Source of the DNA: Geobacteraceae bacterium
GTDB taxonomy: Bacteria > Desulfobacterota > Desulfuromonadia > Geobacterales > Pseudopelobacteraceae
Direction: 5' to 3'
DNA: 64,000 nucleotides
NCBI GenBank assembly: GCA_025355965.1
Contig: JANXYR010000062.1
Coordinates: 62,001 to 126,000, forward strand
Shown here: positions 1-64,000 of the stretch, in pieces
Layout: each line of letters opens with the position of its first letter
How positions within the stretch are numbered: the first letter of the stretch is position 1
Notes under the pieces: generated by a model
Told to the model about the DNA's origin: nothing
What the model saw: only the letters and a program-made list of their open reading frames with translations
The model's database searches: none
Program-made: the position numbers and the translations under genes

Positions 1-2
1 GG

Positions 3-170
3 GGCAACGCCGCAATGGCACCCCTTAATATGAGTCTGGAAATTATGCCCAAACCGGAGTTTCTGGAAAAACAGAAGCTGGTTTTTATGCTGCTGGCCAA
101 GTTTATGACCTCTCCCGGGGTCTATACCGTGCCGATAAGGGGCACGCTGCTAAAGCCCTTGATTCTGTAG
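3..170 (+). CDS. C-terminal fragment, possibly GspN-like (type II secretion)
   Basis: An open frame enters from the left edge and stops at TAG 168-170, giving 55 residues. The visible end (SPGVYTVPIRGTLLKPLIL) resembles the last beta-strands of GspN/AsmA-type proteins, which commonly finish with a 'V.GTL..P' strand. The next gene carries the N-terminal domain of the secretion ATPase GspE, which weakly supports a type II secretion context. Too little is present to be sure; it could be another AsmA-like protein. Confidence 0.4.
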   Translation, partial: GNAAMAPLNMSLEIMPKPEFLEKQKLVFMLLAKFMTSPGVYTVPIRGTLLKPLIL

Positions 171-233
171 AGTTGCGCCCAACCGTGATAAAATTTTGCA
201 GAAATTATTTTTAACGTAAAGAGGGAAAAGTAG

Positions 234-1367
234 ATGGCTATTAAACTTGGCGAACTGCTGCTGAAAGAAAAACTGATTACTCCGGAACAGCTCGATGAAG
301 CTCTCAAGAGTCAAATCATATTCGGCATTAAACTGGGGAGTAGCCTTATTGAACTGGGATTTATAACTGACGAGCAGTTATGCCATTTTTTAAGCAGTAA
401 ACTTGGAGTCCCGGCAGTGAATCCTCGCGACATGTCGTCGGTACCTCTGGATGTGCTCGCACTGGTACCGGCCGAGTTGGCAGGTAAATATCGCGTGGTT
501 CCTATCAGGGCTGAAGGTAAAAAACTGTCGCTGGCTATGGCGGATCCCACTGATTTCAAAGCAATGGATGAGGTGGCGTTTGTCACCGGGTGTGTCATCT
601 TCCCTCATATCGTTCCGGACGTACGGATCACCTCGGCTCTCTCGAAGTATTATCAGATACGGGGCGATTACCGTTACCTGCGTATAGAAGGGGAACTTGC
701 CAACAAACAGAGAAAAGCTCCAGTTGAGCAAGCCGTTCAAAAGGCAGAAAAAATTGAAATTCAGATGATGAGTGATAGTGGAGAACTGCTCAATATTGAA
801 ATTCCGCTCGAATTCGAGGGGTTTGCCAACCTCCCTGATAGTGAGGATGATCACACTACTGCATCAGGCGGGATGGAGAGTTATTCTGTCGATCGGCTTT
901 CGCTCGAGTTTGCCTCTGCAAAGAATCGTGACCAGGTTGCATCTATTTTTATCAAATATCTCGGTCAGGAATTCATAGTTGGCGCCCTGTTTATTATCCG
1001 GAGCGACAGAGCGGTAGGCTGGCGTGGCGTCGCATCAGGAAAGCGCATTGAAGAGCTGGAAAGCCTGAATATTCTTTTGGGCAAGCCGTCAGTGATAAGT
1101 GATGTACTAGAAACCCGCCAGTTTGCAATGGGCAGGTTGATCCAGACACCCGAAAATGTACGGCTACTCAGGGTACTTGGAGTTGGCTTTGACACCCCTT
1201 TGCTGGTACTGCCGATTGTCATGCAAAAAAAAGTTGTAGCCGTAGTGGTTGTCTCTGCCGAAATGGATGCTCTTGGCAAACGGTTGCAGGATCTTCAGAA
1301 ACTGGTATACAAAGCATCATTGGCGTTTGAGATGCTCATTATAAAAAACAAGATTTTGATGACATGA
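234..1367 (+). CDS. GspE N-terminal-domain protein with GAF-like C-terminus
   Basis: A 377-residue protein. Residues about 1-145 match the GspE/PilB N-terminal domain (opening MAIKLGELLLKEKLITPEQL, then a second MshEN-like unit with VPAELAGKYRVVPIR and LAMADPTD). No Walker A/B ATPase follows, so it is not a secretion motor. Residues about 215-375 look like a GAF-type alpha/beta sensor domain, joined by a charged linker. Such stand-alone MshEN-like domains can bind cyclic di-GMP in related proteins, so a regulatory or adaptor role is plausible but inferred. An AGAGGG ribosome site precedes ATG 234. The stop overlaps the nadD start (ATGA), so the two are translationally coupled. Confidence 0.75.
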   Translation: MAIKLGELLLKEKLITPEQLDEALKSQIIFGIKLGSSLIELGFITDEQLCHFLSSKLGVPAVNPRDMSSVPLDVLALVPAELAGKYRVVPIRAEGKKLSLAMADPTDFKAMDEVAFVTGCVIFPHIVPDVRITSALSKYYQIRGDYRYLRIEGELANKQRKAPVEQAVQKAEKIEIQMMSDSGELLNIEIPLEFEGFANLPDSEDDHTTASGGMESYSVDRLSLEFASAKNRDQVASIFIKYLGQEFIVGALFIIRSDRAVGWRGVASGKRIEELESLNILLGKPSVISDVLETRQFAMGRLIQTPENVRLLRVLGVGFDTPLLVLPIVMQKKVVAVVVVSAEMDALGKRLQDLQKLVYKASLAFEMLIIKNKILMT

Positions 1368-2014
1368 GAATCGGCCTACTGGGTGGAAGCTTCAACCCTA
1401 TTCACAATGCTCATCTGCGCATTGCTGCGGAGGCACAGGCCGCCTGCCGACTTGACCGGATCATCTTTATTCCGGCTGCTGATCCACCACACAAGGCGCT
1501 GGCTGGCGGAGTTCCCTTTGGACATCGCTCCAAAATGGTCAGCATGGCCATTGCCGGCCGGCCGGATTACAAGGTGTCAAACATTGAGGAGGAGCGGGGT
1601 GGGAAATCATATTCCATCGACACGATCCGGCTCTTCAGGGAACAGTTTCCGGATGATGATCTGTTTTTTATCATCGGTGCGGATTCGTTTTTGGAAATCG
1701 GCACATGGCACCGCTATGACGAGATATTCCCACTGTGCAATCTGATCGTTGTCGAGCGTCCCGGCTGTTCTATTATCAACCCGCTTGAAGCCCTGCCGGA
1801 AGCTGTCAGAGGGATGTTTTCCATTAACAGTGAAACTGGCAGCCTGAAGCACGGCTCCGGCAGCACTGTTTTCTTTATTACAGGCTCGCCACTGGAACTT
1901 TCATCGACTGAAATCCGTCGGCTTGCCGCCGGTGAAGCCGATATAACACCGTATGTACCGCCTGACGTAGCTGCATATATCTCGCACCAAAGGATCTACC
2001 ACCAATGCCAGTAA
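1364..2014 (+). CDS. nadD: Nicotinate-nucleotide adenylyltransferase
   Basis: Transfers AMP from ATP to nicotinate mononucleotide to form deamido-NAD in the cytoplasmic NAD pathway. The nucleotidyltransferase signature GGSFNPIHNAHL is at residues 6-17, and the C-terminal SSTEIRR motif matches the ISSTxIR signature of the family. Length (216 residues) is typical. The ATG overlaps the preceding stop by 4 nt, and the 3' end overlaps rsfS by 10 nt. nadD-rsfS-rlmH is a widespread bacterial gene order, which supports all three assignments. Confidence 0.96.
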   Translation: MRIGLLGGSFNPIHNAHLRIAAEAQAACRLDRIIFIPAADPPHKALAGGVPFGHRSKMVSMAIAGRPDYKVSNIEEERGGKSYSIDTIRLFREQFPDDDLFFIIGADSFLEIGTWHRYDEIFPLCNLIVVERPGCSIINPLEALPEAVRGMFSINSETGSLKHGSGSTVFFITGSPLELSSTEIRRLAAGEADITPYVPPDVAAYISHQRIYHQCQ

Positions 2015-2418
2015 AAAAAACAGAAGCTGCTGAAAAAACGACTCTGACTGCGTCTGAGCGCGCACTTAAATGCGCCGAGCTGGCGTATGACAAAAAGGCT
2101 TATGATATCTGTGTGCGTGATATCTCAAGAGTCTCCTCGATTGCCGACTATATGGTGATCATTTCCGGTTCTTCCGACAAACAGAACCAGGCCATTGCCG
2201 ACAATATTCGCACAGGCTTGAAAAAATTCGGCAAGGTCAACGACATCGAAGGTGCCAAAGATGGCAAATGGATCGTCATGGATTACGGTGATGTACTCGT
2301 ACATGTCTTCCATGACCAGATCCGCCGCTATTATGATCTTGACGGCATCTGGGGAATGGCGCCGGAGCTTGAATTGCCGCCGGAAATCAAAGCGGCCCGC
2401 AAGGAATCCGATTATTGA
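2005..2418 (+). CDS. rsfS: Ribosome silencing factor RsfS
   Basis: A 137-residue RsfS/Iojap-family protein. Members bind ribosomal protein L14 and block joining of the subunits when nutrients are scarce. The family core is clear: DISRVSSIADYMVIISGSSDKQNQ, then GAKDGKWIVMDYGDVLVHVF. The ATG lies inside the 3' end of nadD, with AAGGA upstream. The stop TGA overlaps the TTG start of rlmH. Confidence 0.95.
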   Translation: MPVKKTEAAEKTTLTASERALKCAELAYDKKAYDICVRDISRVSSIADYMVIISGSSDKQNQAIADNIRTGLKKFGKVNDIEGAKDGKWIVMDYGDVLVHVFHDQIRRYYDLDGIWGMAPELELPPEIKAARKESDY

Positions 2419-2873
2419 AAATCAAGGTGCTTTGGGTTGGGAAAAGTCGTGACCCATGGGTCAAGGATGCGATCGACGAATACGCCGGTCGCATCCGACG
2501 CTACTCGCCGCTGGATCTGATCGATATCCGCGACGAGAAAGGGGCCGCAGCCGAGGATATGCGTCGCAGGGAGTGCGAACGGCTGGAGAAGCAGATCCCT
2601 CCCGGTGCTACTCTGATCCTGCTGGATGAACGTGGCGATCAGATGGACTCCCCCGGATTGGCGGAATTTGTCGGCAAACAACGCGACAGCGGCGTTTGCG
2701 AGCTGATCTTTGCCATCGGCGGTGCCTACGGATTCTCCCAAGAATTTCGGCGGCGCGGCAGATTGCTGGCTCTTTCTAAAATGACCTTTACTCACCAGAT
2801 GGTACGGGCATTCCTGCTGGAGCAGATATATCGTGCATTTACAATTCTGAACAAAGAGCCTTATCATCACTGA
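2415..2873 (+). CDS. rlmH: 23S rRNA (pseudouridine-1915 N3)-methyltransferase
   Basis: A SPOUT-fold methyltransferase that modifies pseudouridine 1915 in helix 69 of 23S rRNA. The 152-residue length is typical of RlmH, and the C-terminal knot with the SAM-binding sequence [12 protein letters not shown] is present, followed by [12 protein letters not shown] and the terminal EPYHH. The start is TTG, overlapping the rsfS stop (TTGA). This is the only start that keeps the family N-terminus [13 protein letters not shown]. Confidence 0.95.
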
Positions 2874-2890
2874 TCCGAAAGGGCGTACCG

Positions 2891-4411
2891 ATGAAAAAAC
2901 CACTAATTCTGATGATCCTCGACGGTTGGGGGATCAACCCCAACCCCGCTCACAATGCCGTTGCACTGGCAAAAACTCCCAATCTTACGAAATATCTCGC
3001 AGAATATCCGCACGTCGCAATTCGAACATCCGGGATGGCTGTTGGTCTGCCGGAAGGGCAGATGGGCAACTCCGAGGTAGGGCATCTCAATCTGGGAGCC
3101 GGTCGGGTCGTCTACCAGGAGCTGACTCGCGTCACCAAATCCATTCTGGATGGCGACTTCTTCACCAACCCAATCCTGCTTGATTGCATCGCCAGGGTGA
3201 AAGCGGCAGGTGGAAAGCTGCACCTCTCCGGGCTGCTCTCGGACGGCGGGGTACATTCACATAACACCCACCTCTACGCTCTGATGGAGTTGGCTAAACG
3301 GGAAGGGTTGACGGAAGTCTTTATTCACTGCCTGCTGGATGGCCGTGATACGCCTCCGCAGAGTGGTGTCGATTATCTGGCGGAGCTGGAGGCTGAAATA
3401 ATGCGGATCGGCGTTGGGAAAATTGCGACGGTTATGGGGCGCTATTACGCCATGGATCGTGACAATCGCTGGGATCGGGTTGAGAAGGCCTACAACGCCA
3501 TTGTCTGCGGTGAAGGCGAGAAGCATGCCTCGGCACAAGAGGCGATTGAACAGAGCTACGCCGCAGGAGTGCATGATGAATTTGTCGTGCCGGTTGTTAT
3601 TGCCGCAGACGCCACGCTTGATGATGGCGACGGTTTCATCTTCTTCAACTTCCGCTCCGACCGGGCCCGTGAAATTACCCGTGCCATAGCTCTGGATAAC
3701 TTTGACGGCTTTGAGCGCAGGAAGCGGCCGAAGCTGTCCGGATATGTCTGCCTCACTGAATACGATGCAACATTTGGGCTGCCGATTGCGTTCGGTTCTA
3801 CGGAGTTGTCCAAAATTCTCGGCGGAGTGTTGGCGAATGCCGGACTAAAGCAGCTGCGCATCGCAGAAACCGAGAAATATGCCCATGTCACATTTTTCTT
3901 CAACGGTGGGGTTGAAACACCATTTTCGGGTGAGGATCGCGCCCTCATCCCCTCACCGAAAGAAGTTGCCACCTATGACCTGAAACCGGAGATGAGTGCC
4001 GGTCTTGTAACCGACGAGTTGCTGGCGCGACTTGGCCAGAGTATCTACGATGTGATCATCCTCAATTTTGCCAACTGCGATATGGTTGGCCACACCGGCA
4101 TTGAGGCGGCGGCGATCAAAGCCGTTGAAACAGTGGATGCCTGTGCCGGGCGAATTGTTGCCAAGGTGAGGGAAATGGGTGGTGCCGTGCTGATTACCGC
4201 CGACCACGGCAATGCCGAACAGATGGCGGATGAAAACGGTGCACCATTTACCGCCCACACGACCAATCCGGTATGGTTGGTGATGGTGGACGACAGCCGG
4301 AAGGGTGTCACCCTTCGCGAAGGTGGCCGCCTGGCTGATGTTGCGCCGACGATGCTGAAAATGCTTGGGCTGGCGCAACCGACGGAGATGAGTGGAGAGA
4401 GCCTGCTATGA
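2891..4411 (+). CDS. gpmI: 2,3-bisphosphoglycerate-independent phosphoglycerate mutase
   Basis: Interconverts 3- and 2-phosphoglycerate in glycolysis and gluconeogenesis by a two-metal mechanism through a phosphoserine. The N-terminal metal site is at ILMILDGWG, the nucleophile serine is in [12 protein letters not shown], and the C-terminal metal ligands are in [12 protein letters not shown] and [10 protein letters not shown]. Length of 506 residues is standard. The stop overlaps the next start (ATGA). Confidence 0.97.
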
Positions 4412-5064
4412 CAACACGCAAACTTATCGGAACTAATCAGGAATTCACCATCGGCAAGATCGTCTGTCTGGCGCGCAACTATGCTGAGCACGCCAAAGAG
4501 TTGGGGAACGAGACCCCTGCAGCGCCGATATTATTTATGAAACCGGCTTCGTCGGTCATTGGCGATGGTGAAGCGGTGCACATACCCGCCTATTCGCAGG
4601 AATGTCATTACGAAGTCGAGCTGGCGGTCCTGATCGGAAAACAGTGCCGGGGCGTTTCGGCTGAAAAAGCCATGGAAAATGTTGCTGGTTACGGCACGGC
4701 TATCGACATGACGCTACGCGATGTGCAGAGCCAGCTGAAAGCCAAAGGGCTGCCGTGGGAGATTGCCAAGGGGTTCGACACCTCCTGCCCGCTGTCCGAT
4801 TTTGTTCCGGCCGATGTGGTTGTTGATCCGCATGCGCTGAACCTGAAACTTGCCGTCAACGGCGATGGGCGCCAGGATGGCAACTCGTCAGATATGATCC
4901 ACCGCGTACCGCAGATCGTGGCCTATATTTCGGCAATATTCACTCTGGAGCCGGGCGATGTGATTCTGACCGGAACGCCTGCCGGAGTCGGGCCGGTGCG
5001 GGCTGGTGACGTTATGACGGCAGAGATCGTCTCGGTAGGGCGCTTGACGATACCGGTCACATAG
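4408..5064 (+). CDS. Fumarylacetoacetate hydrolase family protein
   Basis: A compact 218-residue FAH-fold enzyme. The metal-binding acidic residues lie in [11 protein letters not shown], and the C-terminal signature TGTPAGVGP is present. Close short members act as acylpyruvate hydrolases or oxaloacetate tautomerase/decarboxylases; the substrate cannot be read from sequence. The ATG overlaps the gpmI stop, so it is probably co-translated with it. Confidence 0.9.
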
Positions 5065-5073
5065 TGTGTAAAC

Positions 5074-6270
5074 GTGCGAAACAACCACTTTACGCATAAA
5101 AAGCGTCTTCCCAGGTTTATCAGCCTGCTGGAACGGTTGCGCCCTTTGGAACTGCCGGTAACCCATCGTCACAACAGTGTCGAACTCTTTCATGGCGGAC
5201 GACAATTTTTTGAGGCGCTTTTTGCCGCCATCCGTTCTGCGGAACATACAATTTTCCTGGAATACTACCTCATTCACAACGATCGTCTCGGCATCGGACT
5301 GGCCCACGAACTGGAGGCTGCGGTTCAACGTGGTGTTAAAGTAAAACTTATCTACGATTATATCGGTTGTCTTGAGACGCCCGCATCCTATTTCAAGAAT
5401 CTATCCAAACATGGGGTCAAACTACTTCCCTTCAATGTCCCCTCGTTCAAGCGTGGCTTCTACTGGTTCGACAAAAGGGATCATCGCAAGATGGCCATTA
5501 TTGATGGTACGCAGGCTTTTCTGGGGGGATTCAACATCGGTGATGAGTATGCCGGTTGTGTGGCTGACAAACGGAGCTTCCGGGATCTGGGTTTCAGTAT
5601 CCGTGGCGAGGCGGTGAGTGAACTGGAGACGGTATTCCATGAAACGTGGAACGTTGAGCAGGGCAAGATTGTCACGCGGGTAGCTGCGGGAGAAGAACGA
5701 AAAGCATGCAGTAAATGTGGTGACGCCGCCGTTAATATCATCAGCGGCGGACCCAGGCAGCGGCGCTCCTACATCCGTGAAGCGTTTCAGGTCAATATCG
5801 CTTCCGCTGCAGAAGAGATCCTGATTGCCACTCCTTATTTTGTGCCTGGTCCGCGCATTATCCGCTCCCTCCTTCGGGCTGTCCGCCGCGGAGTGCGGGT
5901 GCGGCTGTTATTGCCGGCCCGCAGTGACGTACCGATGTTCCTGCTGCTTGGCAGAAGCTCATATGCTACGCTGCTGCGGGGCGGAGTTGAAATTTTTGAA
6001 CTGGAGCGCGAAATTCTACACGCAAAGGTTATGCTGATCGATGCCGAGCGGACGGTCATCGGCTCGGCCAATCTCGATCAGCGCAGCTTCCATCGTAATT
6101 TTGAGATCAATTGCCTGGTGGATAACGTACAGTTTGGTGGGCAGATTCGTGCGTTGCTGCTGGAGGAGATAGAAGGTTCCCGCCAGGTAGAGCTGGATGT
6201 TCACGAGAGGCGTGGCGTGTTGATCCGGATCATGGAGCGAGTGGTCTCACTCTTCGGGTGGTTTTTGTGA
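5074..6270 (+). CDS. cls: Cardiolipin synthase (phospholipase D superfamily)
   Basis: A 398-residue phospholipase D family protein with two HKD motifs, HRKMAIID near residue 137 and HAKVMLID near residue 314, each followed by G(G/S)xNxx. This is the arrangement of bacterial cardiolipin synthases, which condense phosphatidyl groups at the inner membrane. It lacks the two N-terminal transmembrane helices of ClsA, so it is closer to the shorter ClsB-like forms. A CxxC pair (ACSKCGDA) sits between the halves. The chosen start is GTG 5074, ten bases after the preceding stop. Confidence 0.88.
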   Translation: MRNNHFTHKKRLPRFISLLERLRPLELPVTHRHNSVELFHGGRQFFEALFAAIRSAEHTIFLEYYLIHNDRLGIGLAHELEAAVQRGVKVKLIYDYIGCLETPASYFKNLSKHGVKLLPFNVPSFKRGFYWFDKRDHRKMAIIDGTQAFLGGFNIGDEYAGCVADKRSFRDLGFSIRGEAVSELETVFHETWNVEQGKIVTRVAAGEERKACSKCGDAAVNIISGGPRQRRSYIREAFQVNIASAAEEILIATPYFVPGPRIIRSLLRAVRRGVRVRLLLPARSDVPMFLLLGRSSYATLLRGGVEIFELEREILHAKVMLIDAERTVIGSANLDQRSFHRNFEINCLVDNVQFGGQIRALLLEEIEGSRQVELDVHERRGVLIRIMERVVSLFGWFL

Positions 6271-7058
6271 CTGTTGCCCTGATCGACAGTCATTGCCATC
6301 TAGACCTGGAACCGCTCCGGTCGGGGTTGACACACATTATGGAAGAAGCTGTCGCCGCAGGAGTACAAGGCTTTGTTGTCCCCGGAGTCCATCCCGATGG
6401 CTGGGACGGCATTTCAACCGTTGCTGCTGAAAACCACCGTATTATGCCGGCATACGGTATTCATCCGATGCATGCTGGATGTGCCTCTGGTCAGGTTCTT
6501 GAACGGCTGCTGGAACTCTCTGCAGGTGGGGTCGCCATAGGTGAAATCGGTATTGATCCGTCCTATTCCGTACCGCTTGAGCTGCAGGAAAGTGTCTTTC
6601 GAGAGCAGCTCCGGGTAGCCGTCAAATGTGGTTTGCCGGTATTGATCCATTGTCGGCGGGTGTTTCAACGGGTGATTAATATACTGCGTGAAGAGCGTGC
6701 TGACGAGGTGGGTGGGATCATGCACGCCTTTTCAGGTTCTGTGGAAATGGCGCGAGAGTTTATCAGGCTTGGTTTTGCCATCTCTGTTTCCGGAACAGTC
6801 ACCTGGAATAATGCCGTCAAACCGCTGAAAATAGCTAGTGAGATACCGCTTGAACATCTGGTGCTGGAAACGGACGCCCCTGATATGATACCCGAGCGGT
6901 ATCGGGGCGTTTTCAACCGACCGGCCTGGCTGACGGAAACGGCACGGCGGGTTGCAGATATAAGGGGAATATCTCTGGAGGAGGTTGCAGAAGTTACATC
7001 CGGGAATGTTCGCAGGCAGTTGCGGATTGCAAGTTGTCCCGTGAATATAACACACTGA
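6267..7058 (+). CDS. TatD family metal-dependent hydrolase
   Basis: A TIM-barrel amidohydrolase of the TatD DNase family. Metal ligands are visible in DSHCHLD at the N-terminus, GEIGIDPSY, LIHCRR, HAFSGS and ETDAPDMIP. GTG 6267 overlaps the previous stop (GTGA), as in the other couplings of this run; GTG 6258 in the same frame is an alternative that would add three residues. Family members are 3'-5' exonucleases or D-aminoacyl-tRNA deacylases, so the precise substrate is open. A terminator follows. Confidence 0.92.
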   Translation: MTVALIDSHCHLDLEPLRSGLTHIMEEAVAAGVQGFVVPGVHPDGWDGISTVAAENHRIMPAYGIHPMHAGCASGQVLERLLELSAGGVAIGEIGIDPSYSVPLELQESVFREQLRVAVKCGLPVLIHCRRVFQRVINILREERADEVGGIMHAFSGSVEMAREFIRLGFAISVSGTVTWNNAVKPLKIASEIPLEHLVLETDAPDMIPERYRGVFNRPAWLTETARRVADIRGISLEEVAEVTSGNVRRQLRIASCPVNITH

Positions 7059-7106
7059 AAAGCCGTAAAAAACTGGCATCGATATATCGAACTATTTCAG
7101 TCAAGA

Positions 7107-7132
7107 CCTTCCGTATTCCGGAGGGTTTTTTT
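7107..7132 (+). terminator. Rho-independent terminator after tatD
   Basis: A 7-bp stem CCTTCCG/CGGAGGG (one G-U pair) with a short loop is followed by seven T residues. It ends the nadD-to-tatD run. Confidence 0.8.
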
Positions 7133-7209
7133 ATGTGTACATCTGAATGACTTATTTTGTCATATAGCAATGGTAAAAATGAAGCAGCACAGGTGGCGGT
7201 GAGGAATGA

Positions 7210-7734
7210 ATGGACAAGCGTGAAGAACGAACCGTAGTTGTTGATGTGGAAACCAGCGGCATGTCGGCTGGTAAAGGCGGACGAGTAATAGAAGTCGGCG
7301 CTGTTGTTTTGGAAGGTGGCATGATCGTAGCCGAGTTCGATTCTCTGATAAACAGCGGCGCACCGATCCATTATGGCGCCTATCGGGTACATGGTATTTC
7401 CGAAGAGATGCTGCGAGGTCAGCCGACGCCGGAAGATGCCTGGGAGCGTTTTCGCAAATTTATCGGTAATGCGCAGTTGGTTGCCCACAATGCACCGTTT
7501 GACAGCAGCTTTATCCGTCACGAGTTTTCCCTGCTCAACATCAGCTTACCAAACGCATGGGACTGCACCCTGCGTCTGTCGCGGCACAAGCTGCCGCAGG
7601 CGCCGAATCATCGTCTGGAAACCGTCTATCGATATCTGTTCGGAATCATACCGGCCTCTGTAAAGAGGCATCGCGCCCTGGATGATGCCCGGCTGGCGGC
7701 GCGGATTTGGGTGAAATTAATGGAGAATTATTAG
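7210..7734 (+). CDS. DnaQ-like 3'-5' exonuclease (DEDDh)
   Basis: A 174-residue exonuclease domain of the DNA polymerase III epsilon type with no other domain. Catalytic residues are visible: Exo I VVDVETSG, Exo II HNAPFDSSF and Exo III HRALDDARL, the H five residues before D marking the DEDDh class. It could be a proofreading subunit, a stand-alone exonuclease or an RNase T-like enzyme. It stands alone after a terminator and immediately before the REP/transposase region, with its own upstream GAGG. Confidence 0.88.
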   Translation: MDKREERTVVVDVETSGMSAGKGGRVIEVGAVVLEGGMIVAEFDSLINSGAPIHYGAYRVHGISEEMLRGQPTPEDAWERFRKFIGNAQLVAHNAPFDSSFIRHEFSLLNISLPNAWDCTLRLSRHKLPQAPNHRLETVYRYLFGIIPASVKRHRALDDARLAARIWVKLMENY

Positions 7735-7777
7735 AATTGTTTGTGAGAGAGCGCAGTTGTGGTAGGGTGCAGCCACC

Positions 7778-7803
7778 GTAGGGGCGCTTGCTTGCTGCGC
7801 CCG
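7778..7803 (+). repeat. REP palindrome, copy 1 (forward)
   Basis: A 26-base copy beginning GTAGGGGCGC and ending GCTGCGCCCG; the GGGCGC/GCGCCC arms can form a hairpin. It is identical to copy 4 on the other side of the transposase gene. Confidence 0.85.
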
Positions 7804-7836
7804 ATTTGACTCGCCCGCTTCTTCAGGAGAGGACCA

Positions 7837-8445
7837 ATGTACAATCCGGATATCCATCATCGTCGGTCGATACGGTTACGGGATTTTGATTATTCCGCAA
7901 ACGGGGCATATTTCGTAACCATATGCGTACAGGGGCGAGAATCTTTGTTCGGGTGTGTTTGTGATGATGGGATGGTATTGAATGAGGCCGGGCGGATGGT
8001 TGCCGAATTGTGGTTGAGATTGACGGAGAAATTTCCGGAAATTGTCCTGGGTGAATTCATGGTCATGCCGAATCATTTTCACGGAATCATTTGCATCACC
8101 AAAACCGTTATACGTGAATTCAACAACGGATATACCGTAGGGGCGCCGCTTGCTGCGCCCGCTTTTGATTTACAAGAATGCAACAAGGGCGCGGCAATCG
8201 CGGAAAAACAGGGCGCGGCAAGCAGCGCCCCTACGTTGGGTAAAATTATGCGGATGTTTAAATCGATTTCCGCAATCGAAGTCAATCGGATACAGGATCG
8301 TCAAGGCAGGCCATTATGGCAGCGCAATTATTATGAACGGATCATCCGGGATGAAAAGGAGTTGGCCTCCACCTCGGAATACATTGCCTTGAACCCCGCA
8401 AGATGGGCAAAGGACAAGGAAAACCCGGATTATACCGGGATGTGA
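7837..8445 (+). CDS. REP-associated tyrosine transposase (RAYT, IS200-like Y1)
   Basis: A 202-residue Y1 transposase of the HUH endonuclease superfamily. The HUH motif is in MVMPNHFHGIICI, and the candidate tyrosine nucleophile is in the RNYYERIIRDE segment. The opening (HHRRSIRLRDFDYSANGAYF) is typical of RAYT proteins, which process REP palindromes as single-stranded DNA. AGGAGAGG lies before the ATG. An in-frame insertion of two inverted REP copies encodes the low-complexity piece VGAPLAAPA...GAASSAP in a loop between the HUH motif and the C-terminal helix. The gene is flanked by identical REPs, so it is likely still linked to REP mobility. Confidence 0.92.
   Translation: MYNPDIHHRRSIRLRDFDYSANGAYFVTICVQGRESLFGCVCDDGMVLNEAGRMVAELWLRLTEKFPEIVLGEFMVMPNHFHGIICITKTVIREFNNGYTVGAPLAAPAFDLQECNKGAAIAEKQGAASSAPTLGKIMRMFKSISAIEVNRIQDRQGRPLWQRNYYERIIRDEKELASTSEYIALNPARWAKDKENPDYTGM
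8137..8161 (+). repeat. REP palindrome, copy 2 (forward, inside the RAYT gene)
   Basis: GTAGGGGCGC followed by CGCTTGCTGCGCCCG, one base shorter than copy 1. It is translated in frame as part of the transposase and pairs as an inverted unit with copy 3. Confidence 0.85.
8211..8234 (-). repeat. REP palindrome, copy 3 (reverse, inside the RAYT gene)
   Basis: The reverse complement of the REP core, ending GCGCCCCTAC on the plus strand. With copy 2 it makes an inverted pair spanning 8137-8234. Confidence 0.85.
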
Positions 8446-8447
8446 AC

Positions 8448-8473
8448 GTAGGGGCGCTTGCTTGCTGCGCCCG
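8448..8473 (+). repeat. REP palindrome, copy 4 (forward)
   Basis: Identical over 26 bases to copy 1; it begins right after the transposase stop codon and marks the left edge of the CRISPR-Cas locus. Confidence 0.85.
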
Positions 8474-8513
8474 GTTTGGAGGGTTGTGATGGTTGGGCAT
8501 TGGGGGAAGGCGG

Positions 8514-8610
8514 AAAAAAGAAGCCCGACATTGCTGTCGGGCTGGGTTCGTTCGATCCTTACGGATCGTTCTTATTGTAGTAACGGCTCTCACCCCGGCG
8601 AACTACAACT
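8514..8610 (-). ncRNA. tracrRNA of the type II-C CRISPR system
   Basis: Read on the minus strand, a roughly 97-nt RNA begins AGUUGUAGUUCGCC. Its bases CGCCGGGGUGAGAG pair perfectly (14 bp) with CUCUCACCCCGGCG of the repeat RNA; after a mismatched bulge, CUACAAU pairs with GUUGUAG. There follow a hairpin CGAUCC-GUAA-GGAUCG and the terminator hairpin AGCCCGACA-gcaa-TGTCGGGCT with a T run (8514-8519). The order anti-repeat, bulge, CUACAAUAAG, stem-loop, terminator closely matches the Neisseria Nme tracrRNA. It is divergent from cas9. The exact 5' end is inferred from the promoter. Confidence 0.92.
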
Positions 8611-8616
8611 GGTGAG

Positions 8617-8646
8617 AATATATCTGGAATAGATTTGAAATTGCAA
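8617..8646 (-). promoter_or_regulatory. Promoter of the tracrRNA
   Basis: On the minus strand, TTGCAA (8641-8646) and TATATT (8617-8622) are separated by 18 bases, placing the start near 8610, just at the anti-repeat. It lies within the 67-bp gap before cas9, so tracrRNA and cas9 promoters must be close or overlapping. Confidence 0.65.
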
Positions 8647-8677
8647 CTGTTATTTATCTGGATTTGAGGAGGAGTGC

Positions 8678-11600
8678 ATGGAGACTGTTCAGCAAAATTA
8701 CACGCTTGGTCTGGATATTGGTATTGCATCGGTAAGCGCGGCGCTACTGGCTGATGATCACATCATATCACTGTTTGTGCGGACTTTTGATAAAGCGGAG
8801 ACAGCAAAGGAGGGCGAATCGTTGAACAAGATTCGCCGGGAAGCCAGATTAACCCGCCGTCGCTTGCACCGCCGTGCTCAGCGTCTACTCAAAATGCGTC
8901 GCCTGTTTAAACGGTTTTACCTTGTCAGTAACCAGAATGATCTTTTTGATCATGCTGTGCCATTGTCGCCATGGCTGCTGCGTGCTGAAGCGCTTGACCG
9001 CCAGCTTAAGCCTTTGGAGTGGGCAACGGCTCTCTATCACATTGTCAAGCATCGTGGTTTTCAGTCAAATCGTAAAAGCGAGCTTACCAGCGATGATGAC
9101 AAGAAAATGGGTGAAAAAATGCTCGGAGGTGTGGCCGCCAATCAAAACCTGCTACAGCAGTATCGAACAGTTGGTGAAATGGTCTGGAAAGACGAGCGTT
9201 TTCAGGATGCCAAACGTAATAAAGGTGGCGATTACAGCCATACCTTTGCTCGCGCCGATCTTGCCGACGAAGTGAAGGTGCTGTTTGAAAGCCAGCGCCA
9301 GCAGGGGAATCAATTTACGCTGCCTGATTTTGAGGAGGCGGTTTTTACTCTGCTCATGGAGCGCAAACCGATGAAAAGTATTGAGGGACTGGTCGGCTTT
9401 TGCACCTTCGAGACAAAAGAAAAACGGGCGTCGAAAGCGAGCTTTTCAGCGGAAAAATTTCTCTGGCTGACCAAGCTGAACAACCTGAAAATTTCCGGTA
9501 TTGGCGTTGTCCGCTCACTCAATCAGCAGGAGAGAGAACAGCTCCTGCCGCTGCCGTTCAGCAAGGGCAAGCTCACCTATAAACAGGTGAGGAAGCTCCT
9601 TGATCTTGGTGAGGCTGACAAATTCATTGGGCTTGATTATCGAGGTGACAAAGATCCGGAGGGAACTACTACTCTCTTTGAAGCAAAAGTATTCCACGAG
9701 TTACGCCGTACATACGAGAAAGCCGGTCTTGATCTGGTGTGGCAACGTGACAGTCGCGATGTCAGCCGTCTGGATAATCTGGGCTACGCACTCTCCGTAT
9801 TCAAGGAAGATAGCGAAACCAGGGAATGGCTTCACAAGCAGGGTGTCGAAGCAGAAATCATAGAAGCGGTGCTGGGACTCTCGTTTACCAATTTCATCCG
9901 GCTTTCTCTCAAGGCGCTTGGCAAGATTCTCCCCCATATGGAAGCCGGACTGCGCTATGACGAAGCAGTCCTGGCTGCCGGTTATGCCCACCACAGCCAG
10001 ATTCAGACGGTAGGTAAAACTCGCACCATTCCTGAAATAAGCAGGGACGACATTGCTAACCCGGTGGTGTTCCGCTCGCTCAATCAGGCCCGAAAGCTGG
10101 TTAATGCTATTGTGCAGAAATATGGGGCGCCGCATGCGGTAAATATTGAACTTGCCCGTGACCTGAACAAACCATTGAAGGAACGGCAACAGATCAAAAA
10201 AGATCAGGAAAAAAACCGGGACAACAAGGAAAAAGATGTTGAGCAGTTTGTTCAAACTTTTGGCGTAACTCCCAAAAAAGACGAACTGCTCAAGTGGCGG
10301 CTCTACAGAGAGCAGAACGCCCAGTGTGCGTATAGCCAGAGGGCTTTTGACCTGAATGAATTGTTTAAGGCCGGTTATGCTGAAATCGATCACGCGTTGC
10401 CATATTCGCGCAGCTTTGACGACGGCATGAATAACAAGGTGCTGGTTCACACCAAAGAAAACCGGGATAAAGGGAACAGAACGCCGTACGAATATCTTGG
10501 CGGCGCGGAAGATTCCTTGGAGTGGCAGCGCTTTGTTGCCTGGGTTATGGGGAATAAAAGCTATCGTCTGGCAAAACGACAGAGGCTGTTGCGTAAAGAT
10601 TTTGGCATTGCGGAATCTGAGAAATTCCGCGAGCGCAACCTTACCGATACCCGCTATGCCTGCAAAAAATTCAAGCAGTTGGTGGAAACCCATCTCCAGC
10701 TTGCCGATGATTCGGAGAGTAAGCGGTGCGTTGTTGTTTCCGGTCAACTGACTGCATATTTGCGAGCCCGTTGGGGGCTGGTAAAAGTGCGCGCCGATGG
10801 CGATACGCACCATGCTCTTGATGCGGCTGTGGTTGCGGGCTGCACGTATGGGATGGTCAAGCGGCTTGCCGATTATGCGCGGCGCAATGAGCTGGCAATG
10901 ATCAGGAGAGACTTTATTGATCCTGAAACCGGTGAAATACTTGATTCGGAAAGTCTGGCGCGGGCAGAGCATCATTTCCCGCAACCGTGGGAAGGTTTCC
11001 GGGCAGAGCTTGAAGCTCGTTTGTTACCAAATCCTGCCGCCTGGCTACCTAGCCTTGTTAATGTCCCGCCGATTCGTGTTTCGCGCGCGCCGACCAGACG
11101 CGGTACGGGTGCGGCGCATCAGGAAACCATCCGCTCTGCCAGGCGTTTGGATGAAGGGATTAGTAGCGTCAAAACTCCGCTAACCGCCCTGAAATTGAAA
11201 GACCTGCCCAATATTGCAGGTTGTGGCGATCCGCGCAACAAGGCGCTTATGGATGCAATTGAAGAGCGTCTTCGACAGCATGGCGACAACGGTGAGAAGG
11301 CATTCAAAGACCCGCTGCGGAAACCGTCTGCACCAGGTAAAGAGGATGCAGCGCCAATTGTGAGGACTGTACGTCTGAATGTTACCCAGAAAAGCGGCTT
11401 GAGCTTGCCTGGGCGTGGCGGCGGAATTGCCAACAACGGCGATATGTTGCGCGTTGATATCTTCAGCAAAGGGGGTAAGTACTTTGCGGTGCCTCTTTAT
11501 GTGGCCGATGCGGTGAAAAAGGCGCTGCCAAATTTGGCGGTTGTCGCCAATAAATCCGAATCTGAATGGACAGTATTGGATGAGAGTTATCCATTCTTGT

Positions 11601-11860
11601 TCAGTCTGTATTCTAACGACTGGGTGAAAGTATCATTCAAAAACGAACCACCCAAAGAAGGCTATTTTGCCGGGTTGGATCGTGCAACGGGAGCCATTTC
11701 GATCTGGACTCACGACAGAAACCGGGCTGTTGGTAAAGATGGTTTGCTGCGTAGTATTGGTATCAAGACAGCTCTGTCGCTGGAAAAATGCCACGTCGAT
11801 ATTCTGGGTGGGTTGCATCGTGTGCGTAGTGAAATCAGGCAACCGCTTCGGCGCACATAG
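8678..11860 (+). CDS. cas9: CRISPR-associated endonuclease Cas9, type II-C
   Basis: RNA-guided dual-nuclease effector, 1060 residues, near the length of Neisseria Cas9. RuvC-I is at residues 9-20 with Asp13 (LGLDIGIASV). An arginine-rich bridge helix follows at about 53-80. RuvC-II has Glu491 (NIELARDLN). HNH has AEIDHALPYSRS with His572 and a likely metal-ligand Asn595. RuvC-III has HHALD with His712 and Asp715. All nuclease residues are therefore present and the enzyme looks active. The PAM-interacting region is the C-terminal ~250 residues; its PAM cannot be deduced by reading. A GAGGAGG site precedes the ATG. It is followed closely by cas1 and cas2, with no csn2 or cas4, which defines subtype II-C. 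Confidence 0.97.
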   Translation: METVQQNYTLGLDIGIASVSAALLADDHIISLFVRTFDKAETAKEGESLNKIRREARLTRRRLHRRAQRLLKMRRLFKRFYLVSNQNDLFDHAVPLSPWLLRAEALDRQLKPLEWATALYHIVKHRGFQSNRKSELTSDDDKKMGEKMLGGVAANQNLLQQYRTVGEMVWKDERFQDAKRNKGGDYSHTFARADLADEVKVLFESQRQQGNQFTLPDFEEAVFTLLMERKPMKSIEGLVGFCTFETKEKRASKASFSAEKFLWLTKLNNLKISGIGVVRSLNQQEREQLLPLPFSKGKLTYKQVRKLLDLGEADKFIGLDYRGDKDPEGTTTLFEAKVFHELRRTYEKAGLDLVWQRDSRDVSRLDNLGYALSVFKEDSETREWLHKQGVEAEIIEAVLGLSFTNFIRLSLKALGKILPHMEAGLRYDEAVLAAGYAHHSQIQTVGKTRTIPEISRDDIANPVVFRSLNQARKLVNAIVQKYGAPHAVNIELARDLNKPLKERQQIKKDQEKNRDNKEKDVEQFVQTFGVTPKKDELLKWRLYREQNAQCAYSQRAFDLNELFKAGYAEIDHALPYSRSFDDGMNNKVLVHTKENRDKGNRTPYEYLGGAEDSLEWQRFVAWVMGNKSYRLAKRQRLLRKDFGIAESEKFRERNLTDTRYACKKFKQLVETHLQLADDSESKRCVVVSGQLTAYLRARWGLVKVRADGDTHHALDAAVVAGCTYGMVKRLADYARRNELAMIRRDFIDPETGEILDSESLARAEHHFPQPWEGFRAELEARLLPNPAAWLPSLVNVPPIRVSRAPTRRGTGAAHQETIRSARRLDEGISSVKTPLTALKLKDLPNIAGCGDPRNKALMDAIEERLRQHGDNGEKAFKDPLRKPSAPGKEDAAPIVRTVRLNVTQKSGLSLPGRGGGIANNGDMLRVDIFSKGGKYFAVPLYVADAVKKALPNLAVVANKSESEWTVLDESYPFLFSLYSNDWVKVSFKNEPPKEGYFAGLDRATGAISIWTHDRNRAVGKDGLLRSIGIKTALSLEKCHVDILGGLHRVRSEIRQPLRRT

Positions 11861-11869
11861 GGGGCTGCC

Positions 11870-12784
11870 ATGGCGTGGCGCAGTGTAGTCATCAGCAATC
11901 CGGCGCGGCTCAAACTCAAACATAGTGCGCTTGTTGTGGAGCAGGATGCCGGAGCTGTTTCCATTCCAATGGAAGATATTGCGGTTCTTGTTATTGACCA
12001 TCCGCAGGTTACTATTACCAGTCAACTGCTGTCTGCGTGTGCCGACCACCAGTTTGCCGTTATTACGGTCGATCAGACGCACATTCCCAATGGTATTTTG
12101 CTTTCCTATCTGCCGCACAGCCGGGCTTTAAAGGTAATGCGGCAACAGCTCGCCATGTCGCTGCCACAGAAAAAACGGTTGTGGCAAGTCATTATAAAAC
12201 AAAAACTGCTTAACCAGGCATGTCTGCTACATCACCACAAACAGCGGGAAACCGCAACTCGGCTTGAACAGCTTGCAAACAGGGTGAAGTCCGGAGATCC
12301 TGAAAATTATGAAGCATACGGCGCACAGATTTATTTTTCCGCGCTTTTTGGGCGCGACTTTACCAGAAACGATGACATAGTGGCCAATGGCGTCCTCAAC
12401 TATGGTTACAGCATTATTCGTTCAGCTGTGGCGAGGAGTCTTGTCGGATACGGTTTTTTGCCCGCTTTCGGGTTGCATCACTGCAACGAGCAAAATGCTT
12501 TCAATCTTGCCGACGATCTGATGGAGCCGTATCGGCCAATAGTTGACAGGCTTGCGCTTGACCTCTGCGTTGGGATGGATGGTGAAGAAGAGCTGAATAC
12601 TTCCATAAAAGCAAAGTTGGTGGCGATGTTACACCAGGATGCGCTGCGAGTTGAAGGTGGCGTCATGTCAGGTAAATCAACGATATTGTCTCTGATTGAT
12701 GCAACTGTTATCAGCCTGGGGCAGTGTGTTTTGAATGAGCGATGCGATATGGTGCTGCCGGGCATAAACAATATTCTAAAATGA
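11870..12784 (+). CDS. cas1: CRISPR integrase Cas1 (type II)
   Basis: The 304-residue spacer-integration nuclease. Catalytic residues are visible: Glu148 in NYEAYGAQIYF, His203/204 in FGLHHCNEQN, and the acidic cluster LADDLMEPYRP. The opening WRSVVISNPARLKL is typical of type II Cas1. The ATG is nine bases after the cas9 stop. Its stop overlaps the cas2 start (ATGA), so cas1 and cas2 are probably made in balanced amounts for the Cas1-Cas2 complex. Confidence 0.97.
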   Translation: MAWRSVVISNPARLKLKHSALVVEQDAGAVSIPMEDIAVLVIDHPQVTITSQLLSACADHQFAVITVDQTHIPNGILLSYLPHSRALKVMRQQLAMSLPQKKRLWQVIIKQKLLNQACLLHHHKQRETATRLEQLANRVKSGDPENYEAYGAQIYFSALFGRDFTRNDDIVANGVLNYGYSIIRSAVARSLVGYGFLPAFGLHHCNEQNAFNLADDLMEPYRPIVDRLALDLCVGMDGEEELNTSIKAKLVAMLHQDALRVEGGVMSGKSTILSLIDATVISLGQCVLNERCDMVLPGINNILK

Positions 12785-13113
12785 GTACGGAGACGCGGCG
12801 TTTTATGCGATTGCTGGTGTTTTTCGATCTTCCAACAATTACCAAGGCGGATAAGCGAGCATATACGCTGTTTCGACGCTTTTTGCTGAATGATGGCTAC
12901 GATATGATTCAATGGTCGGTTTACGGGAGGGTGGTAAACGGTTTTGACGATTCAGAAACGCATCAAAAAAGATTGTCGCAGAATTTGCCCCAATATGGTT
13001 CCGTACGTTATTTACAGATAAGTGAAAAACAGTTTGCCAACATGAAGATATTGCTTGGAGAGAGAAAATTGCAGGAAAAAACGGTAAATGCGGCGCAAAT
13101 GTTACTATTTTGA
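12781..13113 (+). CDS. cas2: CRISPR adaptation protein Cas2
   Basis: A 110-residue Cas2, the structural partner of Cas1 in spacer capture. The first beta-strand MRLLVFFDLPT carries the conserved Asp (residue 16 from this start), and QWSVYGRVV matches the second core strand. ATG 12781 overlaps the cas1 stop; ATG 12805 (MRLLVFF) is an alternative start. The gene ends 61 bp before the first repeat; between them lies a hairpin that terminates transcription coming from the array. Confidence 0.95.
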   Translation: MSTETRRFMRLLVFFDLPTITKADKRAYTLFRRFLLNDGYDMIQWSVYGRVVNGFDDSETHQKRLSQNLPQYGSVRYLQISEKQFANMKILLGERKLQEKTVNAAQMLLF

Positions 13114-13116
13114 GTT

Positions 13117-13169
13117 CAAAAAAATGCCCGTAACCACCTGTTTGTTTACTGATTACAGGTGGTTACGGG
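13117..13169 (-). terminator. Terminator of the CRISPR array transcript
   Basis: A perfect 15-bp inverted repeat (13127-13141 with 13155-13169, arms CCCGTAACCACCTGT/ACAGGTGGTTACGGG) has a 13-nt loop. A run of seven T residues follows it only on the minus strand (13118-13124). It therefore ends RNA coming from the array toward cas2, which fixes the array's transcription direction. On the plus strand no T run follows. Confidence 0.85.
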
Positions 13170-13174
13170 AGGGT

Positions 13175-13276
13175 GTTATAGCACGCCGGGGTGAGAGAGG
13201 GAACTACAACATAAACTGTTTAAGGAAAAGCGCGATCCCGGTTATAGCACGCCGGGGTGAGAGAGGGAACTACAAC
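13175..13276 (-). CRISPR. Minimal type II-C CRISPR array: two repeats, one spacer
   Basis: Two identical 36-bp repeats (13175-13210 and 13241-13276) enclose one 30-bp spacer (13211-13240). In crRNA orientation (minus strand) the repeat begins GUUGUAGUUCCCUC and ends GTGCTATAAC, very like the Neisseria II-C repeat. Its 3' end TGCTATAAC is an extended -10 promoter element (TGnTATAAC), so each repeat can start its own crRNA in the next spacer. Both the complementary tracrRNA and the minus-strand terminator agree with this direction. The source of the spacer is unknown; I noticed no match elsewhere in the window. Confidence 0.95.
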
Positions 13277-13339
13277 CATGGTTCACAAGGTCGTCCAGTA
13301 CATCGGTTAATGCTGGTGCGACGGGCCTGAACCAAAAAC

Positions 13340-13365
13340 GGGCGAACACAAGGTATCGCCCCTAC
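13340..13365 (-). repeat. REP-like palindrome, copy 5 (reverse, variant)
   Basis: GGGCGAACACAAGG followed by TATCGCCCCTAC: the same CGCCCCTAC end and palindromic arms as the other copies, but a different centre. It lies just right of the CRISPR array. Confidence 0.7.
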
Positions 13366-13384
13366 GAATCGGTGCAAAACCAGG

Positions 13385-13409
13385 CGGGCGCGGCAAGCAG
13401 CGCCCCTAC
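13385..13409 (-). repeat. REP palindrome, copy 6 (reverse)
   Basis: Its 24-base core is identical to copy 3 (GGGCGCGGCAAGC...GCCCCTAC). It faces opposite to copy 4 on the left of the CRISPR locus, so the locus is bracketed by inverted REPs. Confidence 0.85.
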
Positions 13410-13428
13410 AATGTGGCGGGATGAATGA

Positions 13429-13888
13429 ATGGATCAGACAGCAGACGGTAATACGAAACGGGAAGTCCATCTTGAGAACGAGACGGTCTGGCTTTCGCAA
13501 AAACAGTTAGCGGAGTTGTTTCAGGTTACCGTTCCAACCATAAAATGAGCATACAAAAACCATTTATGAAGATGGGGAGTTGGAGTCTAGGGCAACTATT
13601 CGGAAATTCCGAATAGTTCAAACGGAAGGAACTCGCCAGGTAAGCAGATCGGTAGATTTATACAATCTTGACATGATCATTTCTGTTGGTTATCGGGTGA
13701 AAAGTCATGTCGCAACTCATTTTCGCCAATGGGCCACCCAACGGTTGCGGGAGTACATCATCAAGGGTTTTACCATGGATGATGTACGGCTCAAGCGGGC
13801 TGATGGAGGTAACTACTTTGACGAACTGCTGGCTCGCTCCGTGATATACATGTTCGCGGGGATGAACCGCTGTTCCGCGGCAATCTGA
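13429..13888 (+). pseudogene. RhuM family protein, frameshifted and truncated
   Basis: The first 39 codons (13429-13548) read as the start of a RhuM-type protein (EVHLENETVWLSQKQLAELF) and stop at TGA inside AAAATGA. Shifting one base at that A run restores the family sequence: EHTKTIYEDGELESRATIRK, then YNLDMIISVGYRVKSH, FRQWATQRLREYIIKGFTMDD and GGNYFDELLAR. A one-base insertion in the A run therefore explains the break. After ELLAR the reading departs from the family and stops at 13888, so the C-terminal half of a normal ~330-residue protein is gone. RhuM-like genes are common passengers of islands and are often near toxin-antitoxin or restriction genes. Confidence 0.85.
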
Positions 13889-14042
13889 GGGCATAATTCA
13901 GAATTCTGCAAGGATTTACCGTTGGGTGAAAATTAGAAAGGGATTTGGGTAGATTTGACTTTGACTCAGACAACAGAGTGAGCTGTACTTTAAGCGATTC
14001 TGTGCTATTGTTGGCCAAGTTACGATTTTTGAGGAGCGACCT

Positions 14043-14375
14043 ATGAAATATACCCTTTTGCTGCTTTCCTGTTGTGTTGTCACAACCAGCGGTTGCGCCA
14101 TGTTCACCGCCTGGAAAAGCATTCCCCCGCCGGGAGGGTGTGATCAGTGCCACACCGTGTCGATCAGCACCAACTGGCAGGTGATGTACAAACCGGCTGC
14201 AATAACTGATGAGCGCGGACGGCTCTCCTTCCAGACTCCTGAGTACAATCAGCCTTCGCTGGGTGGTCAGCAGTCACCGCTCGAAGCTAAAAAAGTGGAG
14301 GAAAAGGCCTGTTTTGACTGCCACAAATCCCCTACACCGGCGCACAGAGATCGTAAAGGGCGCTTTCATCACTAA
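14043..14375 (+). CDS. Diheme c-type cytochrome lipoprotein
   Basis: A 110-residue exported protein with a lipoprotein-like signal peptide (MKYTLLLLSCCVVTTSGC; the -3 Thr is a slightly unusual lipobox). It has two CxxCH heme sites, CDQCH at about residue 38 and CFDCH at about residue 86. It is probably anchored in a membrane facing the periplasm and carries electrons. GAGGAG precedes the ATG. The gene converges on an OmpR-type response regulator gene; a link between the two is only suggested by position. I cannot name the family. Confidence 0.8.
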   Translation: MKYTLLLLSCCVVTTSGCAMFTAWKSIPPPGGCDQCHTVSISTNWQVMYKPAAITDERGRLSFQTPEYNQPSLGGQQSPLEAKKVEEKACFDCHKSPTPAHRDRKGRFHH

Positions 14376-14391
14376 TCTTGATACTTGTTTT

Positions 14392-15099
14392 TCACTCACC
14401 TTCGCGGCTGAAGCGATATCCAACAGCGCGAACCGTCTGAAAATGTTTCGGATGAGAGGGATCGGGCTCAAAGTATTTGCGCAAGCGGACAATAAAATTG
14501 TCCAGTGTGCGTGTCTCTGTGTCACTGCTGTAGCCCCAGACCGATTGCAGCAGATCGCTGCGATGGATGGGGCGTCCCTCTTTCTGGAAGAAAAGTGACA
14601 GCACTCGAACCTCCATCTCGGTCAGGTCAATCTCCCCTTGGGCTGTTTTGGCCCGGTAAGACAGCAGAAACACCTCATTATCACCAAAGCGATACCCCTC
14701 CTCAACCGGATCCGGCCTATACCATGAAGAACGTCGTAGCATCCCTTTAACCCGAAGTAAAAATTCCACCAGATTGAACGGTTTGGTGAGGTAGTCATCT
14801 GCCCCGTTTTCTAACCCCTCCACCCGATCGACATCTTCAGAGCGTGCAGTCAGCATCAGGATGGGGACACGCGGATCTAGCTTCCTTATGGCCCGGCATG
14901 CCTCAAAACCGTCCATACCGGGAAGCATGACATCCAGAATAACAAGGTCAAAGCGCTCGATCTCAAGTGTTGCCAAAGCCCGCTCGGCGGTTTCAAAATG
15001 GCTGACACGGTGCCCCTCTTCTTCTAGGTTGAAACAGATGCCGCGTGCCAGGTGAATTTCATCTTCAACCAGCATAATATGTGGTTTGTCGTCAGTCAT
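14392..15099 (-). CDS. OmpR/PhoB-type response regulator
   Basis: A 235-residue two-domain regulator. The receiver (residues 1-120) has the acidic pair VEDE, the phosphoacceptor Asp in VILDVMLPGMDG, and the conserved Lys in LTKPFN. The C-terminal winged helix (about 135-232) has the TLDNFIVRLRKYFEPDP recognition region of the Trans_reg_C family. It lies 8 bp downstream of the sensor kinase gene, with which it forms a two-component pair. The signal is unknown. Confidence 0.93.
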   Translation of the reverse strand: MTDDKPHIMLVEDEIHLARGICFNLEEEGHRVSHFETAERALATLEIERFDLVILDVMLPGMDGFEACRAIRKLDPRVPILMLTARSEDVDRVEGLENGADDYLTKPFNLVEFLLRVKGMLRRSSWYRPDPVEEGYRFGDNEVFLLSYRAKTAQGEIDLTEMEVRVLSLFFQKEGRPIHRSDLLQSVWGYSSDTETRTLDNFIVRLRKYFEPDPSHPKHFQTVRAVGYRFSREGE

Positions 15100-15107
15100 T
15101 TATTACC

Positions 15108-16043
15108 TCAAGCTGCGGGAATTTTTATGGCAAAGGTGCACCCTTTGCCCTGGCCGTCGCTGGTTACTCCGACTGTGCCGCCATACCCTTTGATGACTGT
15201 TTCCACAATGTAGAGGCCAAGCCCGGTACCACGAACATTGTGGCCCGGTGGCTGGGCGCGGTAGAAGCGGTCAAATACCTTTTTCAGCTCTTTCCTGTCA
15301 AGCCCCCGGCCATGATCCTGTACCGAAAGGTGCAGCCATGCCCCGGTTTTGGCCAGTCGGACTGATATCTCCGGGCTTTGTGGCGAATATAGTACGGCAT
15401 TTTCAAGCAGGTTGCGTATCACCATACTCATCTCTTCCGGATCGACCTGTGCTTTTAGAGATACGGTCGCTTCGAATGAAATGCTGCCACCTTGGGGCAG
15501 GGTATTCCGCTCTCGTTCGACATGTTCATCAACCAGTTGAGTCAGGTCGGTCAGCCGCCGTTCGGAGTGCTTGCGACGCTGTTCTAAGCGGGCGGCCATC
15601 AGCAGATTGTTGATAAGATAATGGAGTCGGTCGGTGTCGGCAAGCATGGTGCTGACGAAAGAATCGAGGCGCTCTTCAGATGGTCTGCGCAAGCGGATCG
15701 TCTCCAGGTGTAGTTGGATGGAAGCGAGCGGCGATTTCAACTCATGGGTCACCTGAGAGATGATGTTGCGTTGCTGCAGATACAGGTTTGATTGGCGGTT
15801 CCAGTAGACAAAAATCACATAAACGCCGATCAAAATCAGCACCAACATGACCAGACCTTCTACCATGACCGGCCAGTTTGCTCCCTGACCGAGTAGTTCA
15901 GGGCGGTATTTTTCGGCAAGAGCCTTGAATTCTAAATGTTTACCGATAAACCAGTAGATCCAGAACACTACAACGGTGATCCAGACCAACTGGATGGCGA
16001 TCAAGGCAATAATCGGATTGAAGATGCGGCGAGTGATGCCCAT
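15108..16043 (-). CDS. Membrane sensor histidine kinase
   Basis: A 311-residue inner-membrane kinase. There are two transmembrane helices (about 8-34 and 60-82) with only a short external loop, so it probably senses within or near the membrane. The H-box is QVTHELKSPLASIQLH (His about 100). N-box NLLENAVLYSP, G1 DHGRGLD and G2 GTGLGLYIV form an intact HATPase domain. Cognate regulator gene follows directly in the same operon. Confidence 0.92.
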   Translation of the reverse strand: MGITRRIFNPIIALIAIQLVWITVVVFWIYWFIGKHLEFKALAEKYRPELLGQGANWPVMVEGLVMLVLILIGVYVIFVYWNRQSNLYLQQRNIISQVTHELKSPLASIQLHLETIRLRRPSEERLDSFVSTMLADTDRLHYLINNLLMAARLEQRRKHSERRLTDLTQLVDEHVERERNTLPQGGSISFEATVSLKAQVDPEEMSMVIRNLLENAVLYSPQSPEISVRLAKTGAWLHLSVQDHGRGLDRKELKKVFDRFYRAQPPGHNVRGTGLGLYIVETVIKGYGGTVGVTSDGQGKGCTFAIKIPAA

Positions 16044-16184
16044 AAATTTCAGTACCTTGTGATCTGAGTTGCGTGCAAGTTTCAGCTAAAATATTGAGTG
16101 TACTTTTGCATGCTTGTGCATCCATCTGCTTTCTGCTATGTTTGCGCTATACTGAAACAGAGTTATAAATTCATTACGGAGTGT

Positions 16185-16670
16185 ATGTCAATGCCCAGTA
16201 CAGATTTCAAAAAACTTAACCGGCAGATGATGATTTACCGTATCGTGCAGACAATATTAACAGGGTTGCTGGTTGTACTGGCGATAGTTTTCCAGGGTCA
16301 GTTTGCCGCACTACACAAACCGGGACAGTTTATCAGCAGTATCATCGCAGCTATCGCCGTACAGTTGCTGCTGATATATCCGGTCTACCGATTGGCTTGG
16401 CGCGATGCCGGTGTGGAAATCGAAGGAAGCCAGCCAAACTTGACACCCGAACAGTTGGCCGCTCTGCGTAAAAAGCGACTGATCGGAGACATGTGGAAAT
16501 TTTGTGGTGTGGCTTTCTATATGGTTTTTGTCGCGCTGGCTCCGGATGCAAAAAAATCGGTCGGGGCGATTCCGGTGCTTGCCTCTACAATCTTCTCGTT
16601 TCTGTTGACCTGCCTGATGTATTTCCAGTGCTTCAACTTTAGTGCTAAAAAACGGATAAAATCATTGTAG
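16185..16670 (+). CDS. Four-helix membrane protein, unknown function
   Basis: About 161 residues from ATG 16185 (ATG 16191 is an equally reasonable start; GGAG lies just upstream of both). Four hydrophobic stretches are predicted: VQTILTGLLVVLAIVF, SSIIAAIAVQLLLIYPVYRL, FCGVAFYMVFVALA and VLASTIFSFLLTCLMYF. Lysine-rich loops and a KKRIKSL tail suggest a cytoplasmic C-terminus. I do not recognise a family. The open frame extends upstream to 16098 without a ribosome site. It converges on the helicase gene across a shared terminator. Confidence 0.7.
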   Translation: MSMPSTDFKKLNRQMMIYRIVQTILTGLLVVLAIVFQGQFAALHKPGQFISSIIAAIAVQLLLIYPVYRLAWRDAGVEIEGSQPNLTPEQLAALRKKRLIGDMWKFCGVAFYMVFVALAPDAKKSVGAIPVLASTIFSFLLTCLMYFQCFNFSAKKRIKSL

Positions 16671-16690
16671 CATATGTATAACTTTTATTC

Positions 16691-16738
16691 TTTTGCAGGT
16701 GGGGTTAGCGTCTCTATTATCTAACCCAACCTGCAAAA
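16691..16738. terminator. Bidirectional terminator between converging genes
   Basis: An 18-bp inverted repeat with one mismatch, TTTTGCAGGTGGGGTTAG against CTAACCCAACCTGCAAAA, with a 12-nt loop and T/A ends on both strands. Confidence 0.85.
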
Positions 16739-16743
16739 TCAAA

Positions 16744-19242
16744 CTACCTCTTGAAAAACTCCTTCATCCTTGCAAAAATATCCACCGAATCCCCTCTGAC
16801 AATCTCCGTATCCGGCAACGAGCGGAGAAAAATTCTGCCGTAACTCTTGTTAAGTACCCGCCGGTCAAGGATCAATACCGCTCCACGATCATCCCTGCTT
16901 CTTATCAGGCGCCCGAAGCCCTGGCGAAACTTGATTACCGCCTGCGGCACGGAAAAGTCACGGAAAGGATCGCCGCCGTCAGCTTTTATTTTCTCGGCAC
17001 GGGCTTGTTGAACCGGTTCGGTCGGTACCTGGAACGGGAGCCGGGCGATGATCACTAGCCGCAGAGCCTCCCCTTTGACATCAACACCCTCCCAGAACGA
17101 ATCGGTGCCGAACAGCACAGAGTTCCCTTCCTTGCGAAACTGTGCCAGTAGAGCGTGGCGACCGGTTTCACCCTGTTTTAGCGAGGTCAGCCCCAGACGT
17201 GACAGCGTCGGTGAAAGAGCCTGGTATACTCGATTCAGCATGTCGTAGGAGGTGAAGAGGATAAAGGCGCCACCGCGCGAAATCGTCACAGCCTTGAGGA
17301 TGTGACTTTCCAACGCTTCCCGGTAACCGTGAGCAGTCGGTTCCGGCATCTCTTCCGGCACGGCAACAAAAACCTGGTTTGCGTAGTCAAAAGGTGATGC
17401 CAGCTGCAGCTCGGAAAGGCGTTCTTTGGGCAGCAGGCCAAAGCCGGTACGCTTTTTGAGGTATCCGAACTGCCCTCCTACCGTCAACGTGGCGGAGGTG
17501 ACGATGATTGTTTTGAGCTTGTCGAGGACTGTCTCCTTGAGCTGGGAAGAGATGTCGAGCGGCGCAGCGGTGAGGCGTGCCTGAACGCCGCGATTGCCGC
17601 GTTTTGTCTCGATCCAGCGGCAGTACCCTTCGGCTTCGGTCGTGAAGAACAGCAGCGCGTCAGCCATGCTCTGGAGTCGCCCCTCAATACCGCTTGTGTC
17701 GAGCAGTTGGTCAGCCATCTTTTCCTGCAGTTTCTCCGGCAGATCTTTCGAGCGTCGCACCAGAGTACGCAGTGATGAAGTATAGTCATTCACGGCATCC
17801 GCCAGAGCATGCAGCCGCTGACGGCACTCCAACCAGAAGGGTGTCCGCTCCACTTCAGGTGTGATTCGCAGTTTCTGTTCACGGCCGGCAGCGACTCCCA
17901 CTCCTGCGTCATGCTCTACGCTGATCGCCAGCCAATCCATGGTCTGCTCCGTCATTCCCGCCAGATCGTGGGCTTTGGGGAGCAAGTGGCTTTCCAGCAG
18001 TCCCGATAGTTCGTTATAAAGCCCTTCTTGTGATTCCGGCAGATCACGGGTGATTCGGGAGGAAATGATCGTTAGCAGCCCTGCCCGATTGGCTTTCTGC
18101 GGCACCAGTCGCTGCAACTGTTTGAGGATGCCACTGCGGGCAATAGTCAGCGAGAGATGGCTGGTGGCGACGTCTTCAAGGTGGTGCCCCTCGTCGAAGA
18201 TCAGACGGGTAAAGGGGGGGAGAATGGCGGTGGCATCATAGCCGGTCTCCTTGCGGAGGACGATGTCAGACAACAGCAGGGCGTGGTTGACCACCAGCAC
18301 CCGAGCGGCGGAAGATTCACGTCTGGCGCGGTAAAAGAAGCAGCGGTTAAAATGCTTGCATCGAGATCGCCCGCACTGGTCCGCTTCACAGCAGACCTCT
18401 TCCCAGGTGCCGCCGTGCGGCGTGAAAGCCAGATCACTGCGACATCCCTCCTGACTGCTGTGGCTCCACTCGATAATGCTGGTCAGTTCTGCTGAATATT
18501 CATCAGGGAAAAGGGCCGGTTCCGCTTCGGCATGCTCCAGTTTGCGCAGACAAGCGTAGTTACTGCGCCCCTTGACCAGCGCAGCTTTAAATTCCACTGC
18601 GGAGTTACGTGCCAGAAAGGGGAGATCTTTTTTGATCAGCTGTTCCTGCAGGTTGATTGTGTTGGTTGATACGACGATCCGTTCATTGTTACGCACCGCC
18701 CAGAGGATGGCCGGAATCAGATACGCCAGCGATTTGCCGGTGCCGGCTTCTACAAGCACGACCCGGTCACCGTTAAATGCTTCGGCTACGGCAAAGGCCA
18801 TTCGCACCTGTTCATCACGTTGCTCATAACCCTTGAGGTGGGCCATCATGCCATCATTGGCAAAGACGCGGCCAATCTCCTCCAGGGAGAGCAGCTCCCC
18901 TTTTTTTTCGGTGTGTGGTGCGACAACCTGATAACAGCGGTTGCAATCGTTGTCGATGATGGCAAAGCCGATGCCTTGGTTGCCGCAGACCGAGGCGATG
19001 TCCATATCGGCAGATGAAGGGGTCAGATCACCGGTGGGGTGGTTGTGAATAACAACGTCACCACCGGATGCGCGGGTGATGATGGCCGGTACGGCCACTT
19101 TGCTGCCGCGGGCGATGGTCTCGGCTTCGCAGACGACGCCATCGATGTTGGTGTGGCCGATGAAGAAAACCTCGTTGCCTTTGGCAGAGGCAATCTCGTG
19201 ACGCATCAGGGCGCGGCAATCAGTGGTAAATTGAGTTTCCAT
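16744..19242 (-). CDS. RadC-like JAB domain fused to a DinG-type Fe-S helicase
   Basis: About 832 residues from ATG 19240-19242; the frame stays open to a GTG at 19281, but that would overlap the upstream terminator. Residues about 1-130 form a RadC-like JAB domain with the JAMM signature HNHPTGDLTPSSADMD and an upstream Glu (GNEVFFIG). The rest is a DinG/XPD-family helicase: Walker A VEAGTGKSLAY, four cysteines for an Fe-S cluster (CCEADQCGRSRCKHFNRC), Walker B box FDEGHHLEDV, and C-terminal motifs SFWEGVDVKGE and QGFGRLIRSRDDRG. DinG enzymes unwind DNA-RNA hybrids and repair intermediates. A fused JAB metallodomain is uncommon; its job is unknown. Confidence 0.9.
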   Translation of the reverse strand: METQFTTDCRALMRHEIASAKGNEVFFIGHTNIDGVVCEAETIARGSKVAVPAIITRASGGDVVIHNHPTGDLTPSSADMDIASVCGNQGIGFAIIDNDCNRCYQVVAPHTEKKGELLSLEEIGRVFANDGMMAHLKGYEQRDEQVRMAFAVAEAFNGDRVVLVEAGTGKSLAYLIPAILWAVRNNERIVVSTNTINLQEQLIKKDLPFLARNSAVEFKAALVKGRSNYACLRKLEHAEAEPALFPDEYSAELTSIIEWSHSSQEGCRSDLAFTPHGGTWEEVCCEADQCGRSRCKHFNRCFFYRARRESSAARVLVVNHALLLSDIVLRKETGYDATAILPPFTRLIFDEGHHLEDVATSHLSLTIARSGILKQLQRLVPQKANRAGLLTIISSRITRDLPESQEGLYNELSGLLESHLLPKAHDLAGMTEQTMDWLAISVEHDAGVGVAAGREQKLRITPEVERTPFWLECRQRLHALADAVNDYTSSLRTLVRRSKDLPEKLQEKMADQLLDTSGIEGRLQSMADALLFFTTEAEGYCRWIETKRGNRGVQARLTAAPLDISSQLKETVLDKLKTIIVTSATLTVGGQFGYLKKRTGFGLLPKERLSELQLASPFDYANQVFVAVPEEMPEPTAHGYREALESHILKAVTISRGGAFILFTSYDMLNRVYQALSPTLSRLGLTSLKQGETGRHALLAQFRKEGNSVLFGTDSFWEGVDVKGEALRLVIIARLPFQVPTEPVQQARAEKIKADGGDPFRDFSVPQAVIKFRQGFGRLIRSRDDRGAVLILDRRVLNKSYGRIFLRSLPDTEIVRGDSVDIFARMKEFFKR

Positions 19243-19269
19243 AAGGGCTAGCACCATAGCACACTGCAC

Positions 19270-19300
19270 AAAAAAAGGCACCGGGGAAACCGGGCGCCCT
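19270..19300 (-). terminator. Terminator after the chromate-transporter pair
   Basis: On the minus strand a GC-rich imperfect hairpin (GGCGCCCGG...CCGGTGCC) is followed by seven T residues, ending transcription of the transporter genes before the helicase gene. Confidence 0.6.
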
Positions 19301-19326
19301 TTTCAATAATCGTGATTGTGCAGTGT

Positions 19327-19845
19327 TCAGTTTAACAAAAGTCCAACTAACCCAGCTCCGAGGATAACAATCATCGGGCTTATTTTTGTCCATTTGAAGA
19401 CGGCAAAGCCGATCGCCAGGACCAAAAATTCCTTCAGACCGGAAAGAGATGAAACTCCCAGGTTCCAGGCAGCTGCGGCCACCAGACCGACCACAGCCGG
19501 AAGCAGACCGTCAAGAGTGCTGCTGATGATGTCAATCTTCTTCAGGCGGTCATAATTTCGTCCGACGATCAGCATCAGCACGACACAGGGGATAAAAATA
19601 CAGATGGTTGCAACCAGGGCGCCTGGAAAGCCGCCAGCCCGAAAGCCGGTAAAGGTGGCCAGCATAGCCAGAGGCCCTGGGGTCAGTTGGGAGAGTGCCA
19701 GACCATCAAGGAATTGCCTGAGCGTCAGCCATCTGTATTGCTCGACCATGATATGATTGAGGAGCGGAATCAACACGTAACCGCCGCCGACAAACATCAG
19801 GCCGATACGGAGATATATCCAGGCAATCATAAATATGGAGGTCAT
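19327..19845 (-). CDS. chrA: Chromate transporter, second half (CHR family)
   Basis: A 172-residue CHR-family membrane protein, one of the paired short-chain forms in which the two homologous halves of ChrA are separate genes. Family features include GGGYVLIPLLNH, the LSQLTPGPLA motif near residue 55 and repeated hydrophobic helices. Its ATG overlaps the partner's stop by one base (TGATG). Together the two should form a proton-linked anion (chromate or sulfate-like) exporter, though the substrate of such pairs is often untested. Confidence 0.88.
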   Translation of the reverse strand: MTSIFMIAWIYLRIGLMFVGGGYVLIPLLNHIMVEQYRWLTLRQFLDGLALSQLTPGPLAMLATFTGFRAGGFPGALVATICIFIPCVVLMLIVGRNYDRLKKIDIISSTLDGLLPAVVGLVAAAAWNLGVSSLSGLKEFLVLAIGFAVFKWTKISPMIVILGAGLVGLLLN

Positions 19846-20402
19846 CAGTTAAACCTTCGGCGGAAATAGGAGCTGCAGAGCGACCAGAGTGCCGCTCCGA
19901 GAAGAATCCAGGCGGCATTGAGTTTGAACAATACCGAAGCGCTTAATGCGGCGAGCGCCATCAGCGCACCGCCCACTCCCTTGATCTGTTTGCGTCCCAT
20001 GTCGATGGCGACGACGACGATCAGTCCGATTATCACCGGATTCGTTCCCTTGAGAGCAGCTTGTAGCTGTGGCAGTTTGTTATAGGTGAAGTAGACCCAG
20101 GATAAAAACGACACCAGCAGGAAGGAGGGGAGGATAAAGCCAATGGCCGCTATGATTCCGCCGCGTATTCCGCGCAGGTGGTGACCGGTGAAGGTACATA
20201 CATTAAGCGAAAATGGGCCTAAAATCTGGCCGAACGCCAGGCCGTGCATGAACTCTTCCGATGAAATCCATTTCTTTTCGCGGACAGAGATCCGTTCTAC
20301 CAGAGCGACAATGGCCATGCCACCGCCAAAACCGGTCAGGCCTATCGTGGCAAAGGTCAGGAAAATCTCTGTCAGGCTCACTTTGTGTGGGGATTTATCC
20401 AT
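19845..20402 (-). CDS. chrA: Chromate transporter, first half (CHR family)
   Basis: A 185-residue CHR-family protein, partner of the downstream gene. It begins with the family region EIFLTFATIGLTGFGGG and has the conserved FGQILGPFSLNVCTF-type motif (equivalent of LxQxxPGP) and GIRGGIIAAIGFILPSF. The order and one-base overlap with the second half indicate a heterodimer made from one transcript. Confidence 0.88.
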   Translation of the reverse strand: MDKSPHKVSLTEIFLTFATIGLTGFGGGMAIVALVERISVREKKWISSEEFMHGLAFGQILGPFSLNVCTFTGHHLRGIRGGIIAAIGFILPSFLLVSFLSWVYFTYNKLPQLQAALKGTNPVIIGLIVVVAIDMGRKQIKGVGGALMALAALSASVLFKLNAAWILLGAALWSLCSSYFRRRFN

Positions 20403-20581
20403 GGCGCATTTATATCAGTAAGCCCTGTTTTGCAGCAAGGGAAAAGGGGCGTAAAAAATTGCCTTGAATGGCGCTCCGTGGTACTAATAACACCCTGACC
20501 CCATCATCACCCCACCCCTCTCCTTGAAAAGACCCAAAGCGGGCCTAAAGGAGGTACGGGCCTTTTTAAGGAGCAACCCGC

Positions 20582-21622
20582 ATGTCCTTTCGTACTATTG
20601 AATGGCTCGATGACAACGTGGTCATGATTGATCAGACCCGTCTGCCGAGCGAAGAGATCTATAACACCTATACCGATTTTCAGTCGGTCGCAGAAGCGAT
20701 CAAGGGGATGATCATCCGTGGAGCTCCCGCTATCGGTGTTGCCGCAGCAATGGGGGTTGCGCTTGGAGCGCGATCTATCATCGCTGATACTCACGAATCA
20801 TTTTTTCGCCAGTTAGACAACGTCTGCGATGTGCTGGGGCGCACCCGTCCTACGGCGGTCAATCTATTCTGGGGGCTGGAGCGGATGAAGCGGGTGGCAG
20901 AAGCCAACCGGGGCAAGAGTCTTGATGCCATCCGTGAAGTGCTAAAAAAGGAGGCGATCCGGATCGAGCAGGAGGATCTGACTATCTGTAAAAATATCGG
21001 CAAGTGGGGTGCCACGCTGATTCCTGATGGAGCCACGGTGCTGACTCACTGCAATGCTGGGGGGCTTGCCACGGCGGGATACGGCACCGCGCTTGGTGTT
21101 ATACGCGCCGCTCATGAAGCGGGCAAGAAGATCCAGGTTTTTGCCGACGAGACCCGCCCCTGGCTGCAGGGTGCTCGCCTGACCGCCTGGGAACTTATGA
21201 AAGAAGGGATTCCAGCCACGCTGATTTCCGATAACATGGCCGGGTTCTTCATGAATCGCGGCGAGATTACCTGCTGTGTTGTCGGAGCCGACAGGATTGC
21301 CGCCAACGGTGATACCGCCAACAAGATAGGCACCTATTCAGTCGCGGTACTGGCTAAAGAGAACAATATCCCGTTCTATGTTGCAGCCCCTGTTTCGACT
21401 CTTGACCTGAACATCTCTGATGGCAGCAAAATCCCGATCGAGGAGCGCCCGGCGAGCGAAGTGACCCACATAAAAGGGGTTGCCATTGCGCCTGAAGGGG
21501 TCCGGGTGCGCAACCCGTCGTTTGATGTCACGCCGGCACGGTATATTACGGCTATTATCACAGAGAACGGCATTGTCACCGGCGACTACCGTAGCGGACT
21601 GCGCAAGGTAGCGAGTCTCTGA
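20582..21622 (+). CDS. mtnA: S-methyl-5-thioribose-1-phosphate isomerase
   Basis: Converts methylthioribose-1-phosphate to methylthioribulose-1-phosphate in methionine salvage. The 346-residue length is typical. Conserved motifs include [14 protein letters not shown], the catalytic Cys in [18 protein letters not shown], and [18 protein letters not shown] with the catalytic Asp. AAGGAG lies 8 bases before the ATG. The 120-nt leader has GC-rich inverted segments but no riboswitch class I can assign. glnE starts one base after the stop. Confidence 0.95.
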
Positions 21623-21623
21623 C

Positions 21624-24600
21624 ATGCATATAGAACGCTTCTCCCAGGAGTTCAGCCGTGTCATCGCCATTAGCGATCCCGCCGTGCAACTGCAGGAGTT
21701 GGCATCATTTCTTGAGTCCCACGGGTTTCTGTACGGTGCCAGGACGGCTGAAAATATACAGCTGCTCCGGCATTTATTCACGGCCCAGACACTGCATCGT
21801 ATCGTCATTAATGCTCTTATGACTCCTTCGCCGGATCTGGCGCTGAATGCCTTCGAACGTCTGGCCGGAGTCATACCCCCTGAGCATCTATCCGAATTGG
21901 CGGAGCGGAAAAAACGGTTATCCCAATGTGTTCTACTCTGCGGCTCATCACCATTTCTGGTGAATCTGATGTACAAATCCCCTGATATTATGCGCTGGTT
22001 GTTCCTGGATAACGGCATCGATCTTTCCCGTTCTGCCGATGATATGCAGGCCGCCGTACAGGCCACGGTTGATGACGCCACTGATTTCACTGCGCTACAG
22101 AAGGCTCTGCGCTGTTTCAAGCGGCGTGAAATTGTGAGGATTGCCGCCAGGGATCTGAATGGACTGGCGCCACTCGAAGAGGTTATGAGGGAACTCGCTG
22201 ATCTTGCCTCATCAACGCTTCAGGTTGCTTATCAGGTTTGTAGGAGTTGTCTGATTCGTGACCACGGCGCTCCTCTGCTGGTGGGAGAGGAAACGACCGT
22301 CCGCGAGGCCGAGATGACTGTTATCGGTATGGGGAAGCTGGGTGGCCGGGAACTGAACTTTTCTTCAGACATCGATATCATCTACTTCTATGAGTCTGAC
22401 AAGGGTGAAACTGCCGGTGTTGAAAACGGTTCCGGGAACAAAAAAGGTGTTGTCTCTCTGCATGCTTTTTTCAATAAACTGGGGGAAATGGTCAGTAAGG
22501 CGCTGTCGCAGGTGACTGAGGATGGCTTCGTGTTCCGGGTGGACGTTGGTCTCCGCCCTGAAGGAAAATCCGGAGATATGGCTGCTTCACTCCGCTCGGC
22601 CGAGATTTACTATGAATCCTGGGGACAGTCCTGGGAGCGTACCGCCTTGCTGAAAGCACGACCGGTGGCCGGTTCTCTGGCGCTTGGCGAACAGCTGCTT
22701 AAAACACTGCAGCCGTTTATTTATCGTAAATATCTCGATTACAACCTGATCGAGGATATGAAACAGATGAAACAGAAAATCGATGCCTCGCTGGCTCGTT
22801 CAAGAGAGGGGGAGATAAACCTGAAGCTCGGTCGTGGCGGCATCCGTGAAATTGAGTTTTTCATCCAGGCCTTGCAATTGGTGTATGCCGGTAAAAATCC
22901 GAAACTGCGGGAACGCAACTCACTCAACGCACTTGATACGCTTCTGGCGGCTAACCTTCTCGGGGAGGACGATTATCGTAAGCTGCGGGAGGCTTATCGC
23001 TTTCTCCGCTCGGTTGAACACCGGATACAGGTTGTACAGGAGCGTCAGACCCATAACCTGCCGGCCAAAGAGGAGGAAATGCTGGCGCTGTCGCGGCGTA
23101 GCGGCTATCTCCGCGCTGGTGGACTTGCACGTTTTAGCGAGGTGCTGGAAAAGCATCGGAACCATGTTTCCATTATCTATGGTACCTTGTTCCATTCGCG
23201 AGATGAAAGGCTGGAGCAGGATGTTTATCCTGAAGTTCTTTTTATTCTTGACCCAAAAGCGGATTCCGATCTGGTCAAGGATATGCTTGCGGAGCGCCAT
23301 TTTGAGGACGTCGAGCGGGCCTATGATAACCTGGCTTCTCTGAGGCGGGGGCCGGTAAAAGGTAATCTGACTGAACGGAGCCGCCGTATTCTGGAAAAGA
23401 TCACGCCGCAATTGATCCATGAGATCCTCGAATCTCATGATCCCGATCTGGCGCTGACCAATTTAGAACGATTCATGGCGGTCATCGCCAAAAGGCAATC
23501 ATATTACGCCCTACTTGCTGAAAATCGCGCCACTATCAAGCTGCTGGTGTCACTTTTTGGCCTGTCTGAATTCCTTTCCAAAATTCTGATCAACCATCCG
23601 GAACTGCTCGACAGCCTGGTTGCTCGTAGTGATTCATCTGTTATCAAAACAAAAAATATAATGAAGGAAGAATTGGATTCATTGCTCGAACAGAGCGACT
23701 ATTTCGAGGACCATCTGAATATTCTGCGTCGCTACCGCAACGAGGAATTCCTGCGCATCGGTCTGAACGATATTCATGGGAGATTGCTACAGGGTGATAT
23801 TACATCGCAGCTCAGCCTGTTGGGTGAAGTCTGCCTGGCTGCAGCTTTCCGGCTGGCAGTTGCGGAGTTACGGCGTTTCGGTCGCCCGACATGGCAACGC
23901 GAGGAGGTGACTACAGAGGCGAACCTGGCGATAATCGCCATGGGGAAGCTGGGAGGGGGGGAGCTCAACTACCACTCCGATCTGGACATCATTTTTGTCT
24001 ACGACCACCAGGGATCTACGGACGGTGAAAAGCAGATATCCAACCATGAATATTTTGCCAAGCTCGCCCAGAAGATTATATCAATTCTGACCATGCAGAC
24101 CCGCGAAGGGTATGTCTACAAGATCGACACCCGTCTGCGCCCATCTGGAAATGCCGGTCCGCTGGTTACATCGCTGGAGTCATTTCTCGACTACCACCGC
24201 AAGGAATCCCAGATCTGGGAGCGGCAGGCGCTTACCAAGGCCCGCGTGGTATTGGGTGATGAGAAGTTGGCCAGCCAGCTGCACGATGTTATCCGCCACA
24301 CGATTTATGGTGCGACAATAGGTGATGAAGGGCGTCAGGAGATCCACCGTCTGCGGATGCGGATGGAGAACGAATTGGCACGGGAGAAGGACGGTAGTTA
24401 CAATATCAAAACCGGTCGCGGGGGGATGGTGGATGTGGAGTTTGCCGTTCAATACCTACAGTTGCGTGAGGGGTGCCGTTCTCCGGAGCTACGTACCACG
24501 AGTACAGTGATCGCCCTCAAAGAGATCAGTACGATGAGGCTATTACCCGATGGGAGCGCCCAAACGCTCCTGACTGGTTACAAATTTCTCCGCAAACTAG

Positions 24601-24791
24601 AAAATCGCCTGCGGCTTATCAACGACTATTCTGCTAATGATCTATCCGGAACGAGAACATACCTGAACAAATTGGCACGCCGTCTTGGCTATGATCCCAA
24701 ATTAAAGAATCCTGGTGCCGCTTTGATCTGTGATTATGAGGAGATGACCGGCAAAATCCGGGATGTGTTTGATCGGTTGTTTGAGGATTAG
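21624..24791 (+). CDS. glnE: Bifunctional glutamine synthetase adenylyltransferase/deadenylase
   Basis: A 1055-residue enzyme that attaches and removes AMP on glutamine synthetase in response to PII proteins and glutamine. Both nucleotidyltransferase domains are intact: GMGKLGGRELNFSSDIDIIY (N-terminal, deadenylylation) near residue 235 and AMGKLGGGELNYHSDLDIIF (C-terminal, adenylylation) near 772, each with the DxD metal motif. The linker RGGIREIEFFIQALQLV and its C-terminal equivalent RGGMVDVEFAVQYLQL are present. Probably transcribed with mtnA. Confidence 0.97.
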   Translation: MHIERFSQEFSRVIAISDPAVQLQELASFLESHGFLYGARTAENIQLLRHLFTAQTLHRIVINALMTPSPDLALNAFERLAGVIPPEHLSELAERKKRLSQCVLLCGSSPFLVNLMYKSPDIMRWLFLDNGIDLSRSADDMQAAVQATVDDATDFTALQKALRCFKRREIVRIAARDLNGLAPLEEVMRELADLASSTLQVAYQVCRSCLIRDHGAPLLVGEETTVREAEMTVIGMGKLGGRELNFSSDIDIIYFYESDKGETAGVENGSGNKKGVVSLHAFFNKLGEMVSKALSQVTEDGFVFRVDVGLRPEGKSGDMAASLRSAEIYYESWGQSWERTALLKARPVAGSLALGEQLLKTLQPFIYRKYLDYNLIEDMKQMKQKIDASLARSREGEINLKLGRGGIREIEFFIQALQLVYAGKNPKLRERNSLNALDTLLAANLLGEDDYRKLREAYRFLRSVEHRIQVVQERQTHNLPAKEEEMLALSRRSGYLRAGGLARFSEVLEKHRNHVSIIYGTLFHSRDERLEQDVYPEVLFILDPKADSDLVKDMLAERHFEDVERAYDNLASLRRGPVKGNLTERSRRILEKITPQLIHEILESHDPDLALTNLERFMAVIAKRQSYYALLAENRATIKLLVSLFGLSEFLSKILINHPELLDSLVARSDSSVIKTKNIMKEELDSLLEQSDYFEDHLNILRRYRNEEFLRIGLNDIHGRLLQGDITSQLSLLGEVCLAAAFRLAVAELRRFGRPTWQREEVTTEANLAIIAMGKLGGGELNYHSDLDIIFVYDHQGSTDGEKQISNHEYFAKLAQKIISILTMQTREGYVYKIDTRLRPSGNAGPLVTSLESFLDYHRKESQIWERQALTKARVVLGDEKLASQLHDVIRHTIYGATIGDEGRQEIHRLRMRMENELAREKDGSYNIKTGRGGMVDVEFAVQYLQLREGCRSPELRTTSTVIALKEISTMRLLPDGSAQTLLTGYKFLRKLENRLRLINDYSANDLSGTRTYLNKLARRLGYDPKLKNPGAALICDYEEMTGKIRDVFDRLFED

Positions 24792-24822
24792 CCGGCTCTT
24801 TGCGGATTGAAACCGCCGGTTA

Positions 24823-25599
24823 TTATTTTTCAAGCACCTGTTCCAACGCTTCATCAATCTTTGACACATCCACGACCGTATTAAAGCAGGGGCCAAAGGG
24901 GCGTTCGTTAAGGATGCCGATAACCGGTAGCGGGTAGCAATCTTTAATGCCCGAGGTCAGGTCGCGTTCACAGGCGACCGCCAGAACCAGTTTCGGTCGC
25001 TTTTCAACAATAACCTTGCGGGCCAGTGTGCCCCCGGTGGCAACTGAAATATCTACCGAATATTTTCGTCCGATATCTACCAATCCCTTGATGCTGCAAC
25101 GTCCGCATTGAACACATTTATGGATGTTGCCGGTCACCTTGATTTCACAATCAGACAGCTGAATACAGTGAGGCAACAAGACAAGAATCCGATCCGGTTT
25201 TACCTTCATCCGTTGAGACGTTACCAAGCTGTTATTCATGGCAATAAAAGACTGCCTGATGCGATCCTTGTCGAGCCCTATCACCCTCCCCACAAATTCG
25301 ATTACCGGCAATAGAAATTTGATTACCACAAGGCGCATGAAGCGGGTCAGTAAGATATCCTTGCCCAGTGCGGTGGTCAGTACGAGCAGTCCAGTGCCAA
25401 GTATTGCTGCACCGGAAAGCACCATCATGACAATGCCGACAATATGCGGCAGGTTTGGGTGGATATTTGCCAGTCCGCGGTTTGGGATCCACCATGCCAG
25501 GAAGATTGCGGCGACTACGATCAGGCAGGTTACACCCATCAGGGTGACAAAGAGCCTTTTGCGTGGAGGTGTGGTTGCTGTTTCAGGGATTATAGTCAC
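24823..25599 (-). CDS. DUF116 membrane protein
   Basis: A 258-residue DUF116 protein. Two N-terminal transmembrane helices (about 17-36 and 53-76) precede a soluble domain with cysteines (LPHCIQLSDC, KCVQCGRCSIKG, ACERD, DCYPLP) that could hold an iron-sulfur or other metal centre. The family has no established function. Its position after def and fmt, overlapping fmt by 4 nt, is a recurring arrangement in delta-proteobacteria (general knowledge, not checked here). Confidence 0.85.
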   Translation of the reverse strand: MTIIPETATTPPRKRLFVTLMGVTCLIVVAAIFLAWWIPNRGLANIHPNLPHIVGIVMMVLSGAAILGTGLLVLTTALGKDILLTRFMRLVVIKFLLPVIEFVGRVIGLDKDRIRQSFIAMNNSLVTSQRMKVKPDRILVLLPHCIQLSDCEIKVTGNIHKCVQCGRCSIKGLVDIGRKYSVDISVATGGTLARKVIVEKRPKLVLAVACERDLTSGIKDCYPLPVIGILNERPFGPCFNTVVDVSKIDEALEQVLEK

Positions 25600-26555
25600 A
25601 ATGTTGGGCCATCTGTCGGCACAGCTCCCAGATGCGCCCCAGCAGATACAGGATAACCAGCCAAAAAGCTGGCGCTGTCAAGGCGCTTTTTACCGGCAAG
25701 TTGTAGCTCTTGTAAAAAAAGACTTCCAGTTTGACAGGCTACTTCAAAATGTCCTTTTGCTGCTTGCAGCACTGTTCCGGGTTCCCCTGAGCCTTCGCCG
25801 ATGCGGGTACGAAGTATTTTCAGTATCTGATTGTCGATGACCGTGCTTGCGCCAGGCCAGAGCGCCAGGCCACGCACCAGATTGTGTATTGTGCGGGAGT
25901 CTGTGTGCCAGTTGATAATGCCATCTTCTTTTTTGAGCATGGGAGCATAGCATGTGTCGGCGTCATTCTGTTGCTGCGGAACAAGGTCACCAATTGCGAT
26001 CCTGTCGAGCGTTTCGGCAAGAAGATCGGCTCCCATTGTCGCCATGCGATCATGCAGAGATACGATGTCTTCGTTTTCGTCCAGCGGTGTTCTCTGGCTC
26101 AACAGCATATCACCGGTATCGAGACCTACATCCATCAGCATGGTGGTGACGCCGGTTTCAGTCTCGCCATTAATAATGCACCAGTTGAGCGGCGCCGCGC
26201 CACGGTATTGTGGAAGTAGTGAGGCGTGTACATTTATACAACCGTGAGGCGGGATATCCAGCAGCGCTTTAGGTAGTATCTGGCCAAAAGCAATGACAAC
26301 AATAACATCCGGCTTAAGTTCGCGGATGATGTCAACGAAATCAGGATTGCGTACTTTGAGCGGTTGGTATACTGGAATGCCGTTCTTTTCGGCTAACTCC
26401 TTTACCGGTGGTGGCATCAACTTCTGCCCGCGCCCCTTTGGGCGATCCGGTTGGGTGACAACCGCGACAATATTTTCTCCGCGATCAATCAAACCCTGCA
26501 AGGTCGGACAGGCAAACTCCGGTGTCCCCATAAAAATGATTCTCCAGCCGGTCAT
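25596..26555 (-). CDS. fmt: Methionyl-tRNA formyltransferase
   Basis: Formylates initiator Met-tRNA using 10-formyl-tetrahydrofolate. The Rossmann domain has the N-terminal strand IIFMGTPEFACPTLQGL and the catalytic segment with INVHASLLPQYRGAAPLNWCI (folate-binding SLLPxxRG); the Asp of DTGDM follows. The C-terminal OB-like domain contains NLVRGLALWPGA. Length 319 is standard. It overlaps def upstream and DUF116 downstream by 4 nt each. Confidence 0.97.
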   Translation of the reverse strand: MTGWRIIFMGTPEFACPTLQGLIDRGENIVAVVTQPDRPKGRGQKLMPPPVKELAEKNGIPVYQPLKVRNPDFVDIIRELKPDVIVVIAFGQILPKALLDIPPHGCINVHASLLPQYRGAAPLNWCIINGETETGVTTMLMDVGLDTGDMLLSQRTPLDENEDIVSLHDRMATMGADLLAETLDRIAIGDLVPQQQNDADTCYAPMLKKEDGIINWHTDSRTIHNLVRGLALWPGASTVIDNQILKILRTRIGEGSGEPGTVLQAAKGHFEVACQTGSLFLQELQLAGKKRLDSASFLAGYPVSAGAHLGAVPTDGPTL

Positions 26556-27058
26556 CGTTTCTCCTCGGCCGCTTTGCGGGCTTTACGCTGGAACAGTTCG
26601 CGCTTGAGTGTTGATAGATGGTCGACAAACAGTATCCCCTCCAGATGGTCAATCTCGTGTTGAAAAGCGATTGCCAGCAGATCATCCGCTTTCCAGGTGC
26701 GCTCAATCCCTTCCAGGTCGAGCGCTTTGACGATCACCCGCTCATGCCGTCTTACATTAGCGGCATACTCTGGCACAGAGAGGCACCCCTCCTCTTCGTA
26801 GGTTTCTCCTTCGGCATGAACAATGATCGGGTTGATAGCGACGATCAAATCTGGCGGCTCATTTTTTCCAGAAATATCGATAATAATTATGCGTTGGTGG
26901 ATACCGATCTGAGGCGCTGCCAAACCGATCCCCGGAGCAGCATACATTGTTTCGCTCATATTACGCACAAGTTCCCGGGTCGAATCGGTAATAATTGTTA
27001 CCGGTGCGGATTTCTTTTTGAGCTCAGGGTTTGGATAGGTGAGAATGGTGAGAATCAT
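26552..27058 (-). CDS. def: Peptide deformylase
   Basis: Removes the formyl group from nascent proteins, acting after Fmt. All three motifs are intact: GIGLAAPQIG (residues about 42-51), EEGCLSVP with the metal Cys, and HEIDHLEG with the two metal His and the catalytic Glu. The 168-residue length is typical. It is the first gene of the def-fmt-DUF116 operon. Confidence 0.97.
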   Translation of the reverse strand: MILTILTYPNPELKKKSAPVTIITDSTRELVRNMSETMYAAPGIGLAAPQIGIHQRIIIIDISGKNEPPDLIVAINPIIVHAEGETYEEEGCLSVPEYAANVRRHERVIVKALDLEGIERTWKADDLLAIAFQHEIDHLEGILFVDHLSTLKRELFQRKARKAAEEKR

Positions 27059-27158
27059 TGCGTGGTGTATCCTTCATTGAAGTTATGAGTTTGCAATGAT
27101 ACTATTTCGTAACAATAAAATCAATTTTCATCTTATTGTGGTGCATAGGGGAGCTGTT

Positions 27159-27368
27159 ATGACGGATTCGATCAAGGGAATAAGCGGTACTCAGGTGACT
27201 TCAGCAGGTGGGAGTTACAGCGGAGGAAGTTTCTCCGACGGTCATAAAAAAAGAAGCGCGACGACACCGCAAGTCGATCTGATCGAAATATCTCAAGACG
27301 CTCGTAACCGTTCCACAGGCAAAAAAAAGAAGAGCCTTCTGGAATACCTGAGAGATCTGCTAAGGTGA
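27159..27368 (+). CDS. Small hypothetical protein
   Basis: A 69-residue hydrophilic protein from ATG 27159, with GGGGAG about 5 bases upstream (the frame is open from 27096). It is Ser/Gly-rich in the first half, followed by VDLIEISQDARN and a basic KKKKSLLEYLRDLLR end. The VDLIEIS..A wording faintly recalls FlgM-type anti-sigma proteins and flagellar-regulator tails, but this is too weak for a call. Its ribosome site and isolation between a divergent and a convergent gene suggest it is real. Confidence 0.55.
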   Translation: MTDSIKGISGTQVTSAGGSYSGGSFSDGHKKRSATTPQVDLIEISQDARNRSTGKKKKSLLEYLRDLLR

Positions 27369-27397
27369 TTTGCGGAAGCGTGAGTGATTATAGATAA

Positions 27398-28246
27398 TCA
27401 GTTAAAAAAGCTTTTATCTTTTTCATATGCTTCTGTAAAACGTTCCATTATGGCGCCCATTCGCTGTTCATTAAGTCCCAGCCTTTGGGCTGGTATTGTT
27501 TGCAGGAGGTCCAAATCGTCATCCGGTTCGCGGATGCCGATTCCGACTTTGTGACAAAATTGATCAGCTAATCCGACAACACAAGTCAAGCTGACCTGAT
27601 AGGAATCTTCTTCCTCAGCAAAATCAAAAGTATGATGGTTCAGAACGGCACGCATTAGCATGTCTGGAAAATTCCATTTTTTGATAACCAGTCCACCAAC
27701 TTCTGAATGTGTGTATGAAAAAACCAGCTGTTCGGCTTCCTCAGAGGCAAGTCCGTCATTATAACATCTCTGCATGACATCCTGAAACTGTTGTTTGTTC
27801 ATGGTGTTCATGATTATTTTACCAATGTCGTGGAAAAGCCCCCCCAGAAAGGCCTCTTCTTCACTTACCAGACGTGTTTCTTTAGCGATGATGCGGGCTG
27901 CCAGGCCGGCGCCGAATGAATGCTCCCAGAGCATTTTTTCGGTTAGGCCATAGGGTTGATATACCTGCTTAACGGATGCTGCGACTACCAGACTCTTCAA
28001 AGTGCCGAAGCCTAGAACTACAATCGCGTGCGACAGTGTCTGAATCTGGCGCTGGCAACCGTAGAATGAAGAGTTGGATATTTTCAGCACCCTGGCGGCT
28101 ACGGCTGGGTCAGACGCCACTACCTTGGCCAGTTCTTCCGCAGTCGCACTTTCGCTCTCGATAAGTTGCATGACCTTGGTTGCGACAACCGGAATAGTCG
28201 GCAGGTCGCTGGCGGTCATGATCATAATTTCAAGTTCTCTGTTCAT
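27398..28246 (-). CDS. HDOD domain signalling protein
   Basis: A 282-residue protein made almost wholly of one HDOD domain (residues about 10-210). It has LPTIPVVATKVMQLIES at the start, the LKISNSSFYG and GFGTLKSLVV segments, and HDIGKIIM. HDOD proteins lack reliable phosphodiesterase activity and act in signalling, chemotaxis or stress regulation. Divergent from the TPR gene. Confidence 0.9.
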   Translation of the reverse strand: MNRELEIMIMTASDLPTIPVVATKVMQLIESESATAEELAKVVASDPAVAARVLKISNSSFYGCQRQIQTLSHAIVVLGFGTLKSLVVAASVKQVYQPYGLTEKMLWEHSFGAGLAARIIAKETRLVSEEEAFLGGLFHDIGKIIMNTMNKQQFQDVMQRCYNDGLASEEAEQLVFSYTHSEVGGLVIKKWNFPDMLMRAVLNHHTFDFAEEEDSYQVSLTCVVGLADQFCHKVGIGIREPDDDLDLLQTIPAQRLGLNEQRMGAIMERFTEAYEKDKSFFN

Positions 28247-28352
28247 CGTATCCCCAAGCTACAAAATGATTCTGATACTGCTGGTGCGGCAAATCATTAA
28301 CGATGTATTATCCACATACTGCCACTAATAATCAAGTATTTAGCCTAAATTA

Positions 28353-28381
28353 TTGAAATATTGTCAGATGGTGTGTATAAT
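28353..28381 (+). promoter_or_regulatory. Sigma-70 promoter of the TPR gene
   Basis: TTGAAA (28353-28358) and a consensus TATAAT (28376-28381) are spaced by 17 bases, giving a leader of about 100 nt before the ATG at 28490. Confidence 0.75.
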
Positions 28382-28416
28382 CCCGCCGCACTACTGACAA
28401 AGTTGCCCTAGATAAT

Positions 28417-28464
28417 ACAGGATAAGTGCGTTAACGAGGTTATTTTCTGCCAGAAAATAACCTC
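28417..28464 (+). promoter_or_regulatory. Leader element: shared 18-mer plus 14-bp palindrome
   Basis: ACAGGATAAGTGCGTTAA (28417-28434) also occurs, same orientation relative to the gene, in the hisZ leader. It is followed by a perfect inverted repeat at 28436-28464, arms GAGGTTATTTTCTG and CAGAAAATAACCTC around one base. As RNA it could fold as a 13-bp hairpin upstream of the ribosome site AAAGGA; as DNA it could be a repressor site. Confidence 0.6.
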
Positions 28465-28489
28465 TAACTGACCAAAGGAAACAATCGTT

Positions 28490-30370
28490 ATGAAAATATT
28501 GCAAACATACATGTTGCTGCTGGGCGCCGTATTCCTTTTGACCGGATTCAGTTGGGGCCTCGGCTCTGATCCCTGTATGGAAGCGCTTGAAATTGCGGGC
28601 TCTCTGGGCACTGTTCGTGATGAGGCCCAGATGCGTCAAGCAGAAACTAAAATTATTGCCCAGTGCCCGAATGGTGCTGCTGCTCATTTTGTCAACGCAC
28701 TTCAACAGGAGCGGGTCGGCAACTTTGATGGCGCTATTGAAGAATATCGCCGAACTCTGCAGCAAGCTCCTTCTTTTGCCGTAGCCAGTGGTAATCTGGG
28801 GTTGCTGTATGCCCGTAAAGGGATGAATGATGAAGCCTCAGTTGAACTGACACGAGGTCTAACTTCAGTTTCTAACCCTCTGTACCATAAGGCGATAGCG
28901 CAAATCTTTGCCACGCAAAAAGTCTATCAGTTGGCGGCTTATCATTACAACATGGCAGGGCGTGAATTGCCTGGTGATGCTTCAATTTTTGTCGGTCTTG
29001 CAGAAATATACACTGCGTCAAGCCAGCCTGATAAGGCGCTGGATGAATATCGAAGGGCTCTGGTTGCTGATCCCGGATCTGCAAAGGCCCATATCGGTAC
29101 CGCCGCGATCTACTTGCAGCGTGGTGAGCTTGACAAAGCGCTTGAACAGCTTAAGCGGGGAGAGGTCGCTGCACCGCAGAATCGCGAAATCCATCTGATG
29201 CTGGCAACTGTCTATGAAAAGAAGGGTGATGCCAAGCTGGCTGATTACCATTCGTTGCTGGGTGGCAAAAGCAAACTTACTCAGCCGGCAACAAAATCGG
29301 TCGGGCAGTCAACTGCAAGCGGGGCTGATGAAGAGATTGAAAACCTAAAGGCTGCTATCAAGGAGCATCCTGAAGATACCCTTTCATACGAAAAACTTGG
29401 TCATATTTTTCAGGCAGCGGGGAAAGATGCGGAAGCCATAGAGGCTTATCGTGAGGCGTCGCATCGCAACAGCAGCAACAGTGATGTGTACCTCAACCTG
29501 GGAATCCTGTACGAAAAAAAGTCTCAGATCGATGAGGCGGTCGTAGTTTACAAACGGGCGGTCAAGGTAAATCCGGCCAACGCAGAAGCCCATTTGCGCC
29601 TGGGTGATATTCGTTTTTCCCGTGGACTCTTTCAGGAAGCGGTGGAGCAGTATTCGGAGTTTCTCAAGCTGCGTCCCGCAAGCCCGGATATCCACCTTAA
29701 ACTGGCCCGGATATTTGCCAAAAGCAAGGAAGCCGGTCTGGCGCTTTCATCTTACAATTCGGTGCTAACTTACAGTCCGAATGATGGAGATGCTAATCGT
29801 GAGATCGCTGCCCTCTACGCTCAAAAGGGGGACAGCGAGAAAGCAATTTCACATTACAAAAAAGCACTGGCAGTTCATAAGGATGACAGCGAGGCGCGTA
29901 CCTCGCTCATATCAATATACGTGAAAAACAAGCAGTATGATGAAATAACAGTTCTGCTGAAAGAAGCGGTTGAACTGAGTCCTGACGACCCGGTCAACCA
30001 CTACAAGCTAGGTCTTATCTATGACTTTAAAAAAGAGTATGACAATGCAATAGGTGCATACAAGAAAGCTATAGAGCTGAAGCCTGATAATGCCAGATCG
30101 CTGAACGCGCTTGGACGTCTTTATATGAAAACCGGTCGGCTGAGTGAAGCGAAAGAGACTCTTGAAGCGGCGAAAAAAGCAGATCCGGCGATGGAAGAGA
30201 CCTCCATATTGCTTAATAATATTCGCGACGAATTCAACCCTGAACCTCGTAAAATAACGAAAGGTAAAAAAGGAAAATCTAAAAAGGGCAAAAAGAGTTC
30301 AAAAAAGACAAAAACAAAGAGTACTGCCAAGACAGCTTCTGCAAGCACCAAGACACCAGCAAAAAAGTAG
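28490..30370 (+). CDS. Exported tetratricopeptide-repeat protein
   Basis: A 626-residue protein with an N-terminal hydrophobic signal (YMLLLGAVFLLTGFSWGLG) and then at least 13 TPR units covering residues about 60-575 (repeated pattern of A.....Y..AL...P...A...LG..Y). A Lys/Ser/Thr-rich tail of about 50 residues closes it, probably unstructured and able to bind acidic partners. TPR scaffolds organise protein complexes; no enzymatic domain is seen. AAAGGA precedes the ATG. A strong promoter and an unusual leader suggest regulated expression. Confidence 0.85.
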   Translation: MKILQTYMLLLGAVFLLTGFSWGLGSDPCMEALEIAGSLGTVRDEAQMRQAETKIIAQCPNGAAAHFVNALQQERVGNFDGAIEEYRRTLQQAPSFAVASGNLGLLYARKGMNDEASVELTRGLTSVSNPLYHKAIAQIFATQKVYQLAAYHYNMAGRELPGDASIFVGLAEIYTASSQPDKALDEYRRALVADPGSAKAHIGTAAIYLQRGELDKALEQLKRGEVAAPQNREIHLMLATVYEKKGDAKLADYHSLLGGKSKLTQPATKSVGQSTASGADEEIENLKAAIKEHPEDTLSYEKLGHIFQAAGKDAEAIEAYREASHRNSSNSDVYLNLGILYEKKSQIDEAVVVYKRAVKVNPANAEAHLRLGDIRFSRGLFQEAVEQYSEFLKLRPASPDIHLKLARIFAKSKEAGLALSSYNSVLTYSPNDGDANREIAALYAQKGDSEKAISHYKKALAVHKDDSEARTSLISIYVKNKQYDEITVLLKEAVELSPDDPVNHYKLGLIYDFKKEYDNAIGAYKKAIELKPDNARSLNALGRLYMKTGRLSEAKETLEAAKKADPAMEETSILLNNIRDEFNPEPRKITKGKKGKSKKGKKSSKKTKTKSTAKTASASTKTPAKK

Positions 30371-30438
30371 TGGCTTGCTAGCAGCATGTTACCTACAAAC
30401 AATTTATTACATCCCGGTATTCCGCGACTGGAAACATT

Positions 30439-33400
30439 ATGACAGCTCAGAGCGGCACTGATTCATATTTCCCTTTCGATATCCAGATTTCTTCCCATCA
30501 CTGGCGGTCCCTCGGACTAGGACCGCTTTCCAGCGGCATTAAAGAACGTGGCATCCCTCAAATACAATTTTTCCGACAACTGGCTCACAAGCTTAACAGC
30601 TCACGTTCTCCTGGTTCCGCTGTTGTACATGCCGGCGAACTGAATCTGTATGCCTCCATGCAGAAGGTATTGCGCTACCTGATTGACGGTGTTGCACATG
30701 CTCCTGCATCTTCCCTTTTGATTAACGCACTGAAAACCGGTGGATTTGACTTGGCAGGTGATGGTCTGAGAACAACTGGCGAGCGTTTTGTGGAGTTATT
30801 TCCACCAACTCCGGTTCTATATGGGAGTGCAGAACCCCGCCGCTGGCTTGCGGACAGCCTGGATGACTCTCTGCGCACTCATCAGTTGCTGCGGGAAATG
30901 CTGCTGTTGCGACTGGCGGCCTCTAATCCCGCTATCGAAAGTTTTCGGGAACTTGTTGATGACCGGGACCTGGCTGCTTCGTCTCATTACGCTAGCATTA
31001 TTAAGGCATTTGATCACGCCCTGAAAGATGGGCCGGTTCTTGTCGGAAAAGGATGCACCCTGATAGAGGCGCTGATGGCGGCTATCAACGCTTCCCCAGA
31101 CTCACTTGCCGGTCAGGTCGCCTACCTCCGCCAGCAGTGGCAGGATGTTTTCCCGCCCGAGCTGCTGCATGAGTTGGAGATTGCTTTTGACATTCTCCAC
31201 GAAGAACAAAGGGAGCGTGGCGGTGGTGGCGGTGACCCGGGACCTGCCCCTGTGCTGGAGTTCCGTCGCGACGGCCATCCTTTTGGGACGCCGTCTGCTT
31301 CCGGCGTCTTTCAAGGTTTCGATTATCCGGCCTATGAAGCATTTTCATCTGATGCCAACTGGATGTCCCATGTCGTTCTGATGGCCAAGATGGTCTACGT
31401 CTGGCTCGACCAGCTCAGCAGCACCTACGGTTATCCGATAACCCGTCTTGATCAGATTCCGGACTCAGAACTTGAGCGGTTAGCTGCCCGGGGGTTTTCG
31501 GGACTCTGGCTGATCGGACTGTGGGAACGATCACCTGCGTCACAGCGGATAAAACAGATTTGTGGTAACCCGGAGGCCATTGCTTCGGCCTATTCGCTGT
31601 ACGACTACGAAGTGGCCGCTGATCTAGGTGGGTGGGAAGCACTGGCAAACCTGCGGGAGCGTGCCGGTCTTCGTGGCATCCGGTTAGCCAGCGATATGGT
31701 GCCGAATCACACCGGGATTTATTCCCGTTGGGTGGTACAGCACCCGGACTGGTTCGTCCAGACCGATTATCCACCGTTTCCGACCTACCAATTTACCGGA
31801 GAGGATCTTTCCCACGACAGCAATATCTGCCTGCAGGTCGAGGATGGCTACTGGAACAAGAGCGACGCTGCTGTAGTATTCAAACACTATGACAAGAACA
31901 GCGGCCGGGCACGCTATATCTACCATGGTAACGATGGCACCAGCATCCCATGGAACGATACGGCCCAGCTCAATTATCTGATCCCTGAACTGCGTGAAGC
32001 TGTTATCCAGACTATACTTCATGTAGCCCGCAATTTTCCGATCATCAGATTCGATGCCGCCATGACGCTGGCCAAGAAGCATTATCAGCGCCTCTGGTTT
32101 CCACTGCGCGGCCTTGGTGGCGGCGTTCCGTCTCGCGCAGAACATGGTATGAGCAAAGAGGAGTTTGACGCTGTTTTTCCGGTTGAGTTTTGGCGTGAGG
32201 TGGTTGACCGGGTCGCGTCCGAGGCTCCCGGCACGCTGCTGCTGGCTGAGGCCTTCTGGATGATGGAGGGGTATTTTGTCAGGACGCTCGGTATGCATCG
32301 TGTGTATAACAGTGCCTTTATGAACATGCTTATGACCGAGGAGAATGCCAAATACCGTACGACTATTAAAAACGTGCTGGAATTTAATCACGAAATCCTC
32401 AAGCGCTTCGTCAATTTCATGAATAATCCGGACGAAAAGACAGCGGTTGCCCAGTTTGGTTCGCAGGGTAAATATTTTGGTGCCTGTGTGCTGCTGGCCA
32501 CGATGCCCGGCTTGCCAATGTTTGGCCATGGCCAGATAGAGGGTTTCCATGAAAAGTACGGCATGGAGTACAAGAGGGCCTACTGGAATGAGCAGGTTGA
32601 TGAGGGGCTGGTGCGCGGGCATGAAATGTGGATTTTCCCGTTGCTGCGCCGCCGCTGGTTATTCTCGGGATCCGAGAACTTTGTACTGTATGACTTTCAC
32701 GCCGGTGAGAGTGTCAATGAAAATGTGTTTGCCTATTCCAACCGGGCAGGCGAACATCGGGCTCTTGTGTTGTATCATAACTGCCATGCGACGACCTCCG
32801 GATGGATCAGGGAATCTACCTTTTTTGCCGGTGAAGGCGATAATCTTGGCCGGACATCAATTGCAGAGGCTCTTGCAGTATCTGATAAAGATGATTGTTA
32901 CCTGGCTTTCCGTGATCAGACAGAGGGGCTTGAATACCTTCGTACAAGTCGTGAGGTCCGCGAACAGGGGCTTTATGCAGAACTTGGGGAGTATCAGTTC
33001 CATGTGTTCATGGACTTTCGGGAAATTCGCGATGATCAGGATGGCTCATGGAAACTGCTGCACTCGCAACTGAACGGCTCAGGAGTTGATTGTCTTGAGG
33101 AAGAGCGCAAACAGTTGCTGTATGAGGGGTTGAATGCCGCCTTCCGCACTGTTTTTATGCTGTTTACGGGGAAATCTGCTGCAACAGATAAAGAACTGCA
33201 GCAGGTTGTTAACCTGTTTTTGAAGAATGCTGATGCAGAGGAACTGATGTTGCCTGCTGATGGCAAACAGAGTGTCGCTGCCGGCAAAAGTAAACGGAAG
33301 TTCACCCGTAAGAAAAGCAAGGCGGTTGAGCAGTTTACCCGCTTTTGTGAACTTGCTAGTCACAAGACAACAGCAAGTGATGCCCGTTCATTCCAGCTCC

Positions 33401-33945
33401 GGATGACTGCCGGGTTCTCTGATCAGGCGACCCAATCTCTTTTGATGGCCTGCCTGATACTGCGCGAGACAGCACTGGATCCGATCAGCCTGGGGCTTGA
33501 TTACACATTACGGACGTTTTTACAGCGGGATGGTGATTCTGAATTCAGCAACCGCGCTGCCAAGCTGCTGATAGCTCTGCTCCAGTGGTGGCGGTCGGAG
33601 GAACTGGATCTCACCATGAGTGGGCTAAAACAGATGCAGAGTCTCTTTAAGCTCGAAGCGTGCCGAAAATATCTGTTGAATCATGAAAGCGACGGGGTTG
33701 AATGGTTCAACAAGGAGCGTTTCGAGGAGTTGAGCGAGTGGATAACGCTGCTGATGCTGGTGAATGGATGTGAGATGCCCTGCTCTGCCCGGCTTGTCTC
33801 CTCTAAAATGGCGGAGGCGGAGCGTTCTCTCGGGCTGGTAATAAAGCTGGCTCAGGATGTCGGTTACCGCAGCAGGCTTTTTGTGGAAATGCCGGAGAAG
33901 GATGTCACCAAGCGACCTGCTCAACAAAAGCTGATCAAAGCGTGA
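30439..33945 (+). CDS. Large GH13 (alpha-amylase superfamily) protein
   Basis: A 1168-residue protein with a GH13 TIM barrel in the middle (about 335-750). Region I is LASDMVPNHTG, region II IIRFDAAM with the nucleophile Asp, region III LLLAEAFW with the acid Glu, and region IV FMNNPDEKT, where the usual NHD reads NPD: the transition-state Asp is present but the preceding His is Pro, as in GlgE-type maltosyltransferases. An N-terminal helical region of about 300 residues ends in a GGGGG linker. The C-terminal ~350 residues, with a basic linker (KSKRKFTRKKSK), are unassigned. It probably acts on glycogen-like glucans; transferase or hydrolase activity is open. It follows the TPR gene by 68 bp. 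Confidence 0.85.
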   Translation: MTAQSGTDSYFPFDIQISSHHWRSLGLGPLSSGIKERGIPQIQFFRQLAHKLNSSRSPGSAVVHAGELNLYASMQKVLRYLIDGVAHAPASSLLINALKTGGFDLAGDGLRTTGERFVELFPPTPVLYGSAEPRRWLADSLDDSLRTHQLLREMLLLRLAASNPAIESFRELVDDRDLAASSHYASIIKAFDHALKDGPVLVGKGCTLIEALMAAINASPDSLAGQVAYLRQQWQDVFPPELLHELEIAFDILHEEQRERGGGGGDPGPAPVLEFRRDGHPFGTPSASGVFQGFDYPAYEAFSSDANWMSHVVLMAKMVYVWLDQLSSTYGYPITRLDQIPDSELERLAARGFSGLWLIGLWERSPASQRIKQICGNPEAIASAYSLYDYEVAADLGGWEALANLRERAGLRGIRLASDMVPNHTGIYSRWVVQHPDWFVQTDYPPFPTYQFTGEDLSHDSNICLQVEDGYWNKSDAAVVFKHYDKNSGRARYIYHGNDGTSIPWNDTAQLNYLIPELREAVIQTILHVARNFPIIRFDAAMTLAKKHYQRLWFPLRGLGGGVPSRAEHGMSKEEFDAVFPVEFWREVVDRVASEAPGTLLLAEAFWMMEGYFVRTLGMHRVYNSAFMNMLMTEENAKYRTTIKNVLEFNHEILKRFVNFMNNPDEKTAVAQFGSQGKYFGACVLLATMPGLPMFGHGQIEGFHEKYGMEYKRAYWNEQVDEGLVRGHEMWIFPLLRRRWLFSGSENFVLYDFHAGESVNENVFAYSNRAGEHRALVLYHNCHATTSGWIRESTFFAGEGDNLGRTSIAEALAVSDKDDCYLAFRDQTEGLEYLRTSREVREQGLYAELGEYQFHVFMDFREIRDDQDGSWKLLHSQLNGSGVDCLEEERKQLLYEGLNAAFRTVFMLFTGKSAATDKELQQVVNLFLKNADAEELMLPADGKQSVAAGKSKRKFTRKKSKAVEQFTRFCELASHKTTASDARSFQLRMTAGFSDQATQSLLMACLILRETALDPISLGLDYTLRTFLQRDGDSEFSNRAAKLLIALLQWWRSEELDLTMSGLKQMQSLFKLEACRKYLLNHESDGVEWFNKERFEELSEWITLLMLVNGCEMPCSARLVSSKMAEAERSLGLVIKLAQDVGYRSRLFVEMPEKDVTKRPAQQKLIKA

Positions 33946-33959
33946 TCAGCACTGAGAAT

Positions 33960-33993
33960 GCAAAGAGGCCGGCATAATTGCCGGCCTCTTTGC
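33960..33993. terminator. Bidirectional terminator
   Basis: A perfect 15-bp stem, GCAAAGAGGCCGGCA with TGCCGGCCTCTTTGC around TAAT, between the converging GH13 and purA genes. Confidence 0.85.
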
Positions 33994-34016
33994 ATTTACG
34001 GCATATTCTTTACATT

Positions 34017-36619
<2,603 letters not shown>

Positions 36620-36675
36620 ACGTCCTTTTGTAAGTTAGAAATCATTTTCTGTGTTTATGAGCATAAAGTGTTTTA

Positions 36676-36706
36676 TTAACGCACTTATCCTGTTTATGTG
36701 CGTTAA
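36676..36706 (-). promoter_or_regulatory. hisZ leader element with inverted repeat
   Basis: TTAACGCAC and GTGCGTTAA form a perfect 9-bp inverted repeat around 13 bases. On the minus strand it contains ACAGGATAAGTGCGTTAA (36693 to 36676), identical to the element in the TPR-gene leader. It lies downstream of the probable hisZ promoter, so it would be transcribed. Confidence 0.55.
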
Positions 36707-36717
36707 GAAAACAGTGA

Positions 36718-36746
36718 ATTGTCGCAAAATACTCTTGCCATGTCAA
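36718..36746 (-). promoter_or_regulatory. Probable hisZ-purA promoter
   Basis: On the minus strand TTGACA (36741-36746) and GACAAT (36718-36723) are 17 bases apart. The -35 is consensus, the -10 matches four of six. Confidence 0.5.
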
Positions 36747-36755
36747 AACAAAAGG

Positions 36756-37766
36756 CTAGAGGGTGCTCTTTGTCGCCGGAACAATTTCGTTCGGTGCAGT
36801 TGGCAGGATATTAGGCGTCTCAGTAGTTATTTTTGGTGATGGCTCTTGTATTGGCACCTTAACAGCTGGAACTGGTGCTGGCGTGACAACCGTCTGCGGT
36901 GATTCGACCGCTCTCTGTGGTTCAACCGCCGGTGACGCCGGCCTGCCCTCTACTGCAGCGGCCCCTTTTACCGGCTTGTCACCATCATGATTGATCAACG
37001 AGGTCATTTCATCAAATAATCTGCCGTATACTTCCGGCTCAGGGGTTTCGCGGAATAACCAATCGTTCTTTTTCTGCTCAAGAGTTCGTCGAAGTCCGTC
37101 AAGTGATTTGAAGCGGACCTCAGTTTTTCGGGACAGGTTAGCTTCGGACTCGCTGAAATCGGGATATTGAAGGTTGGCCAGCGGGTAGTAAGTTAACAAC
37201 CGCCCGCGGAAATTCGGGTATTCCCACAGAATAGTTCCATCCGGGCCGATTATCTGGGCCGTCATCGTCAAAAAATTAAAGTTGGTTTCAAGAGATGTCA
37301 GCAGATTGCTGGAAAATATTTTACTGGTTTGGGTCAGTCCACTCACGACGATTACCATGACGGCGTCGAGGCGGTTTTTATTTATGTAGGCGGCGATCTC
37401 ATCATTCTTCCAGAAATATTTGTTGTACTGAATAGAAGCATCATTCCGTTTTTCGTGGCGGGCCATCAGTGAACTGAAAAGCTGTTTCGGCTCATCAGCC
37501 AGCAGAGTAACCGCATAGAAGTTGCCGGTGCCTTGAAGTTTTCGAATGAGCAGTGGCTCGTATTTTCGGTTAAGATCTGAGATGAGCGGTATCAGAAGCT
37601 CTTTTTGAGGGTGGATAATGTCGGAATCGACATCAACAAAAATCGGTGCGACTCCGAGCACCTTTACCTTTGCGGCGAAATTCTCCGACGGGATATTAAA
37701 ATAGTTCTGAGCGCAGCCAAGCATCGTTCCAGCAACAAAAAACAAGCCAACGACGAGTCGTTTCAT
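36756..37766 (-). CDS. Lipoprotein of unknown function with Pro-rich tail
   Basis: A 336-residue lipoprotein: the signal MKRLVVGLFFVAGTMLGC ends in a good lipobox (MLGC). Residues about 30-230 form an alpha/beta domain (KVLGVAPIFVDVDSDI, DAVMVIVVSGLTQ, IIGPDGTILWEYPNFRG) resembling outer-membrane-associated lipoproteins of the LpoB/GNA1162-like type, which is a guess. The last 90 residues are rich in Pro, Ala, Val and Thr, as in flexible periplasmic linkers. It stands alone and is divergent from the metX riboswitch. Confidence 0.7.
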   Translation of the reverse strand: MKRLVVGLFFVAGTMLGCAQNYFNIPSENFAAKVKVLGVAPIFVDVDSDIIHPQKELLIPLISDLNRKYEPLLIRKLQGTGNFYAVTLLADEPKQLFSSLMARHEKRNDASIQYNKYFWKNDEIAAYINKNRLDAVMVIVVSGLTQTSKIFSSNLLTSLETNFNFLTMTAQIIGPDGTILWEYPNFRGRLLTYYPLANLQYPDFSESEANLSRKTEVRFKSLDGLRRTLEQKKNDWLFRETPEPEVYGRLFDEMTSLINHDGDKPVKGAAAVEGRPASPAVEPQRAVESPQTVVTPAPVPAVKVPIQEPSPKITTETPNILPTAPNEIVPATKSTL

Positions 37767-37885
37767 GGAAATACTCCGTGTGTGCGTAATTTGAAATACG
37801 CAACTGTATCAGAAAACAGGGTTGTTTTCTACTCAATTTGATGCCGGACGTGGGGATAAAGCCGCGCCAAGTGTACTCAATTTTA

Positions 37886-37915
37886 TTGACAAAATACGCT
37901 GATATTTCGTATCGT
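37886..37915 (+). promoter_or_regulatory. Promoter of the SAM riboswitch-metX transcript
   Basis: Consensus TTGACA (37886-37891) and TATCGT (37910-37915), 18 bases apart, about 17 bases before the riboswitch. Confidence 0.7.
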
Positions 37916-37931
37916 CGTCACTACGAACCTG

Positions 37932-38030
37932 CTTATCGAGAGTGGTGGAGGGAAAAGGCCCTGCGAAGCCACAGCAACCGGTCATTATGACGCCAGGTGC
38001 TAAATCCTGCCGAAAGGCAAAGATGAGAGG
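37932..38030 (+). promoter_or_regulatory. SAM-I (S-box) riboswitch
   Basis: The S-box core is nearly complete: CTTATCGAGAGTGGTGGAGG at the start, then GGCCCTGCGAAGCC, CAGCAACC, AGGTGCTAAATCCTG, and the closing AGATGAGAGG that pairs with the 5' CTTATC region. It sits upstream of metX, a methionine-synthesis gene, which is the usual role. When SAM is bound, the terminator at 38051-38083 should form. Confidence 0.95.
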
Positions 38031-38050
38031 TGTGCTGTGCTATTTTTCCA

Positions 38051-38083
38051 GCCCCTTCTCATGTAATGCGAAGGGGCTTTTTT
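38051..38083 (+). terminator. Riboswitch terminator that also holds the metX ribosome site
   Basis: The stem GCCCCTTC/GAAGGGGC with an 11-nt loop is followed by six T residues ending immediately before ATG 38084. The 3' arm contains AAGGGG, 7 bases before the ATG, the only Shine-Dalgarno candidate. The same hairpin can therefore stop transcription and hide the ribosome site. Confidence 0.85.
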
Positions 38084-39181
38084 ATGTCAGAAGAGTACAT
38101 CAAAGAGCAATCAAAAACCTTTGAATCCGGCATCAGACTGGACAGTGGGCGTATTCTGGCCCCGATTACCCTGGCATATGAAACTTACGGTGCGCTTAAT
38201 GAGCTGAGAACCAACGCTATTCTGGTTGAGCATGCCTGGACCGGGGATGCTCACCTGGCCGGAAAACGGAACGAGTCAGAAACCAAACCTGGCTGGTGGG
38301 ATGCCATTGTCGGTCCAGGGCGGCTTCTAGATACGGACCGCTATTTTGTTATCTGTTCAAATGTCATCGGCTCCTGTTTTGGCTCTACCGGTCCCACCTC
38401 AATCAATCCCAAAACTGGTAAACGCTACAATCTTTCTTTTCCTGTGGTCACAATTCGTGACATGGTCCGTGCCCAAAAATTGTTGATAGATGCTCTTGGT
38501 ATAGAGCGTCTGCTAACGGTTGTAGGGGGTAGTATGGGCGGCATGCAGGCCTTGGAGTGGGCAACGCAGTATCCTGACAGCATTGCTTCAGCTATAGTCC
38601 TGGCCACGACCCCTCGCCCGTCACCTCAGGCTATTTCGCTTAATGCCGTAGCACGATGGGCTATTTTCAACGACCCTACCTGGCGCAAGGGAGAATACAA
38701 ACATAATCCCAAGGACGGTCTGGCTCTTGCCCGCGGCATTGGTCATATCACCTTTCTTTCTGACGAATCCATGAACGCTAAATTCGGGCGCCGTTTTTCA
38801 GCTCGTGACGGGAATTTCGACTTCTTTGGCCAGTTTGAGGTTGAGCGCTATCTGAATTACAACGGCTACAATTTTGTTGATCGATTTGATGCTAACTCTT
38901 TTCTCTATCTGGCCAAGTCACTTGATCTCTACGATGTTGCCTGGGGTTACGAATCAATGTCTGAGGCCTTCAGCCATGTTAAGGCTCCTATTCAATTTTA
39001 TGCGTTCAGCTCTGACTGGCTTTACCCTCCATATCAGACAGAAGAGATGGTTTCCTGTCTCAAACAGCTCGGCAAAAACGCCGAATATCATCTGATTACG
39101 TCGGCATACGGCCATGACTCCTTTCTGTTAGAACATGAAACCTTTGCTCCGCTTGTGAGGGATTTTCTTGAGCGGATCTAA
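38084..39181 (+). CDS. metX: Homoserine O-acetyltransferase
   Basis: Acylates homoserine for methionine synthesis. It is an alpha/beta-hydrolase of 365 residues from ATG 38084. The nucleophile elbow is [13 protein letters not shown], and the C-terminal catalytic His is in [11 protein letters not shown]; an Asp lies in FSSDWLYPP. The frame stays open upstream to 38030, but this would run through the terminator hairpin, so the later ATG is chosen. Whether the donor is acetyl- or succinyl-CoA cannot be settled by reading. Its expression is governed by the S-box upstream. Confidence 0.95.
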
Positions 39182-39182
39182 A

Positions 39183-40067
39183 GTGGTGAGCAGTTCTGAT
39201 AAGAAAAAATCATTAGCTGAATTCAGGAACCATCCGTTATTCAGGAAGTTGAGGCATGGTGTTGGTAAAGCCATAGGCGACTTCGGTTTGATCGAGAATG
39301 GCGACCGTATCGCGGTGGCCGTTTCAGGTGGCAAGGATTCTTACGCGCTGCTTCTTGTGCTGGAGGAGTTGCGTAGAAGGGCCCCAGTGACATTTGAGCT
39401 GATCGCGCTCAATATCGATTCAGGCTATCCCGGCTACCGCGCAGATGTTATTGAAGATTTCTTCCGTAATAACGGTTTTTCCTATCTGATGGTGCCAAGC
39501 CGACATTATGACATCATTAAAGAAAAACTCCGTCCCGGTTCCTCTTACTGCTCTCTCTGTTCGCGTTTGAAGCGCGGAGAACTCTATGAAGCCGCACAGA
39601 CTTTGGGGTGCAATAAGCTGGCGCTAGGTCATCATAGTGATGACTTTATTGAGACTCTGTTGCTGAACCAGTTTTTTGTCGGTTCACTCAAGTCGATGTC
39701 CGCTTCAATGTTGGCGGATAACGGCATCATTACTGTAATCAGGCCATTGGTCTACCTTGCAGAAGAAGATATAGTCGCGTTTTCCCAATATGTGGAGTTG
39801 CCGGTAGTCAGTTGCTGTTGCCCGGTCAGTGGCATCGCCGACATGCAGCGCAAGCGGATGAAACAACTACTTAAAGAGTTGCAGGCTGATATCCCTCACG
39901 TCAAGAACAGCCTGCTGAAAGCTCTTTCAAATGTTCACCCCCGCCATCTGCTTGACCCTTTGCTGCGAAGAGAGTTGGCAGGAGTCGGGAAATCTGCCGA
40001 TCTTCTCGTCAACCATGCTTCGCTTCCTGAACCGGATTCCCATGTCTGCCAGCAAATCGAGAGCTGA
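39183..40067 (+). CDS. TtcA/TtuA-family tRNA thiolation ATPase
   Basis: A PP-loop adenylating enzyme of about 294 residues. The ATP-binding SGGKDSYALL is present, followed by a CxxC (CSLCSRLKRGELYEAA), LALGHHSDDFIETLL and a further cysteine cluster (VVSCCCPVSG). The cysteines are those that hold the Fe-S centre in TtcA enzymes, which thiolate cytidine 32 of tRNA. GTG 39183 starts just after the metX stop; TTG 39168 and GTG 39186 are alternatives in the same frame. The C-terminal region (NVHPRHLLDP) also matches the family. Confidence 0.9.
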   Translation: MVSSSDKKKSLAEFRNHPLFRKLRHGVGKAIGDFGLIENGDRIAVAVSGGKDSYALLLVLEELRRRAPVTFELIALNIDSGYPGYRADVIEDFFRNNGFSYLMVPSRHYDIIKEKLRPGSSYCSLCSRLKRGELYEAAQTLGCNKLALGHHSDDFIETLLLNQFFVGSLKSMSASMLADNGIITVIRPLVYLAEEDIVAFSQYVELPVVSCCCPVSGIADMQRKRMKQLLKELQADIPHVKNSLLKALSNVHPRHLLDPLLRRELAGVGKSADLLVNHASLPEPDSHVCQQIES

Positions 40068-40251
40068 ATACCAGCCACTGACCGCCACAACTGCTATAGC
40101 CACTATCATTATCGCTTCCATATGCCCACCCCCTGTTTTTATTATGAGCAAAGGATAGCAGAACTATACGACAGAATAAGTCATTTGAATATTATGGGAG
40201 ATTGTGTTGGTATGGTTAAGGCCATATCCACTCTCTCCGCAAGGAACAACT

Positions 40252-41199
40252 GTGAAGAATGAAAATCCTGAAAAGGTGATGAAATGGTTACAGTCGAAGC
40301 CGTCACTGGAAGATCTCGGCGTAGAATTTCCCGAGTTACGGGAAACTGTCAGGCAAGAAATTGCTGAAATAGTTGCCAATGGCACTTTAGCAGAACTACC
40401 TGCGTACCTGAAACGAATGTCGCAGACAGAAAAGTCTCTAGAAAAAAATTTTGTTGGGAGTCGGGGAGATAAAAAGATTGCCACAGCATTGGTGTTGCAG
40501 GTTGTAAAAACTCGTATCGCTCACCTGTCGATTAAGCGGCATCTGGTTTCAGAGGCTACCGGCATTGAAAAAGGTAAGGTCCGTTTTAATCTGCTGAATG
40601 GTTATTTTGCTCAAAGACTTCTGTTTGCGAACGGCCTTGAGCGTAAACCGGTTTCACTGTTCATGTTCCGCATAGTTTGGCCGCTAATCTGGCAAAGAAG
40701 ATTGCTCATGCCGCTTGTTCAGCCGGAGGGTATTTATTGTTTCTATTCGCGGCAGTTGGTTGATGCCATTGCGGCGCTAATCGCCTCCCGAACCTGCCTG
40801 GAAATAGCAGCTGGAGATGGTACGTTGACGCGATTTTTGGCCGACAGTGGTGTTAAAATCACGGCTACTGATGACCATAGCTGGAAACACGAGGTTAATT
40901 ATCCCGAATTTGTGGTCAAGCTGGATGCAAATGAGGCATTACGCGAGTATTCTCCTGAAGTAGTACTCTGCTCCTGGCCGCCAGCTGGCAACACATTTGA
41001 GCGTCAGGTGTTCAGAACCAGAAGCGTACAGCTGTATATTGTTGTCGGCAGCCGTCATTGGTTTGCCGCTGGAAACTGGGACGACTACCTCCAACAATCT
41101 TTATTTGACTTTGAAGAGGATAAAAAGTTGAGCTGTCTCGTACTCCCGCCGGGACTTGATGCAGCTGTGTATGTATTTAGAAGAAAACATGTAGGGTAG
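40252..41199 (+). CDS. SAM-dependent methyltransferase-like protein
   Basis: A 315-residue protein from GTG 40252, chosen because AAGGA lies six bases upstream (the open frame begins at 40204). The C-terminal half has a class I methyltransferase signature: CLEIAAGDGTLTRFLADSG (motif I), then ITATDDHSW and VVLCSWPPAGNTFE. The N-terminal ~150 residues are helical and carry no recognised domain. Substrate unknown. It converges on motB, 31 bp away. Confidence 0.75.
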   Translation: MKNENPEKVMKWLQSKPSLEDLGVEFPELRETVRQEIAEIVANGTLAELPAYLKRMSQTEKSLEKNFVGSRGDKKIATALVLQVVKTRIAHLSIKRHLVSEATGIEKGKVRFNLLNGYFAQRLLFANGLERKPVSLFMFRIVWPLIWQRRLLMPLVQPEGIYCFYSRQLVDAIAALIASRTCLEIAAGDGTLTRFLADSGVKITATDDHSWKHEVNYPEFVVKLDANEALREYSPEVVLCSWPPAGNTFERQVFRTRSVQLYIVVGSRHWFAAGNWDDYLQQSLFDFEEDKKLSCLVLPPGLDAAVYVFRRKHVG

Positions 41200-41230
41200 A
41201 GTGCGTGGTGAGGTCTGCAGATGTACTTGT

Positions 41231-42016
41231 TTAGGGTTCGCCGTGCTCGGCATCTCCTGAAAGCATGACGAGATCGACGCGCCGGTTCCTGGCTCGCCCC
41301 TCTTGGGTCGTGTTGTCGGCAATCGGTCTGAATTCAGCATAGCCGGTTGCAGATATCTTGTTGGGATCAATGTCAAAGTTTTTCAGAAGATACTTAAGGC
41401 CATTTGTTGCGCGGGATGTTGAAAGTTCCCAATTTGATGGAAATTGTGCTGTGCTGATCGGGACGTTGTCGGTATGACCCTCGAGCCGCAAAGGGTTGTT
41501 GTACTGAGTCATTACTTCAGCGATGGTGTTGATCAGTTCATACGCTTCAGGCTTAATGTTTGACTGGCCGGAGTTGAAAAAACCGGCCTCTTTCAGACTG
41601 ACGATTAGGCCGCGCCGGGTTATTTCAAGGGTAACCTTAGTCTGCGCCCCCTGTTTGACAAGATACGCTTCAACCGCAGATTTGATCTGGCGGAAATCTT
41701 TTTCTTCCGCCCTTGTCTTTCCTTGACCACTTCGAGTTCGCCCCATAGGGTTTACTTTTACTTCCGGTTTGAGTGATGGGATTACGGTCATTGTCTGCGA
41801 AGGGATTACATTGACTTTTGGAGCGGATGCGCCTGCGGTTGCCATGCCAAAAGATTGCTGAATAGCCTGCATGACCTCTTCAACCTTCTTTTTGTCGCTC
41901 TGCCCCATCGCGTACAGAACTACGAAAACAGCAAATAGCAACGTAATAAAGTCTGCGTATGAAACGAGCCATCGCTCGTGGTTGACATGCTTTTCAGGCG
42001 CTTTTTTTAGTGCCAT
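41231..42016 (-). CDS. motB: Flagellar motor protein MotB (OmpA-like)
   Basis: The 261-residue stator B subunit. A single transmembrane helix holds the proton-binding Asp in VSYADFITLLFAVFVVLYA. A peptidoglycan-binding OmpA domain occupies the C-terminal third (LEGHTDNVPI, LSTSRATNGLKYLL, GRARNRRVDLVM). It lies six bases after motA and functions with it as the proton channel of the flagellar stator. Confidence 0.93.
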   Translation of the reverse strand: MALKKAPEKHVNHERWLVSYADFITLLFAVFVVLYAMGQSDKKKVEEVMQAIQQSFGMATAGASAPKVNVIPSQTMTVIPSLKPEVKVNPMGRTRSGQGKTRAEEKDFRQIKSAVEAYLVKQGAQTKVTLEITRRGLIVSLKEAGFFNSGQSNIKPEAYELINTIAEVMTQYNNPLRLEGHTDNVPISTAQFPSNWELSTSRATNGLKYLLKNFDIDPNKISATGYAEFRPIADNTTQEGRARNRRVDLVMLSGDAEHGEP

Positions 42017-42022
42017 AGATGG

Positions 42023-42769
42023 TTAGTGGCCGCCTACATAGGCCATCAGTTTCTGTTCAATGAAATGCGGATTCTCACCGTTTTGGATTGCAATAAGCCC
42101 CTCAAGAATCATGATTCTCCGGAGCATTTCTTCTTTCATCCTTATTTTGAGTTTAGTTCCGATCGGCAGACAGACAACATTGGCTACAATCAGACCATAA
42201 ATGGTAGCAACGAACGCAACGGCGATACCACCCCCCAGTTTGGAGGTATCGGAAAGATTGGCCATGACGTGGATGAGACCGAGAACAGCGCCGATAATGC
42301 CGATAGTCGGAGAGTACCCACCGGCCGCTTCATAAAATTCAATTGAATGTTTAAAATGATCTTCATACGCCATGATATCAGCTTCAAGTGTTTCGCGCAG
42401 TTTCTGAGGGTCAATGCCGTCAACTACCAGCGATATTCCTTTTTTTATGAACGGATCGCGAACTGACTGAGCCTCCTGTTCCAGAGAAATCAAGCCATTT
42501 CGCCTGGCTTTGGTGGCATAATTTATGATGTCTTTTACAACCTGCTCATGATCAACTTTTGCCGGCAAAAACGCAATTTTAATATTCTTCATCGCGCCAA
42601 TAATTGCCGACAGCGGGAAAGAGACGAACGTTGCCCCAAAGGTGCCACCCAAAACAATCATCGCTGCCGTAGGCTGTATCAGGGCCGATATGTGTACGCC
42701 TTCAATAGCGGCGCCGCCAAAGACAGCTCCGAAGGCCATCACCAACCCTATAATTGTAGCTAAATCCAT
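42023..42769 (-). CDS. motA: Flagellar motor protein MotA
   Basis: The 248-residue stator A subunit with four transmembrane helices and a cytoplasmic loop. The signature GYSPTIGIIGAVLGLIHVM and the preceding ALxxG-type helix GGGIAVAFVATIYGLIVANVV are typical. It lies between flbD and motB in one operon. Confidence 0.94.
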   Translation of the reverse strand: MDLATIIGLVMAFGAVFGGAAIEGVHISALIQPTAAMIVLGGTFGATFVSFPLSAIIGAMKNIKIAFLPAKVDHEQVVKDIINYATKARRNGLISLEQEAQSVRDPFIKKGISLVVDGIDPQKLRETLEADIMAYEDHFKHSIEFYEAAGGYSPTIGIIGAVLGLIHVMANLSDTSKLGGGIAVAFVATIYGLIVANVVCLPIGTKLKIRMKEEMLRRIMILEGLIAIQNGENPHFIEQKLMAYVGGH

Positions 42770-42772
42770 ACG

Positions 42773-43096
42773 CTAATAATCCCGATTGTGGAATGGAGTG
42801 TGGTTGCGTTTGTCCTCAGAATCCGGGGAGGTATCATCTTGCGGATCTCTCGACCAATCAAGCCGGTGAGCCATAGGGCGACCAAGATAACGTCTTGCTG
42901 CCGGAACTGCCGCCCGGCGTGAAATTCTGGCGCGAAAGGCGACTATCCTGCTTACAATTGTGCTGGCCCGGTCGACAACTATATATCGATTGCCGTTGAA
43001 AAGTGTAATAACAGTGTCCGGAGTTTCTTCGATGCAGATGATGTGGTCCGGATTCAAGTACATCCGCTGTTTATCCAGACGTGTCACTACTATCAT
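42773..43096 (-). CDS. flbD: Flagellar protein FlbD
   Basis: The 107-residue protein starts with the small FlbD domain: MIVVTRLDKQRMYLNPDHI, then IEETPDTVITLFNGNRYIV. After about residue 60 there is an Arg-rich and then charged extension not found in the minimal ~70-residue FlbD. The role of FlbD in flagella is poorly defined. It heads the flbD-motA-motB operon. Confidence 0.9.
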   Translation of the reverse strand: MIVVTRLDKQRMYLNPDHIICIEETPDTVITLFNGNRYIVVDRASTIVSRIVAFRARISRRAAVPAARRYLGRPMAHRLDWSRDPQDDTSPDSEDKRNHTPFHNRDY

Positions 43097-43198
43097 AGAC
43101 TCCCCGATAGATTGATGAGTATCTCATTGTATAAATATCAAAAGCTGAATAAGGTCAAGAACTTTTTGCTCTTTTGCTGCCTATGCTGCTGTGGCTGG

Positions 43199-44290
43199 TC
43201 AGATCATGTTATCAATCGCATCAAAATCAATATAGCGCTCTGCAATAGAGTTTATCAGCTCAATCTTTTCACTATCCTCAGGACCAATCTTCGAAACATG
43301 TTCGCGCAACTGGTAAAATATTTCAGAGGATGTCTCTTTTATACGAATGTACGGGATGTTGCTGTCGTCCAGAATACGCTGGGTTATGCCGGAAACCGGT
43401 ACGTGGCCGGCGATGATCAACCCGGCAAGGCGTGCCTTGTACTCCGGGATGTGGTGTAGTGCCGAAGCAGTAACAAGCAGCTCATCACGCGAACTGGTCA
43501 CAATAAGAAGGGTAGATGTTTCCAGATGATCAATAACAATCTGCGAAGAGGCCGCACCAAGCTGAATGTTATGGCAGAGACGGCTGCGTTCCGATGAATC
43601 ACCGTTAAGCGCCAGTCCAAGCAGCTCGGAAACATGGAGAAGCGTTGGATCGGCAAGTGTTGGCAGATAGTCAAAGGCACTTGTGACCATAATACCGCTT
43701 CCGGCAAAAGCTTTTGCAAGATAGCTGAGGGTATTTAACCTCTTTTCAGAAACAAGTTTGTTGGCCATGATTATGCGAACATCCGTTTTTTCACGTTGAT
43801 AAAGCGCCAGATTAAGCTCAACAGCGTCTATGACATTGCCGATCCCGCCACCGGTCACCAGCAGAACCGGAGCGTTCAATTCAGCCGCAATCTGGGCATT
43901 ATTCATACCGATTACCGAACCGACACCGCCATGACCTGCTCCCTCGATGATCAGGAAATCATACTTCTTTTCCAGCTCATTGCAGGCGGCCCGGATAGCT
44001 CTGCGCGGTGCCGCCGAGTCTATCAAGCCGTCAAGAAACCGGCGTGTTGTCCCCGGGGTCAGTGTCACGGGAGACATAAGCGCAACATCCTCCTCAACGC
44101 CGAAAACGCTTGAGAACATGGCGGCATCCTTGTCAACCGTAGTGCCGTTAAACTCTATCCATTTTGGACCGAGCGGCTTCATGAAGCCGACTCGCTCGTA
44201 CTTTTTGCGCGCCAGATGCATCAATGAGAGACTAATGGTTGTCTTGCCACAATGCTGACCTGTTGCCCCTATGAAGATTTTCCTGCACAT
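43199..44290 (-). CDS. BioD-like/DRTGG domain protein (Pta N-terminal type)
   Basis: A 363-residue P-loop protein with the Walker A GATGQHCGKTTISLSL and an ATPase of the dethiobiotin-synthetase type (IIEGAGHGGVGSVIGMNNAQIA), followed at about 215-330 by a DRTGG domain (ending LAGLIIAGHVPVSGITQRIL). This is the arrangement of the N-terminal half of long phosphotransacetylases, but the acetyltransferase domain is absent, so it is probably regulatory. I do not know its ligand. Confidence 0.85.
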   Translation of the reverse strand: MCRKIFIGATGQHCGKTTISLSLMHLARKKYERVGFMKPLGPKWIEFNGTTVDKDAAMFSSVFGVEEDVALMSPVTLTPGTTRRFLDGLIDSAAPRRAIRAACNELEKKYDFLIIEGAGHGGVGSVIGMNNAQIAAELNAPVLLVTGGGIGNVIDAVELNLALYQREKTDVRIIMANKLVSEKRLNTLSYLAKAFAGSGIMVTSAFDYLPTLADPTLLHVSELLGLALNGDSSERSRLCHNIQLGAASSQIVIDHLETSTLLIVTSSRDELLVTASALHHIPEYKARLAGLIIAGHVPVSGITQRILDDSNIPYIRIKETSSEIFYQLREHVSKIGPEDSEKIELINSIAERYIDFDAIDNMI

Positions 44291-44313
44291 TACTGAATGA
44301 CTCCTGCAACGAA

Positions 44314-44655
44314 TTAAAGTGGTATTGCTATCTTGTCGAAGTATTCGTCAAAGGCCTCTTCGCCTGAAATAAAACGTAAAAAGCGAACTCCCATTCCGTT
44401 TTTCTTTACAAGATGAAAGAGGTTTGGCGGGACTTTTTTCGCCCACATGACTAACGCCACCAGTTCTACTGTGCTTCCTTCCGGGAGTGTGATCTTGATT
44501 TTAATCTTTGAGTTGGGTGGTAAAACATAGGGTGTATGGATAAACATGCCGATCATGGAAATATCTTGCGTAAAGCCGACCTTGACGACTTTATCGTCGC
44601 TAAAGTTGATCGTAATGCGCTTTTTAATTCGCCTGATATCTCGTTTATCCGCCAC
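44314..44655 (-). CDS. PilZ domain protein
   Basis: A 113-residue single-domain protein. It has the PilZ c-di-GMP-binding arginines (RRIKKR at residues 8-13) and the D-x-S-x-x-G-like motif (QDISMIGMFI), with a small hydrophobic beta-barrel. It should bind cyclic di-GMP, which fits the diguanylate cyclase elsewhere in the window and the flagellar genes nearby; the actual target is unknown. Confidence 0.88.
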   Translation of the reverse strand: MADKRDIRRIKKRITINFSDDKVVKVGFTQDISMIGMFIHTPYVLPPNSKIKIKITLPEGSTVELVALVMWAKKVPPNLFHLVKKNGMGVRFLRFISGEEAFDEYFDKIAIPL

Positions 44656-44804
44656 TCTTTATATCCCCATGAATCCTATTTGGAAGAACAAGCTGTGCAT
44701 ATGTCGGACACCATGCCAGAAATATACCATAACTTCAATAGATAGAAGGTTCTGTGTATGAAAAATATCATAATCTGATGGCCCCGGCATGAGTCTAAAA
44801 TGAA

Positions 44805-44833
44805 TTGACAGAGCATCAGCAATCATCTACTTT
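44805..44833 (+). promoter_or_regulatory. Promoter of the thi operon
   Basis: Consensus TTGACA (44805-44810) and TACTTT (44828-44833), 17 bases apart, just upstream of the TPP riboswitch. Confidence 0.7.
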
Positions 44834-44840
44834 GGCACAA

Positions 44841-44921
44841 AGCTAGGGGAGTTTCGACTGAGAGCGGTTACACCGCGACCCTTTGTACCTGATCCGGGTA
44901 ATACCGGCGTAGGGAAGCGCG
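44841..44921 (+). promoter_or_regulatory. TPP (thi-box) riboswitch
   Basis: The conserved pieces are present in order: AGCTAGGGGAG, ACTGAGAG, ACCCTTTGTACCTGATCC, GGGTAATACCGGCGTAGGGAAGC. It precedes thiS-thiG-thiE, the expected targets. A hairpin with a T run (44942-44963) follows as the expression platform. Confidence 0.97.
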
Positions 44922-44941
44922 ACCTACTGATGTATTAAATG

Positions 44942-44963
44942 AGCCGCTGCTGCGGTTTTTTTT
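44942..44963 (+). terminator. Riboswitch-controlled terminator before thiS
   Basis: A short stem AGCCGC/GCGGTT with loop TGCT, followed by eight T residues, ends 17 bases before the thiS ATG. Confidence 0.75.
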
Positions 44964-44979
44964 GTTTGCGGAGGTTGAA

Positions 44980-45180
44980 ATGCAGATTGTGCTAAACGGT
45001 GATTCTATAGAGACGATGGATGGTTGCACAGTCGAAGCGCTACTGCAACAGCTTGGAATCGGTCGGGAGCGGGTCGCGGTTGAGTTGAATGCCGACATCG
45101 TCCCGAAGGCCGGTTATGAAAAACAGCTTCTTTCAAATGGCGATAAAATTGAGATAGTTCATTTTGTTGGTGGAGGATAA
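44980..45180 (+). CDS. thiS: Sulfur carrier protein ThiS
   Basis: A 66-residue ubiquitin-fold protein ending in the thiocarboxylate-forming Gly-Gly (HFVGGG). It carries sulfur to ThiG for the thiazole ring. The ATG at 44980 with GGAGG upstream is preferred over a longer TTG start. First gene of the operon. Confidence 0.95.
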   Translation: MQIVLNGDSIETMDGCTVEALLQQLGIGRERVAVELNADIVPKAGYEKQLLSNGDKIEIVHFVGGG

Positions 45181-45186
45181 CAGCCT

Positions 45187-45966
45187 ATGACACAGGCAGC
45201 AGATAAACTAATCATTGGCGGTCGCGAGTTTACCTCACGTTTGATGGTTGGCACCGGTAAGTATGCCAGCTTTGAACAGACAGCCCTGGCGCTGGAAATG
45301 TCCGGAGCCGAGATCATCACTGTGGCAGTGCGGCGGGTAAATCTAGACCGTAGCAAAGAATCGCTGCTTGATTACATTGACCTGAAGAAATACACCTTGC
45401 TGCCAAATACAGCTGGTTGCTACACGGCTGACGATGCGGTGCGAACATGCCGCCTGGCCCGTGAAGCCGGTATGTCGGACTTTGTAAAGCTGGAGGTCTT
45501 GGGAGATGAAAAAACACTTTTTCCGGACAACGAAGAGCTGCTTAAAGCCGCAAAAATACTGGTAGCGGATGGGTTTACCGTTCTCCCCTACTGTAGTGAC
45601 GATGTGATTGTCTGTAAAAAGCTGGAAGACATAGGCTGTGTCGCGGTTATGCCCCTGGGAGCCCCCATTGGAAGCGGGCTTGGTATCCGTAACCCATACA
45701 ATATTCGTATCATTCTCGAAAATGTCAGCGTACCGGTCATTGTGGATGCCGGAGTCGGTTCAGCGTCAGATGCCGCCATCGCTATGGAGCTGGGTTGTGC
45801 CGGGGTTCTTATGAACACTGCAATTGCCTGTGCTCAGGATCCGATCGCCATGGCGGAAGCTATGAAGTTGGCAGTGATCGCCGGTCGATTGTCTTTCAAG
45901 GCTGGGCGGATTCCCCGCAAGCTTTACGCAAACGCTTCCAGTCCGCTGGATGGCCTGATCGGTTGA
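45187..45966 (+). CDS. thiG: Thiazole synthase
   Basis: A TIM-barrel enzyme of 259 residues that builds the thiazole phosphate from deoxyxylulose-5-phosphate, dehydroglycine and ThiS-thiocarboxylate. Motifs [36 protein letters not shown] and [20 protein letters not shown] are typical. No thiH or thiO, thiF or thiC is found in this window. Confidence 0.97.
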
Positions 45967-45979
45967 ATATCTCACTCTG

Positions 45980-46621
45980 ATGCAGATGACAGATTACAGC
46001 CTGTATCTGATCACTGACCGGCATCAGACCGGTGGCAGAGAACTTACAGAAGTCGTGCGTCAGTCGCTTGAGGGGGGAGTAAGAGCAGTTCAGCTGCGTG
46101 AAAAAGATCTGTCCGGCGCAGAACTGTACCGGCTGGCGTTGGAGTTACGTGCCTTAACCCGTAGCTATGGCGCCAGACTCATGATCAACGATCGGCTGGA
46201 TATTGCTCTTGCTGTAGAGGCTGATGGTGTCCATCTCGGCGTCAATAGTCTGCCGGTGGCTGCAGCACGGCGTTTGCTTGGCAGGCAGATGATTATCGGC
46301 TATTCCGCTCATGCCCTTGACGAGGCTCTGTGCGCTCAGGCTGATGGAGCTGATTTTATTACGTTCAGCCCAGTGTATCACACTCCATCCAAGGCGGCCT
46401 ATGGCGAACCATGCGGAGTCAAAAAGTTGGCAGACGCTGCCTGCGCTCTGGAAATACCTGTTATCGCCCTGGGAGGAATTGGGGAAGCAAACATCTCCGA
46501 AGCACTGTCTGCCAGCGTACAGGGCATTGCTGTAATCTCGGCCATTCTTGCCGCCGCCGACCCGCGCGCCGCTGCCGTATCCCTGCTTAAAAAGATCGAA
46601 GAGTATGTCACACACCCCTGA
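45980..46621 (+). CDS. thiE: Thiamine-phosphate synthase
   Basis: Joins the pyrimidine and thiazole halves to make thiamine phosphate. The 213-residue TIM barrel has VQLREKDLSG, LMINDRLDIALAVEADGVHLG and VIALGGIGEANISEAL. The next gene starts inside its 3' end. Confidence 0.96.
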   Translation: MQMTDYSLYLITDRHQTGGRELTEVVRQSLEGGVRAVQLREKDLSGAELYRLALELRALTRSYGARLMINDRLDIALAVEADGVHLGVNSLPVAAARRLLGRQMIIGYSAHALDEALCAQADGADFITFSPVYHTPSKAAYGEPCGVKKLADAACALEIPVIALGGIGEANISEALSASVQGIAVISAILAAADPRAAAVSLLKKIEEYVTHP

Positions 46622-47567
46622 CGAACGAATACACCCACAACTTCATATAAATTCTTACGGAAACTATCTGCGTCGCCGTTTCGGTATGCGGATCAGCAAA
46701 GTCAACGTGGATGCCGGCTTCACCTGCCCAAATCGCGACGGCAGCAAGGGGACCGGTGGCTGTATTTACTGTAATAACGTGTCATTCTCACCCAAAGGGA
46801 CCCTGCCCGCAGTGCCGCTGGAAGAACAGATAGCGGCTGGCATTGAATACCACCGCATCCGGCTTGGCTCCCAAAAATTTATCATCTATTTTCAAAAATA
46901 CACAAATACCTATGCCTCGGTGGAGCTGTTGTCAGAGCTTTATCGTAAGGCCCTTGACCATCCTGATGTGATAGGTATCTCGGTCGGAACACGTCCCGAT
47001 TCACTTAGCGATGAAGCTCTCGACCTGTTAACGGAAATCGCGTATACAAAATACGTCTGTCTTGAACTGGGATTGCAGTCGATGGATGACGCTATTCTTG
47101 ATAGAATCAACCGTGGGCATACCCTGGATGATTTTATAGGGACGGTTAACCGTGCCGCCGGTCGTAATTTTGACATCTGTGCCCATTTGATTCATGGTTT
47201 TCCCGGGGAAAGTTCAAAAGAGTTTTTAAAGACGGCGGACCTGATGGCCGGCTTACCCATCGACTCAATCAAGCTTCATCAACTGCATGCCGTAGAAGGG
47301 ACAGAGCTGGCGGAGCTGTACCGCCGTGGAAAATTTACTCCACTTACTCTTGAAGCATATATCTCAACGATCGCTGACTTTTTGGAGTTATTGCCGCCAC
47401 GGATTGCCATTCAACGTTTGTATGGCTCGGCCCCTCTGGCAATAAGTGTCGCCCCGCAGTGGGGGTTGAAGAATAATCAGATGTGGTATGCGATTGTCAA
47501 CGAATTGACAAAGCGTGGCAGTTGGCAGGGGTGTAAAGCCGGGGTAAGGAAAGACGTTAAATCTTGA
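46605..47567 (+). CDS. TIGR01212-type (YhcC-like) radical SAM protein
   Basis: A 320-residue radical SAM enzyme from ATG 46605, overlapping thiE by 17 nt (the frame is open from 46548, but inside thiE). The Cys cluster is CPNRDGSKGTGGCIYC, with spacing longer than CxxxCxxC, a feature of this family. LELGLQSMDDAILDRINRGHT and HLIHGFPGE are further signatures. The family may act on tRNA or small molecules; its reaction is not established. Position in the thi operon does not prove a thiamine role. Confidence 0.88.
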   Translation: MSHTPDERIHPQLHINSYGNYLRRRFGMRISKVNVDAGFTCPNRDGSKGTGGCIYCNNVSFSPKGTLPAVPLEEQIAAGIEYHRIRLGSQKFIIYFQKYTNTYASVELLSELYRKALDHPDVIGISVGTRPDSLSDEALDLLTEIAYTKYVCLELGLQSMDDAILDRINRGHTLDDFIGTVNRAAGRNFDICAHLIHGFPGESSKEFLKTADLMAGLPIDSIKLHQLHAVEGTELAELYRRGKFTPLTLEAYISTIADFLELLPPRIAIQRLYGSAPLAISVAPQWGLKNNQMWYAIVNELTKRGSWQGCKAGVRKDVKS

Positions 47568-47633
47568 CCCTTGCCTCTTGACCCTGTAATTAAAATCTGT
47601 GCGGCCATACATTTTTTATAGAAGGAGTCTATC

Positions 47634-49037
47634 ATGTCCGAACTTCGCGTCCGTTTTGCTCCCAGTCCAACCGGGTATCTTCACGTCGGTGGTGCCCGTA
47701 CCGCCCTCTTTAACTGGCTGCTGGCCAAAAATAAGGGTGGCACGTTTATTCTGCGGATTGAGGATACGGATGTGGAGCGCTCCACCAAGGAGTCAGTGGA
47801 TGCGATTCTGGAAGGAATGAAGTGGCTCGGTCTTGAGTGGGACGAGGGACCTTTTTATCAATCAGATTATTTTCCTCTCTATAAGGAGCATGTCCAAAAG
47901 CTGCTGGATTCCGGTAAGGCCTACAAATGCTACTGCGCGTCAGAAGAGCTGGATACCAAGCGCAACCTGGCGATGCAGGAAGGGCGCAAGCCCAAATATG
48001 ACGGCACCTGCCGAGAAAGAGCTGAACAGCCTGACGGTCAGCCGTATGTAGTTCGTTTTCGGGCGCCGCAGGGTGGGGTGACCGCTTTTGATGACCTGAT
48101 TAAGGGGACCATAACGTTCCCCAATGAAGAGCTGGATGACCTGATAATTCAACGCACTGATGGCACGCCAACCTACAATTTTTGCGTGGTAATCGACGAT
48201 GCCAGCATGCGCATCACGACCGTCATCCGTGGGGATGATCACGTCAACAATACGCCACGCCAGATCCAACTCTATGAGGCACTAGGTTTTCCGGTTCCGC
48301 AATTTGCCCATGTTCCAATGATTCTTGGTTCCGATAAAGCGCGCCTCTCTAAACGGCATGGTGCTACCAGCGTCATTGCCTACCGTGACATGGGGTACCT
48401 GCCGGAAGCATTGCTGAATTATCTGGTCAGGTTGGGGTGGAGCAATGGAGACGATGAAATTTTTAGCCGCGAAGAAATGGTTCAAAAATTTGACATCGGC
48501 AACGTGGGGCGTTCCGCCTCAGTCTTCAACACCGAAAAATTGAACTGGTTGAACGCACACTACATTAAAAACGGCGATCCGGAGCGACTGGCGGACTTAC
48601 TGTTGCCGCATCTATCCGTACGTGAGGTGACAACGCTCAATGGACCGGATCTGATGGTTGTTGTCAGGACGCTACAAGAGCGAGCCCAGACCCTGGAAGA
48701 GATGGCTGAACGCGCTGTTTTTTACTATAACGCCCCGCTTAGTTATGATGAGGTGGCTCTGGCCAAGTTTGACAAAGAACTATTATTATCTGTTTTTTCT
48801 GCAGTTATGGAGAAACTTTCAAAGGTGTCAGAGGCTGACGTTTCCGGGATTGATGCCCTCTTCAAAGAGGTCTGCAACGAAAATGGGTGGAAGATGGGGC
48901 AGGTCGGACAGCCGGTCAGGATTGCTCTCTCCGGTGGTACACAGGCGCCCGGAATAGGAGAAATAGTGGTGACGCTGGGGATAGAGGAGACGATCAGGCG
49001 GATTCAGGCAGCTCGGGAGTTTGTGGCAGGAAAATAA
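47634..49037 (+). CDS. gltX: Glutamate-tRNA ligase
   Basis: Charges tRNA with glutamate. The HIGH-like motif [15 protein letters not shown] is at residues 9-23, and the KMSKS-like [10 protein letters not shown] near residue 241. The 467-residue length fits bacterial GluRS. In organisms without GlnRS it also charges tRNA-Gln for the GatCAB route; this cannot be judged here. GAAGGAG precedes the ATG. Confidence 0.98.
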
Positions 49038-49052
49038 CCGGTTACAATCCGC

Positions 49053-51548
49053 TTAAGTCTCTGCCGATTTTAACACTCTAGATAGCTCCACTGTCAGGTT
49101 TTTCAGCGTATACGGTTTCGGGATAAAACCGTTCAGACCAAGTCCTATGAAGCGTTCTGACACCTCCTGCTGACTGAAGCCGCTCGCGAGCAGAACCTTG
49201 ATGTCCGGCCTTATGGTGCGAAGCTCTTTGAATACGGTGACGCCATCCATGTCGGGCATGACCTGATCCAGCAGTACAACATCGATGCTGTCACCGTCTT
49301 GGCGGAAAATCGCCAACGCTTCCTCACCGCTCGCGGCTGCCAGCGTTTTGTAACCGAGTTGTTCCAGCATGGCTGTCGAGACGGTACGTATCATCTCCTC
49401 ATCATCAACGACCAGAACCTTGACCGTGCAACAGACATGTTCTTTCTGAAGCAATTCATCTGCATTGAGCGGACAAGAATTAGCCGGTTGATCTTCGATA
49501 ACCGGGAACAATACCTGGATGGTGGTGCCGACGCCCGGTCGGCTCTCAACCAGAAAGGCCCCTTTGTGGGCGCGAATGATTCCGAGTACTGCCGACATAC
49601 CTAGGCCGCGGCCGGTAAATTTTGTTGTAAAAAACGGATCGAACAACTTCTGCAGGGTATCCTTATCCATTCCGCAGCCGCTGTCACTGACTTTTAACCA
49701 GGCATAGTGGCCTGCTACCTGCTTTTCCTCCAGCCGACTACTGTTCAAGGTTGCCTGATCGAACTCCTTTACGCCGGTCGAAAGGCGGATTTTTCCACCC
49801 TGATCGTCAATCGCTTCTGCAGCGTTGGTGATCAGGTTCATGATTACCTGCTGTAGTTGCCCCGCATCGGCACTGATGTCCGGAATGGCTTGGTCAAGAT
49901 GCTGCTCAAGCGTTATTGACTTGGATATGGCGGCCTCCAGCATGGCGGCATTTTCTTCCACCAATTCAGTCAGATTGAGCGGTTTGATGACAAAAAGGCC
50001 CTTTCCGGAGTATGCCAGCATCATGTTGGTCAGTTTGGCGGCATGCAGACCTGCTTTAATAGCCTGATCGATGTTTTTCCGGGCGGGATTTTCCTCCGGG
50101 AGTTTCATCAGTGCCAAATCAAGATTGCCGAGTAACGCCTGCAGCAAATTGTTGAAGTCGTGGGCTATGCCACCCGAGAGTACGCCAAGGCTTTCCAGTT
50201 TCTGGGTGTGCAGTAGTTTGCGCTCCAAGTGCAGCCGCTCTTCTTCTTCTTTTTTCCAATCAGTAATATCACGGCCCTCTGGTACCAGAAAAACGACCGT
50301 ACCAGATTGATCTTTTACAGGCCGGAGAGAAAAGTCAATATGGTGAAGAGTCCCGTCCGGAGCCGGGTGGATCGTTTCAAACGTGACGTAAGTACCCTCT
50401 GCAGCACTTTTTATCGCGCGACGGAGCTTTTCCTGCTGTTCGGGGGAGTGTGCCCACCAGGGTGTTTCCCAGAAGGGTCTGCCGAGTACATCCTTTTTTC
50501 CCACCCCGATGAGTTGGAGTGAAGTGTCGTTAACATCGGTAAGCGTTCCGTTCAAATCCAATAATCCAGCTAAATAGTATCCCTGCTCAAAGAAAGCCTT
50601 AAATTTTTCTTCACTTGTGCGGAGGATCTGCTCCGAACTTTTTAGTTCCGCAGTCTGCTTCTCTACACTTCTATTCAGCGTTCGGATCCAGATGAAAAGA
50701 ATCAGCACCAACAGGGAGAGTCCACCGACTCCTGCAAATATCGGAGTGGTCGGAAAATTATTTGCAAGAGACGACCCGTACCATTTTTTATCGATATTTT
50801 TCAGTTCATCCGGAGTGATCGTTGCAAAACCATCATCCACAATCTTCAGCAGTTCGCTGTTGTTTTTTTTGACGGCGCGGTAGAACTGATTAACGTGTAG
50901 CGGAGCGGATTGTCTGAAACGATCGGCGATGCCGTACCTGTTGAGGAAATAGAGCGCTGGCGGTTTCCCCATCACGAAGACATTCACTTTGTGCTCTTTG
51001 GCAGCCTGTATAAGAGACTCAAAATTGTCAAAGAGCTGCAGGTTTTCAATGCCGTTCTGATGGAGGATATTTATCATGGCATCGCCGCGCTTGTCTGCCA
51101 CGATAAAGCCTTTAAGGGATGCGGCGTCTGTAATCCCGCCGATATCCTTGTCAAAAAAGATCGGGACTTCGATTGTTGCGTAGGGCTTGGTGAAATCGAG
51201 CCATTCTGAGCGTTCATTCGTTTTGAAGAGCGTATCTATAACATCAAATTCACCACTCTTCATGCCGGCAATTGCCTTGCCCCAATCGATGGCATTGATT
51301 TCGACCTTGATACCGGTCTGCCGCTCCCATAGCCGCCACTGGTCGATCAGGATGCCCTGCTGTTTGCCGTTGCTATCCTTGAAGCTGAACGGGGGGTAGT
51401 TGTCATCCATGACAACCCGGATTTTGTCGGGGCGTGTTTCAGAAAAGGACGGGGTGGCCGGAAACACTGCAATTACAAGCAGTAACCACAACAGGCAGCT
51501 AAGGGCACGGAGAGTTGTCATAGGTTTATATACCTTGTATTTTGGCAA
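49053..51548 (-). CDS. Hybrid sensor histidine kinase with periplasmic SBP domain
   Basis: An 831-residue kinase. After an N-terminal signal/transmembrane segment comes a periplasmic amino-acid-binding-type domain (SBP_bac_3, about 42-260: VVMDDNYPPFSFKD, GEFDVIDTLFKTNERSEW). A transmembrane helix follows (about 273-290), then PAS (about 315-435) and HisKA/HATPase with the H-box GGIAHDFNNLLQALL, and a receiver at the end (about 705-825) with VVLLDQVMPDMDG. It resembles the BvgS-type layout. The ligand is probably an amino acid or other small polar molecule. It follows the diguanylate cyclase gene by 40 bp and may share its transcript. Confidence 0.93.
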   Translation of the reverse strand: MPKYKVYKPMTTLRALSCLLWLLLVIAVFPATPSFSETRPDKIRVVMDDNYPPFSFKDSNGKQQGILIDQWRLWERQTGIKVEINAIDWGKAIAGMKSGEFDVIDTLFKTNERSEWLDFTKPYATIEVPIFFDKDIGGITDAASLKGFIVADKRGDAMINILHQNGIENLQLFDNFESLIQAAKEHKVNVFVMGKPPALYFLNRYGIADRFRQSAPLHVNQFYRAVKKNNSELLKIVDDGFATITPDELKNIDKKWYGSSLANNFPTTPIFAGVGGLSLLVLILFIWIRTLNRSVEKQTAELKSSEQILRTSEEKFKAFFEQGYYLAGLLDLNGTLTDVNDTSLQLIGVGKKDVLGRPFWETPWWAHSPEQQEKLRRAIKSAAEGTYVTFETIHPAPDGTLHHIDFSLRPVKDQSGTVVFLVPEGRDITDWKKEEEERLHLERKLLHTQKLESLGVLSGGIAHDFNNLLQALLGNLDLALMKLPEENPARKNIDQAIKAGLHAAKLTNMMLAYSGKGLFVIKPLNLTELVEENAAMLEAAISKSITLEQHLDQAIPDISADAGQLQQVIMNLITNAAEAIDDQGGKIRLSTGVKEFDQATLNSSRLEEKQVAGHYAWLKVSDSGCGMDKDTLQKLFDPFFTTKFTGRGLGMSAVLGIIRAHKGAFLVESRPGVGTTIQVLFPVIEDQPANSCPLNADELLQKEHVCCTVKVLVVDDEEMIRTVSTAMLEQLGYKTLAAASGEEALAIFRQDGDSIDVVLLDQVMPDMDGVTVFKELRTIRPDIKVLLASGFSQQEVSERFIGLGLNGFIPKPYTLKNLTVELSRVLKSAET

Positions 51549-51588
51549 CTTATAGTGGTTGTAATATCAAAAGAATGAACTCAGTGGA

Positions 51589-52986
51589 TCAGACGAAAAC
51601 GACTTGGTTCTTTCCAAACATTTTTGCCGTGTACATCGCCTCGTCGATCCGTTTGAAAAATGTAGTCAGATCTTCTCCGAGGTGATAAAAGCCCCCTCCG
51701 ATACTAATAGTCATGTTCACACCGGTGTTGGGCCGTGGAGTAAACGTGATCAGTTCGAAGGCGCTTCGGAGCCTTTCCGCAACCACCTGGGCTTCTTCCG
51801 GATCGGTTTCCGGGAATAAAACGATGAATTCCTCTCCACCGTAGCGATAGGCTGAGTCGACCTCCCTGATCTCGTCCCTGATGACATCGGCCAATCTAGC
51901 AAGTACCCGATCACCGTCAATATGGCCGTAGGTGTCGTTGAAGTTCTTGAAATTATCTACATCCAGCAGGATCAGCGAAAGCGTTGAGGAATAGCGGTTA
52001 CACCGCTCGATCTCTTCCTTTGCGCGTCCGAAAAAATGGCGGGAGTTGTAGAGTCCGGTCAGACCGTCCGTGATACTGAGATCACGGTAGAGGCGCTCAC
52101 TTTCTTTCAGCGCCAGTTCGGCTTTTCGGCGCTCAGAAACATCCTGAAGCGTCTCGATGGCGCCGATGATCATGCCGTTGGCATCTCTCAGCGGTGCGGC
52201 TGTGAAATAAAGCCATTTGCCAGCCTTGCCGAAATGCGGGAAGAAGTCCTCCGCTTCGAAAGCGCCCTCAATAATCTCTGAGTGGCGATATTTCGGCCCG
52301 TAATGCCTAGCAACCATATCCTCGATGCCTTGATCAATGATCAGGTCTGCCATGACCGGTCGTTCAGAGGCGTAAAAGGCACGCCACTGCTGACTTGTTC
52401 CGACTATTTCGGCAGCCGGAACGCCGGTGATGTTGGCGCACGCCTGGTTCCAGTGTGTCGTGACATGATCCTTGTCTATGACAAAGGTCGGAACGGTAAT
52501 ACCTTCAATGATATACAGCAATAGATTCTGGCTTGCGCGCAAAATGTTTTTGCTTTCCTCACATTCTTTTCGTTCCAGATGAGCTGCCACCACATTACTG
52601 AGGACCATCGGCAATATTTCCAGGTAAGCGCTTTCGGGGTCCTTGATAACGTAGTCATTCACTCCGGCCTTGAGAGCCTCTACAGCCACTCTTTCTGAAC
52701 CACTGCCGATCAGGATGACCAACGGCAGCGGAACGGACTTTGCCAGCAGCTCCTTGCAGAGATCAAGGCCGAATAGACAGGTAAGGTGGTGGCTGGCGAC
52801 CACTATGTCAAATGACGAAGGATCCTTCTCGATCAGTGAAAGCGCCTCGGGGGCGCGGATGCATTCGGTGATTCCGAACGCGTCTGCGGGATAATCTTTG
52901 AATGCCAGTCGAAACGCTGCACGATCATGCTCATTGTTCTCGACAAGAAGTATCTTCAGGTTGCGCGGTTCTTTTGCTCTTTTCAT
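51589..52986 (-). CDS. Receiver-PAS-GGDEF diguanylate cyclase with degenerate receiver
   Basis: A 465-residue signalling protein. Residues 11-125 are receiver-like, but the phosphoacceptor position reads FDIVVASHHL, with Ser where Asp is required. A PAS domain follows (about 155-285: GITVPTFVIDKDHVTTHW). The GGDEF domain (about 300-465) has the active-site form YGGEEF, and RxxD (REVD) five residues upstream is the product-inhibition site. It should make cyclic di-GMP, controlled by PAS binding, not by phosphorylation of its own receiver. It is the upstream member of the pair with the hybrid kinase. Confidence 0.92.
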   Translation of the reverse strand: MKRAKEPRNLKILLVENNEHDRAAFRLAFKDYPADAFGITECIRAPEALSLIEKDPSSFDIVVASHHLTCLFGLDLCKELLAKSVPLPLVILIGSGSERVAVEALKAGVNDYVIKDPESAYLEILPMVLSNVVAAHLERKECEESKNILRASQNLLLYIIEGITVPTFVIDKDHVTTHWNQACANITGVPAAEIVGTSQQWRAFYASERPVMADLIIDQGIEDMVARHYGPKYRHSEIIEGAFEAEDFFPHFGKAGKWLYFTAAPLRDANGMIIGAIETLQDVSERRKAELALKESERLYRDLSITDGLTGLYNSRHFFGRAKEEIERCNRYSSTLSLILLDVDNFKNFNDTYGHIDGDRVLARLADVIRDEIREVDSAYRYGGEEFIVLFPETDPEEAQVVAERLRSAFELITFTPRPNTGVNMTISIGGGFYHLGEDLTTFFKRIDEAMYTAKMFGKNQVVFV

Positions 52987-53283
52987 TGGATCCCTCCTGG
53001 AAGTTCAGCCAGTTTCCAGAACAAGTTAATGGTTCGTATCCTGAAGTGTTTCGATAGCACAAGAACTCCAGTCCAGAAGTTGGCAGTGTTTCCTTGACTG
53101 AGGAAAACTGCAGACGGTATTTGCGGAGAATTGTAGCTCTTGTGTCATGTGTGGCCCCGTGTTACCGTGCAAGTTACACTGCCATTCTGCTAATGAATAG
53201 CAAAGGTCACTTTACCTTTTTGCGGTGTGAAAATCCATAGCAATCCTTGGTAATTCAAATCACTTGGGAGCATGTTGGTACCA

Positions 53284-55299
53284 ATGGGCATTTTTAATCT
53301 GACAACCTCTTACACCCCGCGTGGTGATCAACCCCAGGCTATTGAAGAACTGGTAGCAGGAATTGAACGTGGTGATCGCCACCAGACGCTGCTGGGAGTT
53401 ACCGGTTCCGGTAAAACTTTCACGGTGGCCAACGTCATTGCCCGCACCGGCAGGCCAGCGTTGGTACTGGCACCCAATAAAACGCTGGCGGCTCAGCTCT
53501 ACGGCGAGTTCAAGGAGCTTTTCCCGGATAATGCCGTCGAGTATTTTGTCTCCTACTACGATTATTACCAGCCGGAAGCCTACATTCCGACCAGTGACAC
53601 CTTCATTGAAAAAGATTCTGCCATCAACGACGAGATCGACAAGATGCGTCACTCCGCCACCCGTAGTCTCCTGACGCGGCGCGATGTCATAATTGTTGCC
53701 TCAGTATCATGCATTTACGGTATTGGCTCACCTGCCGCGTATCAGGCGATGCACATCTTTTTCCATCAGGGGGATGATTATGGTCGTGACGAATTGCTCA
53801 AGAAGCTTATTGAGATTCAGTACGAACGTAACGACATGGATTTCCATCGCGGCACATTCCGGGTGCGGGGGGATGTGATAGAGATCTTTCCGGCCTACGA
53901 TAGTGAACGGGCGCTCCGGATTGAGTTTTTTGGCGACGAGGTGGAGGCGATCAGCGAAATTGATCCGTTGCGCGGCGTTGTAATGCAAAAACTTTCCAAA
54001 TGTTCCATCTATCCCGCTTCACACTATGTTTCCACCCGCGAAACTTTGGAGCGGGCGGTGGAGCAGATCCGGGTCGATCTGTCAGAGCGGATCAGGTATT
54101 TCCGCGGTCAGAACATGCTGTTGGAAGAACAGCGGATAGAGCAGCGCACTTTCTATGACATCGAAATGATGGAGGAGATGGGGTTCTGTCACGGCATCGA
54201 AAATTATTCGCGCTATTTCGATGGACGGCAGCCTGGTGAGGCCCCCTATACCCTGATTGATTACTTTCCGGATGATTTTGTTCTCTTTGTGGACGAGTCA
54301 CATATTACCATCCCCCAAACGGGCGCCATGTACCGTGGCGACCGATCGCGGAAGGAGACGCTGGTCAACTACGGATTTCGTCTGCCAGCCGCGCTTGATA
54401 ACCGGCCACTTAATTTTCAGGAGTTTCAGGCCCGGATCCGGCAGGCGGTCTATGTTTCGGCTACACCGGCCGATTATGAGCTTGAGGCGAGTGGCGGTGT
54501 ATTTGTTGAGCAGATTATCCGCCCGACCGGCCTGGTTGATCCTGTTATAGAGGTGCGACCGGTGACGGCAAAGGGTGACAGATTCGGCCAGGTGGACGAC
54601 CTGCTTCACGAAGTCCGGGAAACAGTTGCCCGTGGTGAACGCGTGCTGATAACGACCCTGACCAAACGCATGTCCGAGGAACTGACCAACTATTACCGTG
54701 AATTGGGGGTGCGGATAAAATATCTCCATTCAGATATCGTCACTATTGAGCGGATGCAGATCATTCGCGATCTGCGTTTGGGGGAATTTGACGTATTGGT
54801 CGGGATTAACCTGCTGCGGGAGGGGCTTGATCTGCCGGAGGTTTCTCTGGTTGCTATTCTTGATGCTGACAAGGAGGGGTTTCTCCGTTCACAACGGTCA
54901 TTGATTCAGACCTGCGGTCGTGCTGCGCGGAACATCAATGGTCGGGTGTTGATGTATGGTGACAGCGTAACCCGTTCAATGCAGGGCTGTATCGATGAAA
55001 CCGGGCGTCGCCGGGTCAAACAGCTGGCCTACAACGAAGAAAATGGCATCACGCCTGAAACGGTTAAGAAGGGGTTGCGCAGCATTCTGGAGTCGATCGA
55101 GGAGAAGGATTATGTTACGCAGCCTGTTGGAGTCGCCGAGGCGGGTGAGGAATACACCTCGCCAAAAGAGATTCCTAAGTTGGTGAAAAAACTGCGTAAG
55201 GAGATGCTGGCTGCAGCCAAGGAATTGAATTTCGAGAAGGCTGCCGGGCTGCGCGACCGGGTGAAAAATTTGGAGAGATTGGAGCTGGCACTGAGGTGA
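53284..55299 (+). CDS. uvrB: UvrABC excision nuclease subunit B
   Basis: The damage-verifying helicase-like subunit of nucleotide excision repair. It has Walker [14 protein letters not shown], the beta-hairpin [16 protein letters not shown]-box [11 protein letters not shown], motif [15 protein letters not shown], and the C-terminal UVR helix ([15 protein letters not shown]) that binds UvrC. ATG 53284 gives the usual N-terminus ([17 protein letters not shown]); ATG 53272 in the same frame is possible, but a GGGAG site is only one base from it. Length 671 residues. Confidence 0.97.
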
Positions 55300-55309
55300 G
55301 AGTGAAAAA

Positions 55310-55336
55310 CGGGGGAAACGCTTTGCGTAACCCCCG
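55310..55336. terminator. Terminator between converging uvrB and cytochrome genes
   Basis: Nested stem CGGGGG-aa-ACGC-ttt-GCGT-aa-CCCCCG, 6 plus 4 bp, in the gap between the two stop codons. Confidence 0.6.
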
Positions 55337-55364
55337 CCTTAATTATATGGTAAAGTTCAAAAGC

Positions 55365-55652
55365 TTATTTTTTGTGGCAATCCTTGCAACCAGTAGGTCC
55401 TTTTTTCAAATCGGTGTGGCAGCCTTTACAGGTTTTATGAGCCCAATCCTTGTTCTTTTCAGCAATTTTGCCAGGAGCTTTTGTATGGCATTTTTTACAA
55501 TCATTTTTCACTAATTCCTGATGTTTTTTGTGAGGAAAAGTGACTTTACCCATGGACGCAGGCAGTTCGATCGTTTCCGGGCCAACAGCAAGGGCTGCTC
55601 CGGCAAAAGCGATGATGGCAAGCATGGCTACTAAGGCGGTGATCTTTTTCAT
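55365..55652 (-). CDS. ppcA: Triheme periplasmic cytochrome c7, PpcA family
   Basis: A 95-residue precursor with a cleavable signal peptide (to about residue 22, AALA). The mature ~73 residues hold three CxxCH hemes: CKKCH, CKGCH and CKDCH. It has the PpcA wording KVTFPHKKHQELV and KKGPTGCKDCHKK, with separate His residues as sixth ligands. These cytochromes shuttle electrons across the periplasm toward outer-membrane conduits in metal-reducing Geobacter. Which paralogue (PpcA-E) cannot be told from this alone. Confidence 0.92.
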   Translation of the reverse strand: MKKITALVAMLAIIAFAGAALAVGPETIELPASMGKVTFPHKKHQELVKNDCKKCHTKAPGKIAEKNKDWAHKTCKGCHTDLKKGPTGCKDCHKK

Positions 55653-55958
55653 TTGAGTTTTTCTCCTTTTTCGGTTTTTCTGCGTTATGGCGCAGGCGTC
55701 AGTTTCTTATTCATGTTCTAAGTGTCCAGTATTGACGATTAATTAGCATAATGGGTGCCAATCTGCAAGTCCAATTGTAACCATATAAATACATTAGGTA
55801 ATTTTTTTGTGAGTGCAATAAGCGGAGAACGATTTATACCGCAATTAAGGCATATGTGATTTTTTTTGAAGCAATACTGGATTGAAAGAGCTTGCCATTG
55901 AGTCCCTCTATTGAGTAGAGTTCGACAGCAGGTAATTTACGCAGGAGGAACAAACGTT
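55653..55958. other. Divergent intergenic region between ppcA-like gene and gspG
   Basis: A 306-bp AT-rich region holding the promoters of two divergent genes. On the ppcA side a promoter is recognisable at 55745-55774 with a ~95-nt leader. On the gspG side I see only a GGAGG ribosome site near 55943; no confident promoter, riboswitch or small gene. Confidence 0.6.
55745..55774 (-). promoter_or_regulatory. Probable promoter of the ppcA-like gene
   Basis: On the minus strand TTGGAC (55769-55774) and TATGCT (55745-55750) lie 18 bases apart. Confidence 0.45.
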
Positions 55959-56399
55959 ATGCAGCTTATAAGCAATAAAAAGGGTTTTACGTTGATTGAA
56001 ATTATGGTTGTAATCGTCATACTGGCGCTACTTGCTGCGCTGGTTGGCCCGAAGCTGATGGGGCGTACGGACGATGCCAAAATTACCGATGCACGGGTGC
56101 AGATCAAAAATATTGAGACGGCTCTCAAGCTTTACAAGCTTGATAACGGCAGCTATCCGTCTACGGAGCAGGGTCTGGGTGCGCTGGTTGCCAAGCCTAC
56201 CGTTGGCGTAATACCAAAGAGTTACAAGGATGGCGGTTATCTGGAGAGCAAGAAGGTCCCCAAGGATCCGTGGGGCAATGATTATCTGTATGTCTCCCCC
56301 GGTGAGCATGGTGACTATGACCTCTTTTCTTACGGTTCAGACGGTGCCAAGGGTGGCGAAGGAAAGAATGTCGATATCACCAGTTGGGATACAAAGTAA
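55959..56399 (+). CDS. gspG: Type II secretion major pseudopilin GspG
   Basis: A 146-residue prepilin. The short leader MQLISNKKG is cut before F ([21 protein letters not shown]), with Glu5 present. The C-terminal domain has the GspG pattern: [16 protein letters not shown], then [33 protein letters not shown], the calcium-loop region. The frame extends to 55911, but the ATG with GGAGG and the prepilin leader fix the start. It is alone, with no gspC-F or H-K genes beside it. Confidence 0.93.
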
Positions 56400-56418
56400 A
56401 ATATTTTGCACAATAAAG

Positions 56419-56446
56419 TTGATATTTTGTGAATCTGCGCTATAGT
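56419..56446 (+). promoter_or_regulatory. Promoter of ppdK
   Basis: TTGATA (56419-56424) and TATAGT (56441-56446) are 16 bases apart, about 90 bases before the ATG. Confidence 0.6.
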
Positions 56447-56537
56447 CTGATCTCTTAAGCTGTTATTTTCATTATGAATAAATGTTTTTAGTGACTGTAA
56501 AGCACATGTAATTATCTACGGAAGAGGAGGCAGTACG

Positions 56538-59189
56538 ATGGGGCAGAAGTTTGTATATTTCTTTGGAAACGGTAAGGCTGAAGGTCGGGCTGACATGAAA
56601 AATCTTCTGGGGGGCAAGGGAGCCAATCTGGCAGAAATGTCCAGTATCGGTCTTCCGGTTCCGCCGGGTTTCACTCTCACAACGGAAGTATGCACCGAGT
56701 TTTACAAGAACGACAGCAATTATCCCGCCTCGCTGGCAGCTGAAGTTGCCGCACATCTTTCCCAGGTTGAAGCTTTGATGGGCCGTAAATTTGGTGATCC
56801 GGCCAACCCCCTTCTGGTTTCAGTGCGTTCCGGTGCACGTGCATCCATGCCTGGCATGATGGACACTGTCCTTAATCTGGGACTCAACGATGTTACGGTG
56901 CAGGGTATAATCGCTCAGAGCGGTGATGAACGTTTTGCCTACGATGCATACCGTCGCTTTGTCCAGATGTATTCAGATGTCGTTATGGGAATGGATAAAC
57001 ACTCTCTTGATCACCTGCTGGATCAGAAAAAGGAAGAGCGGGGAGTTCACCTTGATACCGACCTGACCGCTTCCGACTGGAAAGATCTGGTGGCGGCCTT
57101 CAAAGCCAAAATCAAGGAAGAGCTTGGAACACCATTTCCTGAAGATCCGCAGGATCAACTGTGGGGTGCTATCGGGGCCGTGTTTGGCTCATGGATGAAC
57201 CAACGCGCCATTACCTACCGTCGTCTGAACAATATCCCGGCAGAATGGGGCACCGCCGTCAACGTCCAGTCGATGGTCTACGGAAACATGGGCGATGACT
57301 GTGCGACCGGCGTAGCCTTTACCCGCGACCCCTCCACTGGTGAGAATTACTTTTATGGCGAATATCTTGTCAACGCCCAGGGCGAAGACGTCGTTGCCGG
57401 TATTCGTACTCCGCAACCGATCAATCGTGCCAAAGCAACGACGCTGCCTCCGATGGAGGAGGTGATGCCGGAGTGCTACCAACAACTCGATTCCATTCGT
57501 TCAATCCTTGAAAAACATTATAAGGATATGCAGGACATAGAGTTTACAATCGAAAAGGGTAAACTCTTCATGTTGCAGACCCGCAATGGCAAGCGTACCG
57601 CTCCAGCCGCCATCAAGATTGCAGTTGACATGGTTGCCGAGGGGTTGATTGATGAAAAAACCGCGGTGAAGCGCGTCGCGCCGGAACAGCTTGATCAGTT
57701 GCTGCACCCATCACTTGACCCGAAAGCGGTTAAAAATATCATCGCCAAAGGGCTGCCTGCATCTCCTGGCGCAGTGTCCGGTTCGGTAGTCTTTACAGCC
57801 GACGAAGCTGAATCTGAAGCAAAAACCGGACGCAAAGTGATTCTTGTACGCGTTGAAACTTCGCCTGAAGATATCCATGGAATGCATGCATCCCAAGGTA
57901 TTTTGACTGCGCGTGGTGGTATGACGTCCCATGCAGCAGTCGTTGCCCGCGGCATGGGCAAGTGCTGTGTTGCTGGCTGTGGTGACATCAAGGTGGATTA
58001 TGCCAATCAGTGTTTCACCACCAAGAGTGGGACTGTTGTCAATAAAGGGGATATGATCACACTGGATGGATCGGCTGGTGAGGTTATGCTTGGTGCAGTC
58101 CCAACGGTTTCTGCGGAGTTGACCGGTGATTTTGGTACGCTGATGGGGTGGGTGGATGGTATCCGTCGCCTGAAGGTAAGGGCCAATGCCGATACTCCGC
58201 ATGACGCCAAGGTGGCTCGCCAGTTCGGCGCCGAAGGGATCGGCCTCTGCCGCACCGAGCATATGTTCTTTGACGCCGAGCGTATAGCTGCTGTGCGTGA
58301 GATGATTCTGTCCGAAGATGTTGAAGGGCGTGAGTATGCCCTGGCTAAGATTCTTCCGATGCAGAAAGGTGATTTCATCGGGTTGTTCCGCGAAATGAAG
58401 GGGCTGCCGGTCACCATCCGGTTGCTCGATCCGCCGCTACACGAGTTCCTGCCGCAGGAAGAAAAAGATATCGTGGAGCTGAGCAAGACGATGAAGGTGC
58501 CTGTCAGCGCTCTCAAACACAAGATAGAGACGCTGCATGAGTTCAATCCGATGCTTGGTCATCGCGGTTGTCGGCTGGGTATCACATACCCGGAAATCTA
58601 CAATATGCAGGTTACGGCTATCATGGAAGCTGCTTGTGAACTGGTCAAGAATGAGGGTTTCAGCATCGTTCCGGAAATTATGATTCCACTGATTGCAACA
58701 GCTAAAGAGTTGTCGGTTCTTAAACAGAATGCTGTGGTCATCTGCGACGAAACTATCGCCCGCTACGGTGTCAAGGTTGAGTACCTGATCGGTACGATGA
58801 TCGAGCTGCCGCGCGCCGCCCTGACAGCAGACGAAATTGCGGTTGAGGCTGAATTTTTCTCTTTCGGCACAAATGACCTGACCCAGACGACCTTTGGCCT
58901 GTCGCGTGATGATGCCGGTAAGTTCCTTCCCTTTTATGTAGATAATGGCATTTTGCCGGAGGACCCATTCGTTTCGCTTGATCAGAGCGGCGTTGGCAAA
59001 CTGGTCAAGATGGCCTGCGAACTGGGGCGCACCACCCGTCCGAACATCAAGCTCGGCATCTGCGGCGAGCATGGTGGTGATCCGTCATCAGTTATTTTCT
59101 GTCATAAAGTCGGGCTGGATTATGTTTCCTGCTCACCGTTTCGGGTACCAATTGCCAGACTGGCAGCTGCTCACGCGGTTCTTGGATAG
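56538..59189 (+). CDS. ppdK: Pyruvate, phosphate dikinase
   Basis: Interconverts pyruvate + ATP + phosphate with phosphoenolpyruvate + AMP + diphosphate, a gluconeogenic or PPi-dependent entry step in anaerobes. The nucleotide-grasp domain begins GGKGANLAEMSSIGLPVPPGF. The swivelling phosphohistidine domain has GGMTSHAAVVARGMGK (His about 458). The TIM barrel has LGHRGCRLGI and the Cys-containing ICGEHGGDP. The length, 883 residues, is typical. Strong GAGGAGG before the ATG. Confidence 0.98.
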   Translation: MGQKFVYFFGNGKAEGRADMKNLLGGKGANLAEMSSIGLPVPPGFTLTTEVCTEFYKNDSNYPASLAAEVAAHLSQVEALMGRKFGDPANPLLVSVRSGARASMPGMMDTVLNLGLNDVTVQGIIAQSGDERFAYDAYRRFVQMYSDVVMGMDKHSLDHLLDQKKEERGVHLDTDLTASDWKDLVAAFKAKIKEELGTPFPEDPQDQLWGAIGAVFGSWMNQRAITYRRLNNIPAEWGTAVNVQSMVYGNMGDDCATGVAFTRDPSTGENYFYGEYLVNAQGEDVVAGIRTPQPINRAKATTLPPMEEVMPECYQQLDSIRSILEKHYKDMQDIEFTIEKGKLFMLQTRNGKRTAPAAIKIAVDMVAEGLIDEKTAVKRVAPEQLDQLLHPSLDPKAVKNIIAKGLPASPGAVSGSVVFTADEAESEAKTGRKVILVRVETSPEDIHGMHASQGILTARGGMTSHAAVVARGMGKCCVAGCGDIKVDYANQCFTTKSGTVVNKGDMITLDGSAGEVMLGAVPTVSAELTGDFGTLMGWVDGIRRLKVRANADTPHDAKVARQFGAEGIGLCRTEHMFFDAERIAAVREMILSEDVEGREYALAKILPMQKGDFIGLFREMKGLPVTIRLLDPPLHEFLPQEEKDIVELSKTMKVPVSALKHKIETLHEFNPMLGHRGCRLGITYPEIYNMQVTAIMEAACELVKNEGFSIVPEIMIPLIATAKELSVLKQNAVVICDETIARYGVKVEYLIGTMIELPRAALTADEIAVEAEFFSFGTNDLTQTTFGLSRDDAGKFLPFYVDNGILPEDPFVSLDQSGVGKLVKMACELGRTTRPNIKLGICGEHGGDPSSVIFCHKVGLDYVSCSPFRVPIARLAAAHAVLG

Positions 59190-59223
59190 AAAGTCACCGT
59201 CATAAAACGTAACTCCCGTTTCA

Positions 59224-59274
59224 TGAAAAAGTCCGTTCATCCACTGTTAATGCAGGGATGAACGGACTTTTTCA
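59224..59274. terminator. Strong bidirectional terminator after ppdK
   Basis: A perfect 19-bp inverted repeat (TGAAAAAGTCCGTTCATCC and its complement) around a 13-nt loop, with T or A runs at both ends, between converging genes. Confidence 0.92.
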
Positions 59275-59306
59275 TTGTGAATCTTCTTGAAATTTGAAGT
59301 TAAAAA

Positions 59307-60467
59307 TTATGTACCTGAATATTCGGGAGATTTCGGAGATTCAGGGGCCGCAAGTGGTTCTTCCAGATGTAAGATACAGTCGGCTATGATACGGCTGGTT
59401 GCTGAAGAATTCTTATGATGTAGTTGAACGTGGCGGTAAAATTCGAGGGCCAAGTCGCGGCTGCCGTGTTGAAGCAGCAGCCCGGCTTCGACAAAAAATC
59501 GAGCATCATCTCCCTCGTGACGCAACAGCTCGTCATAGCAGTCACAGGCTTCCTTCAGTCGTCCAGCTTGGCAATGCAGCTTCATCATGCCCACCTGGGA
59601 AAACTTTGCATAGCCGCTCTCCAAACCCTTTCTATATGTGCGTTCGGCTGCATCTAATTGGCCGAGATTTCGGTACGCATCTCCCAGGCGGGCCAAAACA
59701 TTGGTTGGGCCGGTGTTCTTTTCAAGAATTTGCTCCCACAACTCGGCAGCCTTCTGGTAATTGCATTTTATACGATAGTAATTACCCAGCCCGTACAGAG
59801 CCTGAATGTTGTTAGGCTCTTGCTGAAGGGTTTTTTCGTAGTAATATATGGTCTTTTCGTAATTTTTATGTTTCAGGTACAAGTTACCTAAAATAGTCAG
59901 GATGCTTGTCATGTCGGCACCGTTGGCCAAGGCTTTTTCATACTGTTCAATTGCTGGAAGATCAAGTCCCTTTTTATGGTACAAATCGGCCAGTCCCGTC
60001 AAAGCAAAGCGGTCATTAGGCTTAAGTGCAAGCACTTTCTTGTAGTAGGTCAACGCATTTTCGTAGTCATTGAGTGTTTTATAGCTATCTGCAATGCGGG
60101 TTAGAACAAAAATGTCCTTAAAATGGTTCTGTCGGAGATATATCACCCAACAATCAATAGCCTCCTGATAGCGAAGCATTCCGCGCAGAGAGTCACCGAG
60201 ACCTCGAAGGGAAAAGAGGTTGTGCGGGTCGTAGTTCAGTACTTGCCGATAATATTCGGCCGCATCAGAAAATTTTTTCTGATGGCGCAACCCGTCACCC
60301 ATTCCGGTCAAAACGTATGGATTCTCAGGGTCAAGCGCCAAAGCTTGTTCAAATACAGTGTGCGCTTCAGTGAATCGACGGGCTTTGAGCAGATTGTGCC
60401 CCTGTTTAGACAGCTCAAATACCTGACTATTCGCTGGGGCGGTATCCTCATCCTTGTCCTTGTGCAT
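59307..60467 (-). CDS. Tetratricopeptide-repeat protein
   Basis: A 386-residue protein made of about ten 34-residue TPRs spanning residues about 20-360. It has no signal peptide (starts MHKDKDEDTAPANS), so it is probably cytoplasmic. No other domain is visible. It is divergent from the acetate-kinase-like gene across a 363-bp region. Confidence 0.85.
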   Translation of the reverse strand: MHKDKDEDTAPANSQVFELSKQGHNLLKARRFTEAHTVFEQALALDPENPYVLTGMGDGLRHQKKFSDAAEYYRQVLNYDPHNLFSLRGLGDSLRGMLRYQEAIDCWVIYLRQNHFKDIFVLTRIADSYKTLNDYENALTYYKKVLALKPNDRFALTGLADLYHKKGLDLPAIEQYEKALANGADMTSILTILGNLYLKHKNYEKTIYYYEKTLQQEPNNIQALYGLGNYYRIKCNYQKAAELWEQILEKNTGPTNVLARLGDAYRNLGQLDAAERTYRKGLESGYAKFSQVGMMKLHCQAGRLKEACDCYDELLRHEGDDARFFVEAGLLLQHGSRDLALEFYRHVQLHHKNSSATSRIIADCILHLEEPLAAPESPKSPEYSGT

Positions 60468-60830
60468 AACATTCCTCTATACCGGAGATAAGTATTTCAA
60501 CCCTTTGTATATATGGCTATTGCTTCACAGAGAATCATCAAATCTTCAGCAGGATCACGATAGTTCAATAAACGATTGGCTCCACACAAGCTAAAACTTT
60601 TTTACTATACGAAACAATATCACCCAGAATGAACTACCGTCAATGAAATTAGATCAGTTTTATTATGTGTTTTTGGAGATTTTGAGGAGACCGGAGTCCT
60701 GTTGGATTTTTTGTTGTTGATATGTTTCATAGATGCATCCTTTTCTTGAGCAGATATCGTTTGAGGAGTATAGATGAATTCACAATATGCCTTACACACT
60801 AATAGCTAGGCTGGTACAAGCGGAGTAAAC
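60468..60830. other. Intergenic region, 363 bp
   Basis: AT-rich region between divergent genes. I see no gene, recognisable RNA or repeat. GGAG lies before the ATG at 60831. A T-rich stretch with a weak hairpin (GGAG..TCC near 60690) is not convincing. Confidence 0.5.
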
Positions 60831-62108
60831 ATGAATATTTTGACCTTGAGCTGTTGGAGCAATTCAATAAAATACCATCTTTTCTCATGGGGTGGGGGGG
60901 CGTTGCTTGCTGCAGGACTTGTCAAGCGGGTTGGACTCGGCGGATCATCTATCAGTCTGAAAGTGCCGGGGCGGAAGCAGAACAATCAGGATGTAGAATT
61001 TGTCGATCACCTGGGTGCGATACGGCTGATCCTCGAAACACTGGCCACCACCCGGCATGGTGTTAGCGATGAGGCGGTAAAGATTACGGCTGTCGGCCAC
61101 AGGGTTGCTCATGGTGGTGAAACGTTTCACCACTCCGTATTAATTGACTGTCAGGTGCTTAATACCATCAGGGATCTCCAACAACTGGCACCGCTTCATA
61201 ATGCGGCCAATATTGCCGGGATTGAAGCTGCGATAAAACTTCTGCCAAATATCCCTCAAGTTGCTATATTCGATACCACATTCCACGTTACTATGCCGGA
61301 TTTTGCTTACATATATCCCCTCCCCTACGAATGGTACAAAAAGGATGGTATCCGTCGTTATGGCTTTCACGGGCCGTCACACCTTTATCTGTCGAGACGG
61401 GCCGCCGCCCTCCTCGGCAAGCCAGCCGACGTATGCAATCTGATCACCATTCACATCGATAAAGGCGTGTCGTTGTGCGCCATCCGGAACGGTATTTCTA
61501 TTGATACCAGTATGGGTTTGACACCTCTTGAGGGAGCGGTCATGGAAACGCGTAGCGGTGATATCGACGTCAGCATCCTTCCCTATATGATGCAAGTGAT
61601 GAACCTTTCGGCACAAGAGATGGAGCACATCCTTAATCAGAAATGCGGAATTGTTGGCATAACGGGGTGGAATACGGATCGTCAGCATTTTCTTGAGGCA
61701 GCTCTTGATGGGGATTTAAGATGTAAACTGGCCCTAGAGATTGAAGCCTACCGTCTCAAAAAATATATCGGCGCGTATCTTGCTGTCATCGGACCGTTGG
61801 ATGCGGTGGTGTTTACCACAGGTGCTGGCGAAGGAGAGTGGTTTGCTCGTGAGCTAGTACTGGAAGGTCTGGAATGTTTCGGTATACTGCCAGACAATGG
61901 AAGAAACCGTACTGTCAATTCGGAACGAAAAGAAATTCTCATTACCGGCGACAACTCACCGGTTAAGGTATTTGTCATTCCTACCAATGAAGAGCTTGTC
62001 TTCGCCGAGGACGTTACTGCCATACTTTCTGGTAACTACAGCGACCACCTGCACTATCATTATTCTTTTGCCGGTCCAGATTTTATCCCACTATCTGCTG
62101 TGGAATAG
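60831..62108 (+). CDS. Divergent acetate-kinase family protein
   Basis: A 425-residue protein that aligns along its length with acetate kinase. Conserved: GHRVAHGGE (substrate Arg), IFDTTFHVTMPDFAYIYPLP (catalytic Asp), YGFHGPSH, ETRSGDID (second catalytic Arg) and PTNEEL (metal-binding Glu). Changed: the N-terminal NxGSSS loop reads SCWSNS, the HLGNGSS phosphate loop reads HIDKGVS, and the GIGEN nucleotide loop reads GAGEG. ATP and phosphate binding are therefore doubtful. It could be a modified kinase, a regulator, or act on a different acyl phosphate. The ABC exporter gene begins right after its stop. Confidence 0.85.
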   Translation: MNILTLSCWSNSIKYHLFSWGGGALLAAGLVKRVGLGGSSISLKVPGRKQNNQDVEFVDHLGAIRLILETLATTRHGVSDEAVKITAVGHRVAHGGETFHHSVLIDCQVLNTIRDLQQLAPLHNAANIAGIEAAIKLLPNIPQVAIFDTTFHVTMPDFAYIYPLPYEWYKKDGIRRYGFHGPSHLYLSRRAAALLGKPADVCNLITIHIDKGVSLCAIRNGISIDTSMGLTPLEGAVMETRSGDIDVSILPYMMQVMNLSAQEMEHILNQKCGIVGITGWNTDRQHFLEAALDGDLRCKLALEIEAYRLKKYIGAYLAVIGPLDAVVFTTGAGEGEWFARELVLEGLECFGILPDNGRNRTVNSERKEILITGDNSPVKVFVIPTNEELVFAEDVTAILSGNYSDHLHYHYSFAGPDFIPLSAVE

Positions 62109-62109
62109 G

Positions 62110-63918
62110 TTGCCTGAAAACAGAGAAAACACCGTCCAACTTACTAAAAAAGACATCAAGGACATCTCTATTAAAGATCTTGCTCGACTTATTCCATATT
62201 TGATCTCGCTCCGCAGGCAATATGCCGGTGGAGCGATGTTTCTACTTTTTACCAATGCCTTTGCGTTATTGATCCCATGGTTCATGAAGCTGGCGGTAGA
62301 GGCGCTGCAACACCCGTTGGGTGCTCGTTTCTCTTCGTCTGCCTGCGCCATGATAATCATACTCCTGGCAGTTCTGCATTGCATAACCCGGATTTTTTCC
62401 CGGACTTTAACCCTGAATGCCGCCCGCATCATTGAGTTCCGTATTCGTAACGACCTGTTCCATCGCCTGACCCGGCTTGACATCGGTTATTTCTCAAACA
62501 GCCGCAGCGGTGACATCCTTTCGCGTTTTTCTAACGACCTGACCAATGTCCGCATGCTGACCGGTTTTGGTCTAATGAGTGCCATAAATACGCTGCTGAT
62601 TTATAGCGCAGCTGTAACGATGATGACCCGTATTCATCCCTGGCTTACATTCTGGGCAATCCTCCCTTTCCCACTGATGGTATTGATCGTTAAGAGAGTC
62701 AGTCACCGCCTCTTTCATCGTTCTCTTCAGGCTCAGGAGGAGCTGGCACATCTTTCCAGCCAGGCTGAAGAAACGGTTTCAGCTGTGCGTTTGATCAAAT
62801 CCTACTGCAGGGAAGAGTATTTTCAGAAAGAGTTTGGAAAAACTGCCGAGCGCTATCTCAGGCATAACCTCCGGCTGGCTCGTTTGCGAGGCATCATCAT
62901 CCCGGTGATGGCAACAGCTACAGGATCAGGAACACTCATAGTGTTATTTATGGGTGGACGACTGGTCATTTCAAACGACATAACACTTGGAGATTTTGTG
63001 GCCTTCAGCGGTTATTTGGCGATGCTGGTCTGGCCGACAGCAGTACTAGGGTGGATTCTGACCCTGGCTCAACGGGGAGCAGCCTCAATGTCGCGTCTGG
63101 CCGGAATACTGGGGGCCGAACCAACGGTTGTGGATTCTCTTGACGCACAGCCAATTGTCACATTGCAGCAGGGTATCGAAGCGCGCAACCTAAGTTTCAG
63201 TTATGGCAATACGAACGTTTTAGACGGGATTTCTTTTCAAATCCAGGCAGGAGAAACAGTGGGGATAACCGGAGAGGTAGGGAGCGGAAAAACTACTCTC
63301 TTACGGTTGATTGCAAGACTGCTGCCGGTCTCTAAGGGAGTTCTATTTGTCGATGGGCGGGATATCAACACGATAACCATGACAAGCCTGCGACGCTTGA
63401 TCGGCTATGTACCTCAGGAAACGTTCCTGTTTTCGCGAAGCGTTGCTGACAATATAAATTACGGAATTAATGGTGATCATCCTGATGAGCTTGTGATTAA
63501 AGCAGCCCGTCAGGCAGGTTTTCTTGAGGATGTAGAATCGTTCCCAGACAAATTTGGTACGCAGGTAGGTGAAAAGGGGGTTACCCTTTCCGGTGGGCAA
63601 AAGCAAAGACTTGCCATTGCCCGGGCCGTTGCCGGTAATCCACCGATATTATTATTGGATGATCCACTTTCCGCTGTAGACGCCGGACGGGAAGAGGAAA
63701 TCCTTAATGAGCTTGGGAAATTCTACACCGGGCGGACGGCGCTGATAGTTTCACAGCGAGTTTCAGCATTTCGCGACTGCCACCGGATTATCGTCCTGAA
63801 ATCGGGGCTGATTGCTGAACAAGGCACCCATGCTGAATTGCTTTATCAAGGTGGCCTTTACGCAGAAATATGCCGTAAGCAGCAACATTTTCTGAAAGAG
63901 ACCACCATTGGACCGTAA
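62110..63918 (+). CDS. ABC exporter, fused membrane and ATPase domains
   Basis: About 602 residues from TTG 62110, two bases after the preceding stop; the frame is open inside the previous gene, and the next ATG (62236) would cut the first membrane helix. Residues about 40-320 form six transmembrane helices of the type I exporter fold. The ATPase has Walker A EVGSGKTTLLRL, Q-loop VPQETFLFSRS, signature TLSGGQKQRLAIARA, Walker B ILLLDDPLSAVD and H-like switch VSQRVSAF, where Gln replaces the usual His. Homodimeric lipid or drug exporters look like this; substrate unknown. Probably co-transcribed with the acetate-kinase-like gene. Confidence 0.9.
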   Translation: MPENRENTVQLTKKDIKDISIKDLARLIPYLISLRRQYAGGAMFLLFTNAFALLIPWFMKLAVEALQHPLGARFSSSACAMIIILLAVLHCITRIFSRTLTLNAARIIEFRIRNDLFHRLTRLDIGYFSNSRSGDILSRFSNDLTNVRMLTGFGLMSAINTLLIYSAAVTMMTRIHPWLTFWAILPFPLMVLIVKRVSHRLFHRSLQAQEELAHLSSQAEETVSAVRLIKSYCREEYFQKEFGKTAERYLRHNLRLARLRGIIIPVMATATGSGTLIVLFMGGRLVISNDITLGDFVAFSGYLAMLVWPTAVLGWILTLAQRGAASMSRLAGILGAEPTVVDSLDAQPIVTLQQGIEARNLSFSYGNTNVLDGISFQIQAGETVGITGEVGSGKTTLLRLIARLLPVSKGVLFVDGRDINTITMTSLRRLIGYVPQETFLFSRSVADNINYGINGDHPDELVIKAARQAGFLEDVESFPDKFGTQVGEKGVTLSGGQKQRLAIARAVAGNPPILLLDDPLSAVDAGREEEILNELGKFYTGRTALIVSQRVSAFRDCHRIIVLKSGLIAEQGTHAELLYQGGLYAEICRKQQHFLKETTIGP

Positions 63919-63925
63919 AAACAAA

Positions 63926-63956
63926 AAGGGCGTTACGATCAGATCGTAATGCCCTT
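63926..63956. terminator. Bidirectional terminator between the ABC gene and the tRNA
   Basis: Stem AAGGGCGTTACGAT/ATCGTAATGCCCTT (one G-U pair) with loop CAG; the minus strand continues with a T run, so it can end the tRNA transcript as well. Confidence 0.85.
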
Positions 63957-63964
63957 GTAATGTT

Positions 63965-64000
63965 TGGTGAGCCGCGTTGGGGTCGAACCAACGACCACCT
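63965..64000 (-). tRNA. tRNA, 3' part only (possibly tRNA-Lys)
   Basis: The minus strand ends a tRNA: T arm GTTGG-TTCGACC-CCAAC, acceptor strand GCGGCTC, discriminator A and an encoded CCA. The 5' acceptor strand should be GAGCCGC; the anticodon lies beyond the window. The variable and T-arm sequence resembles tRNA-Lys, but this is a guess. Confidence 0.85.

Follow-up and report, generated by a model that had tools for sequence, protein, structure and literature searches.

In Neisseria-type II-C CRISPR-Cas systems, each repeat carries an extended -10 element and acts as the promoter of its own crRNA. To our knowledge, how type II-C systems pick the point at which a spacer is inserted is poorly defined. 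In the available text of the reports concerned, the II-C array of Neisseria meningitidis is antisense (PMC3936727), as is predicted for the locus described here, new spacers of Riemerella enter beside cas2 (PMC6008519), and a 2025 study describes the orientation of II-C arrays as a particularly difficult problem (PMC12638026).

The window (i.e. the whole 64,000-nt stretch of Geobacteraceae DNA analyzed) is confirmed to hold an intact type II-C CRISPR-Cas9 locus with a minus-strand tracrRNA, cas9, cas1, cas2, two identical repeats and one spacer, and an earlier note on this DNA that had described a complete system with a divergent tracrRNA was right, also in its coordinates, with all genes intact and both repeats and the anti-repeat in place. 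The plus-strand cas9 (8678-11860) is intact and encodes 1060 aa matching TIGR01865 at 754.6 bits; in a profile search, Pfam HNH_4, RuvC_III and Cas9_RuvC all score over their cut-offs, and the protein contains GLDIG at residue 11, IELARDL at 490, EIDHALPYSR at 569 and HHALDA at 711, which we take to be the RuvC and HNH motifs. An intact type II cas1 follows (11870-12784, plus strand, 304 aa; TIGR03639, 295.1 bits), and then an intact cas2 (12781-13113, plus strand; TIGR01573, 75.7 bits), for which the start at 12781, forming an ATGA overlap with the cas1 stop, is likely and is preferred over the listed ORF start at 12742. Neither csn2 nor cas4 was found among the scanned neighbors (TatD, DnaQ-like, RAYT-like, a RhuM fragment, a small CXXCH protein, a kinase and DinG-like), the survey covering ORFs of at least 80 aa in 5000-17000 with a response regulator named from sequence only. 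The hallmarks of type II-C are present, i.e. a Cas9 with RuvC and HNH, cas1 and cas2 without csn2 or cas4, a tracrRNA with anti-repeat and terminator, and at least two repeats, and comparison with its relatives indicates that the locus is an ordinary Nme-like type II-C member.

These relatives are plentiful, contrary to the suggestion in the earlier note that small Cas9 proteins of this kind have few characterized ones. Specifically, a Cas9 relative at E <= 1e-100 occurs in 25/399, 28/83 and 41/385 genomes (three partly overlapping draws), one scan returned four at 56-66% identity, and solved Cas9 structures match the protein with E values down to 2e-241. Among mobile elements, tblastn of Cas9 matches four phage records, one of which spans 98% of the protein at 36.9%, and 62 plasmid records, all below 60% and the top-ranked at 40.5%; a scan of viral contigs with six peptide patterns revealed no Cas9 relative. 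In the Cas9 phylogeny that had been proposed as a check (34 of 38 loci, with L058, L105, L110 and L114 left out as short), the Cas9 of the window nests among those of Pseudomonadota.

None of 36 same-genus genomes searched carries the Cas9 of the window, and five of the seven that were fetched have an empty site where an island at 7059-13981 (unstranded) holds the DnaQ-like exonuclease, the RAYT-like gene, CRISPR-Cas and the RhuM fragment. BLAST placed the island edges at 6988 and 13982, and the left edge was shifted by eye to the TatD stop. The island is not marked by composition (GC 0.498 vs 0.507), so the case for transfer rests on the empty site, on the lack of the locus elsewhere in the genus and on the tree, which together indicate that the CRISPR-Cas locus is laterally acquired. 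A REP-like 24-mer has four copies in the assembly within two mismatches, three of them inside the island; mobility via REP elements was considered and rejected, as no junction evidence links the RAYT-like gene to the insertion, and the RAYT stretch has no plasmid match.

The tracrRNA (8514-8610, minus strand) comprises the anti-repeat, a CTACAATAAG core, a hairpin and a terminator hairpin with a T-run that closes it at 8543-8522 on the minus strand. The anti-repeat matches perfectly over 14 nt (8587-8600), and the fold check suggested earlier for this region came out in favor of a structured RNA, the fold being more stable than all 200 shuffles (z -3.70). Of 35 relatives scanned with up to seven mismatches, 26 have a similar minus-strand core ahead of cas9; two further relatives were skipped, and L115 was among those scanned though its contig has no upstream stretch. 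No consensus structure emerged when RNAalifold was run on 27 MAFFT-aligned tracrRNAs; the support for a tracrRNA comes from individual folds and from the conserved core. A candidate sigma-70-like promoter (TTGCAA-18 nt-TATATT; 8646-8617, minus strand) matches the consensus, and it is weak evidence because the region has three such sites, i.e. fewer than the shuffle mean of 7.4.

The array consists of two identical 36-nt repeats, leader-proximal at 13175-13210 and leader-distal at 13241-13276, and a single 30-nt spacer (13211-13240), all given on the minus strand; no further repeat copy occurs within three mismatches across the 3.35-Mb assembly. The cas2 side is taken as the leader because L005 has a degenerate repeat at the opposite end of its array. 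The minus-strand end of the leader-distal repeat, TGCTATAAC, may promote crRNA. Of the repeat-borne promoter claimed in the earlier note, the extended element is found (TG-C-TATAAC), and the -10-like hexamer TATAAC misses the final T of TATAAT, which leaves such a promoter plausible but weak; the repeats of most relatives end CTACAAT on the minus strand. The spacer has no credible protospacer among phages, its own genome or viral contigs: the top-ranked phage match has 90.9% identity over 71% of a 31-nt query (E 3), the lowest E value among the phage matches listed is 0.8, over 18 nt, the only copy in its own genome within three mismatches is itself, and its 20-nt core has no exact match in viral contigs. 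Immunity is thus a prediction. The L003 array has no phage match either, so the PAM prediction from spacer hits that had been envisaged yields no proposal.

Between cas2 and the array lies a predicted minus-strand leader terminator (13118-13169) that reads from the array to cas2, made of a hairpin (13127-13169) and a T-run (13118-13124). Its 15-bp stem is perfect (13127-13141/13155-13169), and none of 200 shuffles is as stable (z -6.28). In a first set of 38 loci including the window, of which the 34 with cas2 were scored, a minus-strand terminator stands at the leader in 26/34 and a plus-strand one in 7/34, compared with 51/1360 shuffles, 17/680 cas9 windows and 2/22 windows at the far array end. 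A second set (55 loci supplied, 14 set aside because the array was undetected or cas2 absent) gives 40/41 for the minus strand and 5/41 for the plus strand, with controls at 17/820 and 4/30, and in the filtered set the minus-strand terminator points back at cas2 in 46/49 loci (plus strand, 9/49). Across these sets, a terminator predicted after the array is shown to be a general rule of Nme-like II-C loci. Its orientation supports an array read toward the leader, as does the degenerate repeat of L005, and the antisense reading predicted in the earlier note, which this terminator would stop, is well supported by these counts and by the recurring tracrRNA core.

The leader itself has a nearly fixed length. 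In the 46 filtered loci it measures 60-65 nt (sd 1.1), whereas the hairpin span (31-54, sd 5.1) and the gap between hairpin and repeat (0-13, sd 3.9) both vary more. There is no conserved DNA motif at the leader-repeat junction in 23 loci, save a T at -13 in 21/23. Among 15 loci without a detected array, 13 were re-examined: nine have a repeat 63-66 nt past the cas2 stop, L157 has the leader hairpin but nothing that matches the repeat, L103 is masked in this region, and L125 and L166 have neither hairpin nor repeat at the normal place. In L095, L150 and L058 the array lies 776, 900 and 233 nt from cas2, and the hairpin stays with the array.

A candidate distal leader element lies within cas2 itself, at 13069-13089 on the plus strand (TTGCAGGAAAAAACGGTAAAT), i.e. 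codons 14-8 from the end of the gene, or positions -106 to -86 relative to the first repeat. Codon comparison shows that these codons are under strong synonymous constraint. With L060 and L061, which lack the element, excluded before the count, Glu is GAA in 47/47 loci, the following Lys is AAA in 43/46 and the next is AAG in 37/38; because adjacent Lys codons favor opposite forms, codon usage alone is an insufficient explanation. The two Lys codons have z-scores of 24.9 and 24.5 and Glu has 11.2, compared with a mean of 2.46 (sd 4.41) across 100 positions, and the best 5-codon window has a mean of 16.0, compared with 7.2 for the best beyond the element region. These scores are inflated because the loci are related: single positions outside the element reach 11.5 at Tyr 71, which is more than its Glu codon scores, and 10.3 at Asp 70. 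GAA stands in 61/62 loci, and one array-adjacent locus uses GAG. The copy in the window is imperfect, and its GAAAA core looks intact.

Loci with a displaced array bear on what the element may do. L058, L095 and L150 use GAG and have [GC]AAAA outside cas2, at -104, -102 and -101, respectively; this test covers three loci with a motif relaxed after seeing them, and the stricter form fits L058 and L095 but not L150. L141 fits the motif too, but its leader resembles, by eye, insertion-sequence DNA. Three loci from other lineages with longer leaders (L059, L106 and L114) use GAA, yet have no tract at -105 to -100, and L125 and L166 retain GAA without a repeat at the normal place. From the constraint and the spacing we infer that the cas2 stretch is a distal part of the leader that serves spacer insertion. 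The fuller proposal, to which we give somewhat less than even credence, is that Nme-like II-C loci have a two-part leader of fixed geometry, made of a terminator hairpin with little constraint on its sequence and of an A-tract written in synonymous cas2 codons about ten helical turns out. The A-tract would direct Cas1-Cas2, which a bending protein may assist, to the leader-repeat junction, and the integrase gene would thereby hold part of its own target.

Other explanations of the element and the hairpin were weighed against this proposal. The cas2 stretch could be an RNA signal at which ribosomes slip by programmed -1 frameshifting (A AAA AAG) and Cas2 gains an alternative C-terminus, since the opposite Lys codons spell such a heptamer and A_AAA_AA[AG] occurs in 35/49 filtered loci. 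We consider this very unlikely, as 12/47 loci with GAAAA, including the window, lack the heptamer, the -1 frame that follows it varies in length between 1 and 239 residues across 62 loci, and the relaxed codons of the three displaced-array loci are not predicted by frameshifting; the commonest length is 33 (11/62), which we take to be a stop within the repeat. It is less improbable, though still unlikely, that what is constrained is the minus-strand transcript or the mRNA, e.g. as a back-up termination or stability signal, rather than on spacer insertion. Judged from sequence, the element does read as a T-run on the minus strand, about 30-40 nt beyond the main terminator, but the near-fixed distance between element and repeat would better fit DNA geometry. 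The hairpin, being directly 3' of cas2 and having T-runs on both sides in some loci (the plus-strand matches above), might instead terminate the cas operon on the plus strand and say nothing of the array; minus-strand matches are far commoner in all three sets and the hairpin follows the array, not cas2, in the displaced-array loci, which makes this reading highly improbable.

A further question is whether the locus still works. That the one-spacer array is a relic, left by a locus that shed most of its array after its arrival and now neither acquires spacers nor interferes, would agree with the lone spacer and its lack of a target, with the weak repeat promoter, and with the 37, 17 and at least 9 repeats of the close relatives L003, L005 and L006. 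We regard this as rather doubtful, given that the three genes, tracrRNA, leader terminator, GAAAA core and both repeats appear intact, and that relatives have short arrays too (two detected repeats in L058 and L107, one in L110 and L162). A working-looking Nme-like type II-C system on a ~7-kb island, with its array read on the minus strand and a DNA site for integration at the cas2 end, is the account we find reasonably probable. RNA would start at or in the leader-distal repeat, cross the spacer and the leader-proximal repeat toward cas2, and, by analogy, the crRNA precursor would pair with tracrRNA expressed from the divergent gene, presumably be cleaved by RNase III, and guide Cas9. New spacers would be inserted at the cas2-side leader, where a G-plus-A-tract in the cas2 end, ~100 bp or nearly ten helical turns from the junction, would hold a near-constant distance while the intervening hairpin drifts and would serve as the DNA site of the integration complex or of a bending host factor.

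The earlier note recognized neither the lateral origin of the locus, nor how general the leader terminator is, nor the element inside cas2. The terminator offers a sequence-only rule for the reading direction of arrays. If the element acts as proposed, it would explain why the array sits a near-fixed distance after cas2, and acquisition assays that use a leader trimmed back to the cas2 stop would miss a needed part. We found no description of the leader terminator or the cas2 element in our searches of open-licence papers.

Compared with known systems, the full-length match at E = 2e-241 is to structure 6jdq, which we take to be Neisseria meningitidis (Nme) Cas9, and the tracrRNA core is similar, whereas the 3' part of the tracrRNA differs and the repeat ends TATAAC rather than the TACAAT of the Neisseria-like L099, L100 and L104. 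The II-C locus of Bordetella pseudohinzii, in the available text of PMC4624362, shares the cas9-cas1-cas2 order, a divergent tracrRNA that lies upstream of cas9 and has a terminator of its own, and an array after cas2, and was likewise laterally acquired, being absent in other Bordetella species as ours is in same-genus genomes; its array has 22 repeats compared with two here, and neither a leader terminator nor a cas2 element is described in that text. In the minimal II-C system of Campylobacter jejuni, the accessible part of PMC3656092 reports repeat promoters with crRNAs that start in the spacer, repeats ending GGTAAAAT and mapped starts, whereas the box in the window lacks the final T and is known from sequence alone. 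Rho-independent terminators on the leader-distal, upstream side of II-C arrays show no enrichment (11% vs 12% expected) in the portion of PMC12080349 available to us, which also has a hairpin terminator flanking a II-C array; in the family of the window it is leader-side and downstream in 46 of the 49 filtered loci. Finally, a published A-tract, as far as the text at hand describes it, lies about as far from the leader-repeat junction and was proposed there as a spacer-integration site, whereas the candidate in the window sits inside cas2 and was recognized from synonymous constraint across Nme-like loci.

The complete type II-C locus claimed in the earlier note is present and intact, with a minus-strand tracrRNA (8514-8610), cas9 (8678-11860), cas1 (11870-12784), cas2 (12781-13113) and, 3' of cas2, two identical 36-nt repeats flanking a single 30-nt spacer, an array that could have been shortened by assembly of this draft genome (86 contigs). 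RuvC and HNH motifs are found in Cas9 and the expected E and H motifs in Cas1. Solved Cas9 structures align along the full window Cas9, the best being 6jdq (E = 2e-241), which we take to be Nme Cas9. The tracrRNA carries a perfect 14-nt anti-repeat (8587-8600), its fold is more stable than 200 of 200 shuffles, and a core resembling GTGAGAGCCGTTGCTACAATAAG lies on the minus strand 5' of cas9 in 26 of the 35 relatives scanned, with mismatches ranging from one in the window to five in the farthest match. The window repeat ends in TGCTATAAC, with a hexamer that lacks the final T of TATAAT, while the repeat end is CTACAAT in most relatives. Repeats of C. jejuni have an extended -10-like box at their end, and starts have been mapped in the spacer (excerpts of PMC3656092). 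Judged from sequence, a promoter in the window repeat is plausible.

As a type II-C system the locus is ordinary, and it was acquired laterally. Window-type Cas9 was found in none of the 36 same-genus genomes searched, and among 394 further genomes sampled from the window's phylum, 2 have a Cas9 at E <= 1e-80. In a tree of 34 Cas9 proteins, the window is sister to a Pseudomonadota MAG (L003; 99/96), and this pair nests in a supported group of six that includes Rhodanobacter, Sulfurimicrobium, and Rhodocyclaceae. From seven of the 36 genomes we retrieved the neighbourhood of the flanking response regulator; five of these (G015, G012, G027, G019, and G014) have an empty site, in which the CXXCH protein and response regulator bordering the window's island come immediately after TatD, and two (G023 and G031) match at the right flank only. 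The island also holds a DnaQ-like 3'-5' exonuclease gene (7210-7734), a REP-associated transposase-like gene with a profile score below cut-off, and a RhuM-family fragment (13580-13888) whose ORF covers just profile positions 1-83 of 252. REP-like palindromes (GTAGGGGCGC...GCGCCC; 7778-8460 and 13356-13409) lie beside and within the transposase-like gene as well as to the right of the array, and the REP 24-mer has four copies in the whole assembly (at most two mismatches), three of them in the island.

Relatives of the exonuclease (61-71%) occur in seven same-genus genomes, on a different contig from the response-regulator locus. One same-genus genome (L043, G023:C18) has a second, partial response-regulator gene copy roughly 7 kb away from the first; its matched stretch contains one stop. 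Elsewhere, the window encodes an 845-aa protein with a RadC-like JAB domain fused to a DinG/XPD-type helicase (16744-19281), and SAM (37930-38029) and TPP (44835-44932) riboswitches, both on the plus strand.

Minus-strand reading of the array, proposed to begin at the 13241-13276 repeat and to stop at a terminator at 13118, is supported by a strong terminator fold (z -6.28) and by conservation of terminator orientation among relatives; the four closest have a hairpin and minus-strand T-run at the same site in different letters. As a terminator we counted, in the 81 nt by the cas2 stop, any hairpin with 10 or more pairs (up to one mismatch) and five or more T in eight. Of the 34 first-set loci with cas2, 26 have one on the minus strand and 7 on the plus strand; 51/1360 dinucleotide shuffles, 17/680 cas9-internal windows, and 2/22 windows at the array's other end also score. 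With position measured from the first repeat, the second set gave 40/41 and 5/41, respectively (controls: 17/820 cas9 windows, 4/30 far-end windows), and excluding loci whose cas2 shares 90% identity or more left 46/49 and 9/49. Because the hairpin remains with the array in three relatives whose array lies away from cas2 (L095, L150, and L058), it belongs to the array. Its likely job is to halt repeat-driven RNA, including transcripts that the leader-proximal repeat may drive from its promoter-like end, before this becomes antisense to cas2-cas1-cas9. In one relative (L005) the far-end repeat is degenerate, which indicates that the array grows on its cas2 side, as has been shown in Riemerella (portions of PMC6008519). 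Some 110 nt before the array, the right-hand REP hairpin (13386-13405) resembles a weak terminator of the minus strand and could shield the array from outside transcription.

In 63 loci the first repeat lies 53-65 nt after the cas2 stop, with 51 of these at 63 or 64 nt. Where a terminator is present (46 filtered loci), leader length (60-65 nt, sd 1.1) is less variable than hairpin span (sd 5.1) or hairpin-to-repeat gap (sd 3.9). In a comparison of 23 loci (253 pairs), leaders are slightly more alike than shuffled ones (mean identity 0.62 vs 0.56). A fixed length with drifting content suggests an anchor further upstream. The strongest run of synonymous constraint within cas2 falls on codons 14-8 from its end (13069-13089 in the window), where the consensus TTT CAG GAA AAA AAG GTC AAT spans roughly -108 to -88 relative to the repeat, as computed against each locus's own codon usage on 47 filtered loci (excluding L060 and L061, from which the element is absent). 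Here, Glu is GAA in 47/47 (z 11.2), the following Lys AAA in 43/46 (z 24.9), and the second Lys AAG in 37/38 (z 24.5), against a background mean z of 2.46 (sd 4.41, 100 positions) and a best outside codon of 11.5 (Tyr 71). The best 5-codon window has a mean z of 16.0 vs 7.2 for the best elsewhere, among related loci whose kinship is not fully corrected. Unfiltered adjacent loci have GAA in 61/62 (expected 41.4) and AAA in 57/60 (expected 35.3), and in the window the element reads TTGCAGGAAAAAACGGTAAAT, with the GAAAAA core retained. The idea of an element in cas2 came from the first set of loci, and the second set, fetched later, repeated the pattern.

The best rival reading takes these same constrained codons as a frameshift signal, which we consider improbable: of the 47 loci with the core, 12 lack the slip heptamer, the window being one of them, and the -1 frame ranges from 1 to 239 residues. 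Eight loci with the array at another distance from cas2 bear on the alternative we favor, a candidate distal leader element. Three (L058, L095, and L150), which retain a QEK-type cas2 tail and whose repeat and Cas9 match are Nme-like, all use GAG and have [GC]AAAA outside cas2, at -104, -102, and -101 (chance in a 6-nt window 0.104, 0.031, and 0.031, respectively), under a pattern loosened after these loci had been seen and whose stricter form L150 fails. L141 also matches, with a leader that resembles insertion-sequence DNA, and in L091 the array still has a cas2 fragment beside it, carrying the element at -108. Three loci from other lineages (L059, L106, and L114) use GAA and are without the tract at -105 to -100, and L125 and L166 retain GAA though there is no repeat at the normal place.

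This leader architecture is what the present analysis adds; we found no description of it in the open-licence papers searched. The cas2 element may be a DNA site for spacer insertion, bound by the integration complex or a bending host factor. IHF serves the leaders of types I-E and I-F (sections of PMC13034035), which makes a leader site assisted by DNA bending a solution of a familiar kind.
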